This document shows, piece after piece, positions 1 to 64,000 of a stretch of 64,000 nucleotides of DNA. A program made the translations under genes and the position numbers. Every line of letters begins with the position of its first letter. Within the stretch, counting starts at the first letter, position 1. The DNA comes from Chrysophaeum taylorii (lineage: Eukaryota; Sar; Pelagophyceae; Pelagomonadales; Pelagomonadaceae). The notes below the pieces were generated by a model that was given only the letters and a program-made list of their open reading frames with translations, did not search any database and was not told the DNA's origin. The stretch covers positions 121,152 through 185,151 of the forward strand of contig JAQMWT010000167.1 in the NCBI GenBank assembly GCA_029834535.1. The letters run 5' to 3'.

Positions 1-600
1 GGCAGCGACCTGCTTGTGGGCGATGAAAGCAGCACGACGTTAACTCTAGCTCACATCGACGGGTACACGAGCAATGCACGGCGCCTCTCGAAACGTGCGC
101 AGACCGCACAGAGTCAGACTGACGACTTCCAGCCTTCAAGCAACGAATATGATCGAGCTTCAGATGACAACGAAGCCATCAAGATATTCGATAGTAGCTC
201 TCTCATCCGGGTCTCAGTTGACGAAGATGGTGCTCGCCCGGCTGACTTTGAGGGCAACCACTTCAAATCGGTGTACAGAGAAAGCGAAGGCTACATTGTC
301 CGTCGCGATCCTGTTTCTGGTGAAGAGGAACAAACGGGGCCAGTTCCTTGGCTGACGGTCAATTTCGAAAAGGACGATGACGGGTCTCCTCCTGAACAGC
401 CTCTGTTTTACCGTGTTCAAGAGAGATCTGCTCCCCTCGTTAGCGGTGTCCCTCTTGCAAGAGTCGTCACCACGCCCCCTTCTTGGTTCGACCGCATGTT
501 CAAGTTCGCAGTTTGCTGTTCGACAATCGAGGACCAAAACTCCTTAGGAGCGCAGCCACCTGTCGACTTAGATCCTGTAGGGCCTCGGCACTTTGACTAA
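1..600 (+). CDS. Unknown protein, C-terminal part (cut by the window edge)
   Basis: The frame is open from base 1 to the TAA at 598-600. The first ATG-less stretch and the lack of a start suggest that this is the last part of a gene beginning upstream. About 199 residues are visible. They are rich in Asp, Glu, Ser and Pro, with no membrane segment or motif I recognise. The end has two adjacent cysteines in a small hydrophobic patch near residue 170. Codon use is less GC-biased than in the next genes. It could also be an exon of a longer spliced gene. I do not assign a function. Confidence 0.45.
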   Translation, partial: GSDLLVGDESSTTLTLAHIDGYTSNARRLSKRAQTAQSQTDDFQPSSNEYDRASDDNEAIKIFDSSSLIRVSVDEDGARPADFEGNHFKSVYRESEGYIVRRDPVSGEEEQTGPVPWLTVNFEKDDDGSPPEQPLFYRVQERSAPLVSGVPLARVVTTPPSWFDRMFKFAVCCSTIEDQNSLGAQPPVDLDPVGPRHFD

Positions 601-1510
601 AATAAACCCCCTGTCTGTAGCTTGTGTTCAATAGCCCTATCGTGCTACCCTCGCCGGGGCATTTCCACCGAAGCACGCATGATGTACGGAGGCCCGGAAA
701 ATGGCAAATCTCCTCGTGCTAGACGTAAAGCTCGGTGGCTAAAAGCTTGTCTAAAGCGGGTATGTCTTCGAATAGTTAGTTGGTCAGTAAGTTGTGCACG
801 CTTATACCTCTCACTTTAACACGTGCTTCTCCCTTTGCACTTCTTTCCTGTTTCCATTTGCCAACCTCCTCGCTCCTCTCGCTCCATTTTCCTCCCGTCC
901 ACGCTCCCTCCTCCTGTCTTTTTGAGCATGGCAGTTGTTCTTTTTGTTCGCCAGCGATCATCCATTCTAGCTTTATGCTATGAAACGTAAATCGCAGCAC
1001 GTGCCATACATTTCAGACAAGCGCCATAAGTTTTTCAGGGCGATGCGGTCGTATGCCGTGATAACGCAATCTAACGACATGTCATCAGCATCCACTGTAA
1101 AATCGACGAGGATGGCAGCCAGCAATCGTTATGACCAGCACCGTGGGAGAGCAGAAAAACATCACACCCGCAAATCGAGTACAAGTGGTGAGTAGAGAGA
1201 GGGGAAGTCAATCAGTCTTACAAAGCTGCTCTCGCAAGCACAAGATGATGAAGCATTAGCCACAAACAAAGCTCTGTCAGGTTGTCATCATCAAAGCAGG
1301 ATGTGGGCATGTACTCAAAAGAGTGTGAAGCGACTCGGAAGAAAACCAGGACGGCGACAACAACGACACGTGCCGTCAGGGACGACAAACCAGCAGGCAG
1401 CAGAACGCTACCTGGCAGAGCGTTGCCTGATGGGAAATTGCGCCAAGAGAAATAAAACTTACCAGGCGCGTACCATGAAGGACTTACACGTTGCTGCAAA
1501 CAAGAGATGT

Positions 1511-1657
1511 TCAGACAAGCAAAGGCAGAGGGTGGACATCCTCAGAATCAAATGCACGATCAGACAAGCAAAGGCAGAGGGTAGACATCCTCAGAATCAA
1601 ATGCACGATCAGACAAGCAAAGGCAGAGGGTAGACATCCTCAGAATCAAATGCACGA
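1511..1657. repeat. 49-bp tandem repeat, three copies
   Basis: Three head-to-tail copies start at 1511, 1560 and 1609, each opening with TCAGACAAGCAAAGGCAGAG. They differ by a single G/A change in the first copy. The unit is 49 bp, so any reading frame through it shifts from copy to copy, which argues against a coding role. Confidence 0.9.
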
Positions 1658-2512
1658 TCGCATGCAACCCCAAGTTTTGCGAGCGAAGTTGAGCAAAACC
1701 CTTGAAAAGAACGACGCTGCTCGAAGGTGACAAACCAGCGCCAATGACAGAAATTCATACATGATGGGTCATCCGCGTCCGACCAAGCACCGCGAGGCCA
1801 TCGGCAAGATGCTGGATCCATGCATTCGACGAAGGTGATATGGACAGAGGGATTTCGGCGTTCGGGTTGACCACGCAACCATGCGAGATTACATGAGCCA
1901 AAGTGCACAGCAAGGTGCGGAGTGAAGTGGGCAATGTCATCCCAAATATCGCCAGACGCAACCTATTGTCGTCAATAACCCAGAATGAGGGATTGCAGAA
2001 AGGGAGAAACAGAAGCATGACGCTCGGTATCCGTGGCGTTGCCGTTTCGCATGCGAGGCGGAAAAAAAAAAGAGACCCCGAGTAGGAAAAGAAGATGTGG
2101 GGACTTGGTTCGGAGGCAGTGCCACAAAGACCGTCGCTGCTATCGATTACGGGATAATGCGAGCCCGCCACAATGCTAATGCAGAAGAGTGACTCGGCGC
2201 AAAGCGCGTTGTGTATGCCATGCGCAAGCGCAGAGGACACACCCATGGCTAAGAGTAACTCTCAAGCCACGAGCGCATAGTTTGTTCGTAAGTTACACAC
2301 GTTTGATTTCGTCGACTCGCTAGCCGCGCGCGCGATGGAGGACGGTGCCTTCTGAACCTGCGCCTTGCGAGGGCATTCGTCCTCCCGGCGTAGGTTCGCA
2401 CCTATTCGCCTCCCTGGCGGGCCGGTTGGAAGCCGGAACGTTCGCAGCGGGAAGGGCCATGGCCGGGGGATGCAGAAGGAGACGTTAACGAGGAGATGGT
2501 TGTCAATCAAAT

Positions 2513-2590
2513 CGCGGGCGGCGTCGCATGGCGACAGGCGTCAATCTTCCCTGACGCTCCATTGAGCGCCCCCCGTCCCTTTTCCCCTGT
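2513..2590. repeat. Dispersed repeat, copy 1
   Basis: The segment around GCGACAGGCGTCAA at 2530, continuing through a GACGCTCC and a CTGATA stretch, is similar to 40,625-40,705. The match is imperfect, with small indels. It lies directly upstream of the carotenoid isomerase-like gene, so it could be an old mobile-element end or a shared promoter block. Confidence 0.55.
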
Positions 2591-2610
2591 GGTTCTGATA
2601 CTGGCTGCGT

Positions 2611-4371
2611 ATGGGCGTAATAACTTGGGTTGGTTTTCTGGTGTGCGTGGCGCAGGGTTTTGTTTCGCCCTTGGCGACGGCGGCGCGCGGGCGTCGTGGT
2701 GGGGGGCTGGGTGCGACCAAGGCGGAGGAGGAGGTGGACGTGGTGGTGATCGGGAGCGGGATTGGCGGTCTGTCGTGCGCCGGGCTGTGTGCGGCGAGCG
2801 GATTGTCGGTGGCGGTGCTCGAGGCGCACTACGAGCTCGGCGGGTGCGCGCACGAGTTTGCCGTTGATATGCGCGGGAAGACGGTGCCGTCGAGTCGGCT
2901 GAGGGAGGGGGACGCCGTGTTCCGGTTCGAAGCCGGACCGTCGTTGTATTCGGGACTGTCTCCGGACGCGTCTCCGAATCCGCTGAAACACGTGTTCCAG
3001 ATGATCGGCGAGGAGCCCGAGTGGATCACCTACGACGTCTGGGGGGCGCATCTCCCCGAGGCTCCCGACGGGTACGAGCTGTCGATCGGCGCCGAGAACT
3101 TGAAGGAAATACTGCGAAGGTACGGGGGTCCGACGGCGGTCGACGACTGGGAGAGGCTGTCGTCCAAGTTGCGTCCTCTCTCGAAAGGGGTGCAAGGGCT
3201 GCCGTCGGTCGCCGTCAGGAACGACGCGTGGATCATCGCGACGCTGTGCCTGAAGTACCCCCTCGCATTCCTCGACGTCGTCCGGAACGCTCGCGCGATC
3301 CTCGGCCCGTTCGATATGGTATCTCGAGACTCGCCTTTCTACGTCGAGGACAAATTTTTGCGCAATTACTTGGACCTCATCGCCTTCTTACTCCAGGGCC
3401 TCCCCGCGAACTCGACGCTCACCGCCGTCATGGCCTACATGGTCGAGGACTTTTACAGAGAGGGCGCGGCGATGGATTTTCCCAAAGGCGGGAGCAAGGG
3501 TATCGTCGACGCGCTCGCGCGCGGCGTCGAAAAGTGGCCGGGATGCTCGGTGCGAAAATCGACGGCTGTGAATCGCGTGCTCGTCGAAGGCGGCCGCGCC
3601 GTCGGCGTCGAGACGGCGAGGGGAACACGACTCCGCGCTCGTCGAGCGGTCGTCTCGAACGCCGATCTCCGAGCGACGTACGACCTCGTACCTCGGGGCG
3701 TTCACGAGGGTTTCGACGAGGACCGCAGTCTCCTCGACGAGATCACGCTCTGCAAGTCGTTCATGCACGTGCATCTCGCGTTCCCCGCCGACGCCGTCCC
3801 CGCCGACCTCCCGCCGCAGTGGACGGTCTGCGAGAGTTGGAACGACGGCGAGATAGACGCTCCCGGAGTCGACGGCGGCGTCGTCGTCGTGAGCATGCCC
3901 ACCAAACTCGACCCAGACCTCGCACCCCCCGGCTACCACGTCATCCACGCGTACACCGCCGGCAACGAACCCTACGACCTCTGGGCCCCCTTCGAGAACG
4001 CCGAGCCTAACGATCCCGACTACCTCGCTCTCAAAGAGCTGCGCGCCAAACCTATCTTCGATGCCATCGAGAAAAGGGCGCCGGGCCTTCGCCAAAAAGC
4101 GGTCGTCGAGCAGATCGCCTCCCCACTTACCCACGCTCGATTTCTGCGACGTCACCGAGGAAACTACGGCCCCGCGATCGCCGCTGGCAACCCAGCCGGC
4201 TTGGAATTCCCACCAGTCACCACTCCCCTCCCAGGCTACTATCGCGCCGGCGATTCGACCACCGCCGGCATTGGCGTTCCCGCAGTCGCCTCCTCTGGAG
4301 CCCAGTGCGCCAACGCCATCATCTCTGTCTTTGACCAACTCCGCTTGAACAAGGCGATTCGTATGAATTAG
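2611..4371 (+). CDS. CRTISO: Carotenoid isomerase-like FAD oxidoreductase, plastid-targeted
   Basis: The 586-residue product has an FAD-binding Rossmann motif VVIGSGIGGL at about residues 45-54. It is followed by family signatures: GPSLYSGLS, then NPLKHV, a YDVWGAHLPE stretch, and a C-terminal GYYRAGDSTTAGIGVPA block. These match prolycopene isomerase (CRTISO) and its relatives in the phytoene-desaturase superfamily. In that family the enzyme isomerises cis-lycopene precursors in the plastid, using FAD. Residues 1-16 form a hydrophobic signal peptide ending VCVAQ|GFVSP, an ASAFAP-like site with Phe near +1, followed by an Arg/Gly-rich transit-like stretch. This implies import into a complex red plastid. 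No intron is needed. It could be a CRTISO-like paralogue or another carotenoid desaturase-family enzyme, so the exact substrate is uncertain. Confidence 0.85.
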   Translation: MGVITWVGFLVCVAQGFVSPLATAARGRRGGGLGATKAEEEVDVVVIGSGIGGLSCAGLCAASGLSVAVLEAHYELGGCAHEFAVDMRGKTVPSSRLREGDAVFRFEAGPSLYSGLSPDASPNPLKHVFQMIGEEPEWITYDVWGAHLPEAPDGYELSIGAENLKEILRRYGGPTAVDDWERLSSKLRPLSKGVQGLPSVAVRNDAWIIATLCLKYPLAFLDVVRNARAILGPFDMVSRDSPFYVEDKFLRNYLDLIAFLLQGLPANSTLTAVMAYMVEDFYREGAAMDFPKGGSKGIVDALARGVEKWPGCSVRKSTAVNRVLVEGGRAVGVETARGTRLRARRAVVSNADLRATYDLVPRGVHEGFDEDRSLLDEITLCKSFMHVHLAFPADAVPADLPPQWTVCESWNDGEIDAPGVDGGVVVVSMPTKLDPDLAPPGYHVIHAYTAGNEPYDLWAPFENAEPNDPDYLALKELRAKPIFDAIEKRAPGLRQKAVVEQIASPLTHARFLRRHRGNYGPAIAAGNPAGLEFPPVTTPLPGYYRAGDSTTAGIGVPAVASSGAQCANAIISVFDQLRLNKAIRMN

Positions 4372-4410
4372 TAACGACGATTCATCCATTCATTCATTAC
4401 CCGCGCGGTG

Positions 4411-5274
4411 ATGAACGACCCGCAGCGGTACCTTCGACTCCACCAGCTCGAGCCGTACTTCGAGGATGCATTCCGGCACGCGATGATCGCGCCGACCGAG
4501 AGCCCCGCGGAACGGATGCGCGCCTACTTCCGTCGCGTGCTCTCGATGAAGCACGTCGCGGGCCGCGAGTACGCCTTCATCAGCGCAACGGTATGGAATC
4601 GCCGGGCCTTTATCGTCGTCTTCCACGCCGCCATCGAGCATCTCCTATCGGTCGATCTCACGGTCAACGATTTTTACCAGATCCTTTCTCTTCTCAGCCC
4701 CGATTTTCCGCGATCCGTACTCGACGACGTCCTCCGCTTCCTCCCCCGAACCGTCGTCAACGACGGCACCGTGAGCTGCGCCACCCTCGCGACGGCCTTT
4801 GAGGTCCATTGGTTTTATTCGACCCTCTTCGCGGCACTGGAGCCGCTCTTCCAACAACAACAACAACAACAACAACACGCCCTCGAGAACGCGCCGACTC
4901 TTGATACTCTGCCGCCCCGTGACCTCGAGGCCGCTGTCGAAATCTGGAACCAAGCGCAGGACCCGAGCGCCATCATGCCGTGGCCTGTCCTGGAACACGC
5001 GCTCGTGGCTGCGGGCGTTGACTCGGCGATTTCCTTCCGCAGGCTCAGCCAGGCGCTCCTGCAGTCCGAGCCTCTTGCTGCCCGTATCCGCGTCGTGCCG
5101 GAGACGCGGCAGCATAGTAACGAGGACCTCGTGGCGATTCTCGAGGGTCGCGCAGCCCGCAGCCTCACCGACGACGGCGAGCTTCTTCGACTACGGCCCG
5201 ATCCGCCATCCGCCTCCACTCGCGGCAAGGGGCAGCGAACCTCAGCCTCCTCCTCCTCTTCCTCACCGCGCTAG
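4411..5274 (+). CDS. CSTPP1: CSTPP1/C11orf49-like regulator of tubulin polyglutamylase
   Basis: The 287-residue protein follows the pattern of human CSTPP1 (C11orf49) along its first 145 residues. It has YLRLHQLEPYFEDA near the start, then FISATVWNRRAF, a NDFYQILSLLSPDFP block, and the HWFYSTLFAALEPLF stretch. The human protein sits at centriolar satellites and regulates the tubulin polyglutamylase complex. A run of eight Gln (about residues 147-154, all CAA codons) interrupts the conserved part, and the tail ends in a Ser-rich stretch. The start is the ATG at 4411. Only about 40 bases separate it from the upstream stop, and IFT22 lies next downstream, fitting a ciliary neighbourhood. Confidence 0.75.
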   Translation: MNDPQRYLRLHQLEPYFEDAFRHAMIAPTESPAERMRAYFRRVLSMKHVAGREYAFISATVWNRRAFIVVFHAAIEHLLSVDLTVNDFYQILSLLSPDFPRSVLDDVLRFLPRTVVNDGTVSCATLATAFEVHWFYSTLFAALEPLFQQQQQQQQHALENAPTLDTLPPRDLEAAVEIWNQAQDPSAIMPWPVLEHALVAAGVDSAISFRRLSQALLQSEPLAARIRVVPETRQHSNEDLVAILEGRAARSLTDDGELLRLRPDPPSASTRGKGQRTSASSSSSSPR

Positions 5275-5468
5275 CGTCTGCCCGGGAGTTGCCTCTACTG
5301 TGTCTCTAATAAAAGCCGCGAAGCACAACGCGCTGCTGCTGCCTGATGAGAGTGTGGCTATCGATCATCGATTTATAATCCATCCCCCTAGGTTATTATT
5401 AATATTTTCGAGCCGTTGACGACGACGACTCAACCTAGCGCCCTTTCTTCTTCTTCTTCTGGTTCAAG

Positions 5469-6171
5469 ATGAGCGCCGCCCCCAAAGGCCCGCCGGGCCT
5501 GAAAATCAGCGTGGTGGGGCCCAGCGGAAGCGGCAAGTCAACGATTGCGAACTACCTCGCCTCAGAATCCGAGGGATCATCGGCCTTTAAAGTCGCGCCA
5601 ACCTACACTCAGACGGTGCGTCGCGGGGGTGTACGACGCGCGCCGACGCGAGAACCAACAGGTCGGGTGCCGAATATTAGAGTGCGAACGCACGATCGAT
5701 GGACCGTTGATGCCTATCGAGTTGTGGGACACGGGAGGATCCACGGACTACGAGTCGTGCTGGCCGGCGGTCATGAAGGACACGGACGGCGTCGTGCTCG
5801 TCTACAACCCCGAAAACGAGGGCCACGTCCGTCCGTGCAGAGTCCCTGCGTGACAGCTCGGCGCAGGTCTCCGAGTCCGGGGCATGGTACGACTTCTTCG
5901 TGAAGAACAACAGCCTGAGCGATGACCAGTGCATCGTCTTCGCGTTCGCGCCCAACGCGCAGCCGGAAATTCGGCCGAGAACTTCGCCCAAGCTCCAGCA
6001 CTTGAATGTGGTCAACATCACCATCGAAGATGGTACGTCATACTCAACCCGAACAGATCTCTCACGGTGCTGGTGGTAGGCCAAACGCTGCTGCACCAAT
6101 TTGATCGTTTCTTGCGGCAAGTTAAGAAAAAGCTGGATACAAAGGCGAAGAAGACGGCTGAATTCAAGTGA
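5469..6171 (+). CDS. IFT22: IFT22/RABL5 small GTPase of intraflagellar transport (4 exons)
   Basis: Four exons at 5469-5615, 5662-5826, 5867-6032 and 6080-6171 give 189 residues; human IFT22 has about 185. The introns are 46, 40 and 47 nt, all GT-AG. The product has a P-loop GPSGSGKS at residues 17-24, then GCRILECE, the ELWDTGG switch-II-like motif, and SCWPAVMKDTDGVVLVYNP. The last exons give WYDFFVKNNSL, DQCIVFAF and IEDGQTLLHQFDRFL, matching the family's C-terminal helix. Each join keeps the spacing of the human protein, which supports the splice sites. IFT22 is a subunit of the IFT-B complex that moves cargo along cilia. The last helix is followed by a Lys-rich tail. Confidence 0.9.
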
Positions 6172-6327
6172 TAATATTTAAGTTGCCAAGTCCGACGACC
6201 TTGCGGCGCTGAGTACGCTACTGCACACGCGTGCGCTGTGCACGTTGGTTTAGATATACTACTACTTTTTGGAGAGGATGTTGTTATCCCCCCCCCCCCC
6301 ACCCCGCACGCGCGCGTGGTTTTTCTT

Positions 6328-7560
6328 TCAGCAAGACGCTGTCAACTCTGGCTCGAGGTGGACAACGGCGCGATGGGGCGTCGAGGCTCGTGACACAAAA
6401 TCACGAGGGGGGGCTTTGAAGTCGTGTTTGGTAGTCTCGAAGGTGCGATTTTCCGGATCGTCGCTGCGCTTGGTGGCTTGCGCCAATTTGACGAGCGAGG
6501 TTAAAGACGCGGGAGGCGGGGCGGAGAAGTCGACCTGGGTCGTCGTCTGGGCGGTAAATGGCACGTTCGAGCGCTGTTCGAACGAAGGTGGTGGAGGAGG
6601 GAAGCGTTGGCATTGGTCAAGCGGCCACTGGCGGTAATGTGAGGCGTATTCGGATTCGGCATCGAAGGGCCGCGCGGCTTCGGGCGGCTCGGCGCGGCGA
6701 ACGATCGCGGGAGCCCGCGGAACCCTGGGATGGGCGACGAACGCGTCTTGCACTTCCGTCTTGCCGGTGAACTTGGTCTTGGAGCCACCGATGTCGTTGT
6801 CTTTCGGTGGTTGGGTCCTTCGGGCAACAAACGCGGCAAGCGAGCCACGCGGAGGGTATGTGTAGTCAGTGTTGGACGTCGTCTCGAGTTGGCGCGATTC
6901 GTCGGGGGTGAAGACCTCGCGGTGGGAGAAGGTGCGGACGTCCGACGCGGTCCGGGGTCGGGCGAACGCCACTGGGTGCGTCACAAACGCGTCTTGGTGC
7001 GAGGTGCGCATTGGCTCCGTCGCCTCTTCCGGCGGCGGCGGCGAGAACACGCCTTCTTGCTGGGGAGGTTCGACTCGCTCGAAAGCCAAGACCGGATGTC
7101 TTACGAAGAATTCCTGGTGGCACGTACGAGGAGTTGCCGCAGAGGAGTCCCAGAGCACTTTACTTGGTGGAGGAGGCACCGGACCAGACCGCTCGATTGG
7201 CCACTGCTTGTACCGCTCTTCGTACTCCGACACGCCCGCGAATTTCCCGAGAGCGGTCGCCAGAGACGTCGCAGGAGGTCGCCACGCCGGCGTCGGTCGC
7301 GCTTCGGTCCACGCAAAGTCCCTGGCGTATGTCGAGAGGTCGACGCTGCGCCCTTTGGCGTCGACGACGACGATGACGTCGTCGTCCCGAATCGAGCCGT
7401 GGTTGTTCGGCGTCGCCACCACTTGGCCATTGACATAAAGTGTCACCGGCTCCTGCAGAGCGAATGCCCGGAGGCAGGCGTCGACGAGGGCGCGATGGTT
7501 CTCGGGGAGCTCCACCGTCACGCGCCGCGACTGGTCCCCAATGACAGGAGCAGCAGTCAT
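6328..7560 (-). CDS. SAXO-like axonemal microtubule-stabilising protein
   Basis: The 410-residue protein has repeated Mn-like motifs of the STOP/SAXO family: SEYEERYKQWP (residues 111-121) and a second EYASHYRQWP, with copies of a T/S-x-H-Q-D/E-x-F-V-x-HP type (TCHQEFFVRHP, TSHQDAFVTHP, VQDAFVAHP) and later TQVDFSAPP and TKHDFKAPP. SAXO proteins bind and stabilise axonemal microtubules through such motifs. The first 75 residues look like a small beta-grasp domain with a VIVVVDAKG strand. I chose the ATG at 7560; the frame is open further upstream but would run into the neighbouring divergent gene. The gap to that gene is 69 bases, so the promoter is shared. Confidence 0.7.
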   Translation of the reverse strand: MTAAPVIGDQSRRVTVELPENHRALVDACLRAFALQEPVTLYVNGQVVATPNNHGSIRDDDVIVVVDAKGRSVDLSTYARDFAWTEARPTPAWRPPATSLATALGKFAGVSEYEERYKQWPIERSGPVPPPPSKVLWDSSAATPRTCHQEFFVRHPVLAFERVEPPQQEGVFSPPPPEEATEPMRTSHQDAFVTHPVAFARPRTASDVRTFSHREVFTPDESRQLETTSNTDYTYPPRGSLAAFVARRTQPPKDNDIGGSKTKFTGKTEVQDAFVAHPRVPRAPAIVRRAEPPEAARPFDAESEYASHYRQWPLDQCQRFPPPPPSFEQRSNVPFTAQTTTQVDFSAPPPASLTSLVKLAQATKRSDDPENRTFETTKHDFKAPPRDFVSRASTPHRAVVHLEPELTASC

Positions 7561-7629
7561 GGTGGGACTTGTTGTTCGCAAGAAAGTCGTTTGGACACAC
7601 TTGTAACCGCCGCTGGCAAAGTTCCTATC
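7561..7629. promoter_or_regulatory. Short divergent promoter between the SAXO-like and WW genes
   Basis: Only 69 bases separate the two chosen start codons on opposite strands. No clear TATA box is visible. Any core promoters must overlap each other or the first codons. Confidence 0.4.
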
Positions 7630-8631
7630 ATGTGCGAGCACCCAACGTCGCCGCAGTTCGCAGCACCACCCAAGCTCGCCCTGCGAGAAATGTCGTTGGT
7701 TTCGCCTCCGGCGCGAAAACCTCAACGTCCGGGGGAATCCTTGAGCAGGCGCGTCGCCGAGATCGACCCGGGCGACGACGGGTCGTCGGTCAGCGATGAC
7801 ACGGACGACGACACGCCGTGCTTCTTCAGCGAGAGTCCGCCGCCGCCGCTACTCGTCGGGAGGCGTCCGCAGCGTCTTGATATCGACGTGTCCCCGAGCG
7901 AGGCGCTGGTCGCTGCACGCGCCATGGCCGAGAACGCTCTGAGTGCCGGGGCCACCGGCGAGGTGGCGACGCAGGCCCTCGCCGACGTTGCCCGCATCCT
8001 AGCTCGCGCTCTGGTCTCCCGCTGCGATGAGGAGAACAACAAAAAGTTTGTCGCGAGCGCCGCATCCCGCAGCGAATCAAACGATAAGGCCGCGTCCGAC
8101 AAGACTTTTTCCGACGAGTCGTCGTCGGCGGCGGCGTTGACATCTCCGACCGTACCGCGGACATCGCCGACGGCACCGCGGGAGTCGTGGCTCGAGGCCG
8201 TCGATCCCGCGTCGGGCGCGACATACTACCACAACACAGCGACTGGCGAGACAACGTGGACCAAGCCATCCGACGACGACGACGACGACGACGAGGCGGA
8301 TGGCGAGTGGGTCGAGGCAACGGATCCCTCGGGGCGGCCGTACTATGCCAACCGCAGGACCGGGGCGGTCAGCTGGACGAAACCCACCACCACCAGCGCC
8401 TCGACGACGAGTACCGCTTCGCCCACCGGCGTCGACTCCTGGTCCGAGAGGTGCGACCCATCAACGGGGGTTACGTACTACATCAACGCGTTCACCGGCG
8501 AATCGAGCTGGACTAGACCGAGCACTGCTGCGGCAATCGAGACATCGTGGATCCCCGCCGTAGACCCCGCATCGGGCGCCACGTACTACACGCACGCTGG
8601 AACCGGCGAAACGACGTGGATCCCCCGTTGA
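7630..8631 (+). CDS. Protein with four WW domains
   Basis: The 333-residue product has a disordered, acidic and Ser-rich N-terminal half, then four WW domains at about residues 187-215, 226-253, 270-299 and 305-333. Each has the two Trp, the central YY and a TGE/TG turn, for example SWLEAVDPASGATYYHN and ETTWTKP. WW domains bind Pro-rich or phospho-Ser/Thr-Pro ligands, so this is probably an adaptor. The last domain ends at the stop codon with WIPR and lacks the usual final Pro. An Asp run (GAC repeats) separates WW1 from WW2. An ATG at 7690 is a second possible start; the frame also extends upstream to 6730, over the antisense neighbour, which I judge noncoding. Confidence 0.75.
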   Translation: MCEHPTSPQFAAPPKLALREMSLVSPPARKPQRPGESLSRRVAEIDPGDDGSSVSDDTDDDTPCFFSESPPPPLLVGRRPQRLDIDVSPSEALVAARAMAENALSAGATGEVATQALADVARILARALVSRCDEENNKKFVASAASRSESNDKAASDKTFSDESSSAAALTSPTVPRTSPTAPRESWLEAVDPASGATYYHNTATGETTWTKPSDDDDDDDEADGEWVEATDPSGRPYYANRRTGAVSWTKPTTTSASTTSTASPTGVDSWSERCDPSTGVTYYINAFTGESSWTRPSTAAAIETSWIPAVDPASGATYYTHAGTGETTWIPR

Positions 8632-8666
8632 TGGATATTATCCAAGAAAAGTAAAAAAAGAGGTGG

Positions 8667-9467
8667 TCATCGGTCAGAGCGAGAGAGGATGTCGTCGCTG
8701 TCGAGGCGCTTGACCCGGGACCAGAGGCCAGTATGCTTGTCGACGAAGTAGACGTTGACGATGCCGCCCGAGTAGGCGTCGCGGTTGGCGGCGGTGAGGA
8801 CGGCCTTCTCGACGAGAGCGAGGGCCGCGTCCTTGTCCATGTTGGGTCGGTACTCCGCGTCGAGGACCGAGTATGCGAAGGTCGATCCGGAGCCGACGGC
8901 GAAGAGCGTGCCGTCGACGCGCGAGCCCTCCGAGTCGACGTAGACGAGGCCGGGTTCGCCGTCGTCTATTCCCATGATCATCGTGCCCACCGAGAGACCG
9001 AGGCCGCGGGGCTGTCGTCGGAGGGCCGTCGCCAGGACCCTCGCTGCGGCCGCCGTCGTGAGGCGCTCGCCCTCTTCGAGCTCGTGGAGCTTGGCGCGGG
9101 CCGAGACGAGGCGGATAAAGTGCGAACAGTCTGCGGCGCTACCTGCCATCGTCCCCAGGACGTGGCGCGAGAAGGGGATGACTTTTTCCGTCTTGCTCGA
9201 GCCCACGTAAGATCCCATCGACGCGCGCGAGTCGACGGCGCACGCCACGCCGCCGTCGAAGCAAAACGCCACCGTCGTCGTGCCGTGGAAGGCGCGCGAC
9301 GCCAGCGTCTCGTCGATCGCTTCTCTCGCGGCGTCGGTGACAGGGAGCTCCAAGCTTAGCTCTTCCTCCGCCGGCCGCAGCGGCTGCGCCTCGTACAACG
9401 CTCGTGTCAATGGGCTCTCGCGCGCGCCAGTCGCGAGTCTTGTCCACGACAGCAACAACAACCACAT
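8667..9467 (-). CDS. PSMB5: 20S proteasome subunit beta5 (chymotrypsin-like), unusual N-terminus
   Basis: The mature part begins after HG with the catalytic Thr (residue 63), followed by the VDSRAS motif with Asp17 and Arg19 and by Lys33 in mature numbering. The GTMAGSAADC, GLGLSVGTMIMG, GSGSTFAYSVLD and RDAYSGGIVNVY blocks are those of beta5 (PRE2). All catalytic positions are present, so it should be active. The chosen start gives a 62-residue propeptide that opens with MWLLLLSWTRLATGA, a short hydrophobic stretch resembling a signal peptide, which is unexpected for a cytosolic or nuclear subunit. In-frame upstream starts at 9554 and beyond would bury this stretch. Its stop lies close to the WW gene's stop (convergent). 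Confidence 0.85.
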   Translation of the reverse strand: MWLLLLSWTRLATGARESPLTRALYEAQPLRPAEEELSLELPVTDAAREAIDETLASRAFHGTTTVAFCFDGGVACAVDSRASMGSYVGSSKTEKVIPFSRHVLGTMAGSAADCSHFIRLVSARAKLHELEEGERLTTAAAARVLATALRRQPRGLGLSVGTMIMGIDDGEPGLVYVDSEGSRVDGTLFAVGSGSTFAYSVLDAEYRPNMDKDAALALVEKAVLTAANRDAYSGGIVNVYFVDKHTGLWSRVKRLDSDDILSRSDR

Positions 9468-9620
9468 CGTGCTGCGTCGGGCCGAGAATACTACTAGCCC
9501 TACACGCGATCGACGTGCCGGGGGAGGAGAGAGGAGAGTAGATGCATGATGCATGATTACGACGTGCACGATGGATGGTGGCACGTTTTTGCTTTCGAAA
9601 TAATAAACATAGACACACAT

Positions 9621-11483
9621 TCACGGCGCCGCCGCCGCCGCCGCCGCCGCTGAGGTATCGCTGGCGTTGTTGTTCTGGGTGGACGCGTTGGAATAATTGG
9701 AGAAGGTGACGACGAAAAATCCGAGGAGGGCACCCAAAGCGCGGGGGATTATGGTGGTGAGCCTCGGGAGAAGGACCGCGTGGGCTAGTTGGTAAAACTC
9801 CCGGGTGTTGAAGAAGTTTGCGAAAGTGCGGAGCGGCGGTCGGAAGTCGGCGGGCACGACGCGGAGGCGTCCGAAGAAGCGGAGGGCGCGGGCGACGAGG
9901 GATCCGGCGAGGAAGACGACCGGCTCGCAGAGCAGGAAAGAGATGGCGACGATCCAGAACGCGGCGTGTCGCGCGTATCGGTTGAGCTCGTAGGCGAGGC
10001 CGAAGTTGCCGCGGGATCGGTAGAAGTAGGCCTCGAAGGGTGTTTTTTCTACGTAGAGGAAGGCGGTCCCGGCGGCGGCGGCGAAAACGGCAAAGAGTAA
10101 CCAGAATTTGGCGCGCACGACGAATATAACTGGCGCGAGGCAACACGCGACGATAATCGCGCAACGCGAGAGGTCCAAGACGATGGGGCTGACAAAAAAG
10201 TTGTCGCCAAAATCTTCTTTGGTTCCGAGGGCTTCCGGTTGGTCTGGCGCGAAAAAAATCGCGTAGAGTGCGCCGGCCAGACACGCGGAAACGCGGAAAA
10301 ACAAGGCGCGCGAAACAACGCCGAGGCTCGCGGAGAGGCCGACGACGACGGGGTCGAGGAAGCATGCGGCGGTCGCGACGCGCACGAAGACCGCCATCGC
10401 CGGCTTCCAGTCGAAGCAGCGAGTCGCGAGTTTCGCGTCGAGCTCGGAAGCGCGCGCCGTCAGGTCGCGGAGGCGGTCCTCGAGGTCGCGGCCGACGACG
10501 TCGAGGGGTCTCTGGCCGACAAAGTTTCGCCTCAAGAACGGCTCGTGCCACGTCAAGGGGCCGGCGACGCGGAGGATCGCGTCGATGCCAAACCCCCGGG
10601 CGTGGTACGCGGCGAAGTGGCACACCGTGTTTCCCGTATCGTCGAGGATGTCCAACAGCGCCGTCGGCGAGCCGCTCGCCCGCCGCATCAGCCGCTCGAA
10701 GAACATGCCCTTGGTACCTGCGGCGAGCGCGACCGCGAGCGGGTCCGTGCACGCGTCCATCGAGTAGGGCGCGGTCGTCGCGAACGGCGCGGCGTCTTCG
10801 GGGGGCGCCTTTCGGCCCTTTTTTTTTTTTTTTTTTCTTTGACGGCGCGCCCTTTTCGATGATTGCTCGGACCCGCGCGCCACCGCCTTGGAGCGCGCGT
10901 CGCGCATCGCCTCCTCGAAGCGCCGGCTCTCCTCGGCGCGAGCGCGACGCGCCTCGCGCTCGACCGCGCGCGCCTCCTCGGCGGCCGCCTCGCTCGCCCC
11001 CGCGACGTCCTCCTCCTCCTCCTCCTTTTCCTCCTCGTGGTCGTCGCCGCCGCGGCTGTGGAATCTCTCGATCTCCTCCATCGCCGCGTTGAGCTCGCTC
11101 ATCTTTAATTCGGCCGTCGTCGGGTCGTCAAGATTTTTGTCGGGGTGCCACTTGAGCGCGAGCAGTCTGTACTGCTTCTTCGCGGCCGCGAGGCTCGCGC
11201 CCGCCTCGAGCCCGAGCACGCCCCAGGGGTCGAACGAGCACGCCTCCTCCTCCTCTTTTTCCTCCTCGCGCTCCCGTCGCCGCTCGCGCTCGTGCTGGCT
11301 CGGCAAGAAGGTCTCCCGCGCCACGGTGAGAAGCACCTCCATCACGAGCGCCAAGTTGCGCCACACCAGGATGAGGCATGTCAGAGGGTGCTCAAACACG
11401 AGACCGCTTTCGCCCTCGAGCCACGCGCACACCACGTACGCCTCGAGCTCGCTCCGCACCTTGACGCCGCCGTGCCCAAACAT
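9621..11483 (-). CDS. J-domain (DnaJ-type) multi-pass membrane protein
   Basis: The 620-residue protein has a J domain at about residues 83-140, with the HPD motif at 113-115 in KWHPDKN; J domains stimulate Hsp70 ATPase. A highly charged Glu/Arg/Lys region follows, including a Lys run. Next comes a part with one ankyrin-like repeat ([13 protein letters not shown]), then several hydrophobic segments between about 350 and 590. The N-terminus also has a hydrophobic stretch (residues 34-60). The end is a run of Ala from a GCC-type microsatellite. It is probably an integral membrane co-chaperone, perhaps of the ER; no retention signal is visible. Its start is 63 bases from the divergent TBCD gene. 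Confidence 0.75.
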
Positions 11484-11546
11484 CCTTCTCGACGAACCCT
11501 AACGTCCGTTGGGTACTACTAACTACTATAGATAGCGCCGCCGCCG
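11484..11546. promoter_or_regulatory. Short divergent promoter between J-domain gene and TBCD
   Basis: The two start codons are separated by 63 bases containing a small A/T-richer patch (CTACTAACTACTATAGATAG). No firm core element can be named. Confidence 0.4.
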
Positions 11547-13974
11547 ATGGACGAAGTGGACCGCGAAAAGTTGTGGCGCGAAGTCGGCGACATCACGGGG
11601 AGCGGGGGAAGTTGCGAGGGGTTTGCTGTCATCGTGCGCAAGTACCAGGGGAACGCGCAGGCGCTGGAACCCGAGGTCGCGGCCGTGACGCAGGCACTCC
11701 TCGGCTTCGCAGCCTCGAAACTCGCGCGGCGGGACGACCCGTCGTCGTCGTCGTCGTCGTCGTCGGGTCCCCGACAAGAGCTCGAGGCCGCGTGCGGCGC
11801 GGTGTACGAGCTGTGCGCGGCGCGGGGCGTCAAGGCGACCGTGCGGGCGTTTCCGCACGCGGTTCGCGACCTCGAGGCGGTGGCGGAAACGCTGGCGTCG
11901 CTCGATCCTTCTCTCCGCGGCGAGGCGTGGCGCACGCGGTACACGTTGCTGCTGTGGCTGGGAATGCTGGCGAAGAATCCGTTCGACGTCGAGACCTCCG
12001 TCGGCGCCGGGCGCGAGAGCTTTCTGAGGGTCGTGCGGCGGGCGTGCGAGGCCTCGCTCGGCGACGCGGGACCCGCGCGCGACGCGGCCGCTTATTGCCT
12101 CTCGAGCGTGCTCACGCGGCGCGACGTTCCCCCCGCGGAGCTCGAGGCGCTCGTGGGACGCCTCGAGGAGCTGGTGGGCGAGGTCGCAGGGGCGGCCGGC
12201 CACGAGACGGTGTTGGCCGCGACGGGCACCCTCCGCGCCGTCGCGACCGCGCTCGAGACGGGCGCGCGCGCGAGATCGCGCGCCGTCGCCCGCCGCGCCC
12301 TCGAGGCCGTCGCGCCGTGCTTCGGCGACGACCGACCCCCGGCGATCCGCCCGCTCCGGCGCCTCGCGGTCAAGGTCGTCGGCCGCTGCGGCTGCGCGCT
12401 CCTGCGGCCGCGCGTCGCCGCGTGGTGCTACGCGCGCGGCCGCCGCTCGCTCGCGATCGCCGAGGTTCCGTCGTCCTCGCCGCGCCGCCAGGAAAGCAGC
12501 GTCGTGGAACCCGCTTTTGAGGAAACGGAGCCGGACGGTCCGGAGGACGAGGAGGCGGCCGAGCTGCTGGAGGAGGTGGTCGACCGTCTCCTCGAGGGTG
12601 TCCGGGACGCGGAGACGACGACGCGCTGGACGGCCGCCAAGGCGATCGCGCGGGTCGTCGCGCGCCTGAGCCGGGAAGTCGCCGACGACGCGGTCGCGTG
12701 CGTGTTGGACGACGCGCGCGGCGTCGGTCGGCCGATTGCAGACGACGACGCCAGGCGTCACGGCGCGTGCTTGGCCCTGGCCGAGCTCGCGCGCCTCGGC
12801 GTGCTCCTGCCCGCGCGCCTCGGCGAGGCGGTCGAGGCTCTGGAGACGTGCGTGCGCTTCGACCGCCGGACGGCCTCGGGCTCGGTCGGGGCCCACGTCC
12901 GCGACGCGGCCTGCTACGTGGCGTGGGCCTTGGCGCGGGCCTACGACCCCACCCTCGTTTCGCCCGCGGTCCCGCGCCTCGTCGAGGCCGTCCTCGTCGT
13001 CGCCGTCCTCGACAGGGAGGTCCACGTCCGACGGGCCGCGTCGGCCGCGCTTCAGGAGAACGTCGGCCGCCAGGGAAACGTCCCGATGGGCATCGAGCTC
13101 GTGCACCTGACCGACTACTTTACGCTCGGCTCGCGCGAACGCGCCTACCTCGAGGTCGCGCCTTCGGTCGCCCGCCTCTCGCCCGCGTACGCCGACGCCG
13201 TCTTAACGCGCGTCCTCGACGACCGCCTCTGCCACTGGGACCCCGCCGTCCGAAACCTCGCTGCCAAAGCCTGCGGCGCGATCGTGGCTGACGATTCCTT
13301 GTTGTTCGACCGCGCGATGACCCACCTCGCGCCGCGAGCGACCGAGGGCGAAGACGTCGAACGACGCCACGGCGCCCTTCTCGGCGTTTCCGAAACGGTG
13401 CTATCGCGCGCCGCGTGCGATTCGACGACGGCGGCCGCCGTCGCGAGAATCGTCTCCGAGATCCAAGCCGCCAAAAAGCGACACTATCGCGGCCGCGGAA
13501 GCGAGCTCGTCCGCGTCGCCGTCTGCCGCGCGATCGCCGCCGTCGCGCGCCGTAAAGGTCCGCTCGACGTCGAGGCGCGCGTCTCGCTCCTCGGCGCCCT
13601 CGACGAGTGCGTCGTCCATCCCGTCGACGACGTTCGCGACGCCGCGGTCCCGGCGTTCCGCTCCTTCTGCGCGACCTACTTTGCCGGCGACGACGACGAT
13701 TCGAAGAAGAAGAACCCAACTATCGTCGTCGTCGTCGTCGACTTGGCGACCCGCTACGTCGCAGACCTCGCCGCCGCGCAGACGCCCGCCGCGACTCGCG
13801 GCCTCGCGCGCTGCGTCGGCGCAATTCCCCTTCGTATCCTCGCTTCCAATCACATCCTCGACGAAGCGATCGATGTTCTCTGCCGGCGCGCCCACCGCGA
13901 CGACCTCGTCTCCGGCGAGCGAGACGCCGAGACCCGCCGCGACGCGCTCTCCGCGCTCGCCGAACTCTGCGGCT

Positions 13975-14010
<36 letters not shown>

Positions 14011-15479
14011 CGGAATTTCTTCTTTATATGGCGACTCCGGCCCGCGCGCGGCGCGTTTTTGAGACCTATGTCGAGGCCTGCCGCGACTACGGCGTCGACA
14101 AGCGCGGCGACGTGGGCTCGTGGGCGCGCGTCGCGGCCCTGCGCGCCGCCGCCGCGCTCGCCGAGACCGCCAGCCGCGCCTCGTACCCGGCGCCGTCCTC
14201 GTCGGACGCGATGATCGTTCCGGACGCGGTGGCGCGGGCCGCTGCCTACCTCGGTCCCGCCGCCGCCGAGGAGCTCCCCCCCGCGGCGCAACAACCGCCT
14301 TTGTTGTGCTTCTGGACCCCCGCGATGGCGCACTCGCTCGTCGACGTCGCGCTCCGCCAGCTCGGCGAGAAGCTGGACGTCGTCCGGAACGAGGCCGAGA
14401 CCGTCCTCCGGAAACTTCTCTGTTCCGACGACGTGGCTTCGGTCCCTCGGAGGGGCGCGCTGCGAGCCGCCCTTTTTTCCGACGATCGCCCGCGCTTTTT
14501 CTTCGAGGCGCTGACGCGCGCGATGGCCGCGGCGCCGACCTACCTCGATTCGTGTCTCGGGGGCCTCGCCGTCACTGCGGGGTCGGGCGACTCCAAGGCG
14601 AGCGACGAGGCGCGCAAGGCGCTCCTCTCGACGGCTCGCGACTGGGCCAAGAAAAAGAACCTCGCCGCCATCGCCCGCCTCGCGCGTTCGCTCGTCGCCG
14701 CGCTCGCCGACGTCTGCTTCTTCGCGTCGAAAAAGAAAGAGCCCCGCCGTGCCGACGACGACCCGGAGGCCAAGCACCGCGCGTCCGCGACGGCCGCAGC
14801 CCTGTCCAGGGAAGAGGCCGCCCGCGCCTACGTGCCCCTCCTTCGCCTCGCCGCGAGCCTCGTCGACTCGACGCCCTTTCGCGGCTTCTTCGTCGAGCCC
14901 GCGCCGACAGACCGATTCACGACCCCCGGCGGCGAAAACCTGGAAGTCGTGGATCACGACGACGACGACTCGATCGCATCCGTGCTCGTTACGACCCTCG
15001 CGCGCGTCGCCGCCTCGCGGAGATGCGCGACGGACGTCCGAAAGACCCGCGTCGTCGCCGATGCCCTGCTCGCCGCCGTCTCGCTCCAGGCCCCGCGGAA
15101 CGCGCGCAAAGCGGCGGCATCCGTCCTTTCGCTCTTGGCGCTTCCCATGCCGCGCGCGCGCGCCCACGTTTCAGAGCAGCTCTACGCCAGGCTCGTCGAG
15201 CTCGGCCTCGACGACCACCACCGGAAGAACGCCTTCTCCCCCGACCAGCTGCGCGCCGCGCAAGACCGCCTCGAGACCTCGATCTGGGACGACGACGCGC
15301 CCTTGGACAAACTACGAATTCAAGTCGACGTCCTCGCCGACGACCTCGGCATTCGAGACGAGGTCGCCCGCCTCGTCGCCATCCTCGACACCCGCATCAC
15401 GCACCGCGCCGCCGCCGCCGCCAAAACGCCCGACGAGCTCGAGTCCTATGCCTCGCTCATCAGGGACGCGGGCTACTGA
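11547..15479 (+). CDS. TBCD: Tubulin-folding cofactor D
   Basis: A single intronless frame gives 1310 residues, close to the roughly 1200 of human TBCD. The product is an Ala/Arg/Asp-rich alpha-solenoid of HEAT-type repeats. The most diagnostic block is near residues 505-560: NVGRQGNVPMGIELVHLTDYF is followed by YADAVLTRVLDDRLCHWDPAVRNLAAKACG and then RRHGALLG, matching cofactor D. TBCD captures beta-tubulin, joins cofactors C and E to form alpha/beta dimers, and also acts at basal bodies. Low-complexity insertions (Ser run near residue 70, Gly run near 815, Asp and Lys runs) come from trinucleotide repeats. Antisense frames are long only because of the GC-rich codon use. Confidence 0.85.
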
Positions 15480-15961
15480 GGAGGATGTTGTGGGAAGAGC
15501 ACACCATAGATGATATGATGTTCCGCACTTATTATTTTGCTCAAGGCCGCCCTGGATTTGGATTTGAAGCGCGCCGTCCTGACCAAAAAATAACCGTTTG
15601 TTTTTCTTTCATGTGTGTGTTTCCTTCCTTCCTTCCTTCCTTCTTCTTCCAAGTTGAATGTGACCATCTAATAATAAATCGAATAGGGTTCTTCTTATTA
15701 TTTATTTATTATAGCGTCGGGTGTACTACTTACTGGGACGACAGAGAGACTTCTTACTATAATAAATACGAAAAACTTTTCGTATCCAAAACCAAAAAGA
15801 ACGCCTCAACCAACTACTCTCCGGCAATCGTAATGTATGTCTTGCGAAAAGATGTTGTGCAAGATTTCACCGATGACGCCTACTAGGGATTATTACTATT
15901 TTGATACTTAACGCTGCTGACCTAGCACTACTACTACCACTACGTCAAGCTTAGGGTGGAG
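15480..15961. other. Intergenic region between TBCD and the NhaA fusion gene
   Basis: This 480-base stretch is AT-richer than the genes. It holds a short TTCC microsatellite near 15,625 and T-rich segments that could serve as the TBCD 3' end. The TBCD frame does not continue. I see no gene. Confidence 0.5.
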
Positions 15962-18742
15962 ATGCTGTCATCTTCGAAGGGAGTCGCAGCCGTGCATCCC
16001 GAGGATGAAGGCAAGGCAAAAGAAACAGCAGCTGCAGAGGAGCCCTGTCGTACGAAAGAGAGCGACGAAAGTAAGTTAGACTGTGAACCAGCACAAGAGC
16101 TCTTCTTCGACGAGGAGCGCGTCACGATGTTTTCGGCGCAGCACCTGTTTGCAGAAATGCACGTCTACCATCACGACGTCTGGTACGAGACCCATCGATG
16201 GAATTACGGTCTCCAACAGCACCTCATCTCGGGACCGGCCTCGCGAAAGACTACGTCCCAAGCCGCCTGGTCCAAGCCACAGTTGTCGAAAATCTCCGTG
16301 GCGGCCTTGCTTTGGCTCCGAGATCAGTTGAAACCCGAGCTCGTTCTCCTCGACGTCGCCCCCGAACTGTGCGCCGTCGTTCGCGCGGTGGTCTCGGCGC
16401 TCGTGAGCGTCGGGAGCCTCGACGAAGGCGATTCCTCGCAAGCCGAAGTCCTGCTCCTCGCGCACTTGAATTCGGAGAAGTTTGTGCGCGAAACGCGACT
16501 GGAGGACGGCGAAGAGGACGCGCTCGCGGCCGACGCCGACGAGGAGGCCGTCCAGATTCTCGTCGACGATCGCGCTCTCGCCAAAATCAGCACGATCTGC
16601 TTGGTTCGTCTCGAAAAAGGCGAGAGGTCCACCAAGACCGGATTCGAAGAGAAGACGGGCAAGAACCTCTACGCCCGGTTTATCTGTTTTATTTTTGGAT
16701 CGACAAGGTTCAATCCGAACGGGGGCCAAGGGCGGAGCTTCAAGTTCCTGAATCGAGCGTCGCGCGACGAACGGCTGAGCTTTCGCGAAGTTGTCCCCGA
16801 GCACGTCGTCGGCATCGATCTAGGATGCGCGATGGCGATGATTATGCAAGACGACTCGGTCGTGCAAACATTCTACTGCGCCTCGAATGCCTCGGACGTC
16901 GTCTCAGCAATCGACCAGTGCTTAAGCGAACTCCACGTCGTGCCGAGAATGATGTGTCCGACGAACCGCGGCGTCCGCGCTCGCGCAAAGCGCATGCTTC
17001 AGCAGATGGGCAGACTAACACAAGAAGACAAGTGGCTTTCGAAACAAGAGAACATTTTTACTCAGGGCTCTCGCTACTCGATTGACGGATTGGTCCTCGC
17101 TATGGAGAAGTTCGCGATCCCGCTTCTCGCCGGTATCTGCGTCGCGATTATACTCTCCAACACCAGAGCGCGTAGCTACGACAGGTGGGTGGGAACCGGC
17201 CATGCTACTACTAGTCACGACGATGACCATGCCTCACACTCGAGCAACAGCACTTACAACGCGACGACGTCGTCGTACGATGACGACGACGACGACGACG
17301 ACGGCGTCTCGCATCCCACAATCTTCGGTCTTCGAATAAACGGGCACGACGTGACGCTTCATTTTATCGTCAACGACGTGCTCATGTGTCTCTTCTTTGG
17401 TCTGGCCTCCAAGGAAATCGTAGAAGCGTTTCAGCCAGGAGGATCGCTGCACCCGATCAAACTTGCAATTAACCCACTCGCGGCGACGTTGGGCGGGTGC
17501 TTTTTTCCCGTGCTTACGTATTTGCTGCTCGTCATCGCGGCGTACTCGGTCGGCTTCTTGAACGATAGTTACTCGCTTGGAGCGTACTTGAATGGCTGGG
17601 GCATTCCAACCGCGACTGACATTTCGATCGCGTGGGTCACGGCGCTCTGGGTCTTCGGGCCGGGCCACCCCGCGATCAATTTCTTGCTCCTCTTGGCGGT
17701 CGTCGACGATGGCCTCGGACTCGTTATCATCGCCTTGGCCTACCCTGACCCCCACGCCCCACTCAAGCCGCAGTGGCTCGGCCTCGTGCTTCTCGGCATG
17801 TTTGTCGCATACTGCCTCCGGCGGCTGAACTGCGCCAAATGGTCGCCGTACGTCTTCATCGCCGGTCCGTTCGCGTGGTTTGGACTTCTCTACGCCTCGC
17901 TCCATCCCTCGCTCGCGCTCGTCTTCGTCGTGCCCTTCATGCCGCTCAAACTAGAAAGCAACATCCTCCCGACGCTCAAAGAGATTTTCTCCGAGGAGCT
18001 CAACGCGAACATCGCGGCCGGTAGCGCGGAGGCACACGCTCACTCGCCGCTCCACGAATTTGAAGAGGCGACCAAGACCCTGGTCGACTTCTTTGTCCTC
18101 TTCGTCTTTGGCATCGTGAACGCCGGCGTGAAAGTCGACGAGGTAGGCCCCCTCACCGCCATCGTCGTACTAGCGCTCGTCATCGGCAAGACGCTCGGCA
18201 TCACGTGCGCGTCCTTGGTGAGCGAGAGACTCGGCTACGGCCTTCCCGAAGGCATGCGAAGGTGCGATCTCGTCTGCGTCGGTCTCATTTCTAGTGTTGG
18301 CCTGACCGTGTCCTTATTCATTTCGGGCGAGGCCTTCCAAAGGAAGCCACGTCTTCAGAATCAGGCGAAGATGGGCGCCCTACTCTCGCTCGGCACCGCG
18401 ATCGTCATGACGAGTCTCGCTAGCTCGCCCATATGGACGAGCATGGTGCCACCGCAGCTGCCAAAGCGCCAGTTTTCGGTTCAACATCGCCGCTCTTCCT
18501 ATATGATCGAAGAAGTTTCACTTGGTGAAATGGTGGCCAAGAATATGAAGCAAAACATGGACAAGATCCACCGAGTCGAAGCCACGATCGAGCAAGCCAC
18601 CAAACTCACCCGCGAGGAAAACCGCAAGGTGTTTGAGACCACCTCAATTGGTGAAAAAGAAAAGCTCATCGAGCAGTTCCGGAATCGATCAAATTCGGCT
18701 AGCGATATCACCAATGCGTTGCCTAAAGATGAAGGGAGCTGA
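15962..18742 (+). CDS. Fusion of SLC4/band-3 cytoplasmic domain with bacterial-type NhaA Na+/H+ antiporter
   Basis: One frame of 926 residues (ATG at 15962). Residues about 64-335 resemble the cytoplasmic domain of SLC4 anion exchangers: WYETHRW (W74), then AAWSKPQLSKISVAALLWLR, a VLLDVAPE strand, a split acidic linker, RFICFIFGS, and VVQTFYCASNASDVVSAIDQ with HVVP. Residues about 375-805 form a complete NhaA. It has the TATDIS motif with D553 (E. coli D133), VVDDG with D582/D583 (D163/D164), and IGKTLGI with K743 (K300). NhaA exchanges Na+ or Li+ for H+ across a membrane. An Asp/His/Ser-rich insert sits after the first membrane helix. A charged coiled-coil tail of about 90 residues ends the protein. 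The membrane is unknown, and no N-terminal signal is seen. Base composition and codon use match the neighbours. Confidence 0.8.
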   Translation: MLSSSKGVAAVHPEDEGKAKETAAAEEPCRTKESDESKLDCEPAQELFFDEERVTMFSAQHLFAEMHVYHHDVWYETHRWNYGLQQHLISGPASRKTTSQAAWSKPQLSKISVAALLWLRDQLKPELVLLDVAPELCAVVRAVVSALVSVGSLDEGDSSQAEVLLLAHLNSEKFVRETRLEDGEEDALAADADEEAVQILVDDRALAKISTICLVRLEKGERSTKTGFEEKTGKNLYARFICFIFGSTRFNPNGGQGRSFKFLNRASRDERLSFREVVPEHVVGIDLGCAMAMIMQDDSVVQTFYCASNASDVVSAIDQCLSELHVVPRMMCPTNRGVRARAKRMLQQMGRLTQEDKWLSKQENIFTQGSRYSIDGLVLAMEKFAIPLLAGICVAIILSNTRARSYDRWVGTGHATTSHDDDHASHSSNSTYNATTSSYDDDDDDDDGVSHPTIFGLRINGHDVTLHFIVNDVLMCLFFGLASKEIVEAFQPGGSLHPIKLAINPLAATLGGCFFPVLTYLLLVIAAYSVGFLNDSYSLGAYLNGWGIPTATDISIAWVTALWVFGPGHPAINFLLLLAVVDDGLGLVIIALAYPDPHAPLKPQWLGLVLLGMFVAYCLRRLNCAKWSPYVFIAGPFAWFGLLYASLHPSLALVFVVPFMPLKLESNILPTLKEIFSEELNANIAAGSAEAHAHSPLHEFEEATKTLVDFFVLFVFGIVNAGVKVDEVGPLTAIVVLALVIGKTLGITCASLVSERLGYGLPEGMRRCDLVCVGLISSVGLTVSLFISGEAFQRKPRLQNQAKMGALLSLGTAIVMTSLASSPIWTSMVPPQLPKRQFSVQHRRSSYMIEEVSLGEMVAKNMKQNMDKIHRVEATIEQATKLTREENRKVFETTSIGEKEKLIEQFRNRSNSASDITNALPKDEGS

Positions 18743-19231
18743 CGACGCGGATTAAGCGCATCATTTATTACTATACCTCGACGATACGGCGGAGCCTCCT
18801 TCCTCCCAGAGCCACGCGCGCATGTCGCCGTTCAAGACAAGACGCGCGGTGTTAACATTTGCAATCTCGGCGGTCTTATGCACAACGTTACTTCTAGCCC
18901 CCAGTGTCAAGTGCGTTTGAGCAAGGACCCGTGTTCTTCTCAACGCCGCTCCGAGGATGATAGCAAGCAAGAGGCTTCTCGCCGCACTCGGGATCCATCC
19001 ACTGAGGCCAGGGGGCGGGGTAGGTTGCTTTGTTGATAGGACTGTCGGCGTTGGTGATCAGCGATGGCGGGCGAGACCAGGCGCGTTGGCCTGGGGTCCA
19101 TGGAGTGCCGGAAGAGAAACTCTGCAACCCCCCCCCCTACCCATAAGTGATGATGACAATCGTGACGTCACGAGGGCGTATCCTATGTCTGCGGCGAGGT
19201 GGTGGAACAACTAGCACGAAGCGTCAACAAC
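18743..19231. other. Intergenic region before the coiled-coil gene
   Basis: No convincing frame. A poly-C run sits near 19,130. Several short ORFs here have no recognisable content. The region probably holds the 3' end of the antiporter gene and the promoter of the next one. Confidence 0.45.
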
Positions 19232-21994
19232 ATGCCGCCGACCTTGGAAGATGCGTTTGAGGTTGGTCTCGAGAATGCAGAGGTCCGGGAGCCGAAGCAC
19301 ATCGAAGAGACGAAGAGGCTGGAGATGGTGTGTGAGTATCCATCATCGATGGGTATCGCTGTGCCCACAGATGCGCCGATGCTTTCGGTAGACATATCGC
19401 AATTGTGTCGCGTGCTGTCCGTGATGGGAACATCGCTCTCGCATCTCCAGGAAGAGACGAGCAAGCCACCGGCATGGCTTGGAAGCGTGACAGCAAAAAT
19501 TGAGCGGATAGAGGTGCTCGACCGCGGATTCACGACGCTGACGGAGGTGGTGTCGAACCTCCTCGCACTTGCTCAGGTGGCGGGAGAACCTCGCGCGAAA
19601 AAGGCGCAGATGGACCTCGATGACGTGAGTCGCCGCGTGGCAGAGTCGAAGGATCGCGAGACAACTGCTGGCGGCGCAAATCGCGATCCGTTTCACGTCA
19701 TGGAGCTGACGGAGATGAAACATCGCATTTGTCGGCTGGAGAAGCGAGTGGCAGTAGCGCCGTCGCGCGACGATGTTGTAGAGCTTAAAGACTACGTGAC
19801 TGATCGCACGAAGAAGCTGAAATCAACTGTCGTAACGCTGCAATCACAGCTCGAGCGCAAACTCAACGAACGGAGCATGGAACACCTGGAGGGATTCGGA
19901 AAGTGGCAGGGCGAGCTCATGGAGGTGATGACGGGGAAGCTGCAGCTGATGACAGAGCGGTTGAACGAGACGCACGGCGAGCTTGAAGAGTTTCGCGAAT
20001 TCACGAGAGCGGAACTCCGAGAAGCCGAGGCAGCAAACAGGGCTGTGAAGGAGTGGGCCGCGCGAGAGTTTTCTACTTGTAGCTCGCAGGTACTCAACAT
20101 GCAAATGATGATCCAAAAAGTGATTGAGCGTGTCGGCTCGCTCGAACATACTGCGGCGAAGCAACAGGCGGAGTTTGAAGCGTTTGTCGGGCGCATTGAC
20201 GCAAGGCTCGTTGGAATCGACTCGAACTTCGCCGACCACGCGACGAGATTTAACAAAGTCGGTACGAGAATCGACGACTTACGGGAGAAACTCGACCACG
20301 AGGCGCAGCAAAGTAGCAAATTGGCCGACCAGTTGATTGAGGCGACGACACGGCTCGACGAGCACGCTGGGGAGTTGGCGACCGTTGGTGAGAAGACCGA
20401 CCGCCAGCTCGGAATGATCAAACGCAACGAAACAAGGATAAGCGAGATCGGATCGGAGGTTCAGGAGGAGATAAAAGTCGAGGACGAGCACCACGAAAGT
20501 CTGCTCACGAAGCAACGCGATCTCGAGGCCTGGGTCGAGCGGACGCGTACGGATGCCCTCGTTCTCCGAGAAGAGTTTGGGAAAATGGCCAAGACAGGAA
20601 AGCACTATCCTGACAAGTTCGACGCTCTCGAAAACGCACTCGAGGAGGTACGTGACCTGGCCGACCGCGAGCTCGAGATGACCCAGGCTTTCGAGAGCCG
20701 CGTCAAGGAACTCGAATCCCGGCAAACAGACGTCGCCCTTATTCGTAACGAGGTCTCGAACATGATTGGCATCGAGACGCGCAACCTGACAGAAAAGATC
20801 GCCAAACAAGAAACGCGTTTTAATGTACTCCAAGACGACGTTGTGGCGCGCGAAAACAAAGAAGAAAGTATGAAAAACGTCGTTGCGAGTGTCGAGGATC
20901 TCAATAAGCGGCTAGAGGAGGCCGAGTCTGTGACAGCAGAGCACGCCAGAACTGTCAGCGCGGCACTGGATGACGTCAAGTCCACCACCTCCACCCTCGC
21001 TGAGACACAAGCAAAGATAGAAGAGGCTGTCTTCCAGACGGCCACCTCGTCCAAGACTGGCAGCACAACCACCTCCAGAAGTGGCACAGACGTCTCTGGA
21101 AATGGCAGCAGCAAAGGCACGAAGACAGCGAGCGGAAACCCGTCGCAATTCAACCAGATGCGAAGGTCGAGTTTTGGTAGTTTCATGGGGGTCGACACCA
21201 CCGGACAGGGACGTCGCGCATCCGTTGCGAGAACCAGCGCCGCCGATCAGCAACAGTTCGCGCAAGATGAAGCCAACACTATTGCGCAGGCCTGCTTCCG
21301 ATACGAGAAGCTCTGCGTCGAGAAGGACTACCTCTGCCAGTTTCCCGACGATGTAGTCATGGCGATATCGGCCGCTTCCATGGAGATGGCAACTTTTATC
21401 TCTGAGAAGGTCGATGCTTGGACGCTGTCAGTCTCGGTCACTGCTGCCGACAACAAGTCGTCAGACGTGCCCGATATCGACGAACGAGAGGTCGAGGCCA
21501 AACGCCAGGCGGAGAAGACCACCTGGCTGCGTCTTGCCCACGATGAGGTAGCGGGCCTCGTCTCCTCCGCAGGCCTCAAGCCCAACCCACTCCAGCTCCA
21601 GGCACGGGAGCGCGTCTTTGCGCGAATCGTCAAGGCTCTCGAGATGTGCTTTGCGAAAAACGACTCATTCATGGTCCTCCAATCCTCGGGCTTAGCATCG
21701 GGCGGCAAGAACGTCCCGACCTGCATTGCTTGTGATCGCCCGCTCCCAAAGCGAACACAGGCCAAGTCGCGCGACGAAAGCAATACCCCGACGCGCGCTG
21801 AACCGGTGAGAGGAGCACCGCGCGCCTTTGGGAGGAAGTCGACGCACAAGTTATCAGATCACGGCGTCCACGATCCTTCCTCCTCTCATTCCCAGAGAAA
21901 GGTGCAGCACAAAGACCGCCAGGCCCAACTCTCTGGCCACGACGCCGTTGAGTCGAAAAATCATTCGGACGACTGGTATGGCGAGTGGAATTAA
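19232..21994 (+). CDS. Long coiled-coil protein with a C-terminal CxxCDRP motif
   Basis: The 920-residue product is mostly heptad-patterned, rich in Glu, Lys, Arg, Leu and Gln, from about residue 75 to 620, with repeated 'ELES/VEDLNKRLEEAE'-like blocks. A Ser/Thr/Gly linker follows (about 620-680). Then comes a helical part with FRYEKLCVEKDYLCQFPDDVV and finally CIACDRPLPKR near residue 840. A similar C-x-x-C-D-R-P motif occurs in some large coiled-coil proteins linked to flagella, but I cannot name an orthologue. No catalytic domain or signal is visible. I use the first in-frame ATG (19232); the frame opens 33 bases earlier. A cytoskeletal or basal-body role is a guess from neighbours and architecture. 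Confidence 0.7.
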   Translation: MPPTLEDAFEVGLENAEVREPKHIEETKRLEMVCEYPSSMGIAVPTDAPMLSVDISQLCRVLSVMGTSLSHLQEETSKPPAWLGSVTAKIERIEVLDRGFTTLTEVVSNLLALAQVAGEPRAKKAQMDLDDVSRRVAESKDRETTAGGANRDPFHVMELTEMKHRICRLEKRVAVAPSRDDVVELKDYVTDRTKKLKSTVVTLQSQLERKLNERSMEHLEGFGKWQGELMEVMTGKLQLMTERLNETHGELEEFREFTRAELREAEAANRAVKEWAAREFSTCSSQVLNMQMMIQKVIERVGSLEHTAAKQQAEFEAFVGRIDARLVGIDSNFADHATRFNKVGTRIDDLREKLDHEAQQSSKLADQLIEATTRLDEHAGELATVGEKTDRQLGMIKRNETRISEIGSEVQEEIKVEDEHHESLLTKQRDLEAWVERTRTDALVLREEFGKMAKTGKHYPDKFDALENALEEVRDLADRELEMTQAFESRVKELESRQTDVALIRNEVSNMIGIETRNLTEKIAKQETRFNVLQDDVVARENKEESMKNVVASVEDLNKRLEEAESVTAEHARTVSAALDDVKSTTSTLAETQAKIEEAVFQTATSSKTGSTTTSRSGTDVSGNGSSKGTKTASGNPSQFNQMRRSSFGSFMGVDTTGQGRRASVARTSAADQQQFAQDEANTIAQACFRYEKLCVEKDYLCQFPDDVVMAISAASMEMATFISEKVDAWTLSVSVTAADNKSSDVPDIDEREVEAKRQAEKTTWLRLAHDEVAGLVSSAGLKPNPLQLQARERVFARIVKALEMCFAKNDSFMVLQSSGLASGGKNVPTCIACDRPLPKRTQAKSRDESNTPTRAEPVRGAPRAFGRKSTHKLSDHGVHDPSSSHSQRKVQHKDRQAQLSGHDAVESKNHSDDWYGEWN

Positions 21995-22277
21995 TGCGCC
22001 TAGCAGCAAGGCTAGCACCTTGAACACGCCCCGCGGCTATAACTATATAACACAACGCGACCATGGGCCAGCTGCGAGCTGCGGCGGACGATCACGGAAG
22101 TTATTGGGATTATTAGCAGCTCGCTCAATTACCTTATTATTCGAGAGCACTAGCTGACTACCTACACAAAGCGAGTCTGGTTTTGTTGTTGAAGGCCAAC
22201 GGCAAGCCACACATACGCCATTTCTGATGGCCATATTGCTGGAACAAGCTGCTGCCCTGAGAATAGATCGCTGACGG
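21995..22277. other. Convergent 3' regions of the coiled-coil gene and RRP5
   Basis: The two genes end toward each other with 283 bases between stops. A/T-richer patches (near 22,030 and 22,125) may hold polyadenylation signals for both strands. No gene is seen. Confidence 0.5.
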
Positions 22278-25200
22278 TCATTGTTCGTTCTCTTCAGACT
22301 GTCGCTCGTGGAGCTTGGACGCGACGTAGTTCTTGGCCAGAAGCCTGACTTTGGCGACGGAGGATGCGTCGCCGTGGGATTGCTCAAAGTCGACGAATCG
22401 TTTGAGAGCAGCGTGCATGGCTTTTGGAACGAGTGGTGCGGAAGCCATACGCTCATAGATGGTGCGCACACCTTGGATGTCGCCCGATTTCAAGGTCTTG
22501 GCGATGTAGAGGTGCCACAAGTCGACTCGTTTAGGTTGGTCCACGAGGAGTTTGTCAAACACGGTGCGGCCGCGCTCCCTATCACCAACCTCAAACTCGG
22601 CTACGGCAAACCGGGAAAGGAGACCAGGATGATCATCGTTGGCTTGGAGCGCACGGTCCAGGACGGCGCGCGCTCCTTGCGCATCACCGGCAACGAGGCG
22701 CTCGCGACAATGGAGGATCCAGCTCTCCGGCTTGAGCTTTGACTTGCAGCGACGCTCCGCCTTACGATACGTTTCGTCGGCACGGTCATGATCGCCGCGC
22801 TTCGTGTGCAATGCAGCTACTCTGATCAGAACATTTTCCGGGTCGTTAGCAGCGCATGCCCTTTCGAGACACTCGGCGTACGTCGACGAGGTACCGTGGT
22901 CAAGCTCCAGCTCAACGAGGGCCAACCACACACGCATCCGCTCTGCCTCCTTGCGATAGCTGATCGTCCGCAATGCGCGTTCTGCGATCCGTCGCGCGGC
23001 TCCCACGTCGGTCTCGGCGACTTTGTGTGCCACGTACCGAGTCCACAGCACCCCCGAGTCTGGTTCTCCAACGAGTTGTCGCTCGTAGTCGTCCTCCGTC
23101 CGGGGTGCGCCGCCAGCGGCGAGCTCTGCCTCGCGGGCCTCCGCCTCCTCGTCGTCAATCGCCAATGCCCGTCGACTCCGTTTCTTCAGCGGCATCTCCT
23201 CGTTCTCTTCCTGGTCATCGGCTTCCCACTGCAATCCACGACTCGACGACGGGAGACCAACTAAGTCATCATCATCGTCGTCATCCTCGACATCGTCGTC
23301 TTCATTTTCATGGTCTCTTTCCGCGTCGTCATCCTCCTCCTCCTCCTCCTCTTGCTCAGAGCCCTCTGCTCGCTCATCCTCGTCTTCTTGGTCGTCGTCA
23401 TCTCGAGCGAGCATGGCGTCGAGACGCGCCTCGACGTCATCGTCGTCGAGGTCGTCGTCCTCATCCTCCTCCTGCTGCTCATCATCCACGTCGCCAACGA
23501 AGTACGAGGGCTTGAGGCCTAGCGAGATGCGCTTAGCGTGGGAGGGCGATTTCCCCGACGGCGGATCTTCGACTTTTAGGATCATCGCCTTGACCTTGTC
23601 GCCTTTCTTAAAGCGGGAATGGACGTCAGCGATGAAGGTGCCGTCGGCGAGCTCGGAGATGTGGGCGAGGCCGGATTCATAGCCGCGGGGGGCGTCGTCG
23701 AGCTTGACGAAGACGCCGTAGGTTTCTACACGCGTCACCACGCCCGAGAGCTTGGCTCCCTCCTCCACAACGACCTTGATCTTACCCTCGTTGGCAATCG
23801 CCGAAGGCCGCAGCGAAAGGTCGACGCGACCGGAGTTGTCGACGTTGCCCAGGACTACCGGCGCCACCAGCCTCCCCGCGAAGAATTCGGCGACCACGTC
23901 TTCGACGTAGCCATCGCTCAAATCTTTGAGCAGGACGCGGCCAACCACGTCGCGCGCGAGCTCGACGAAGACGCCAGCTCGCGGGTCGGCGCGGCGCACG
24001 AAGCCCGGTACGACGTCGCCCGGCCGCGGCTCCGGGTCAGCCGCCGCGGCGGCAGCGCCGTCGCCAGCCTCGACCAACGCGAGCCTCGAGGGCCGCACGC
24101 TCACCGGGAACACCGCTGTCGCACGAGGCGGCGCCTTCTTCTTTAAATTCGATGACGCGCCGAGAGACCGCTCCTCGCCAAGCACGACGACGCGCACGTA
24201 CGAAGCCGACGGTTCGGCGCGCTTGGCAACGTCGACCCACGCGCCCTTGTCGGCCATTTCGGTGGGACCCGCGCGGGCCGCGAGACCGTGCGGCAGCTCG
24301 AAACGCACGTCCAGGCCACCCTCCGAACTCTTCAGGAAGCGCGCGACGACCGAGACCCCCGGCTCGGGAGGGCGGCGCGGCCGACCTTCGTCATCGAGCC
24401 AGACCGTGAGCGTCCGTTTCCGGACCGAGTGCGGCGCGACGACGAGGCGGGCACCAGGGCGCGTCGCAGCGTCGAGGCGTCCGCGGAGAACCTCGTCGAG
24501 CAGGGCACCGTCGTCGTCCGATCTAGCGGTCCTCGAGCGAGCATCTTCGTAGAGCGCGTTGGCGACGTCCACCACCCGCACGCTGCCTTGGAGGCCCGGT
24601 GAGACGGCGACCTGTAGGGTCGCGTCGTCCTTGGAAAGGATGACGGCGTCGAGGTGGTGCGGCGCGCCACCATTTTCGAGTTCCTTCCACGAGAGCGGGC
24701 GCGGCTCGAGCGCGCGCGCGTCGCTGCCCCGACCCGAGAGCAGCGCGGCACGAATTGCGAACCGCTCCTTGCCGTCCGACCCCTTCTCGCTCCGGCGGTC
24801 AACCATGAGGACGCGGCACCGAAGCACCGCCCCAACCGTCGCGTGCGCACCAAAGAGCGGGTGCTCGCTCGGCGACGCAGCCGCGTCGTTGTCTTCGACG
24901 AGGAAAACGTCCGACGCGTCGACCGTCGCCGACGCCCGCTTGGTCGGGTCGTCGACGCGCACGCTGCACTTGAGCTCGCGCTCGCCTACCTCCAGGACCC
25001 GGCAGTCGACGTCGTCGCCAACCTCGAGGTCCCCCACGTCGGCGACGGCTTCGAGCTTTTTTTTTCTTGCCGCCGGCGACTTCTGATCGCCGTCTCTCGT
25101 CGTCTCCTCCTCCTCTTCTTCCGGCGGGTGAGGAACGAGCACGGGAAGGGCGGCGTAGGGTTGGGCGTCGAGGGTCACGCCGTGGCGAGCGAGGATTTCC

Positions 25201-28200
25201 GACACCGAGTGACTGGCGACGACGAGTGGCATGGTGGGCGCCTGGTGCGACAAGAGCTCGTTCCTCTTCTTGGCGCTTCGCGCGTGGAAGTCGCCGAGCG
25301 GGACGAGCGCGAGCGTCGAGGTCGCGGCGACCAACGCCAGGCACGCGGCGCCGCCGGCCAGAACGGAATCGGGAAGCAGCGTCGCCTGAACTTGTGCGCC
25401 TACCTGGAGACCGGCGACCGCGGCGAGCCTTCGCTTCTTCCGGCCCGCGCGGACGAGGTCGGGTTCCATCGTGCAGGCGAGCCGCGGACGGCGCGCGGGC
25501 GCGAGCAAGTGGAGAGCGCGGACCTTGACGACGTCGCCCGTCGCGCACGCGAGCGCGCGTGACGCGTCGACGTACATCTCGTAGGTCGCCGCGTCGTCGT
25601 CGTCGACGTCGGCGGGGACGAGGCGAAGCCCGCTTGCTCCCTTTGCGAGGACGCGAGCGTCCGTCGTGGTGCCAAGCTTAATGACATCATCACAACCTCG
25701 AACTGCCGCGTCCTCGGCGGCCGCCGTCGCGGCGAACAACGCGGGACCATCGACGACGTCATCAGTTTTTTCCCTCGGGACTCCCGTCATCGCGAGCACG
25801 ACGCGACAGCCAGATTTTTTGCTGTTGTTGTCGTCTTTGTCCTCCTCATCCTCCACGCGGACGACCCCGCACCGCACGGCGTCGCCGACCTGCGCGTACC
25901 CAGCCGCCGGGTCGTCGACGAACTCGTCGGCGAGCGACGATTTGGGAACTAAGCCCTTCAGACGGTTGGCGAACCGGACGACGAGGCCGTAGCGGCCCGC
26001 CGCCGAGACGACGCCGGTCACGGCGGTGCCCGCGTCTCGAGCGGCTCGAATCTCGTCGAGGCTCAGCGGTAGACGCTTGGCGCGCGCGGCGCGCACGAGC
26101 TCGGGTTGCGCCGAGAGGCGAGCGATCGCGCCGGCCGCCGGCGGCTCGAGCACGACGACGGACGAGGCCGTTTTCGATTTCGCGCGCGCTCGCAGCAGCG
26201 CGACGCCGTGGTGGCCGCCGTGATCGGCCGTCTCGCTCGCCGCGAGCCTGCCGAGGAACGAGGGTTTTCTTCCCGCGACGCGCACGAGCGCGGTCACCTC
26301 CTCCGCCGGCGCCGGCGGCGCACCGTCCGTCGAGACCGACGCGGCCTCGTCGATCGAGACCGAGCCGTCGCGACGCCGACGGCGTTGGCGCCGTTTTACT
26401 TGTCTGTTGGTCTTGGCGAGCTCGACGACGGTGGCCGCCTCGAACACCGCACCCGGCTCCACAGCAGCAGCCCCATCCTCCTCCTCCTCGCCACCAAAGT
26501 CGTCGTCGTTGTCGTTGTCTTCTTCGGCGAGCGCGAGCACGAGGCGAGGCTTGGCGCCCGAGCGGAGCGCGCAGCGCCTCACGGCGACGCGCACGACCTC
26601 GCCGAGGCCAAAGGCGGTCGGGTCGCGGCCACGCGCCGCGAGAGAGGCCGGCGGCACGCGACCGTGGACGCCGTTGTAAAAGGTGACGACCAAGCCGCGC
26701 GCGGCGTCGGCCCCCGTCACGAAGCCCTTGAACGAACGGCCGGCCGCGTCGGCCGCTCGCGCGTACGACGCGAGCGGCTCCGAGCGGTCGGCGACGAGCG
26801 AGGGCTTCATCGTCAGCAGGACGCGACGGTCCTCGACGCGCAGGACCTTGCAGGCGACGCGGTCCCTCTTCTTGTTTTTCTCCCCGAAGCGCTTCCGGGG
26901 GTCCACCTTGGGGACGACGTCGGAGATTTGGGCGTTGGTCACTTCGCCCACCAGCGTCTCGCTGAGTCTCACGCGACAGCCCCAGGCGGCCGCCTCGACA
27001 ACAACCCCCGACACCTCGAGGCCCGGGCGAAGGTCGCTCCTGGCGATGGGCGTCGCGGGGTCGAGGCTCTCGGGCCGCGCGGTCGCGATCGCCCAGCCCT
27101 CGAGGGGCGACGATCCGACGACGCGCGCGTCCGTCTCGTCCCCGACCGCCATCGGTTTACCGTCGGGCAACTTCGACACGTGGACGAACGCGAGGATTTT
27201 TTCGTCGGCTTGGAGGACTGCGCCGATTTTGTCGTCGATGCGGCGCACGACGGCGCCGCGCACGACGGTCCCGACGGGCGGGAGGTCGCGGGGCACGAGG
27301 GATACGAGATGCGACAGGAGCGTCAGCCTCACGAGCTTGGCCGCGCGGTCGACGGACAGGACGCGCGCCTCGACCCGCGACCCCTTGACAAATCTCGTCT
27401 CGTCGTCGCGGAGGTCGCCGCCGACCACGCCACCGAGATGGTCGCGGTCGACGATACCCGCGAACTCGCGATCCAAAAAGCTCACGGCGAGGCCGTCGGA
27501 AAACTTGCGTTCGACGACGCAGCGCGCGAGCTGGCCCGGAAGGAGCGACGACAAGGTCCAGTCGGGCCCCTCGACCGCCGCCGCGGTCGCGACTTCCGAG
27601 ACGCTCGCGCGGCTGAGCTCGACAACTCCCGTGCTCGTGTTCGCCCGGAGCACCCTGCACTCGACGAGGCGCGAGGGCGCGATGGCGTCGGCGTCGAACG
27701 CCCTTTTGAACGCGAGAAAACCCGTCACCCCTGCGACGCCGAGGTCTAGCACGAAGCCGCGTGCCTCGCGACTCGTCACGAGCCCGCACACCGACCCCAC
27801 GCGACCCGAGGCGAGGTCGTCCAGCCGCAGCCCCTTGGCCGCGAGCCGCGGCGCGACCGACAGCTCGATCCGCTTCGCGCCCCGCCTCCCTCCCCTGCTC
27901 GCCCGGCCCGTAGCCGTCACCGCGCACCGCACGACCTCGCCCGCGACCACCACCGCGCCGCTCGCCTCGAGGTCCACGTGGCCCACTAAAGCCCCGGGCA
28001 GCGACACGAGCGCGTGCTTCTCGCTCGCCGTCCGCACCACGCCCAGCGCCCACACCTGGTCGTGGTACGACGAGAACTTGCTCGCGCGGACGCGAGTCGC
28101 CTGGCCCAGCTTCCCCGCCTTGATCCCCGACCGCGTCCACGCCTCCACGGGATCCTTCGACCGCGACCCCGCCGCCGCGACCACCTCCTCGCGCACGCTC

Positions 28201-28397
28201 TGCCGCTTCCGATGCGTCCCGAACAACGCTTCTTCTTCGTCGCCCTTCCTCTTACGCCCCACGCCCGTCTTCTTCTTCTTGGCCGCCTTCTCGTCCGGAT
28301 CCTCGAATCTCACCTGCTGCTTCTTTTTCTTCGGAGAACCGATCGTATCCTTCGTCGACGGGCCATCGAGCCCGCCGCGTGGAAACAGATCGGACAT
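22278..28397 (-). CDS. RRP5: rRNA biogenesis protein RRP5 (S1-repeat and HAT-repeat protein)
   Basis: A single frame of 2039 residues from the ATG at 28397 (human PDCD11 is about 1870). It starts with a Lys-rich nuclear-type region. A long array of S1 RNA-binding domains follows; clear members include LPDGKPMAVGDETDARVVG, and GVVTRVETYGVFVKLDD with GLAHISELADG. A strongly acidic Asp/Glu region lies at about residues 1620-1750. The end (about 1765-2030) has HAT/TPR-like helices, including YERQLVGEPDSGVLWTRYV, RVWLALVELELDHG and KSGDIQGVRTIYERM. RRP5 binds pre-rRNA and is needed for making both ribosomal subunits in the nucleolus. No intron is required. An upstream in-frame extension of 19 codons has no ATG advantage. 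Confidence 0.9.
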   Translation of the reverse strand: MSDLFPRGGLDGPSTKDTIGSPKKKKQQVRFEDPDEKAAKKKKTGVGRKRKGDEEEALFGTHRKRQSVREEVVAAAGSRSKDPVEAWTRSGIKAGKLGQATRVRASKFSSYHDQVWALGVVRTASEKHALVSLPGALVGHVDLEASGAVVVAGEVVRCAVTATGRASRGGRRGAKRIELSVAPRLAAKGLRLDDLASGRVGSVCGLVTSREARGFVLDLGVAGVTGFLAFKRAFDADAIAPSRLVECRVLRANTSTGVVELSRASVSEVATAAAVEGPDWTLSSLLPGQLARCVVERKFSDGLAVSFLDREFAGIVDRDHLGGVVGGDLRDDETRFVKGSRVEARVLSVDRAAKLVRLTLLSHLVSLVPRDLPPVGTVVRGAVVRRIDDKIGAVLQADEKILAFVHVSKLPDGKPMAVGDETDARVVGSSPLEGWAIATARPESLDPATPIARSDLRPGLEVSGVVVEAAAWGCRVRLSETLVGEVTNAQISDVVPKVDPRKRFGEKNKKRDRVACKVLRVEDRRVLLTMKPSLVADRSEPLASYARAADAAGRSFKGFVTGADAARGLVVTFYNGVHGRVPPASLAARGRDPTAFGLGEVVRVAVRRCALRSGAKPRLVLALAEEDNDNDDDFGGEEEEDGAAAVEPGAVFEAATVVELAKTNRQVKRRQRRRRRDGSVSIDEAASVSTDGAPPAPAEEVTALVRVAGRKPSFLGRLAASETADHGGHHGVALLRARAKSKTASSVVVLEPPAAGAIARLSAQPELVRAARAKRLPLSLDEIRAARDAGTAVTGVVSAAGRYGLVVRFANRLKGLVPKSSLADEFVDDPAAGYAQVGDAVRCGVVRVEDEEDKDDNNSKKSGCRVVLAMTGVPREKTDDVVDGPALFAATAAAEDAAVRGCDDVIKLGTTTDARVLAKGASGLRLVPADVDDDDAATYEMYVDASRALACATGDVVKVRALHLLAPARRPRLACTMEPDLVRAGRKKRRLAAVAGLQVGAQVQATLLPDSVLAGGAACLALVAATSTLALVPLGDFHARSAKKRNELLSHQAPTMPLVVASHSVSEILARHGVTLDAQPYAALPVLVPHPPEEEEEETTRDGDQKSPAARKKKLEAVADVGDLEVGDDVDCRVLEVGERELKCSVRVDDPTKRASATVDASDVFLVEDNDAAASPSEHPLFGAHATVGAVLRCRVLMVDRRSEKGSDGKERFAIRAALLSGRGSDARALEPRPLSWKELENGGAPHHLDAVILSKDDATLQVAVSPGLQGSVRVVDVANALYEDARSRTARSDDDGALLDEVLRGRLDAATRPGARLVVAPHSVRKRTLTVWLDDEGRPRRPPEPGVSVVARFLKSSEGGLDVRFELPHGLAARAGPTEMADKGAWVDVAKRAEPSASYVRVVVLGEERSLGASSNLKKKAPPRATAVFPVSVRPSRLALVEAGDGAAAAAADPEPRPGDVVPGFVRRADPRAGVFVELARDVVGRVLLKDLSDGYVEDVVAEFFAGRLVAPVVLGNVDNSGRVDLSLRPSAIANEGKIKVVVEEGAKLSGVVTRVETYGVFVKLDDAPRGYESGLAHISELADGTFIADVHSRFKKGDKVKAMILKVEDPPSGKSPSHAKRISLGLKPSYFVGDVDDEQQEEDEDDDLDDDDVEARLDAMLARDDDDQEDEDERAEGSEQEEEEEEDDDAERDHENEDDDVEDDDDDDDLVGLPSSSRGLQWEADDQEENEEMPLKKRSRRALAIDDEEAEAREAELAAGGAPRTEDDYERQLVGEPDSGVLWTRYVAHKVAETDVGAARRIAERALRTISYRKEAERMRVWLALVELELDHGTSSTYAECLERACAANDPENVLIRVAALHTKRGDHDRADETYRKAERRCKSKLKPESWILHCRERLVAGDAQGARAVLDRALQANDDHPGLLSRFAVAEFEVGDRERGRTVFDKLLVDQPKRVDLWHLYIAKTLKSGDIQGVRTIYERMASAPLVPKAMHAALKRFVDFEQSHGDASSVAKVRLLAKNYVASKLHERQSEENEQ

Positions 28398-29078
28398 CGT
28401 CGACCTCGCACAAAACTTCCTTCGCCCGATTCGGCTTTTTAGGGTAAAGATCACGAAGAGAGTTAAGGGGTCGTGAACGTGAACCCTGGGTCGTCCGGTC
28501 GAACGTCGAGCAATTCCGAGGCGACGCCGTCGATGATGTCCAGGTCGTCCAAGTCGCCGAAACCTTTGCGGCTGTAGTCCATGGGTCGAAGGGGATATCG
28601 GTCACGGCAGGAGCCGCCGGGGGAGGCAACAAACAGTACGAGCGCATCGGAACCGACTTTTTGTTTTAAGATAGTGTGCTGCGCAGCACCTAGGAGGCGC
28701 CAGAGCAGACAGACGCCGGAGGTACGCGGACGGCGGCAAAGTCCTTGTGTACAACAGACAGGGGCGAGCCCTTTAGCTGGGCATGTTCGGCGGTCAAGGA
28801 CTGTCGAGGCGCCACGCCAAGGACGTCCCGCGAGAGCCGTCGAACGCGACTCGCTCAAAGGCGGTAGCATAGACTAGCTTCCGCGGGCACACCGCAGCGC
28901 ATCGCTGCGCGAAGACACGGGAACCGGTCAACCGCAGAAAGAACAAAGCTCCGGAGAGCAGCGGAGGTCGACGACAGGGGTTCGCGATCGATCCTGCCGA
29001 AGACATCTCGCTGGTCATCGCGGAGCGAGCGTAGCGACAAGAGGATGCCGTGGAGCTGCTGCTTTGAGACACATAGGG
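28398..29078. other. Region between RRP5 and ASCC3, both on the minus strand
   Basis: It should contain the ASCC3 3' end and the RRP5 promoter. A minus-strand frame ends at 28463 with a 39-residue acidic tail (DYSRKGFGDLDDLDII...) that looks protein-like, but its upstream part is not convincing. I record it as a possible terminal exon of a small gene, unproven. Confidence 0.35.
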
Positions 29079-32000
29079 TTAAGCATTAACATCGGAGGCT
29101 ACGGCGTCGAGATCAATTTGAGTGGTCGCGTCGAAACCGCGACAATCGTCGGCGACGGCGTACACCACCAAGGCGACGGGCCCAGGCTGCTCGGGCGCGG
29201 GGAAGGAGAGCGTCGTCTCGATTTTGAGGGCGCGCATTGCCACGCGCTTGAGCGCGAGGAGTTCGTCGCCGTCGGCGAGGACTATCCACCAGCCACGGAG
29301 GAGCTGGAGCTTGCCAGGCTCCTCGCGGCCGCGTCTCGCCGCGCCGTTGCCGGTTCTCGGCGGCGGCGGCGGCGGCGGCCCCGCGTGCGCCACACGTTGG
29401 CGCTTCAACGTCAGGGTGACGCGAAGTCCGCAATCGGAATCGCAGTCTATTCGCTTTGTCTGTTGTAGCGGCGTCCCGCTTTTCGCGTCCGCGAGACTCG
29501 CCGAGAGCTCGGATCGCGAGGGAAGCGTCTCGACGAGACGAAGGCACTCCCCGCGCACCTTCGTGTCTTCTTCTCCTCCTTGTTCGAGCGCGTCGTCGAT
29601 CGCAGCGCGCAATTTGCCGCGGGGTAGCGCCGCCGCCGCCGAGAGGCCCTCGTCTCTGGCGAGGCCGAGGCGAGCGCGGAGGTCTTTTGCCGCTCGGTCC
29701 GATATACCCGGAAGCTGGCAGAGCTCGTCCCGACCGATGGAGCACGCCCTCCCGAGGGCCTGAGAGAGCCGACACAAAGCGAGCGTCGTCCGGAGCGCGC
29801 CCGCATCTGCAGCGACGTCGATCAGGGCAGCCAAGACGCGCGCCGCTTGCTCCAACACCGACCGCGTGTCCGTGATAAAGTCGGCGATTGGCAGCGGCGC
29901 GTCCCGAAGGCGCGCGTGCACGAGCAAACGCGCCTTGACGTGCGCATCGTCGAATGCCAAAGAGTCGTCGCGCAGACCGAGGGCGGCCGCGAGATTCTCG
30001 TTGAGAACGTCTTCGTTATGCCGCACGGGGAGATCGTCGAACTCGCGCGCGGCGCACAAGAGCTCGACGGCAGCGATCTCGGCGGCCTCGGGCAGCGAGG
30101 CTTCCGCGAGGACGGTATCCTCGACGTGGTCGAGCGCGTCGCTCGCATCTCGCGTGGTCTTGTAGTCGACGTAATAGAAACTCGCGATGCGGCCGAGGGT
30201 CGCCGGCCGGACCTCGAGGTCGTCGAGCTCGATCGCGCCGGCCGCGGCGAGGTCGTCGAGGGTTGCCTCGACGAGGTCGCCGAGATACGCGGTCGCGTTG
30301 GCGGCGTCGTCGAGCTGGTAGTACGTGGGGTTCTGGAGGAGGCGGCGGTAAAAGTAAGTGCAGCGCACGTATTCGACCGCGCGTTCCCTGCTTTCGATGG
30401 AACGCGTCGCGCACACCTCGGCCATGAGGTTGTTGTGAAGGTTGTCGCGGAGGTGCGACTCGACGGGAAAGGGCTCGTAGAGAAACTTGAGGTAAAAGTC
30501 CTTTTTGGGCTGGTGGACGAAGACGCACGCGACACCCCTGTCGTCGTGTTGTGGTCGTCCCGCGCGACCCATCATCTGAAGGACGTCGGTAATGGGAAAG
30601 TCGACGTATTTGCGCTGGGCGGCGTCGTAGTACTCGGTGCCCTTGATGACGACGAGGCGCGCGGGGAAGTTGACACCCCACGCGAGCGTCGCCGTGCATA
30701 TCAGGACTTTGATCTTGCCTGATTCGAAGAGCTCTTCGACGACGTCGCGGTCTCGTTGCGGCAGCCCGGCGTGGTGCAATCCGACCCCGAACGGCAGCGT
30801 ATCTCGCAGGGCGGCATCCTCGCACCGTCGCGCGGCAGCTTCGACCTCGAACGTCGCCGAAGCCTCGACCCACAGGCTCGCCGCGCCGCCCTCGACCGCG
30901 TCGTCCGAGCCCGCGATGGAGATGAGCTCGAGCGCCGTCAGCCTCGTCTGCCGTCGACTCGCGACGAAGACCAGGCTTGGTTTCCCGGAGGCATGTTCGA
31001 CGAGCGCCGCGTACGTCGGCTTGTTCATCGTACTCATCCTCGGGCAATAGTGCTTCCCGGGAAACCCCGCGACGTGCGCGTCGATCGTCACGGGCCGCAC
31101 CGCCGGCCGGAAGTTGTAGAGGCCCATTTTCGGGTTCACGCCCAACCAGTCGGCAAGATCGTGCGCGTTCGAGACGGCCGTCGAGAGACCGACGATGCGT
31201 ATCGGCTCGAGGACGACCTCGTCGTCGCGTTTTTGTTGTTGTTGTCGCGAGCGGTTCGTCGCGACGAATCGCGCGCGCGAGACGATGGCTTCGATAACCG
31301 GACCGCGGTCTTCGCCGAGAAGGTGGATCTCGTCGATGATGAGGAGCGCGGCTTGACGCGCGTACTCGCGCCTTTTCCAGAAGCGCGTCACGCCGTCCCA
31401 CTTCTCGGGCGTCGTGACGAGCACGTCCGCCTCGCGGAGCGCGCGCGCGTCCGGCGTGGCGTCGCCCGTGAGTTCGAGCACCGACAGCCCGAGCTTCTCG
31501 CCGAACTTGCGGCGCCAATCCTTGAGCCGCTCGCGCGCGAGCGCCTTGAGGGGTGCGATGTACACCGCCTTGGTCCTCGCGGCGGCGGCGGCGGTCTCGT
31601 TCGCGGCTCCGCGAGCCGCGAGCATGCGCATGATGGCGATTTCCGCGACGATCGTCTTGCCGCTTCCGGTGGGCGCGCCGAGGAAGACGTTGTTGTCCGT
31701 GTGGTACAGGCAGTAAAAGAGCTGCGTTTGTATGGGATTGAAGTGGGAGAACGAGAATAGAGACTCGAACGTCGCGTTGCCGAGCGCCGACTTTGGGAGC
31801 GGATGGAGCGGGAGGAGGTCGGTATGCTCGGCGCGCGTTTCGGGCAGCGCGATGCTGTTCATCGACACCTCGAATATGGCGTTCGAGCCGAGCCAACGAT
31901 CTGAGTATGCGCGCACAAAGTACTGCGGCGGGATTGGCTCCTTTAGCGCGAGCGTGAAGGCGGCCGTCGCCCCCTCGACGCGCCTGCGCGTCGCCGCTTT

Positions 32001-35000
32001 CTGGTCGCCCGACGCCTTCTTTGGCGGCACGAGGTTGATCGACTCGTAGTGGTGAAGGCGATTCTCCGTCGCGTCCTCGACCCAGATCCAGAAGGGCTCC
32101 GGGCCGAGGCCGTGGACGCGCGCGACCCAGTCGTAGTCCGGCTCGACCGTCACGACGAAGCGCAGCACGGTGCGAGTGATGGGTACGACTCGCACCGAGA
32201 GTTCGACGTTGGGAATATGGCGCGCGGCCGCGACAAAGACGCCGCCGGCGCGCTGGTGGCCCACGAGGACGCCAACATCGGCGCCGGAGGAGCAGTCCAC
32301 CAACAACCTGTCGAGCGACACGTGCTTGTCTTCGAGCTTCTTGAGTGCGTCCTCCGGAAAATTTCGATGGCGCGCCGCGGCCGTCGGCTCGAGGTCGGCG
32401 ACTTGTCGCAGCGGCGTCTGGAACCACCACACGCGGCGCTCGACGGCCTTGGCGAGCTGGAGCAGTCGTTCGGCGAGGCTCGCGAAGCGAGCGCGGATCG
32501 CCACCTCGAACAACGCGCGCGTCACGCGCGAGGCATTCTTCGCCACGTACGCGGCGTCCGAGGAAAGCGTGAAGCTCCCGATGTCCGCGCGAGACACGTG
32601 AGCCTGCAGGAGGCACGCCGCCTTGCCCGCCGGCTCGTCCGCGACGGCAGCGAGAGGGTCGCCGCTCGGCGAGAGCGCGAGCAAGTGGGCCGGGCGATTT
32701 TGCAGCGGGCACGCCTACCCAGATTTTTTTTTTTTAATCTATATGCGAGAACAAAAAAAAAGAGCGCGCGGTCCGCACTCACCGCCGCGTTGGCGCGAAG
32801 ACGGTCGAGCTCCGGGATCTCGTCCGCCCGCGGTTGGAGCTGCGCGAACTCGTGGGCCGAACAGATGGCGACGAGGATCTCGGCATACGTCGCGTTTTCG
32901 CTCAGGTTGGTGCCAAACTCGCGCACGGTCTCGTGACGCAGATAGTAGTGCGACCCGATGCGGCCGACGTCCGTGCCGACGACGGCGCCCGACCGCTTGC
33001 TGTAGCGAACCATCTTCGCGTCGACGAGCTTGGCGGCCGCGGCTTCGCAAAAATCGCGGCGCTGCGCCGCGAGGGTCGGATCGGCGCGAAGAAAGTCGAG
33101 GGAAATGCCGTAAGCCATGGGGTTCTTGCGAAGCCGGACGGCGAGGAAGGTGTGGGATAGCCACGAGACGGCATCCCGAATCGACGAGACCGTGCCCGCC
33201 GCGACTTCGGCGTTGATCGCGTCGGCGAGGCGCGGTACAAGGCACGACTCGATCGGCGCCGCGCGCGCGAGCTTGCGCAGGTAGTCTTGAAGGTCCTTCT
33301 GCGACGTGAGGAGCGTCGCCTCGCCAAAGTCGTCGAAATCGGGGCGCCCGGCGCGCCCGAAAATCTGCATGACGTCGAGCATCGAAATCGGCACCATGGT
33401 GCCCGTCTCGGAAGAGTAGACGTCGGTGCCCTTACAGATGACGGCGTGCGCGGGCAGGTTAACCCCCCACGCGAGCGTGGCCGTGCAACACAGGACCTTG
33501 ACGGCTCCGCGCGAAAACATCTGCTCGACGAGACCGCGATCGGCTCGGCACATGCCGGCGTGGTGGACGGCGAAGCCGAGCGGTGCGAGGTCGCGGAGCT
33601 CCTTGTGCCGAGCCTTGTCGAGCGCCTGCTTGAAGGGCTTGAGAGCGTCGGGAGCGTCGGCCGAAAAGACGTCGCCGCACCCTTCGCGGCCGGCGCGGTC
33701 TCGCAAATACGTCGCCGTCTTGGAGGTTTCGCGCCGCGAATGCACGAAAATCATGACCTGGTGCCCGTCTTGAACCGCGCGACGAGCGTAGTCGAACGCG
33801 AGCTCGTCGAGCTTGGCGGCCGCCTTGAGTCTTTTTTGTTCGGTGATCCCCACGAACGTTTGCTTGAGCGGAACCGGTCGGAACTCCGAACCAAAAAAAA
33901 AGACCGCCTCGTCGGGGCACGCGAGAAAGTCCGCCACGTCGGCGTAGTTGGGGAGCGTCGCCGACAACCCGACCAAGCGCACGCCGCTCTGCGAGGACTC
34001 GACGAGGCGGCGCGTGCGCGCGACGACGCACTCGAGGACGGCGCCGCGCTCCTCGGCGAGGAGGTGGATCTCGTCGACGACCAGGAGCCGGCAGCGCGCC
34101 GCGAGCGAGCCCTCGGTTCCCTGCTTGCGCGTGACGACATCCCACTTTTCGGGCGTCGCGACCAGGACGTGCGCGGCGTCGGCTTCGCGTTTCGACAGCT
34201 GGATGTCGCCCGTGAGCTCGCGGACCACGAGGCCCAGCGGTTTCAGCCGGGCGCTGAACTTCTGGACAACCTCCTGCGCGAGCGCCTTGAGGGGCGCGAT
34301 GTAAACAACCTTGTGCGCCGAAAGGTACTCGGCGACCGTCCGGACGTCCCACGTCGACGGGTCCTCCGCCGTCAACAGAGACGCCGCCCCCGCGTACCGG
34401 GCCACGACCTCGAGCACGCACAGGAGCGCGACGTACGTCTTGCCCGCGCCCGTTGGCGCGCAGACGAGCGTGTTCTTCTGCGACCGGAAGACCGTCTCGA
34501 AGACCGCCGACTGGACGCGGTTGAGCGACACCGTCGACGCGGGAAAGCAGTGCCGGGCCCACGCGGGCAGCCGGTCGAGCGTGACGAGCTGACCCGGTTC
34601 GGGCGGAGCCAGCGCCTTCGGCGGCTCGACGACGACCTCCTCGTACCCATCGCCGTACGTGCGCGTGGCGTTTTCGGGAAGGCCCGACCGTGCGCCGTGA
34701 AATTCGCGTGCCTGACCCTCGAGGAGCGCCCGGGCGTGCGACGGCTTCTTCTCCGCGACGTCGTACGAGTTGTTAGACTGCTCGATCGAGGTCGTGTCGA
34801 AACCGAGCCCCAAAAGCACCGCGGTCGCCTCGGACGTCGTCGCGCTCGCGCCGTGCCGCGCTTGTTCCTTCTGCCGCCTCTTCTTAGCTTGCCGCCGCGA
34901 TTTCGACTCGGACGCCGTCGCGAACGACACCGACCCCGCGGTCCGCTGCTGTTGCCGCGGCCGCGGGGGTGGTGCTGGCGTCGCCGCGTGCCCGGCGATG

Positions 35001-35038
35001 GCCCGAATGTCAGCCTGCGCAGAAAGAAAGAAAAAAGT

Positions 35039-35080
<42 letters not shown>

Positions 35081-35897
35081 GAGGACGTACTGGGTTAATC
35101 TGCGTGACCGCGGCCTGGCGCTCGACGATGTCCGCCATAAGTTCGATGCCCGCGACTCCGAGGAGCTCGAAGAGCGCGGCCTGAAACGAAGCGTCGTCGC
35201 CGGCGTTGTTTCTCGCGGCCGTGACGACGCCGATGGAGACGTCCACGGTCGATAACTCTTTCTCCAACGCATCGCATTTGGCAACGAGCCATTCGGCCGT
35301 CGCGCCGTGAGGAGATTCGGCGGCGCCTTGAAACGCGGTCGGCGCGTCGACGTAGTCGGGAGACGCGGCCGACGTTTCGACGTAGTCCGGATCCATCCAT
35401 TCTTCCGCGAGCAGCTCGTCGCTCTGCTCAGGACTAGCGGCTGCGACGTCGAACGCTGCCAACGCCTCGAAGGCATCCACCACTTCACGCCAGTCTCGGT
35501 CCTTGACGTACCCAAACGCACCCTCGAGCTCGCCGCGCGCGCGCGCCTTATTCGCCCGAGAGTCGCCGGCGAGCGCCGCGTACGCGTCACCAGCTGCATT
35601 CGCTGCCGCTGCCTCGCGGATCAAGTGCAACCGGACGACAGCAGAAAACGCGTCGAAGGCCCGTCGCGCCGGAGGTTTCTTCTCCTTCCCTTTAACGCCG
35701 CCGCTGAATCGACGAGACCAGTTCCGCCACGTGAAGTCGGGAGGACCATCATCCTCCTTGAGAGAAGGAGGAGATCCAGTCCAAGCCGCCGATGAAACGA
35801 TGCGATCAGCCTCGAGCTTCTCTGCGTCGGCGACGCCATTTTCGTCGCCATATAGGGCGACTCGGATGCGCGACGACAGCCGCGGCAAACTCCGCAT
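29079..35897 (-). CDS. ASCC3: ASCC3/Slh1-type Ski2-like helicase with two cassettes (3 exons)
   Basis: Exons 35897-35091, 35014-32783 and 32714-29079 give about 2224 residues (human ASCC3 is 2202). The introns are 76 and 68 nt. Cassette 1 has APTGAGKT (about residue 459), VDEIHLL (about 584), LVGLSATLPNY, and then CTATLAWGVNLPAH and QIFGRAGRP. Cassette 2 has GAPTGSGKT (about 1361), IDEIHLLGEDRGP (about 1473), GLSTAVSNA, WGVNFPARL and QMMGRAGRP. Both cassettes keep Walker A and DExH, unlike BRR2, whose second cassette is degenerate. Each is followed by a Sec63-type region. The N-terminal RSLPRLSSRIRVAL also fits ASCC3. In other eukaryotes ASCC3 works in alkylation repair and in splitting collided ribosomes. 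Intron 1 contains a GT microsatellite. Confidence 0.9.
35040..35079 (-). repeat. GT/AC dinucleotide microsatellite inside ASCC3 intron 1
   Basis: About 19 CA units on the plus strand (GT on the coding strand) fill the first half of the 76-nt intron between the donor GTACGT and a T/C-rich tract before the acceptor GCGCAG. Length variation here would change intron size directly. Confidence 0.9.
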
Positions 35898-36322
35898 CGC
35901 GCGGCGAACAAGCTCCAAGCTCAGGGTTTAGGGAGGAGTAAACTCAGTGAGCAGAGTCGACAGCGTTTAGGGTGGCGCAGCCATTCGTCCCGTTGGGTTC
36001 GGAGGGCATAGGGCCCCACCCCCCAAAAAAAATAGAAAGAGTAAAAATTTCATATCCACGGGTGTACCAGTGTTCGTATAGTAGTAGTAGGATTTGAAAC
36101 ATATTAGTGACGCACCTACTCCCCCTTTAAGAAGTCGAGATCAAAATACCTACTGCGGTACGCCGCCACGTAGTTCGACCGACACGGGCCATTCCTTTAA
36201 CCGGGGCCTTCGTTGAAGCGTGGCAGTTGCATACAGCTGAAAACATGTACACATCAACATGAACGCCAAGGCCCCTGCAACCAAAGTGTCGCTTTAGGCC
36301 ACGACGAAGGACGAAAACTAAA
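35898..36322. promoter_or_regulatory. Divergent intergenic region between ASCC3 and the PARP-finger gene
   Basis: The two genes start away from each other across 425 bases. The stretch holds a poly-C/poly-A patch (about 36,017-36,030), a TAG repeat near 36,080 and A/T-rich parts. No gene is seen; promoters for both genes must lie here. Confidence 0.45.
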
Positions 36323-37276
36323 ATGATGCCTACAACCAACACGGCCGCCGCCGAGAGCGCGAACAATCATGCGCAGCTGCTTGCCAAGCTCGGCGTCGCG
36401 ATGTCAGGCGGCTCGAAAGGGGCCTCGCAACGGGATCACGGGCACATTGGTGGCCTCGTCGCCGGTCGCCTCGGGGACAACAAATACGTGGTAAGTCTCA
36501 TTGTTTTTAGCGACGACCCACGACGCATCTTCGCCTTGAGTAGGTGGACTATGCGGTCGACGGACGAAGCAAATGCCGCCACGCATCTTGCAAGGAACAA
36601 ATCGAGCAGGGTGTGTTGCGAATCGGGAAGATTCCGCCCGCGCTGAGGTGACGCGATTGATCCATTTAGCACGTGCTGACGCAAAATATGCAGGACTGGT
36701 CATGCCATCCGGACCCAATGGTATCACCCCGAGTGTATTTTCAAGTCCTTCAGCCGAATGACCAAGACGACCAAGACGATCCACTGCGTCGAAGACCTCG
36801 ATGGCTTTCACAAACTCATTCCCTCGGACCAAGATCTCGTCAAGAGCTACGTCCACAACCGCCACCTCTCACATGCCGAATCTCTCGATCAACGCGCGGG
36901 AGAGCAGACGCGGTCAACCTCGCCGCAACAGCACTCCAACCCCATGGTGCCTCTCGGCTTGATGCTCCTCAATCAAAATCAGTGCATGGCACCAGCACCA
37001 GACATCCCTATGGGATCACCCCCACCTCCAGGAAACTCGCCTACCCTGCTCTTTGACCTCGACGCCTCTGCCGTCGCCTCCAGAATTTGCTCACTGGGAC
37101 CGGCCTTCGAAAAAGTTTCGACGCGCTTTGTTGAATGTGGCATCGATGGCAAGTATATTCTGACGCGGACGCCGGCAGAATTCGACGAAATTCTTTGCGA
37201 TCTCGGCGTCAACGATTCGACCACCGGTCGCCAGAAGCGGCGTCGCATTAGCTACGAGTTGGGCCTGTGCGTGTAG
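36323..37276 (+). CDS. PARP-type zinc finger plus SAM domain protein (3 exons)
   Basis: Exons 36323-36490, 36544-36647 and 36694-37276 (introns 53 and 46 nt) give 284 residues. Joining them rebuilds a PARP-type zinc finger at about residues 54-125: VDYAVDGRSKC, C72, a VLRIGKIPPALR strand, then TQWYHPECIFKSF with H102 and C105. The first Cys pair is C67-x4-C72 instead of the usual C-x2-C. Such fingers recognise DNA breaks. The C-terminal 60 residues (about 218-280), FEKVSTRFVECGIDG through LGVNDSTTGRQKRR, resemble a SAM interaction domain. There is no ADP-ribosyltransferase domain. No single frame covers the gene. A nuclear DNA-damage adaptor is a reasonable inference, not shown. Confidence 0.75.
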
Positions 37277-38306
37277 CGACGCCGCAAGTTGTCCATGTTT
37301 TTTTTTTAACAAAGTTTTCTCGCTCAAAAGGTGTCATCGGCAATAAGAGCCGCCATTATTATCATCCATTGCAATCGAGCTTCTCATTTGCACAATAAGG
37401 TGACAAATCACATAACGAACTTTGTGGCACTGTCAGTTCGATGGATAGTGCCCGCGTGACTTTGCATGTGCCCCCCCCTCCTTAGATCAGATATAGCTAA
37501 AAGGCAATTGGCTAGAGTAATAAAAGAGACAACCTTATTAGTAGTTATTATTATCACTACGAGTATTATTACGAGTATTATTATTATTATTATTATTATG
37601 GTTAGCAACTCCCAGGCTCAGAGCGCCAGAATGGATATTACTATGGTTTGCAACTCCCAGGCTCAAGAGCTTATTTTGCTTCGTTACTCCCAGGCTCAGA
37701 GAGCCAGAAACGATGATCGCTCAGAGGAAGAGAGAGAAAGAAAAAAGAAAGGACCACAGACAACCACAGAGGACGGCGAAGGAGAATGCAAGAAAGCCAA
37801 GAAGACGGGAGAAGGCAGTGAGAGAAAGAATCGCAGAGAGAAGCAGGGTAGGAACTACAAAAAGAGCACACGGCGTGAGGGGGCGCAAGGAGTAGTTCTG
37901 AACGGAGTGGACGGTAGGAGCAATCCGAAAAGTATAGTGGCGATAGAAGCAATCCGAGAAGTGACGGTAGGCGCAATTCGAGAGGGAAAGTGAGTTTCTA
38001 TTATGGTAAGCAACTCCCAGGTTCAAAGTTAATATTGTAATATATCGCTAAACAAAGCACCATTACGAATGTAGCCAGAGGGGCGAGGTCCAACCTTGCG
38101 AAACAGCGCTTCGGGGTTTTTCGAAGCGAGCTTCCAGCAGGACCTGGCTTCAAAAATTTAATCGCTCATGCAAATTCCGACATCATTCTCAATGTCCATA
38201 TTACTTCACGCCGCCTTACTATTGTAGCTTCTACGGAAGTATGTGGCCGTCAAAATCCCATCTCCTGACCCACACTCAATGTTGCGCGTGGTCGAGGCTT
38301 CTACTT
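37277..38306. other. Low-complexity intergenic region with short imperfect repeats
   Basis: It contains TTA/ATT microsatellites near 37,540-37,600 and four copies of a CAACTCCCAGGCTCA-like motif (37,606; 37,651; about 37,684; 38,011). Around 37,700-37,990 lies a purine-rich plus strand (AGAGAAAG-type). It gives long but compositionally biased frames that I do not regard as genes. Confidence 0.5.
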
Positions 38307-39692
38307 TCAGAAGAGCTGAAATTTATTAGGATCGAGGGTGGTCTGAATCCAGGCTGCGATGATTAGGGCACAATCGATCTTCGAAACCAAGCCGGTACCA
38401 TTTGCGTCGGCCAATGCAGCATTGGCAAGGGCGGATTGTTCGGCGTTGCCGATAGTCGATCGATGATGTGCACGGACCGCATCAGCGTGATCTAAGGCCC
38501 GGCACTGATTGTCCGTGTCGAACCCTTCGACATAGGCGCTGTGCTGGTCGTCCACAAGCGTGCGCGCGTCGGTCGCTATTTTTTTAATGGTGGCTTCGAG
38601 AGCGGGTCGTCGGATAGGAACTTGGTCGTCATCGTCAGTGTTGACCCCAAGCTTTGCGAAAATCTCGCGTAGCTTGGCGCGATCCGCGTCGTCCAAGCGA
38701 TCGAAAGCCTCGAGTCTTCGGTCGCGGACTTGGACATCGTACTCAGCATCCCGACGAAGAAGTGTCGCCGCGAGCGCGGTAAGGCCCCCAAAACGTGGCT
38801 GGGGCGTGAACGGTAGCGCGGTGGCGAGGTGTGGCGCGAGGCCGAGCGTCGTGGGGGTGAGCGAAACAACGTCAACCCAGGGTGCGCTCACGCCTTTGAA
38901 CCCAATGGTCTCGAGGACATCCTGTGGCCAAACCCAGCATGCCGACCGCCGCAACACGAACGGGTCCAACACGCGGAACTGGCGGCGCCTTCCCCCAAAC
39001 CGCAGTGTCACGTTGAAGGAAACTTCCTCCGCCGTACGGTCGCCCGCGTATCTCAGCAAGATGGCTGCTACCGCCGGCCTGCGTAAATTGTTTCCGACTG
39101 GGCTCATTCAAAGAACTCACTCCGGCGAGAGCGCGGCACGCGTTTCCGATCGCAAAACCGTATCGGCAGCCGGGCGCAGTTCCAAGCCGTGCTCGCAGTC
39201 GACGAACGCCGTCACGTCGCCCGCGTAGATTATCGAGCCAGTGTCGGACAGCGCCGCTTGAAGCTTTTTTGCGACGACCTCTCCCGGAACGCACTCAACC
39301 TCGAAGTCGACGATGGTTAACCAGTCCAAGTCTACTGCTGGCCGGATATCGACAACACGCACTGTCGGAGTCCCTGCGGAGTCCTTTAGAACGCGGCTCA
39401 CGTCGGCAGCAAAATTGTCCCTCAAATTTGCTCGCTCAGACGAATCGGGTGGGTACCCCACGCAGTCAACGTCGAGACGCAGCGAAAACACGACTTGTCC
39501 TGTGATTTCGGAGATACATTCTTCTTCAACTTCTTCGACGCTCTCGATAGCTGGTTCTGTGGTTTCGACGGCCCATTTATCTTCTTCTTCTTCTTCGTCA
39601 ACATTCTCCGACCCCTGGCGCGAAGAGGACGGATTGTCTGTGGTTTTGGTCACTTGTTCTTCTTCTTCGTCTTCTTCGTCGTCGTTGTCTAC

Positions 39693-39723
<31 letters not shown>

Positions 39724-40509
39724 ACACTCTCAGACCCTTCGTGCGAAGCGGATATGGTGTCGATGTCCTCATCCTCGGAGGTCACCGGAGACACCATGGC
39801 TCTTCGCTGCTGTTCGCGAGATGCCGACTCGTTGGTTTTGGAGCTGAGGTGGAATCTCGCGGGCAAAAGTGGGAACTTCTTCTTTTTTGGCGACTGGTCA
39901 TCATCGCCTTGCGGCGACAGTGGTCGGTCATCGCCTTGCGGTGTCGCCAACCCGATCTCTGCGGCCAAGCTCGCCGCCGCGCCGCTCGTCACGCCCATTA
40001 GCCTGTTCAATGATCATCGAGTCTCACAGAACTGCGCACCAGCTTCGACGCGCATTCGCGACGGTGATGACGTATCGTAAGGTCTCGCACCATTGCTGCT
40101 GCTCTGCTTGGGTGCTGGCGTACATCTCGAACGTCGCATCGCGCCTGCACGCGATTCAAAACACGCGGCGCGCAAGCACACACGCTCCAACGAGTTGGAA
40201 TTCGAAGCCGACGTCGCCCTTCCGATGGTCGGTCGAAGACTCGGTTACGATACAACCGGCGAGACTCAGCACACCCTTTGCATGACGCCTCACGGCCTTG
40301 GATATTGCCACCTCGCCTTTAAAGTAGGCCAATTCGTAGTTCTCCGTACGACCAATATCATGATGAATTAAAAAATGCCGCTTGTTCCAGTTTCGCCGAC
40401 CTCTGCTTCCCGTTCCGCCCTTTTTGTAGAGCACGCCGCTACACCGATGGCCGTCCCATACTTTCAGGCGCTCGACGTCCACCTCGGGCAACTCACGACC
40501 ACTGTTCAT
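38307..40509 (-). CDS. PH-domain protein with acidic middle and EF-hand-like tail (4 exons)
   Basis: Exons 40509-40184, 40144-40040, 40002-39121 and 39078-38307 (introns 39, 37 and 42 nt) give 694 residues. All joins keep frame. Exons 1-2 build a pleckstrin-homology domain (about 20-140). It runs from CSGVLYKKGG and WNKRHFLIHHD through ELAYFKG and FEFQLVGARDATFEMYAS to QQQWCETLRYVI, the family's last strand and helix with its Trp. PH domains bind phosphoinositides or proteins. A Glu-rich region from GAA repeats follows. Next is an alpha/beta module (FSLRLDVDCVGYP to TVRVVDIRPAV). The end has two weak EF-hand-like stretches (DDADRAKLREIFAKLG; ADANGTGLVSKID). The splice point after residue 110 is the least certain. 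Confidence 0.65.
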
Positions 40510-41196
40510 CGTGGCCAAGTGATGAACCAGCAGCTCGCACGTGGTGCTTGATACTGTAACGCCGGGCGTGTTAAGGTGTTAAGGGTTAGTTGTAAGTGTA
40601 AAGAAATTACCCGACCACCACGCTCCGCGTCGCATTGCGACAGGCGTCAACTCTCCCACGACGCTCCTGCCAGCACCCCTCGTCTGTCCGCCCAGTGACT
40701 CTGATCCCACGCGCCACGGCGCTGGGATTAGAGAACGCTCCATGCATCGGTCTGGCCCCTGGTTAGTTATTAGAAAAGTACCCATGCCACTTGCTTAGAA
40801 TTTGGCTAAAAAAAACTCCTGCATCTTGTGCCCTCTCTCCCCACGGCAATCAACGCCTCCGCAGCCCCCTCCCAGATGTGGCAGCCAGCTTTATAAAACA
40901 TTTCTCCCTGGCCGTTCTCTGATTCCCTCCGAATTCCCGTCTCTTACACGCGCCATCAAGGCTCGCACGGAACTCTCCGTTTCCGCACTTCACTCCCGCA
41001 CATAGCATTCGGCTACGAAAACCATTACCTCGCCGCCGGACCGCGGGGGCCTTATTTGCCGCACCCTAGCGTTGTGTATCAATTCCGCACAGCAGACGAG
41101 TATGCAACACTGTTACGGTAATGGAACTTGTGAGTTAGGTTCATGTCAATTAACTGTGGTACAGCTGTTTAGCCTGAAACTGCAGGGCAGCTGGCT
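40510..41196. other. Intergenic region with the second copy of a dispersed repeat
   Basis: No gene is seen. The promoter of the PH gene should lie at the left. A repeat shared with about 2513-2590 lies at 40,625-40,705. Confidence 0.45.
40625..40705. repeat. Dispersed repeat, copy 2
   Basis: The core GTCGCATTGCGACAGGCGTC and a following GACGCTCC...CTGAT stretch match 2513-2590 with small differences and indels, in the same orientation. Confidence 0.55.
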
Positions 41197-43695
41197 CTAT
41201 GATCCCATCATGAGCTCTCGGCGGTGATGCTCAGCCTCCAAGTTGCGAGCCCTCTCCACTTCGAGTCGCTTGGTCCGCTGTTCCTCAATGCGACGTTCGA
41301 CTCGCGTCATTACAGCTCTCGACCCTGAAAGCCGAGCCAAATCGATGATTTTGTAACCGAGAGGGACGCCCGCATCAATAAGTACAGAAGCGATGTCGTA
41401 TTGTCGCCGTTCGAGCGATATCTTCAACGCCGACTCGTTGCCACGTTCTCTGCGTGGCGATGCCCCTCTAGCAAGAAGGGCCAGTGCCACGTCGAGTTGG
41501 CCATGCCGTGCGGCGGCAGCGAGCGGAGAGGGACCATTCTTCACGACAGCGTCCAATGGGGCACCAGCTTGACTCAAGGGACCTACGAGGTGCGCGAACC
41601 CCCCTGCAGCTGCAATGTGCATTGCCGTCGTGCCGCTTTTAGGCGCAGCGTGGCCGGATATCTCAGGATTCGCATTTAGCAGCAACTGGGTCAGCGTGAG
41701 AGAGCCCGATCTCACAGCGAAGAACAAAGGTGGATAGCCATGTCGGTCGAACGTGGACGCGGCAGCAATGTCAGCATCGAGGAGCAATTGAACGCACTGT
41801 GCGCGTTGCGATTCGCTGCAGTGTGTATCCCGCGCCGTCGTTGCGACGTCGGCTGAAGAGTGCGAAAGGACAACATGGAGAGGTGAAGCTCCGTCTCTGC
41901 TTCTCATAGAGGTCGCACTTGCTCCTCTCTTGAGTAGCGACGTGATGCCGCGCACATCGCGCTGTTCGCAGACGCGAAAAAGATGGGCGCTCAAATCCGA
42001 CGTTGACGCCATAGGCCTGGAAGTTTTCATTTTGAGACAATTGGCTGCTTTGTAGGAAGCGCACTTGGTAGTAGCTTTGCCTTTGAATACCTTCTTACAG
42101 GACTGCGCTTGGTTGCTTTGTCCGAGGCCTCTGTCTTTGTCGTACCAAGTTACTGTAGCCTCAGAAGACGGTGCACTTGCAATGTTCGCAAAGCCTGTTG
42201 ATACAGTTGCATCGTCGATGTGGGGCACCGTCGCTGGCGCCTTTGCCAAGCTGCTACAGATACTCGGAGTCGCATTATTGTTGGCCGGAGGTGTCGTGGC
42301 CGGATCGCTGGTGAGAATCTCAAAGGTAGGCGCTGCTGTGTCAGCTACGCTCGAACAGCTCTCGCAGGTAGGTGAGGCCGCTCCAGCCACGCTTGCAAAG
42401 CTCTCCAAGGTCGGCGGGGCTACTTCATCCCCGCTGGCGAAGCTCTCAAAGGTGGGCGGAGGTTGTATGTCAACAATAACCGGTGGTGTACTCGCATTGC
42501 TTTCAAGGGTGGGCGGGCCCATTGGAGAAACGCTTGCTATACTTTCAGACGCTGGTGGTGCCGCTGTGAAATCACTGGATTGCGCTATGGTCTCCCGCGC
42601 GCTAGCCGCGCTTTCAAAAGTGGGTAAAGGAGCCACGTTGTTTGCTTCGGAAAAAGAAAAATTTCCTGAAACATCGAGACACGTTCCGTCATCGCGGGTG
42701 GTCAGCGGTGGCGGTGGCGGGAGGGATGTTGCGAGTTCACCCGAAAAAGTCGCGGTGCCGGCGATCAGCGCATTTCCTTTCAAGACCTCCTTCACGGGTG
42801 GTTTCGGCCAGAATGCCTCAGGATTGGCGACGAACTTTGACAGAAGTGCCACAACCTTGACCTGTCCCGCTCCGCACGCGATACCTAGGACGTCTGTGCC
42901 TTGCGCTGTTCGCCAGCTCACCGACGCGCCAAGCACAAGTAGTCTGCGACACACGTCAACAGCGCCAACAGCGGCTGCTGCGTGGAGCGCTGTCCATCGA
43001 TTTCCATCATACCACGTGAGGGCAGAGATTCGAGTTACGTCACTTACGTTGTCGAGCTTGCCAATAATGAGGTCGAGCTTCGAGGAATCTTCGCCATTTC
43101 GAATGGCCAGAAACAGTTGCCGGCCTAACGTTCGTCCAAGGGCGATCCATCCGTGCCGCGGCCGCTGTTTTTGTGAAGTGTCTTTGCACGGAACCGACGG
43201 ATTCTTCAGCTCGTCGTCTTTGAGAGCTCTTTGGTCGTCGTTATCGTTCGCTGGAGCGTGTCCGCGAGACGACGGAGTCGGCTCGTCGTGTGGGACAAGA
43301 GGAGCCTCGATGGCCGTGAGAGGCGGTTCCGAAGCAGCAGCACTCTCGGGGTGGCGTTTTTTTGAACGCGTCAACGTTCGTTCGGTCAGGAGGCGATCTC
43401 GCGTCTTAGCGTTGCCGGTGCGGTTGGCCCACGCAACTGCCGACGCTGTGACCACGGCGCCGGCCTCGATTAATGCCACGCAGCAGTCGAGCGCTCGCGC
43501 GTCGCCCCAAGATGAACCAGCGGCGAGGGGAAGCGGGTACGGTGATCTGCCTCTTCTATGGCCGAGCACGAAACACTTGTTCGCGTCAGCGCCGGCTCGC
43601 AGCGCGCGCTTGATTCCCCCAAGGTTGCCGATGCGGCACGCCTCGACCAGCCGGAGCTGCGCCGCGAACCGCTGTGGAGGATCTTCTTCCCTCAT
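41197..43695 (-). CDS. Ankyrin-repeat protein with a Pro/Ser repeat linker
   Basis: The 832-residue protein has ankyrin repeats at both ends. N-terminal ones include LVEACRIGNLGGIKRALRAGAD and WTALHAAAAVGAVDVCRRLLVLGA. C-terminal ones (about residues 560-790) include DGASPLHVVLSH, GYPPLFFAVRSGSLTLTQLLL, TTAMHIAAAGGFAHLVGPL and SPLAAAARHGQLDVALALLARGAS. Between them lies a disordered region of repeated PPTFESFAS-like units (about 330-480). The last 40 residues are a charged helix. Ankyrin arrays bind proteins; the partner is unknown. The frame begins at an ATG at 43695 and needs no intron. Codon use is less GC-biased than that of its neighbours. Confidence 0.75.
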   Translation of the reverse strand: MREEDPPQRFAAQLRLVEACRIGNLGGIKRALRAGADANKCFVLGHRRGRSPYPLPLAAGSSWGDARALDCCVALIEAGAVVTASAVAWANRTGNAKTRDRLLTERTLTRSKKRHPESAAASEPPLTAIEAPLVPHDEPTPSSRGHAPANDNDDQRALKDDELKNPSVPCKDTSQKQRPRHGWIALGRTLGRQLFLAIRNGEDSSKLDLIIGKLDNVSDVTRISALTWYDGNRWTALHAAAAVGAVDVCRRLLVLGASVSWRTAQGTDVLGIACGAGQVKVVALLSKFVANPEAFWPKPPVKEVLKGNALIAGTATFSGELATSLPPPPPLTTRDDGTCLDVSGNFSFSEANNVAPLPTFESAASARETIAQSSDFTAAPPASESIASVSPMGPPTLESNASTPPVIVDIQPPPTFESFASGDEVAPPTLESFASVAGAASPTCESCSSVADTAAPTFEILTSDPATTPPANNNATPSICSSLAKAPATVPHIDDATVSTGFANIASAPSSEATVTWYDKDRGLGQSNQAQSCKKVFKGKATTKCASYKAANCLKMKTSRPMASTSDLSAHLFRVCEQRDVRGITSLLKRGASATSMRSRDGASPLHVVLSHSSADVATTARDTHCSESQRAQCVQLLLDADIAAASTFDRHGYPPLFFAVRSGSLTLTQLLLNANPEISGHAAPKSGTTAMHIAAAGGFAHLVGPLSQAGAPLDAVVKNGPSPLAAAARHGQLDVALALLARGASPRRERGNESALKISLERRQYDIASVLIDAGVPLGYKIIDLARLSGSRAVMTRVERRIEEQRTKRLEVERARNLEAEHHRRELMMGS

Positions 43696-44180
43696 CGGTT
43701 ACACGCACCTCTATCCCTTACCCGAATGTAAGTTATGTGATTTGGCCCCCGCGCCGTGCGATTTTCGTGCAACTTACGCTTTCGAAAATCTCGCTAGCGC
43801 AAATCTGCGTGACACGGATCGTCAGGCAGACGTGGGGGGTCGGATGGGGCTGCGCCACCGTCACCGAGGCCACGGCGGGCCAGCTCCGCTGCATCTACCG
43901 CGAGTGGGTCTCGGGACGGCCTTGTGCTCGCCGACTCTCACCGCCCTAAACGACGTCGCTGCCTCAGGCGGCCCCACCCAGGCCACCCGCGCCCAGCAGG
44001 ACGTCGCACTCAATCGCACCCATGTCCTTCGTATGGAATCGAGCAAGCGCCCTGCCCTGCCCTGACCTGCCCTGCCCTGCGAGGGAGGGCGAACGAAACC
44101 CTCCCGGCGACGGTTCATTCCGCCCAAATTTCGTTTCGCCTTGTGGTTGAGAGGCGCCAACCGTCGTCAGGTGCAAAGGC
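43696..44180. promoter_or_regulatory. Divergent region between the ankyrin and RBBP4-type genes
   Basis: The two genes diverge over 485 bases. A CCTGC-type repeat (TGCCCTGCCCTGACCTGCCC) lies at 44,050-44,080. Frames across 43,800-44,040 have coding-like composition but no recognisable family; they may be 5' untranslated sequence. Confidence 0.4.
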
Positions 44181-45644
44181 ATGGCCACAGGAGAGGAGAA
44201 GATAGAGGAAGAGTACAAGGTGGGTTTCGGGGGTCGGCCGAAGGACACGCAACTTGGACCTAGGTTTGGGCGCGAAATGCGCCGTTCCTGTACGACTCGG
44301 CGTCGACGAAAGCGCTCGAGTGGTACGCGACTTTTGTTGCGTCGGAGGACTGACGAGAACTTAGGCCATCGCTGACAGTAGATTGGCTGCCTGGGTCGAG
44401 TTCTGAGGGCGTCGAGACGGGCTGGCGGAGGCACCAGTTGATCCTGGGCACGCACACGTCCGACGGATCGCCGAACAGGGTGAGTCGTCCCGCGTCGAGG
44501 TAAGACGACGACGACGCAGGTGATGCTCGTCACGGTGGACCTCCCCGCCGTGGAGACACAGATCGACACGCGGGAGAACTTTGGCGAAGACACGTCCGCA
44601 GTGGTGCTCGCGATGGATCATCCGGGGGGCGAGGTGAACCGCGCGCGGCACATGCCACAGCGGCCAACGGTGTTCGCCACCAAGTGCGCCGACGGTGGCG
44701 TTTACGTCTACGATATCGAGGCGACCGCGGCCATCGAAGACGTCGACGGTCGCGGGCCGACGGTGCGATGCGTCGGGCACGACGACGAGGGTTTTGGGCT
44801 CGAGTGGAACCCGCGCGAGACGGGGCGGCTGCTGAGCGCGGCGTACGATGGGAAGATTTGCCTCTGGGACGTCGGAGACCTCAAGACGGGGAGCGCGAGC
44901 GTGATCATTAGGGAGGCACACTCGGGCGGGCCCGTCGGCGACATCTCTTGGTCGCCGCGCTCGGAAGCCGTCTTCGCGTCTGGCGGCGACGACGGGCGGG
45001 TGTTACTCTGGGACCTTCGGGCGTCGGACCAAAAACCCTCGGTGGTGGTTCGAGAAGCGCACGTGGCCGACATAAACTGCATCGCGTTTCCCCCCCTCCA
45101 CGACGACGAAAGCCCCTACGTCTCTTTCCTCGTCGCGACCGCCTCGGCCGATGGCGCCGTCAAACTCTGGGACCAGCGCAAACTAGACGCGCCGCTTCAC
45201 GAAAACCGCCACGACGCCGAGATCGTCGCTCTGCATTGGGCCCCTTTCGAGGAGACGGTCCTCGGCGCCGCGGGGGCCGACCGCAAGGTCCACGTTTACG
45301 ACTACGCGAAGATTGGCGCTCCGGCCAAAGAAAAGCCCGTTGCCGAGGAGGGTGCTGCCGATGGCGAAGAAGAAGAAGATGATGATGATGATGACCCGCC
45401 CGAGCTCGTCTTTAAGCACGGTGGCCATCGAGCCAAGATTAACGACTTTTCCTGGAACAAAACTGAAGAGTTTCTGGCCGCGTCTGTCTCCGCCGACAAT
45501 GCGTTCCAAGTGTGGTGGGTATCGGATGACGCATACGTCGTCGACGACGATCAGCCCTTTGCCAGCTTCAACTTTTTTGATCTCCACCACCCCACCGCGA
45601 ATGGTGACGCGCCTCCTGATGCGAAGAGGGCGAAGACGGACTAG
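44181..45644 (+). CDS. RBBP4: RBBP4/RBBP7/MSI1-type histone-binding WD40 protein (4 exons)
   Basis: Exons 44181-44219, 44264-44322, 44365-44479 and 44520-45644 (introns 44, 42 and 40 nt) give 445 residues. The first three small exons rebuild the histone-H4-binding N-terminus: EEEYKVWARNAPFLYD, ALEWPSLTVDWLPG, and QLILGTHTSDG. The WD40 propeller follows, with EVNRARHMPQ, GFGLEWNP, LLSAAYDGKICLWDV, ASGGDDGRVLLWDLR, ATASADGAVKLWDQR, and HGGHRAKINDFSWN near the end. This pattern is typical of RBBP4/7, shared by CAF-1, HDAC and PRC2 complexes. An acidic loop (Glu/Asp run) precedes the PPELVFKHGGH segment, as in the family. The last exon alone would lack the N-terminal helix. Confidence 0.92.
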
Positions 45645-46076
45645 TAGTACCAAGTGGGGAGTACTCCGCGATTTTTTTTTGGAGCGCACATCATCACGCC
45701 CCCTCCTTCGGACGTCGGACGATGACGATGGCGGCGGCGAGACTCCCCCGATATAATATTTTACTATCCCCCGACGACGATTCAATTTTATTCATGAGCT
45801 CGAAGGTGAAAGAAGCCAAAGAGAGGTGGGGTTCGTTCGTTCGTTCGTTCAACACTCTTTTAAATTCCGAGTATGTACGTCAACGTATATAATTAAGCAA
45901 AATGTACGCGGGTCGTTTGTCTCGTCGGTCGTTTGGCTCCATGTCCAAAGCCCCGGCGAGGCGTATGTCGGCTCGAAAGTGGGCATGGAGGAGAGAGAAG
46001 TGAGGGTACTCCGCGGAGGTGAACCCGGCGTGTTGTGATCCGCCGAAGCGAAGCGCGCGGTTGCGCTTCCGGGGCG
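45645..46076. other. Intergenic region between the RBBP4-type gene and CDC45
   Basis: Contains a T run near 45,673 and a TTCG tetranucleotide repeat near 45,834-45,850. No gene is seen; both flanking genes point right, so it holds a 3' end and a promoter. Confidence 0.5.
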
Positions 46077-48006
46077 ATGTTGATTGGGCGCGACAAATTC
46101 GACTCGGTGTACGCCATGGTGAAGGAGGCCGCGGCCGAGTGCGCGGGAACCGCGTGCTCGGTGCTCATCTTCGTCGCTCCAGATTGCGACGCGGTGTGCG
46201 CGTGTCGCATTCTCACCTTTCTCCTGCGGGGGGACAACGTGCAGTACAAGGTGCGTGGGGGTGACGCGCTTTGGCGACCGCGCCGGTAGGTCCACCCCGT
46301 GAGCGGTTACGGCGACGTCGACGAAGCGAGCGCGGGGTGAGGCGTGCCTTGATCGTCGTCGGCACTTATTTTGTCGCAGCTTGGCCGAGGACGTGCGAAC
46401 GATCGTCATGCTAAACTGCGGGGCACGCAACGACCTTGCCGCGCTTCTCGCGCCGCGAATTCCGGGCGCGAACGTGTTCGTCGTCGACCATCATCGGCCG
46501 ATCCACCTGAAAAATATGCACGCGAGGCGCGTCTTCGCGCTGGACGCCGACGCGTCGATGGACGACGTGCCGAGCGACGACGACGACGACGACGCGTCGA
46601 GCGATTCCGACAAGGACGCGGACGAGGAGAACGAGGACGACCGGTCGGTCGGGGACGGACAGCGCGACGACCAGGACACCGAGTCGACGAGCTCGAAGCG
46701 TGCGCGCGGCGGCGAGGACGACGCGGCTCGCGAGACACGACGACAAAAGCGGCGTCGCGTGCGGGCGTACTACGACGGAAACTACGACGGGATGCCGTCT
46801 TCGCTGCTGCTCTTCTCGATGTGCGACGCGCTCTCGCGGGCGACGCCGAATGAGCTCTGGCTGGCCTCGATCGGCCTGTCGAGCCTTCACGAGCACTGGC
46901 GCATATCGGACGACAACTACGACGCGTTCGTGCGGTACCTCTCGCGGCACCTCAAGCAGCTCGACACGTCGCGGCACGAACGCCTATTCCGCGACCGCGC
47001 CAACCAAAAAACCGACGGCGGGGCGCCGTCGTTAACGTCTGCGGCGGGCCCCGCCGAGACGGGTCGCGTCTCTTTCGAGCCCGACGAGCCGCGGTTCATG
47101 CTCCACCGCCACTGGGGTCTCCTCTGGAGCATGTACTACTCGAACTTCGTCGCGTCTCGCCTCAGCGTCTGGCGCAAGGACGGCACGAGCAAGCTCTACG
47201 AGCTCCTCGCCAAGATCGGCCTCTCGATCGAGCAGAGTCAGCAGCGGTGGTCCTTCCTCTCGCCCGCGCAGCGCCGAAAACTCCGCGAGAATCTCCCCGC
47301 GTACGCGGCAGAGTATCGCCTCGACGAACTCTTCCGAGCGGCGTTCCAGCGCGTCTCGGGCTGCGGCGGCGAGGCCGTCACCGCCGCCGACGCCGCGTCT
47401 TGCGTCGATGCGCTGCTCGAGGCGCCGCTCGCACGCGCGATCGCCGACGAGACCACCGTGCACGGCGACGACGCCGCGCGCCGCGAGAAGGCCGCCTGGC
47501 TCGCGGGCTTCTGGCGCGCCTACGACGTCGCGCTCGCCGACGACGGCGACCTCCTCGCGGCCGCCATCGAGGCTGCCATCGCGCTCCAAAAGGCCGTCGT
47601 CTCGGTTGCCGTCTCGATGATCGACAAGAAGGAGATCACGACGCTCAAGCACTTCCGCTACGTCTACCTCAACGCCGCGCGGGGCTCGACGAGCCTCTTC
47701 ACGCAGCCGCTCGCGCTTCGCAAACTGGGCCTCTTCCTCCTCGGCGTCCACCGCCAAAACGGCAAATGGACGGGCGACAAATCCCGGCCACTCGTCATCC
47801 TCGCCGAGCGAAGCTCGACCTTCCTCGTCATCGGCGTCCAGGCCGAGGGGGCGCGCAAAAACAGATTCGGCCAATCCTTCCGCCACGCCGCCGAGCATAT
47901 CAAGGCCTGTTTTCGCCACGATTGGTTCGACGCCGCGGTCATGGAGGTCGATCGCGACGACGTCCAGCGCTTCGTCGAGTCCCTCCACTATATCCTCTCC
48001 TGCTGA
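46077..48006 (+). CDS. CDC45: CDC45 replication factor (3 exons)
   Basis: Exons 46077-46250, 46290-46336 and 46380-48006 (introns 39 and 43 nt) give 615 residues (human 566). Exon 1 has VLIFVAPDCDAVCACRIL, with the D-x-D of DHH phosphoesterases at D36/D38. The 47-nt exon 2 supplies VHPVSGYGDVDEASA. Exon 3 starts LAEDVRTIVMLNCGA and has VVDHHRP (D110-H112), an acidic loop, FMLHRHWGLLWSMYYS, and KNRFGQSFRHAAE near the end. CDC45 is part of the CMG helicase (CDC45-MCM-GINS) that unwinds DNA at replication forks. The DHH triplet is intact here, whereas human CDC45 has D-T-H. Confidence 0.93.
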
Positions 48007-48679
48007 CCCTCTTTCGCCCCGCTCTCTCGACTCGTCAACCCTAAACTTATCGTCCAAACGCCCCTGGCCGCCGCTGCGAGGACTGCGCGTTCGTCGCGCT
48101 CTTCGGGTTCGCTTCGGTGACCCCACCGTATGCGCACGCTTTGTTGCATGCGATTTCTCCAGATAAACAACATTATCACAGCGCGTTTGGTGATGAACCT
48201 CGACGCGCAACCGTCCTGATTAATCCCCGCCGCCTTCGCCGACGTCGCGCGTTTATTTTGGGATGTCTCTCTATGACAACCAAGCTCCCCACCGCGGCCT
48301 CCTCTGTGATGCTTGCAGCGGCGGCCTATATATCGCCACGACTCGAGTCACTTTTCTATACTTTAATCCAGCGCACTCGCGATCTAACTATCTTGCGGGA
48401 ATAGTTGGAGTCCCTTGACTGTAGCTCGGACTCCACTCAAGTCCTGGGCTTCTTCCTGGTTGGCGCGGCGAAGGCCCTTTCTCGCCGTGCAGCCTTACTT
48501 TTGTCGTCTAACTACCGTTAACTAACTAGTTTGAGGCCAACCTAGTGCACGGGGCGTAGGCTCATCCCAGCGCGGTGGCGCATGGGATCCAAGTCGTTAT
48601 AACTGGTCTATTTTTCAGATGAGGGGGGGGGGGAGAAGGCTTTGAGGTCGGGTTGATGGTCTCTACCCAGTTGTCAAGG
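48007..48679. other. Intergenic region, start of the gene-poor part
   Basis: No frame of interest. A poly-G run lies near 48,626. This stretch separates CDC45 from transposon relics. Confidence 0.5.
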
Positions 48680-49590
48680 TCCGTCTTGAGCGAGAGAGTA
48701 CCAGTCTTCGTTGGTACAAAGGAAACATGCGGAGTGCCTTGTTGAGACCCCGGCCGTACGGGGACCCGCGGGGGCTTTTAAAGATGCACCAGAAGGAAAG
48801 CATCTTCCAATGGAAGAGGCTCCAGGGCATGCGGGGCAACATGGCATGCCCAGCGGAGTTGTCGACGAGAGATGTAGATACCGATTTTGCCGGATGGGCC
48901 ACGGGTGATCGCCAAAGTGCCGGATGAGACGGGGCGTCTCCTCGTCCACAGCACGACGATCGGGAAACGGAAACGCCACATTATCTTCGTACGCTGACTC
49001 TCCGAGTGCGATTTCCTCAGTGCCGCGTTTTGCGTTGTAGCGACGTCCCGTGAGTACACCGTCTTGCTTCGTCTACTCGAAAACGCATGCTGGTTCCCGA
49101 CCTTCACGTCCTCGCCATCACGAAATGGTCAAGGCCACCGCGTACAAATCGAAATGAACCGGACCTAGGACATCACTTTGCTCAACGCCGATGATTAAGT
49201 CGATCGACCCGAAGACGGAGAACCGCAGAGGCGTACGAGTTTCGCTGGAACGCCGAACTTCGATAGCACTTGCCAGAGAAGTTCTCGCGGGACCCTGGCG
49301 TAAGAAAAGCCTTGACGAAATCAGTGAATAGAACCCATGTTTCCATGCCATGCTCACGACGCTTTTTCAATGCAATATTCAGGCTGAAGGTTGCGCCGGC
49401 AGTCCCCCGTTCCGGCCGAAAACCGTGCTGCGATTCGCGTTGTAGCTCAGCAGAAATGATACCGAGAGACGAGTGCGTTCATAATGTTGGAGACAATTGT
49501 TTTTGCGCGACCTCGAGCATCATCACGCCACGATAGGATCCTGGCAGCGAACGGGGTCACCTTTCTTCTGCAAAATACCAAGAAAGCAGA
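48680..49590 (-). mobile_element. LINE (non-LTR retrotransposon) relic: broken reverse transcriptase
   Basis: Read on the minus strand, three frames hold reverse-transcriptase pieces in order. KKGDP lies near 49,575; HGFRPERGTAGATFSLNIAL is near 49,420; KKRREHGMETWVLFTDFVKAF is at 49,370-49,310; GVEQSDVLGPVHF is near 49,180; and a RRQLRWACHVA end motif is near 48,860. These are the order and motifs of LINE pol genes of protists. Frameshifts and stops separate the pieces, so it is dead. Its ends are not definable here. Confidence 0.7.
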
Positions 49591-50099
49591 TTCAAAATAC
49601 CAAGAAAGCAGATTTCCCACGCCTCCGGTTGTTTCTCGGACGACTAGAAATCATGCATTACAGTTCCGAGGATCCTATACGTGCTCTGACGACCAGCGAG
49701 CGTTCGCCTTATTTCCTCGCGAACCCCGATGCTCCGGCAGCTGAAAGATTGAGATGCCGTACAGTACGACGTATCTCGTCATCTGGCGGCGCAACGCTAA
49801 GTTTATCACGGATTGGACGCTGTGCCATATCCTGTTTTTACACAGGAATCTACCTAAAATTTTACCTATTGGCAGTGTTGTTCATTTATTTTCTCAAACT
49901 TTAGTAAAAAACATTACTAAATTCCTTTACTTTTTCTATTTACTATACTTTACCATTTATTTACTGTCGTTTTAAAAACGATGGTAAAGTTTTTTTTGGC
50001 ATTACCACACCCGATACGTCACCCAAGTCGACCAATCGAGTTGGACGACATTGCTGAGTTCTGAACTGAGCAAGCCTGTAGACGATGTCTGCGTTACTA
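49591..50099. other. AT-rich stretch with an inverted repeat
   Basis: From about 49,790 to 50,010 the sequence is far richer in A and T than the rest. It contains ACTTTACCAT at 49,947-49,956 and its exact reverse complement at 49,981-49,990, with CGTTTTAAAAACG between. No gene is seen. Confidence 0.55.
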
Positions 50100-50800
50100 C
50101 TGGCTACGGACCCCGCATGCGACGGCCAGGCCGGCCGACGCGGAGCAGTCGCCTCCGGTGGCGTGCCACAACGTGGAGGATGAGATCGAGGGTGGTGCTA
50201 ATGACGACGGTGAGGAGGACGGTAACGCCTTCGTGCCCAGGAACCAGTACGGCGACAACACGCCGAGAAAAGAAGACAGGGTGAAGCCATTCCTCAGCCC
50301 GAGGAGCAGAAGCAAGCTGGACAATCGGAGGAGGCGATGCCGGACTTCAAGGTGGAGTTCGATGCCTGACTTCAAGGTGGAGTTCGAACGCGCGTCTTCG
50401 CGACGTGGGTCCAGTACACGCCCAGCATCGAGCGGCTCAAGAAGTTTCCTGACGACCTCTCGGGATTTCTCCTACACCTCCAGGATCCCAAAGCTCTTGG
50501 ACCTGATGATGCTCAACGTCGGCAAGCTCTACACGCGAATCTATGGCAACCAGGAGTACGGCTACCTTCCAGACGTGGCACGGGGTTCGAAGGGCAATAT
50601 CGGCGCGCTGCCTGCTGAGAGCTTCTGCGAGCGCATCATCTCAGCTGCTAACATCGTCATGACCGAGGGCAACACCCTCCTGAGCGACGCGGAGCTGGAC
50701 ATGCTCGTGAACTTGCGCAGCGTGAACGTAAAACTTATTTCGTGGGCTCGAGACAAGTGAACATCCTCAAGAAGTTCGAGTTCAAGTCCGAGATCATTAC
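50100..50800 (+). mobile_element. hAT transposase relic (C-terminal part)
   Basis: The plus-strand frame 50,158-50,760 ends in GALPAESFCERIISAANIVMT followed by a LSDAELDMLVNLRSVN helix. This matches the C-terminal dimerisation region of hAT transposases (PATS-x-S-E-R-x-F-S type). The catalytic core is missing or unrecognisable, and the frame changes upstream (a short duplicated CTTCAAGGTGGAGTTCGA at about 50,346 and 50,370). No terminal inverted repeats or target duplication were found by eye. Confidence 0.6.
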
Positions 50801-51848
50801 CCTCGAAGAAAACGAAGGCGACGACGACGATCAATTACATTAACAGTAATCGAGTTCGCCCGTCACATCGTTTTGTAGTGCTCCGTCACACACGAAGTTG
50901 GGACTGGAATGGAAATAAAAAATTAAGTTTTCAGCTTGGACAGCCTTCATCTTTACTTTGCGCGGCACCCCTGGCCTTTACTTTCCGAATTACTTTCCTC
51001 GAAAGGTGTGGAAAGTAATGCTCGTTACAATACTAAAAGTTTCTAGTAAATGCACAACGCTGTCTATTGACCACCTCTTGCTTTTGCAAAAACTTTGATC
51101 GACCTTACGATAGTAGGGGTTGCCTCGCTTGGGTTTGGAAATGTGGGGGGCGAAAACCAAAGCTGACCAATAGAAACTTATTATAGCAACACCTGCAACT
51201 TTGATAATTTGAATGATGCCTGTAGAGAACGGGCCCCACTCCTCCAAGCTCAAAGTGCTGACGTCGCCAGCTGGAATACAGCTAGGAGGGAAACAGGGCA
51301 CGACTGCAAAGCAAAACCCTGCTACACCGCGTGTTGCGCTGGGAATGTCCCCGCTTTCGACGAAGCACGCAATGGGGATTTGACGCTATACAAGTCACTG
51401 CACGTAGAAGTCCAGGTAAGAAAGAACTTAGAAAAGGAGGAAATAAACAAAGACGGATGGATGGATGGAGCGTCTAAGGGTGTTTGATGGTCGACTGCTG
51501 GGAGGGGGGCGTCGAGGGATAGACGTTTCTGCGTACACAGGGTGGTCGGGCGTTGGGGGCCGCCTGGCATGGTGACCGCGGGAAGGGGTATCAAGTTGGT
51601 TTCGAAAACGGAATGCCGCAGGAAAATGGAATACCGCAGGCAGGGCTGTTAAAAAACGAAGACAGAATTGAAGTGCATTAAATTTTGCTCTCTCGAGATT
51701 TTCGAGTCCACATTTAACACCATCAGGGGGGTATTCTTGAAGGTCGACTGAAAAGGAGGGTGTTTGGGGGGGGGGTTCGCAGGCCCCGTATTTTTTTCGA
51801 GGGTTTTAAAAGTCGCCAAGCGTTACGTCATGGCCTGCTGTCTTGAGG
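50801..51848. other. Intergenic region before the DCD gene
   Basis: No convincing gene. It has short duplications (GGAATGCCGCAGG/GGAATACCGCAGG near 51,611-51,640), a poly-G run at about 51,766, and a GTCGACTGCTGGGAGG motif at 51,489. That motif recurs near 54,009 and 59,085. Confidence 0.45.
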
Positions 51849-53825
51849 ATGGATGGTGTCGAAATCGATTTGGATGTTAAGGGTCAAGAAAGGAAAGGGT
51901 TGTCGAGCGGAAATCGCAAGTGCGTGGAGAGGCGAGGCGCTGCAGGATGGATGTTCGTCTGCACGAAGGAGACGCGCCAGGAAGTCATAGAACGTTCCCT
52001 TTTCGGCCTCGGCAGGCGCCACTTGGAGACCATGAAGCAGCGGTTGACGTCGGACACGACGCTGTTTTGCTGGGACAAGTCGGCGCGGCAGATCATGGGA
52101 CCCGCGTGGCCGAACGGCCGTCCGAGTCTCCACATCGAACTGCTCGCCTGGGGCGGGCGCTTCCCAGCACAAGTTAGGTTCAATAGGTGCGATTCGTGGA
52201 ATTCTGTCGCAAGCGGGCACACAATTCGCGAAGGCGAGCTTTCAGCAGAGGTAACCGAGGAGTTGTGCCACAAGCTTCTCAAATCGGGAACGTCGAAAAA
52301 GAGACGCAAGCTGGATGAGCAGAACAGTGAGCGATATGATTTAAACATCACGACAGCGCGTTCGGGTGAGGTTGAAGCCTATCTCGCGAAATTGGGCGGA
52401 CCAAAAGACGACGATTCTCGACACGGTCAGGTGGGGGTGTTACCTGAGGTTTCGAGCCTGGGCAAGCAAAAGCGCAAGGATAACGCCAGTGTGCTTGCGG
52501 CGCGTGATTTGTCTGACACGGACATCGGCGCCTTTCTCTCTAAGGCGAAAGAGGAGTCTCAAAAATCAAACGTTCATGCTCAGCGTGCTGCGAAGGTAGT
52601 CGAGTACATTGACTTGGGTGTGGTGACACCAGACACCGACACCAAGCAAGTCAACACAGTTGAGGCCACGATGAGCTCTGCACCTGGCTCTCTGGGGGTG
52701 CGCCACAACAGCTACAAGCAGGGTGCCGCAGTGAATGGCAGGACGAGCGCTGCGCCCAAGGTGCTCGACTCAACTTTAGTTGCGATTGAGCTGCTCATGG
52801 GAGACGAGCCGCTGAACGTTGTTTCGGGACCAGGGGAAGGAGCACACTACGCCGACACATGGACCTATGTGGTGCTACCTGATGCCACTTCGGATGCTTC
52901 CCAAAGCTTCAACGTTCGTATCGTGAACCGCACTGAGCATGCCTTGTGCTGCGACGTCGAGACTGGCGACGGCAAGCGTTTTTTCTGCAGTCAAGACCCC
53001 ATTGCGCCGGGCTCGGAGCTTGTCACCGAATGCGGACGGGCGTGTCACTTGGTTGGCGCGGCGACCTTCGGCGACACCACCAGCAACGACACCTCGACTT
53101 CGTTTCAGGAAGGTGCTGGAGGCGACGACGACGACGACGACAACGGTACTTTCGCTGAGAAGACGCTGTACGGCGCCTTGCCGTGGGCCGATGCGATGAG
53201 CACGACTCCGCCTTTGTCGGAAGGCCCCGTCGGCCGAAGTGTCCACTTAACCGCGTCGCTTTCTAATGCCGTCGACGAGGCGTGCGCGCTCGGTCGAGCC
53301 GACGTTGGCGTGGTCGAGGTCTTCGCGACGATCGCAAATCCCAAGCTGGACGCGACCAACGGTGCTGCGGCCGCGTCCCGCGCGACGTCCCGTAAGTGGA
53401 TTCTGAGTTTCGACACGCAGTTTGAAGTTGTTCGCACGTTCTGCGTCAACCCCGAGACAAGAAAGCTCCGCCATCCCCAGCTCGCTACGCCGCTCGTCGA
53501 CGTAGATCTCTCCCTCGAGGGCCTGCTCCGTGCGAGAGACGAATTGGAGCGACTTGCGCACACGGCGGAGTACAAGAGCTGGTTCTCATCACTACCGACG
53601 GGCTATATCGAGGCCAAGTTCTATCTCGGCGACGCAGAGAATGGTGCAAGATCGACTCCCACGAAACGGCCACCTCTCTTCGCTCGGCGTCTCTTTTTGC
53701 GAACACTTTCTGGTGTCACGGCAGCCACAAACCGTGCGACTGACATCTCGACGCTCCTCGCCTCGCAAAGAGCCAGAATCCGGGTTGGCCAGTCGACCTC
53801 GTCCAAAGAGATGGCACCCTGCTAG
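51849..53825 (+). CDS. DCD-domain protein
   Basis: The 658-residue product begins with a DCD (development and cell death) domain at about residues 32-125. It shows GWMFVCTKETRQEVIERSLFG, LFCWDKSARQIMGPAW and WGGRFPAQVRF, the three typical blocks including the FPAQVR strand. A basic SKKRRKLDE stretch (nuclear-signal-like) follows near residue 148. The middle is a disordered linker; a beta-rich part (about 330-450) carries VVLPDATSDASQSFNVRIVNRTEHALCCDV. An Asp run precedes another globular-looking part (about 475-600). DCD proteins were defined in land plants and linked to stress and cell death; the biochemical role is unknown. The frame opens two codons before the ATG used. Confidence 0.7.
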   Translation: MDGVEIDLDVKGQERKGLSSGNRKCVERRGAAGWMFVCTKETRQEVIERSLFGLGRRHLETMKQRLTSDTTLFCWDKSARQIMGPAWPNGRPSLHIELLAWGGRFPAQVRFNRCDSWNSVASGHTIREGELSAEVTEELCHKLLKSGTSKKRRKLDEQNSERYDLNITTARSGEVEAYLAKLGGPKDDDSRHGQVGVLPEVSSLGKQKRKDNASVLAARDLSDTDIGAFLSKAKEESQKSNVHAQRAAKVVEYIDLGVVTPDTDTKQVNTVEATMSSAPGSLGVRHNSYKQGAAVNGRTSAAPKVLDSTLVAIELLMGDEPLNVVSGPGEGAHYADTWTYVVLPDATSDASQSFNVRIVNRTEHALCCDVETGDGKRFFCSQDPIAPGSELVTECGRACHLVGAATFGDTTSNDTSTSFQEGAGGDDDDDDNGTFAEKTLYGALPWADAMSTTPPLSEGPVGRSVHLTASLSNAVDEACALGRADVGVVEVFATIANPKLDATNGAAAASRATSRKWILSFDTQFEVVRTFCVNPETRKLRHPQLATPLVDVDLSLEGLLRARDELERLAHTAEYKSWFSSLPTGYIEAKFYLGDAENGARSTPTKRPPLFARRLFLRTLSGVTAATNRATDISTLLASQRARIRVGQSTSSKEMAPC

Positions 53826-54492
53826 TCGTCTGTATACATGTCCAGCTGCAGCTGCAAGGGCAGTTAAAGCAACCGAGGATCTCGCCTGCATATCTGTTTC
53901 GGGCGAGGTTATGGTAGCCCCGCGGTTGCTGCCACGATGCGCGGGCTTCTACTTGCCTTTATGAGTGCTGCCTTTCGCAACTCTTCGTGGGGTCTAGGGT
54001 TTTCGAAAGGCGACTGCTGGAAGGGGGCGGGGTCTGAAGCGAGAAAGGCTGTGTAGTGTTGTCGGTGAGAGCACCAGGTACCCCGAGGAAAGATGCACGG
54101 ACGGTGTTGTGGGCCCGATTACGCCCTCCCAGAAAACCCGGAAAGACTTTATCGGGGTCGCCGCCAAGCCGGGGGGAGCTGGCCTGCCCGCATGGCGTAC
54201 GCGCCCTGCCGCCTGACGTAGGTGCGACGTCCCGCTGGGCCGCGCCCTGTGATGGGCTGTCAGAGGCGGCGACGTGGCAAAGGGCGGTGAGGACACAGCT
54301 CGCCCGACCCAAGCCTTTCGGCGATCCTGAGGGCACAGCGCACCGGCCCAGGGCTCTGGGCCGTCTTGTCCTCGGCGAGTTGGCACCTCTGATGTCAACC
54401 CATGCCGTACGACGATCTGTGCCGTGTAGGTAGCCAGTGTGCCTTGCACCGCGCAAACCTCCCTACAACATCCTTTTCGTTCGCCGCGCTTG
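53826..54492. other. Intergenic region with a diverged repeat
   Basis: No gene is seen. A segment around 54,137-54,260 (TATCGGGGTCGCCGCC..., then TGCCGCCTGACGTAGGTGCG) has a diverged partner at about 60,165-60,300. Confidence 0.45.
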
Positions 54493-54920
54493 CCTCATTA
54501 CAAGAGCCAAAGACGAGGCCGTTTACGGTGGCGTGGATGCGCGGCGCTGCGCAGCAACTCGGCCGTGATGCCTTCGTTGCCTCACCAGTACTTACAACGG
54601 CAAAAATACACAAGAAAAAAATTTGTAAAAAATTGGGGGCACACACCATCCTCCCTCATTACAAGAGCCAAAGACGAGGCCGTTTACGGTGGCGTGGATG
54701 CGCGGCGCTGCGCAGCAACTCGGCCGTGATGGCTTCGTTGCCTCACCAGTACTTACAACGGCAAAAATACACAAGAAAAAAAATTGTAAAAAATTGGGGG
54801 CACACACCATCCTCCGCGCAGCAACTCGGCCGTGATGGCTTCGTTGCCTCACCAGTACTTACAACGGCAAAAATACACAAGAAAAAAAATTAAAAAAAAT
54901 TGGGGGCACACACCATCCTC
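54493..54920. repeat. 161-bp tandem repeat with a third truncated unit
   Basis: Two full units start at 54,493 and 54,654 (CCTCATTACAAGAGCC...). A third, lacking the first third of the unit, starts at about 54,817. Each unit ends with a GGGGGCACACACCATCCTCC block after a poly-A tract of variable length. The copies are nearly identical, so the array is young. Confidence 0.9.
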
Positions 54921-55583
54921 CGCCCGCGAGACGGCAGATACTCATCTAGGCACAAGGCAACATCGGAGGTCTCCGACCGCGAGTTGAACAGTCCTCTGGC
55001 GTGATGGCTTTGCTGCTTGCGCAGTAAGGATGTGACGTTTACTATACAAAGATTCTGTAGAGTATCGTCAAGACGTTTCTGCTATCCAACCTTTATAAAT
55101 CCTTTGTTTGAAAAACTAGCCCTCTGATTAATGCGTTCGCGACAACCGTGGTCGCCAGCTCAGTTTTCAATATGTTCGACCCTAAATAAATAGCAAAAAC
55201 GGGAAGTTCAATGTGCGTCTGTTCCGTTAACGATGTTCTTCCGCACTTTCTCTTTATTCTTTAGGTGCTAGACAAGTGCAGGCCAGTAAGTTCACCTACT
55301 CCCAATCTCTAACCCTAGTAAGTTCACCTGTTTCTGTTAAGTTCACCTGGTCAGTAAGTTCACCTAGCTCTAACCAACTCCTTTGAGCTCGTCGCTCTCG
55401 CCTCCGCCAACCTAAGCTGCTTTGGTCCGCACGCGCCGCCAACCTTTGAGTTTACTCTAAAAACCCTTTACTCTGAAAACCCCAGTATGTTCACCTGGTC
55501 CCAGTTTCACCTGGTCACTCAGTCCACCTAGTCCCAATCTTTAACCCCAGTAAGTTCACGTGGTCCCAGTAAGTTCACCTATA
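54921..55583. other. Gene-free stretch with TAAGTTCACCT-type repeats
   Basis: From about 55,285 to 55,580 there are many degenerate copies of CAGTAAGTTCACCTGGTCCC, mixed with CCCAATCTCTAACCC pieces. This array abuts the first Helitron-helicase segment. No gene is seen. Confidence 0.7.
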
Positions 55584-56326
55584 GTGCGCGTGTAGACGTC
55601 GGGAGGGGGCTTATCGGTATTGCGGAGCACGTGTTGGGTAGGGTGGAGTCGTCGACCCAGATGAGTATATCTCCTCGGGGTTGCCGATCGACAGAGAGCC
55701 ACGTAGAGCTGGACGTGACAGAAGACGGGCTTGGGCAAGAGGACGTCGACCTCGCGGGGCGTCTGGCCCTGGCTCTTGGTGATCGTTCGGCGTAGGCGGG
55801 CCTTAAGGGATACAGGTTGGAGGAGCCTCGGTGACAACGACACGATCGATCATGTATCTGGTACCGTTGCAGTGGCCGTGCGACGGGTCGAGGTTGCGAA
55901 GACATTAAGCTCGCGATCAAAGTCAGCATGCCGTTGGTTGTCAGGGAGTTGAAAACTCTACTGTAAAGAGCGAGGCGTCGTCTTCCGACCCAGCCTAGTC
56001 AGCCGAAAAGAACTCCGACGCCTCGTCTCCGGGAAAAAAAGGCCGCGGTCATTCATGCGCGCGTTGTCAGCATCGACAACATCGTTTCGACGGGGCGTGA
56101 GAATGGCGCGCTGAAAGAGCCGCCGCGGGTCGTGGAAATAGTCTGCGAGGTCGCCGTAGACGGCTTGGAGGATCACTGTCTGGCTCTCGCGCCTACCTGA
56201 TCCTTACTCTCGCGCCTACCTGATCCTTACTCTCGCGCCTACCTGATCCTTACCCTAAATCGAGGGACAAACAGACAGACAAACAAACAAACAGACAGAC
56301 AAACATCTGTCGATTAGTAGTTAGGA
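55584..56326 (-). mobile_element. Helitron/PIF1-like helicase segment, copy A
   Basis: On the minus strand, pieces of a Helitron-type PIF1 helicase C-terminus occur in order: ILQAVYGDLADYFHDP, FQRAILTPRRNDVVD, a NLDPSHGHCNGTRYMIDRV-type stretch in another frame, and KSQGQTPREVDVLLPKPVFCHVQLYVALCRS. These match motifs V-VI of that family, but frameshifts break them apart. The outer end on the right is TGTCGATTAGTAGTTAGGA next to a CAGA/CAAA repeat; the left end abuts the TAAGTTCACCT array. Confidence 0.75.
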
Positions 56327-56978
56327 AATTACCTATAGGAGGCAATATCTTTCGGATGTCTTCCGGATTTTCTCGCGATAAACCGCGTCATTGCTCGTGC
56401 CTTCGTGGCAAGCGACGCGGACCGCCGCGTGGCTCGGGATGACGAGACAAAACGTCCGGCGGCCAGCGAGGCGGGAGACCACCCGGCGCGCCCATCGCCG
56501 CTTTCCGAACCCGGAAAAGACGGGGAACGAGCGAATAGGGTACGGGACCGCCCGGTTGATCGTGAAGGGCGAACAGTTCGACGGAGAGTTGCCGATCGTC
56601 GTTAAGAGGGGCACTTGATTTGGGAGGTGCAGCAGCGTGGCCCGGTGCTCCCAGCGTCTACGCGATGCCATCGCCTTCGCGCAGACGAACCTTGACCTCG
56701 AAGCAATTCTCTTGAACCATGTTTTGTAGTTCCAACCAAAGGCCCTGCTGCGCCGGCCACTAATCACGTCATAAGATGGTGATGAACTCTATCGTCGGTT
56801 TCTGATGAACTTTTGTGAAACAACGAAAACTTTAACTTATTCGAAGCTTATCGCTTTCGCATCAACACCCTCTTAGGAGTCGACATTTAAAGACAAACAA
56901 ACACGTCAGAACCACGTCATAATACGGCTTATAATATAGATTCCGTTGAATCAAATGGAGATTCATGCGTCATAACAT
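56327..56978. other. Region between Helitron copy A and the membrane-protein gene
   Basis: A 144-codon minus-strand frame (56,333-56,767) lies here; I recognise no family in it. It may be further transposon debris. The rest is A/T-richer and holds the promoter of the next gene. Confidence 0.4.
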
Positions 56979-57614
56979 ATGACAGGTGGTCTACGACGAC
57001 GCGCACTGTGCTTTGCGGTCAGCGGGATATGGCAGCGGCCAGGCCTGCGGCGAGAGTTGAGCTGTTCTCGGGGCCCGCTCCACAGATTGCGAAGCGCGAA
57101 CTACGAAGACGCGGATAAGATGGCGCTGCGCGTCTCGCAGTTGATTCTAGACCCAGTTGGCCGAGGGCGCGTCTCCTCGTCGCAAGAATCGCGGAACTTG
57201 GACGATCCGATGGTGTTCTCGCACGTTGCGTTCGTGCCTGGTATCCTGCTAGCGACGTCCCGGGGTATGCTTGACCTCGCGAGCCTCCAACTTGTCTTGC
57301 TCGTGTTGTCGGTGCTTTACCACCTCAACCGCGAGGCCCCCGGCCGGCTCGCAAAAGTCGAGGGGGCGGTCGCCAAGGCGTTTTTCGTCTACGGAATCGC
57401 ACAGATCGCCGCGTGTCCGCCCGACGTCGACCCCATAATCTACGCGATCGAAATCTGTTGCGCGGCTTCGACTGTTGGCACCTTCCTCGCAACCAACATC
57501 TGGCCGTCTACTTATGAGCGCTATCACCCGATCGGCCTTCACATTGTGCCTGGTATCTGGAGTTTTCTCGTCGCCATTAATCATCTCCCACTCCACATTT
57601 CCTTCTTTTTGTAA
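56979..57614 (+). CDS. Small multi-pass membrane protein, family unknown
   Basis: The 211-residue frame has an Arg-rich N-terminal part of about 47 residues. A hydrophobic body with four or five membrane helices follows: VAFVPGILLA, LVLLVLSVLYHL, AFFVYGIAQIAA, IIYAIEICCAASTVGTFLA and HIVPGIWSFLVAI. An S-x3-H pair (VLSVLYH) and H-x4-H residues (YHPIGLH) recall metal-site patterns of the CREST group (ceramidases, PAQR), but this is weak. A second start is the ATG at 57120, which would remove the Arg-rich part. That part could also be an organelle-targeting sequence. It converges with the next gene. Confidence 0.55.
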   Translation: MTGGLRRRALCFAVSGIWQRPGLRRELSCSRGPLHRLRSANYEDADKMALRVSQLILDPVGRGRVSSSQESRNLDDPMVFSHVAFVPGILLATSRGMLDLASLQLVLLVLSVLYHLNREAPGRLAKVEGAVAKAFFVYGIAQIAACPPDVDPIIYAIEICCAASTVGTFLATNIWPSTYERYHPIGLHIVPGIWSFLVAINHLPLHISFFL

Positions 57615-57980
57615 GCGGAGTTGGTCGATCTTTTTTTCTTGTGGCGTACCGCCCCATCTATCTAGCTGGCATCTTCGCGCCGCATGGTTCGCCCGCCCGC
57701 ATTTTTTCGAAAGAAAGGGCGTCCAACCACCAAGCTCTCTTCGAAAGACCCCATCCTCTCTCTTTGGCTGCAGTAGTAAAAAAATGACCGGCCTCCTGCG
57801 AATTATGATGTAAATTCTAGAATAAACCTAATATTGTCAACTTATTAGTTGATAACGCTGTCTGTCTCACGATTTCTTTTTTTCTTTCGCGAGGCGCTGG
57901 GCATCACGCTCACAGCGCGGCTGTATGTGTCGCCTTGACGTGCATCCGGTGCCTGCCAGCAACACGGAATAACAACATGG

Positions 57981-58927
57981 TCAAAGCTCGGCGGAGCCCC
58001 GCGGGTTGGAAAGGTAGACGAGCGTGTAATTTCCAAGGCTCACCTCGCGCAGCTCAAAGGCCTGGTCTTTAGGACCGTCGGAGCGCACGACGAGGCGTGG
58101 CGCGGCGTCTTCGTCCGCACCTGCTCCCAAGATCGATGAGATTGAGTAACTGGTTGATTGACTGGTTAATTGATTAAAAATAAGGTGATGAAAGAATGCA
58201 CCTTCCGGCAGGACAACGAATTGATGGCCGCGCTTGGCCTGGAGCTTGACGCTGTCGCCGGGGAGGATGACGTGATCGCCGGTCATCGCGTCGGGGACAA
58301 CCGCACTCCAGACGCCGTCAGCATCCTGCTTGAGCCAGAAGAGGCGAGCGACGCGGCGCAGCGCGTTGCGAACGGCAAGCGAGACGTCGCTCGAGCGAAT
58401 GACATTGTGATGCTTCTGGCACGCCTCGAGGATGTCGTCGCAGAGGCGCGCGCGAAGCTGCACGTTCGAGAGCGCGGGCTCATCCTCGCCGAGCTCGCGC
58501 GCCTCGGCGCTCATCTCCGAGAGCTCGTCGGCCAAGTACCCGCCGTAGAGCTTGAGGAAGGTCAGGCACGCCTTTGTGTTGAGAGGCTCGCAGTACCGGG
58601 GGAGCCGTTTGAGCCACTGCGCGCGGTCCGGCAACGGCTCGCCGTCGGTCGCCGAAGCCATGACGTGCCCGCTCAGCCGTGCCACCACAAACTCGCACTG
58701 TTTGCACATGTCCTACAATGGTTTGCTTTTTTTTATTTTGTTGCACGACCTTTGTTATGCCGCACCTTCGACTCGGAGAGCTCGGGCTTGGTGTATCGTT
58801 CCTGCTTTTCTTCGAGTCGCTTCATCTTTTGTTTCCGTTCCACATCCTGCGTCTTTTTAAACGCCGCATCCTCCTTGGACAATGCAAACGCCAGCAAAGC
58901 GAGCGCGCTAATGGACAAGCTTCTCAT
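57981..58927 (-). CDS. Secretory protein with a saposin-B-like six-Cys domain (3 exons)
   Basis: Exons 58927-58766, 58712-58202 and 58120-57981 (introns 53 and 81 nt) give 270 residues. Exon 1 supplies a signal peptide (MRSLSISALALLAFALS) and a charged Lys/Glu helix. Exon 2 opens with DMCKQCEFVV and goes on to RYCEPLNTKAC and RLCDDILEAC. The pattern C-x2-C, C-x7-C, C-x6-C in a helical protein is that of saposin-B folds, which bind lipids. A beta-rich C-terminal part (VILPGDSVKLQAKRGHQFVVLPEG, then LREVSLGNYTLVYLS) follows. The pattern also occurs in ER-resident Canopy-like proteins. No ER retention signal is visible at the C-terminus. Confidence 0.65.
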
Positions 58928-59023
58928 ATTTGTATCACTCCCCATAAGGTTTGCAATCAAGGATGTAGGATGATATTAGGATCATTAGGATCAAGGGGTT
59001 ATCACTATTTATATATTTTTATA

Positions 59024-59760
59024 TCCTAACTACTAATCGACAGATGTTTGTCTGTTTGTTTGTTTGTCTGTCTGTCTTTAAATGTCGACTGCTAAGAGGG
59101 GGGGGGTTGTCTGTCATCCTCGATTTAGGGTAAGGATCAGGTAGGCGCGAAGTAAGGATCAGGTAGGCGCGAGCCAGACAGTGATCCTCCAAGCCGTCTA
59201 CGGCGACCTCGCAGACTATTTCCACGACCCGCGGCGGCTCTTTCAGCGCGCCATTCTCACGCCCGTCGAAACGATGTTGTCGATGCTGACAACGCGCGTG
59301 ACCGCGGCCTTTTTCCCGGAGACGAGGCGTCGGAGTTCTTTTCGGCCGACTAGGTTGGGTCGGAAGACGACGCCTCGCTCTTTACAGTCGAGTTTTCAAC
59401 TCCCTGACAACCAACGGCATGCTGACTTTAATCGCGAGCTTAAAGTCTTCGCAACCTCGACCCGTCGCACGGCCACTGCAACGGTACCAGATACGTGATC
59501 GATCGCGTCGTTGTCACCGAGGCTCCTCCGACCTGTATCCCTCAAGGCCCGCCTACGCCAAACGATCAACAAGAGCCAGGACCAGACGCCCCGCGAGGTC
59601 CGCGTCCTCTTGCCCAAGCCCGTCTTCTGTCACGTCCAGCTCTACGTGGCTCTCTGTCGATCGGCAACCCGAGAATATACTCTTCTGAGTCGACGACTTC
59701 CGCCCCCCGTGCTGCGCAATACCGCTAAGCCCCCTCCCTGCGTCTACACGCGCACTGTAG
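59024..59760 (+). mobile_element. Helitron/PIF1-like helicase segment, copy B
   Basis: The plus-strand counterpart of copy A. It begins with TCCTAACTACTAATCGACAG and a TTTG/TCTG repeat. It contains ILQAVYGDLADYFHDPRRLFQ, ILTPVETMLSML, RQTINKSQDQTPREVRVLLP and the HVQLYVALCRS end. It is inserted just after an A (ATA|TCCTAAC), which fits a Helitron 5' TC end. Frames are broken as in copy A. Confidence 0.75.
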
Positions 59761-60303
59761 GTGAACTTACTGGGACCACGTGAACTTACTGGGGTTGGAG
59801 ATTGGGACTAGGTGATAGTGACCAGGTGAACTTGAGACCAGGTGAGCTTACCCAGGGTTTTAGAGTAAAGGGCTTTAGAGTAACTCAAAGGTTGGCGGCG
59901 CGTGCGGTCAAAGCAGCTTGGGATTGGCGGGTGAGAAGCGACGAGCCAAGGAGTGGGGTAGTGAGTTGTGGCTGATGGACACGCCACTGGGTTGGAGGTG
60001 AGGAGTAGGTGAACTTAGCCTGCACCCACCTTACTACAATAGACAGATGTTTGTTTGTTTGTCTGTCTTTGTAGACTGCTAAGAGGGGTGTGTGTGGGGC
60101 ACATGAAGATGGATCGGGTGGGTGAGTTATATGGGATGGCCCGACGGGCGGAGATAAGTACGCGGAACCTAGTCGGGGTCATCGCCGAGGCGTGGGGCAG
60201 GCGAAGAGAGGACAGGCCCCGCCCGTAGGTCGTACGCATGCTGCCGCCGGACGTATGTGCGACGAAGGGTGACGTCCTGCTGGGATCGGGCGGCCTGGGC
60301 GGG
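59761..60303. other. Gene-free stretch between Helitron copies B and C
   Basis: Holds reverse-oriented GTGAACTTACTGGGG-type repeats (59,761-60,010), a short piece of the element's outer end at about 60,035-60,070 and a diverged repeat (60,165-60,300) shared with 54,137-54,260. No gene is seen. Confidence 0.6.
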
Positions 60304-60965
60304 GTTTGTTGTCTGTCCCTCGATTTAGGGTAAGGATCATGTAGGCGCGAGAGTCAGGATCAGGTAGGCGCGAGAGGCAGACAGTGATCCTCCAAGGCGT
60401 CTATGGCGACCTCGCAGACTATTTCCACGAACCGCGGCGGCTCTTTCAGCCAGCGCGCCATTCTCACGCCCCGTCGAAACGATGTTGTCGATGCTGACAA
60501 CGCGCGCATGACCGCGGCCTTTTTTTCCCGGAGACGAGGCGTCGGAGTTCTTTTAGGCCGACTAGGTTGGGTCGGAAGACGACGCCTCGCTCTTTACAGT
60601 CGAGTTTTCGACTCCTGACAACCAACGGCATGCTGGCTTTGAGCGCGAGCTTAAGGTCTTCGCAATCTCGACCCGTCGCACGGCCACTGCAACGGTACTA
60701 GATACATGATCGATCGTGTCGTGTCACCGAGGCTCCTCCAACCTGTATCCCTTAAGGCCCGCCGACGCCAAACGATCACCAAGAGCCAGGGCCAGACGCC
60801 CCGCGAGGTCGGCGTCCTCTCGCCCAAGCCCGTCTTCTGTCACGTCCAGCTCTACGTGGCTCTCTGTCGATCGGCAACCCCGGGATATGCTCTTCTGGGT
60901 CGACAATACACCTACCCCGTGCTGCGCAATACCGATAAGCCCCCCCGGCGTCTACACGCACTATA
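60304..60965 (+). mobile_element. Helitron/PIF1-like helicase segment, copy C
   Basis: Third copy, plus strand. Same landmarks: CCTCGATTTAGGGTAAGGATC, GTGATCCTCCAAGGCGTCTA, then the KSQGQTPREVGVLSPKPVFCH end. It lacks the complete outer TCCTAACTACTAATC end, which is separated from it by about 230 bases. Several indels differ from copies A, B, D and E. Confidence 0.75.
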
Positions 60966-60966
60966 G

Positions 60967-61562
60967 TTGTGACTGGACAGGTGACTTCATAGAACCAGGT
61001 GAACTTTGGGTAGCGGCGTGTGCGGATCAAAGCCGCTTATTGGCGGGGGTGACGGCGACGAGCTCGAAGGAAAGTGGATGTGAGCACGAGTGGGTTTACG
61101 CCGAATTTACTGGGGTTAGAGATTGGGACTAGGTGAACTTACTGGCGAACTTACTGGGCTGGACTTGTTGATATATATTGATAACCCACACCCACCCCTT
61201 GGTAGGATGATATCATTAGGGTAGGACAAGTGCAGGCCAGTAAGTTCACCTACTCCCAATCTCTAACCCCAGCATTTTCACCCCATTAAGTTCACCTAGT
61301 CCCAATCTCTAACCCCAGTAAATTCGGTGTAAACCCAATCTCTATAGTTCGTAAACCCACACCCACTCACCCCATCTCTCCTTCTGAGCTCGTCGCTCAC
61401 CCCCGCCAATGCTGCTTTGATCCACACGCCGCTGGCTTTGGTTTACAAAAGCCCCAGTAAGTTCACTTGGTCTCAGTAGTTCACCTGGTCACTAGTTCAC
61501 CTAGTCCCAATCTCTAACCCCAGTAAGTTCACGGTTTGTAAGTTGCGGTGCGTTCACCTACA
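60967..61562. repeat. TAAGTTCACCT-type repeat array between copies C and D
   Basis: Forward and reverse degenerate copies of CAGTAAGTTCACCTAGTCCC and CCCAATCTCTAACCCC fill most of the stretch, in reverse orientation at the left and forward at the right, so copies C and D face each other across it. No gene is seen. Confidence 0.7.
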
Positions 61563-62246
61563 GTGCGCGTGTAGACGCCGGGAGGGGGCTTATCGGTATT
61601 GCGCAGCACGTGGGGTAGGGTGGAGTCGTCGACCCAGAAGAGTTATCCTCGGGGTTGCCGATCGACAGAGAGCCACGTAGAGCTGGACGTGGCAGAAGAC
61701 GGGCTTGGGAAGAGGACGCCGACCTCGCGGGGCGTCTGGGCTCTTGTTGATCGTTTGGCGTAGGCGGGCCTTAAGGGATACAGGTTGGAGGAGCCTCGGT
61801 GACAACGACACGATCGATCATGTATCTGGTACCGTTGCAGTGGCCGTGCGACGGGTCGAGGTTGCGAAGACATTAAGCTCGCGATCAAAGTCAGCATGCC
61901 GTTGGTTGTCAGGGAGTTGAAACTCGACTGTAAAGAGCGAGGCGTCGTCTTCCGACCCAGCCTAGTCAGCCGAAAAGAACTCCGACGCCTCGTCTCCGGG
62001 AAAAAGGCCGCGGTCATGCGCGCGTTGTCAGCATCGACAACATCGTTTCGACGGGGCGTGAGAATGGCGCGCTGAAAGAGCCGCCGCGGGTCGTGGAAAT
62101 AGTCTGCGAGGTCGCCGTAGACGGCTTGGAGGATCACTGTCTGGCTCTCGCGCCTACCTGATCCTTACTCTCGCCTACCTGATCCTTACCCTAAATCGAG
62201 GGACAAACAGACAGACAGACAAACATCTGTCGATTAGTAGTTAGGA
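61563..62246 (-). mobile_element. Helitron/PIF1-like helicase segment, copy D
   Basis: Fourth copy, minus strand, very close to copy A. The minus-strand frame 61,643-62,137 runs from ILQAVYGDLADYFHDPRRLFQ through the ILTPRRNDVVDADNARM block, RLGRKTTPRSLQ and RGSSNLYPLRPAYAKRS. The HVQLYVALCRS end is in another frame. It ends right with ATTAGTAGTTAGGA. Confidence 0.75.
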
Positions 62247-62531
62247 AACACAAGTGCAGGCCAGTAAGTTCACCTAGTCCCAATCTCCTAACTCCCCAGT
62301 AAGTTCGGCGTAAACCCACTCGTGCTCATCCACTCACCCCATAGCAAGCAGGGAGGCAGTAGCTCTGCCCGCCAGTGCGGGGAAGATACTTTGCGTGGCA
62401 TAGGCGTTTACTCTAAAGCAGTAAGCTCGCGGTATCTGGAGTTTCACCTGATCACTAAATTCACCTAGTTCCAATCTCAACCAGTAGTTTGTTTGGTTTC
62501 AAAGCAAGTTCACGCGGTCGTAAGTTCCTTA
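62247..62531. repeat. TAAGTTCACCT-type repeats between copies D and E
   Basis: Degenerate copies of the same short repeat, with more decay than at 61,220-61,560. No gene is seen. Confidence 0.6.
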
Positions 62532-63183
62532 GTGCGTAGACGCCGGGAGGGGCTTATCGGTATTGCGCAGCACATGTAGGTAAGGGTGGAGTCGTGAGCC
62601 CAGATGATTCGCATGTAAGGGTTGCCGATCGACAGAGAGCCACGTAGAGCTGGACGTGGCAGAAGACGGGCTTGGGCAAGGACGCCGACCTCGCGGGGCG
62701 TCTGGCCCTGGCTCTTGTTGATCGTTTGGCGTCAGCGGGCCTTAAGGGATACAGGTTGGAGGAGCCTCGGTGACAACGACGATCGATCATGTATCTGGTA
62801 CCGTTGCAGTGGCCGTGCGACGGGTCGAGGTTGCGAAGACATTAAGCTCGCGATCAAAGTCAGCATGCCGTTGGTTGTCAGGGAGTTCAAAACTCTACTG
62901 TAAAGAGCGAGGCGTCGTCTTCCGACCCAACCTAGTCAGCCGAAAAGAACTCCGACGCCTCATCTCCGGGAAAAAAGGCCGAGGTCATGCGCACGTTGTC
63001 AGCATCGACATCGTTTCGACGGGGCGTGAGAATGGCGCGCTGAAAGAGCCGCCGCGGGTCGTGGAAATAGTCTGCGAGGTCGCCGTAGACGGCTTGGGGA
63101 TCACTGTCTGGCTCTCGCGCCTACCTGATCCTTACTCTCGCGCCTACCTGATCCTTACCCTAAATCGAGGGACAAACAGACAA

Positions 63184-63222
<39 letters not shown>

Positions 63223-63264
63223 TCTGTCGATTAGTAGTTAGGATCTGTGGATTAGTAGTTAGGA
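62532..63264 (-). mobile_element. Helitron/PIF1-like helicase segment, copy E
   Basis: Fifth copy, minus strand. It has the same order of landmarks as A and D and carries a longer CAGA array near 63,175-63,215. The right end GATTAGTAGTTAGGA is duplicated (63,229-63,243 and 63,250-63,264). Preceded by an A on the minus strand, it again fits a 5' TC end. Confidence 0.75.
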
Positions 63265-63438
63265 TTCCTTACCTCACCGAATTCGGATATCATGATACCC
63301 TGGTACACTTTCTACCTAGTCGCCACTGTTCTGGAGTGATGCCGTCAGGCCGGCAGCAACTCGAGCTCCTCGTCGGTCACGTCGTTGCTTCTCGCTCGTG
63401 AGGCGTGAAGTCTTTAGCCAGCACCCTGACGTTGCGTT

Positions 63439-64000
63439 TTAAGCGGGCGTAGGGGTGCGTGCGCCAGCGTCCTCGCGGGCCTCTTCCATGCAGATCATGC
63501 TAATGAAGTCGGCCATCTCCATACGCGCTACGGAGGCCCTGGTGCGTCCGACGAAGCCTCGGTACACCGCTCGATGGTGACCGCGGAGGCAGTCATGAGC
63601 GCATTCAAGCCTCGACTTTCGGCGCTTGATGCCCAGCGTCGCGCGCCTTGCGCCGGGTGACCACGATAGACTGCCTGAAGCAAGCCACACGCCGCGAGCT
63701 CTTGCTTTTCTCGTCGGATTTTGGCGTGGAGTTTGCGCGCCGCCTCCTCTCTCTCTTTGGCGATGCGGTTGCGTTTGCGTTCCTCGCCAACCCAACAGCG
63801 GCTGAGTGCGACATCGAGCTTGTCGAGTCGCTCACGAGCGCGCTGGTGCTCGCGACGCATGCGTTGGCGCTCTTTGGTCGGCTTGGCACGGAGAAGGTTT
63901 CCGTCGGCGTCGCCGATCGCGTCGTGCGCGCCAGACCACGATTCTTTTTCGCGCCTGATAAGCGCCATTGCGCGAAGAACATGAGCGTGATGCAAAATAA
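63439..64000 (-). CDS. Coiled-coil/IQ-motif protein, C-terminal part (cut by window edge)
   Basis: The minus-strand frame is open from base 64,000. It encodes a strongly charged helix (RREKESWSGAHD, then KERQRMRREHQRARERLDKLD and a RIAKEREEAARKLHAKI stretch) followed by IQ-like units: CGLLQAVYRGHPAQGARRW, then VYRGFVGRTRAS in another frame, then MEMADFISMICMEEARED to the stop at 63,439. The frame change near 63,570-63,620 is either a short intron (a 47-nt option with a weak GTCGAG donor) or a one-base indel. IQ motifs bind calmodulin-like proteins; such architecture is common in ciliary proteins. Confidence 0.55.

Follow-up and report, generated by a model that had tools for sequence, protein, structure and literature searches.

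In passages of a 2015 review, the N-terminal domains of SLC4 transporters are described as cytosolic, soluble and dimeric, and as carried on a flexible linker (PMC4664831). In the known transporters (AE1-3 and the sodium-bicarbonate transporters) this domain, represented in Pfam by Band_3_cyto, precedes an SLC4 membrane domain. AE2 is activated by alkalosis and its N-domain was reported to hold elements of pH regulation, and the N-domains of both AE2 and the sodium-bicarbonate transporters change transport activity, as stated in the same passages (PMC4664831). Furthermore, it is stated there that the N-domain seems to have arisen from an independent gene that already existed, that the SLC4-like proteins of bacteria, fungi and plants are without it, and that no isolated homologous N-domain gene could be identified in any available genome (PMC4664831). 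The other related system is the NhaA family of Na+/H+ antiporters, whose topology is given as N-in in part of another paper (PMC8396727). The original prediction, which joined these two systems in a single protein, knew of no description of such a fusion. In agreement with this, no paper on an SLC4-type N-domain combined with NhaA was found in the open-licence full-text literature; the domain tables of protein databases may list the architecture without comment.

The window analysed here, a stretch of 64,000 nucleotides from the alga Chrysophaeum taylorii, carries such a gene at 15962-18742 on the + strand, on which all of the parts of the gene described below lie. As had been claimed, the gene is a single uninterrupted open frame of 926 amino acids, starting with the ATG at 15962 and ending with the stop at 18740-18742, and by frame and Pfam it codes for an SLC4-type N-domain followed by NhaA. 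A weakly kept N-terminus (residues 1-48, 15962-16105), in which 5 of 18 aligned residues are the same in a paralogue found on contig C200, leads into the SLC4 (band 3) cytoplasmic-type domain (residues 49-341, 16106-16984). A linker (residues 342-373, 16985-17080), sharing 13 of 30 aligned residues with the paralogue, connects it to the NhaA membrane domain (residues 374-824, 17081-18433), and the protein ends in a C-terminal tail (residues 831-926, 18452-18739; 22 of 74 aligned residues shared). Past helix 1 of the membrane domain lies a loop rich in Asp, Ser and Thr (residues 404-452, 17171-17317), which holds the sequons N429-S-T and N433-A-T. Neighbouring ORFs in the window matched a proteasome subunit (8670-9620), tubulin folding cofactor D (11547-15476, adjoining the fusion gene), RRP5-type S1 and HAT repeats (22281-28601) and, at 29082-32714, a Sec63/DEAD helicase that includes an SNRNP200 domain. 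The long ORF directly downstream of the fusion gene (19199-21991) gave only a sub-cut-off Pfam match and appeared coiled-coil-like by eye.

When the N-terminal 373 residues were run alone in Pfam, as had been suggested for residues 1-360, the expected band-3 profile was obtained, with Band_3_cyto (PF07565) scoring 39.2 bits (E 8.2e-10) against a cut-off of 34.3; on the whole window protein the score was 29.1 bits (E 9.9e-7), which is below that cut-off. In NCBIfam, residues 99-173 matched TIGR00834, 'anion exchange protein', with an E of 5.1e-8 and 31.4 bits, far under the whole-protein cut-off of 599.45. A profile made from the window N-domain and pieces of its paralogues was searched against 177,635 distinct sequences of the PDB with E values up to 10 allowed, and all 12 matches were SLC4 proteins, the best with an E of 1.7e-11. 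Both halves of the domain were matched in nine of the 12 sequences and the first half only in three band 3 chains; in the sodium-driven chloride bicarbonate exchanger 9mix and the sodium bicarbonate cotransporter 3 structure 9ovr both halves (ETxRW/WSKP and RFxxxLGP/IGxxxAxLM) were aligned. We regard this profile search as the strongest evidence that the N-domain is of SLC4 type. The blocks ETHRW, WSKP, LLDV and RFICFIFG and a last block, SAIDQCLSELHVVP, lie within residues 49-341. The SLC4-type assignment that was originally given to residues 64-335 thus stood in Pfam, NCBIfam and the PDB profile search, but the domain extends rather over about residues 49-341.

The possibility that the N-domain is simply an EIIA domain was rejected, as PTS_EIIA_2 had no match in the N-domains of the window or C200 in Pfam at E up to 10, a search in which few matches above 0.1 pass the HMMER filters. 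Since the ETxRW/WSKP half is present and an EIIA match is lacking, the algal domain is of the animal SLC4 type. Like the N-domains of AE1-3 and the sodium-bicarbonate transporters, it matches the profile over most of its length, has both halves and is placed before a membrane transporter. It differs from them in that it precedes NhaA, in that the E91-R298 charge pair is broken, and in being distant by single-sequence scores, as such PDB searches with the N-domain were weak (E 0.0067 for the window and 0.0015 for C200, with best scores of 18.8 and 21.2 bits).

The membrane part of the fusion protein did not match HCO3_cotransp (PF00955) in Pfam and matched instead Na_H_antiport_1 (PF06965) over residues 462-818 (E 6.8e-53, 180.3 bits, cut-off 23.5); in a single-sequence search the window protein matched PDB NhaA at an E of about 1e-23. 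Alignment with E. coli NhaA bore out the four ion-site residues that had been named from the sequence, with D553 (17618-17620) aligning with D133, D582-D583 (17705-17710) with D163-D164, and K743 (18188-18190) with the lysine of LIGKPLG, K300. The same residues are kept in C200. While it shares these key Asp/Asp/Asp/Lys residues with E. coli NhaA (PF06965; 1zcd), the algal protein belongs to a planctomycete-rich branch and has in addition an N-domain of large size, an acidic loop and a C-tail. The score of 132.5 bits against the NCBI NhaA equivalog TIGR00773 (cut-off 254) suggests that the NhaA part is a divergent branch. E. coli NhaA is activated by alkaline pH. Among its residues linked to pH sensing, the positions of E78, H225 and E252 are kept in the window by alignment, and those of R81, E82, K249, H253 and H256 are not.

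Judged from these sequence features, it is fairly probable that the protein is an NhaA-type Na+/H+ antiporter whose SLC4-type N-domain forms a dimerising cytosolic cap that sets activity by pH or by a partner, and that the antiporter serves Na+ (Li+) export. As NhaA proteins are N-in, the N-domain would be cytosolic and the acidic loop past helix 1 would lie outside, although the sequon N309 inside the supposedly cytosolic N-domain makes sequons weak evidence of topology. In residues 1-48 no stretch exceeded the hydrophobicity threshold used, and the absence of a hydrophobic stretch at the start argues against a plastid location. In the proposed mechanism, the N-terminus would face the cytosol, as that of other NhaA proteins does, and the N-domain would dimerise atop the NhaA dimer and set antiport activity by cytosolic pH or by a bound partner, such as the cytoskeleton or a second messenger. 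The antiporter would then move Na+ (or Li+) out against protons, either at the plasma membrane or at some other membrane that is not of the plastid. The loss of several pH-sensing positions is a point against a regulated antiporter. By analogy with the SLC4 N-domains, regulation of the Na+/H+ antiporter from the cytosol nevertheless appears to be the most likely role of the domain.

It could also be argued that the N-domain serves mainly as an anchor or as a platform for assembly, which binds the cytoskeleton or a scaffold or holds the dimer together while the transport rate is unaffected. In the passages cited above, ankyrin is named among the skeleton proteins that the N-domain of AE1 binds, and transport by AE1 and AE2 is largely kept without the N-domain; however, the altered activity brought about by the N-domains of AE2 and the sodium-bicarbonate transporters speaks against an anchor only (PMC4664831), and we consider this role unlikely, if still a serious contender. 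Far less probable is that the N-domain still handles bicarbonate, delivering or sensing HCO3-/CO2 and thereby coupling the antiporter to carbon uptake as part of a carbon-concentrating mechanism. For the homologous SLC4 N-domains a tunnel for the entry of bicarbonate was proposed, but it is itself disputed within the same passages, in which the Glu91-Arg298 pair of NBCe1-A is called completely conserved in the SLC4 bicarbonate transporters (PMC4664831). The many light-harvesting genes of the organism would be in keeping with a bicarbonate role. Against it stands the charge pair of the tunnel proposal, which is broken in the alga. In NBCe1-A numbering, the R298 position is C289 in the window and Ala in C200, and the E91 position, placed by offset, is Gln in the window and Glu in C200 and in a third copy on contig C670. 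Neither of the two intact algal genes retains the R298 half, and the E91 half is missing only from the window copy. Loss of the R298 position speaks against a bicarbonate-tunnel or bicarbonate-delivery role, and the broken pair argues against an ion-path role of the N-domain, a point that the anchor has in its favour.

The genome that holds the window (70.8 Mb, 697 contigs) gave two NhaA matches in a genome-wide search, that of the window and another on contig C200. In the C200 gene the domains follow the same order as in the window gene; its frame break is explained by a GT-AG intron of 47 nt close to the 5' end, and splicing leads to a protein of 1084 amino acids. The two halves of its N-domain are identical to those of the window copy at 52/124 and 52/137 residues (38-42%) and the NhaA core at 221/367 (60%). 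Band_3_cyto scored 44.9 bits on its N-part and 40.4 bits on the large exon 2 alone, 1035 amino acids with NhaA included, both over the cut-off. At the third copy (C670:88500-96500, locus L011) parts of the N-domain and NhaA lie scattered over three frames, so that it looks like a decayed copy; its first fragment scored 31.1 bits with Band_3_cyto, under the cut-off, and its second fragment had no match. The claim that an SLC4-type cytoplasmic domain is fused to a full NhaA was thus upheld by the profile searches, and also by the second fused paralogue, in which the order is the same and the linker is partly kept. Although long chance frames are common in the GC-rich window, it is hardly credible that the fusion represents two separate genes or an artefact of annotation or assembly, such as a chance open frame in GC-rich DNA or misjoined contigs, as the second locus repeats the order, linker and frame at identities far past those of a recent copy and remnants of both parts are present at the third.

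A search of the genome with the C200 N-domain returned the window copy and C670, followed by 11 matches that are weak (E no better than 0.01) and fall in residues 82-240 of the query, mostly a low-complexity stretch. Since the window's own copy escaped the genome-wide search with Band_3_cyto, further copies may exist. Light-harvesting matches are present on the window contig, C200 and C670 alike, which indicates that these are contigs of one alga. There were 84 such matches in the genome, where one gene may give several, and one of two light-harvesting frames examined matched fucoxanthin chlorophyll a/c proteins at 2.8e-67, the other being weaker (best 2e-34). The number of matches and the strong one among the two speak for an alga with fucoxanthin, probably an ochrophyte. 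On contigs C88, C390, C539 and C518 the light-harvesting matches were clustered, many with an equal profile score, as in an amplified family. Two SLC4-type frames were found in the alga, on contigs C441 (L060) and C74 (L061). Both match HCO3_cotransp, and no Band_3_cyto match was seen in either at E up to 10, where a divergent domain in an upstream exon is possible. The SLC4-type frame on C441 has a hydrophobic stretch near its start.

For the origin of the NhaA part, three bacterial phyla were chosen on purpose, and matches at an E of 1e-50 or better were found in 14 of 246 Planctomycetota genomes, 1 of 247 Bacteroidota genomes and none of 299 Pseudomonadota genomes. The closest bacterial NhaA, with up to 50% identity over 374 amino acids, came from the Planctomycetota search. 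A tree was built with 36 rows, made up of 2 algal and 34 bacterial frames, as 38 loci were matched and 4 near-duplicates were left out. In this tree the two algal NhaA form one clade (100/100) within a group of 15 rows (99/97), and the Planctomycetota search supplied 12 of the 13 bacterial rows of the group and the Bacteroidota search the remaining one. Within the three phyla sampled, the tree supports the bacterial origin that the original prediction had given to the antiporter. The algal sequences are nearest to L031, L035 and L039 with a support of only 83/76, and the long algal stem (1.01) means that the donor cannot be named and that the transfer may be old.

It was also considered that the N-domain came together with the bacterial NhaA donor. 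Among the 34 bacterial NhaA frames this was ruled out, as none has room for the domain, with at most 162 residues, counted from the stop, ahead of the match. The whole fusion protein had no relative in prokaryote contigs, in which the NhaA part alone led to 13 loci, and no relative was found in scans of viral contigs. Because the algal NhaA groups with mostly planctomycete NhaA, the 34 bacterial frames leave no room and the algal SLC4-type frames are without the domain, it is probable from these comparisons that a bacterial-type antiporter gained its N-domain in a eukaryote.

Band_3_cyto also had matches in bacteria: such matches came from 14 of 246 Planctomycetota genomes, with the score over the cut-off in 8 of them, and from none of 14 control genomes. 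Three loci from the 14 matching genomes were examined (L066, L067 and L068, from genomes G232, G157 and G071), and all three code for SLC4-type transporters and not NhaA, with HCO3_cotransp at an E of 5.3e-166 or better. Their N-domain matched PTS_EIIA_2 (E 7.4e-25 to 4.1e-23) as well as Band_3_cyto (E 3.6e-21 to 1.6e-12) and has an invariant PHAY in an EIIA-like 'GxxxAxPHAY', a stretch that resembles the EIIA active site. Like the algal fusion, these SLC4-like proteins place a domain of the same superfamily before a transporter; they differ from it in their SLC4-type membrane part, in the PTS_EIIA_2 match and in the absence of the ETxRW/WSKP half. The claim of a eukaryotic domain on a bacterial antiporter is therefore to be kept in part, in that the algal domain is of the animal SLC4 type, but the domain is not purely eukaryotic, as all three planctomycete loci score with Band_3_cyto. 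An hhalign comparison of the planctomycete and algal N-domains gave 77.7% over 76 columns. A local profile built from the N-domains of the window and C200, which found its positive controls (the window, C200 and four C670 frames), matched none of 595 frames of the fetched loci, planctomycete and algal SLC4-type frames included, at E up to 10, and none in as many shuffles. As this profile finds no planctomycete frame, the link between the algal and bacterial domains rests on hhalign and on Pfam Band_3_cyto matching both, and by sequence the tie appears weak. The N-domain of the three planctomycete proteins may connect EIIA with the SLC4 cytoplasmic domain. We suggest tentatively, as a possibility that falls somewhat short of likely, that the SLC4-type N-domain may be an ancient EIIA-derived regulatory module, older than animal SLC4 transporters and independent of them, which was put on unrelated transporters and would make the algal antiporter responsive to pH or a partner.

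The algal fusion is relevant to the statement about the N-domain made in the passages of the 2015 review cited above (PMC4664831), and so are the planctomycete proteins. A protist carries an SLC4-type domain on a different transporter, while its SLC4-type frames found show none, and it is suggested that the SLC4 cytoplasmic domain is a module that can occur apart from bicarbonate transporters. The fusion may be regarded as a natural experiment, in which the action of the N-domain could be tested on a well-understood antiporter unrelated to bicarbonate, and algae would gain a candidate protein of bacterial origin for regulated Na+/pH control.
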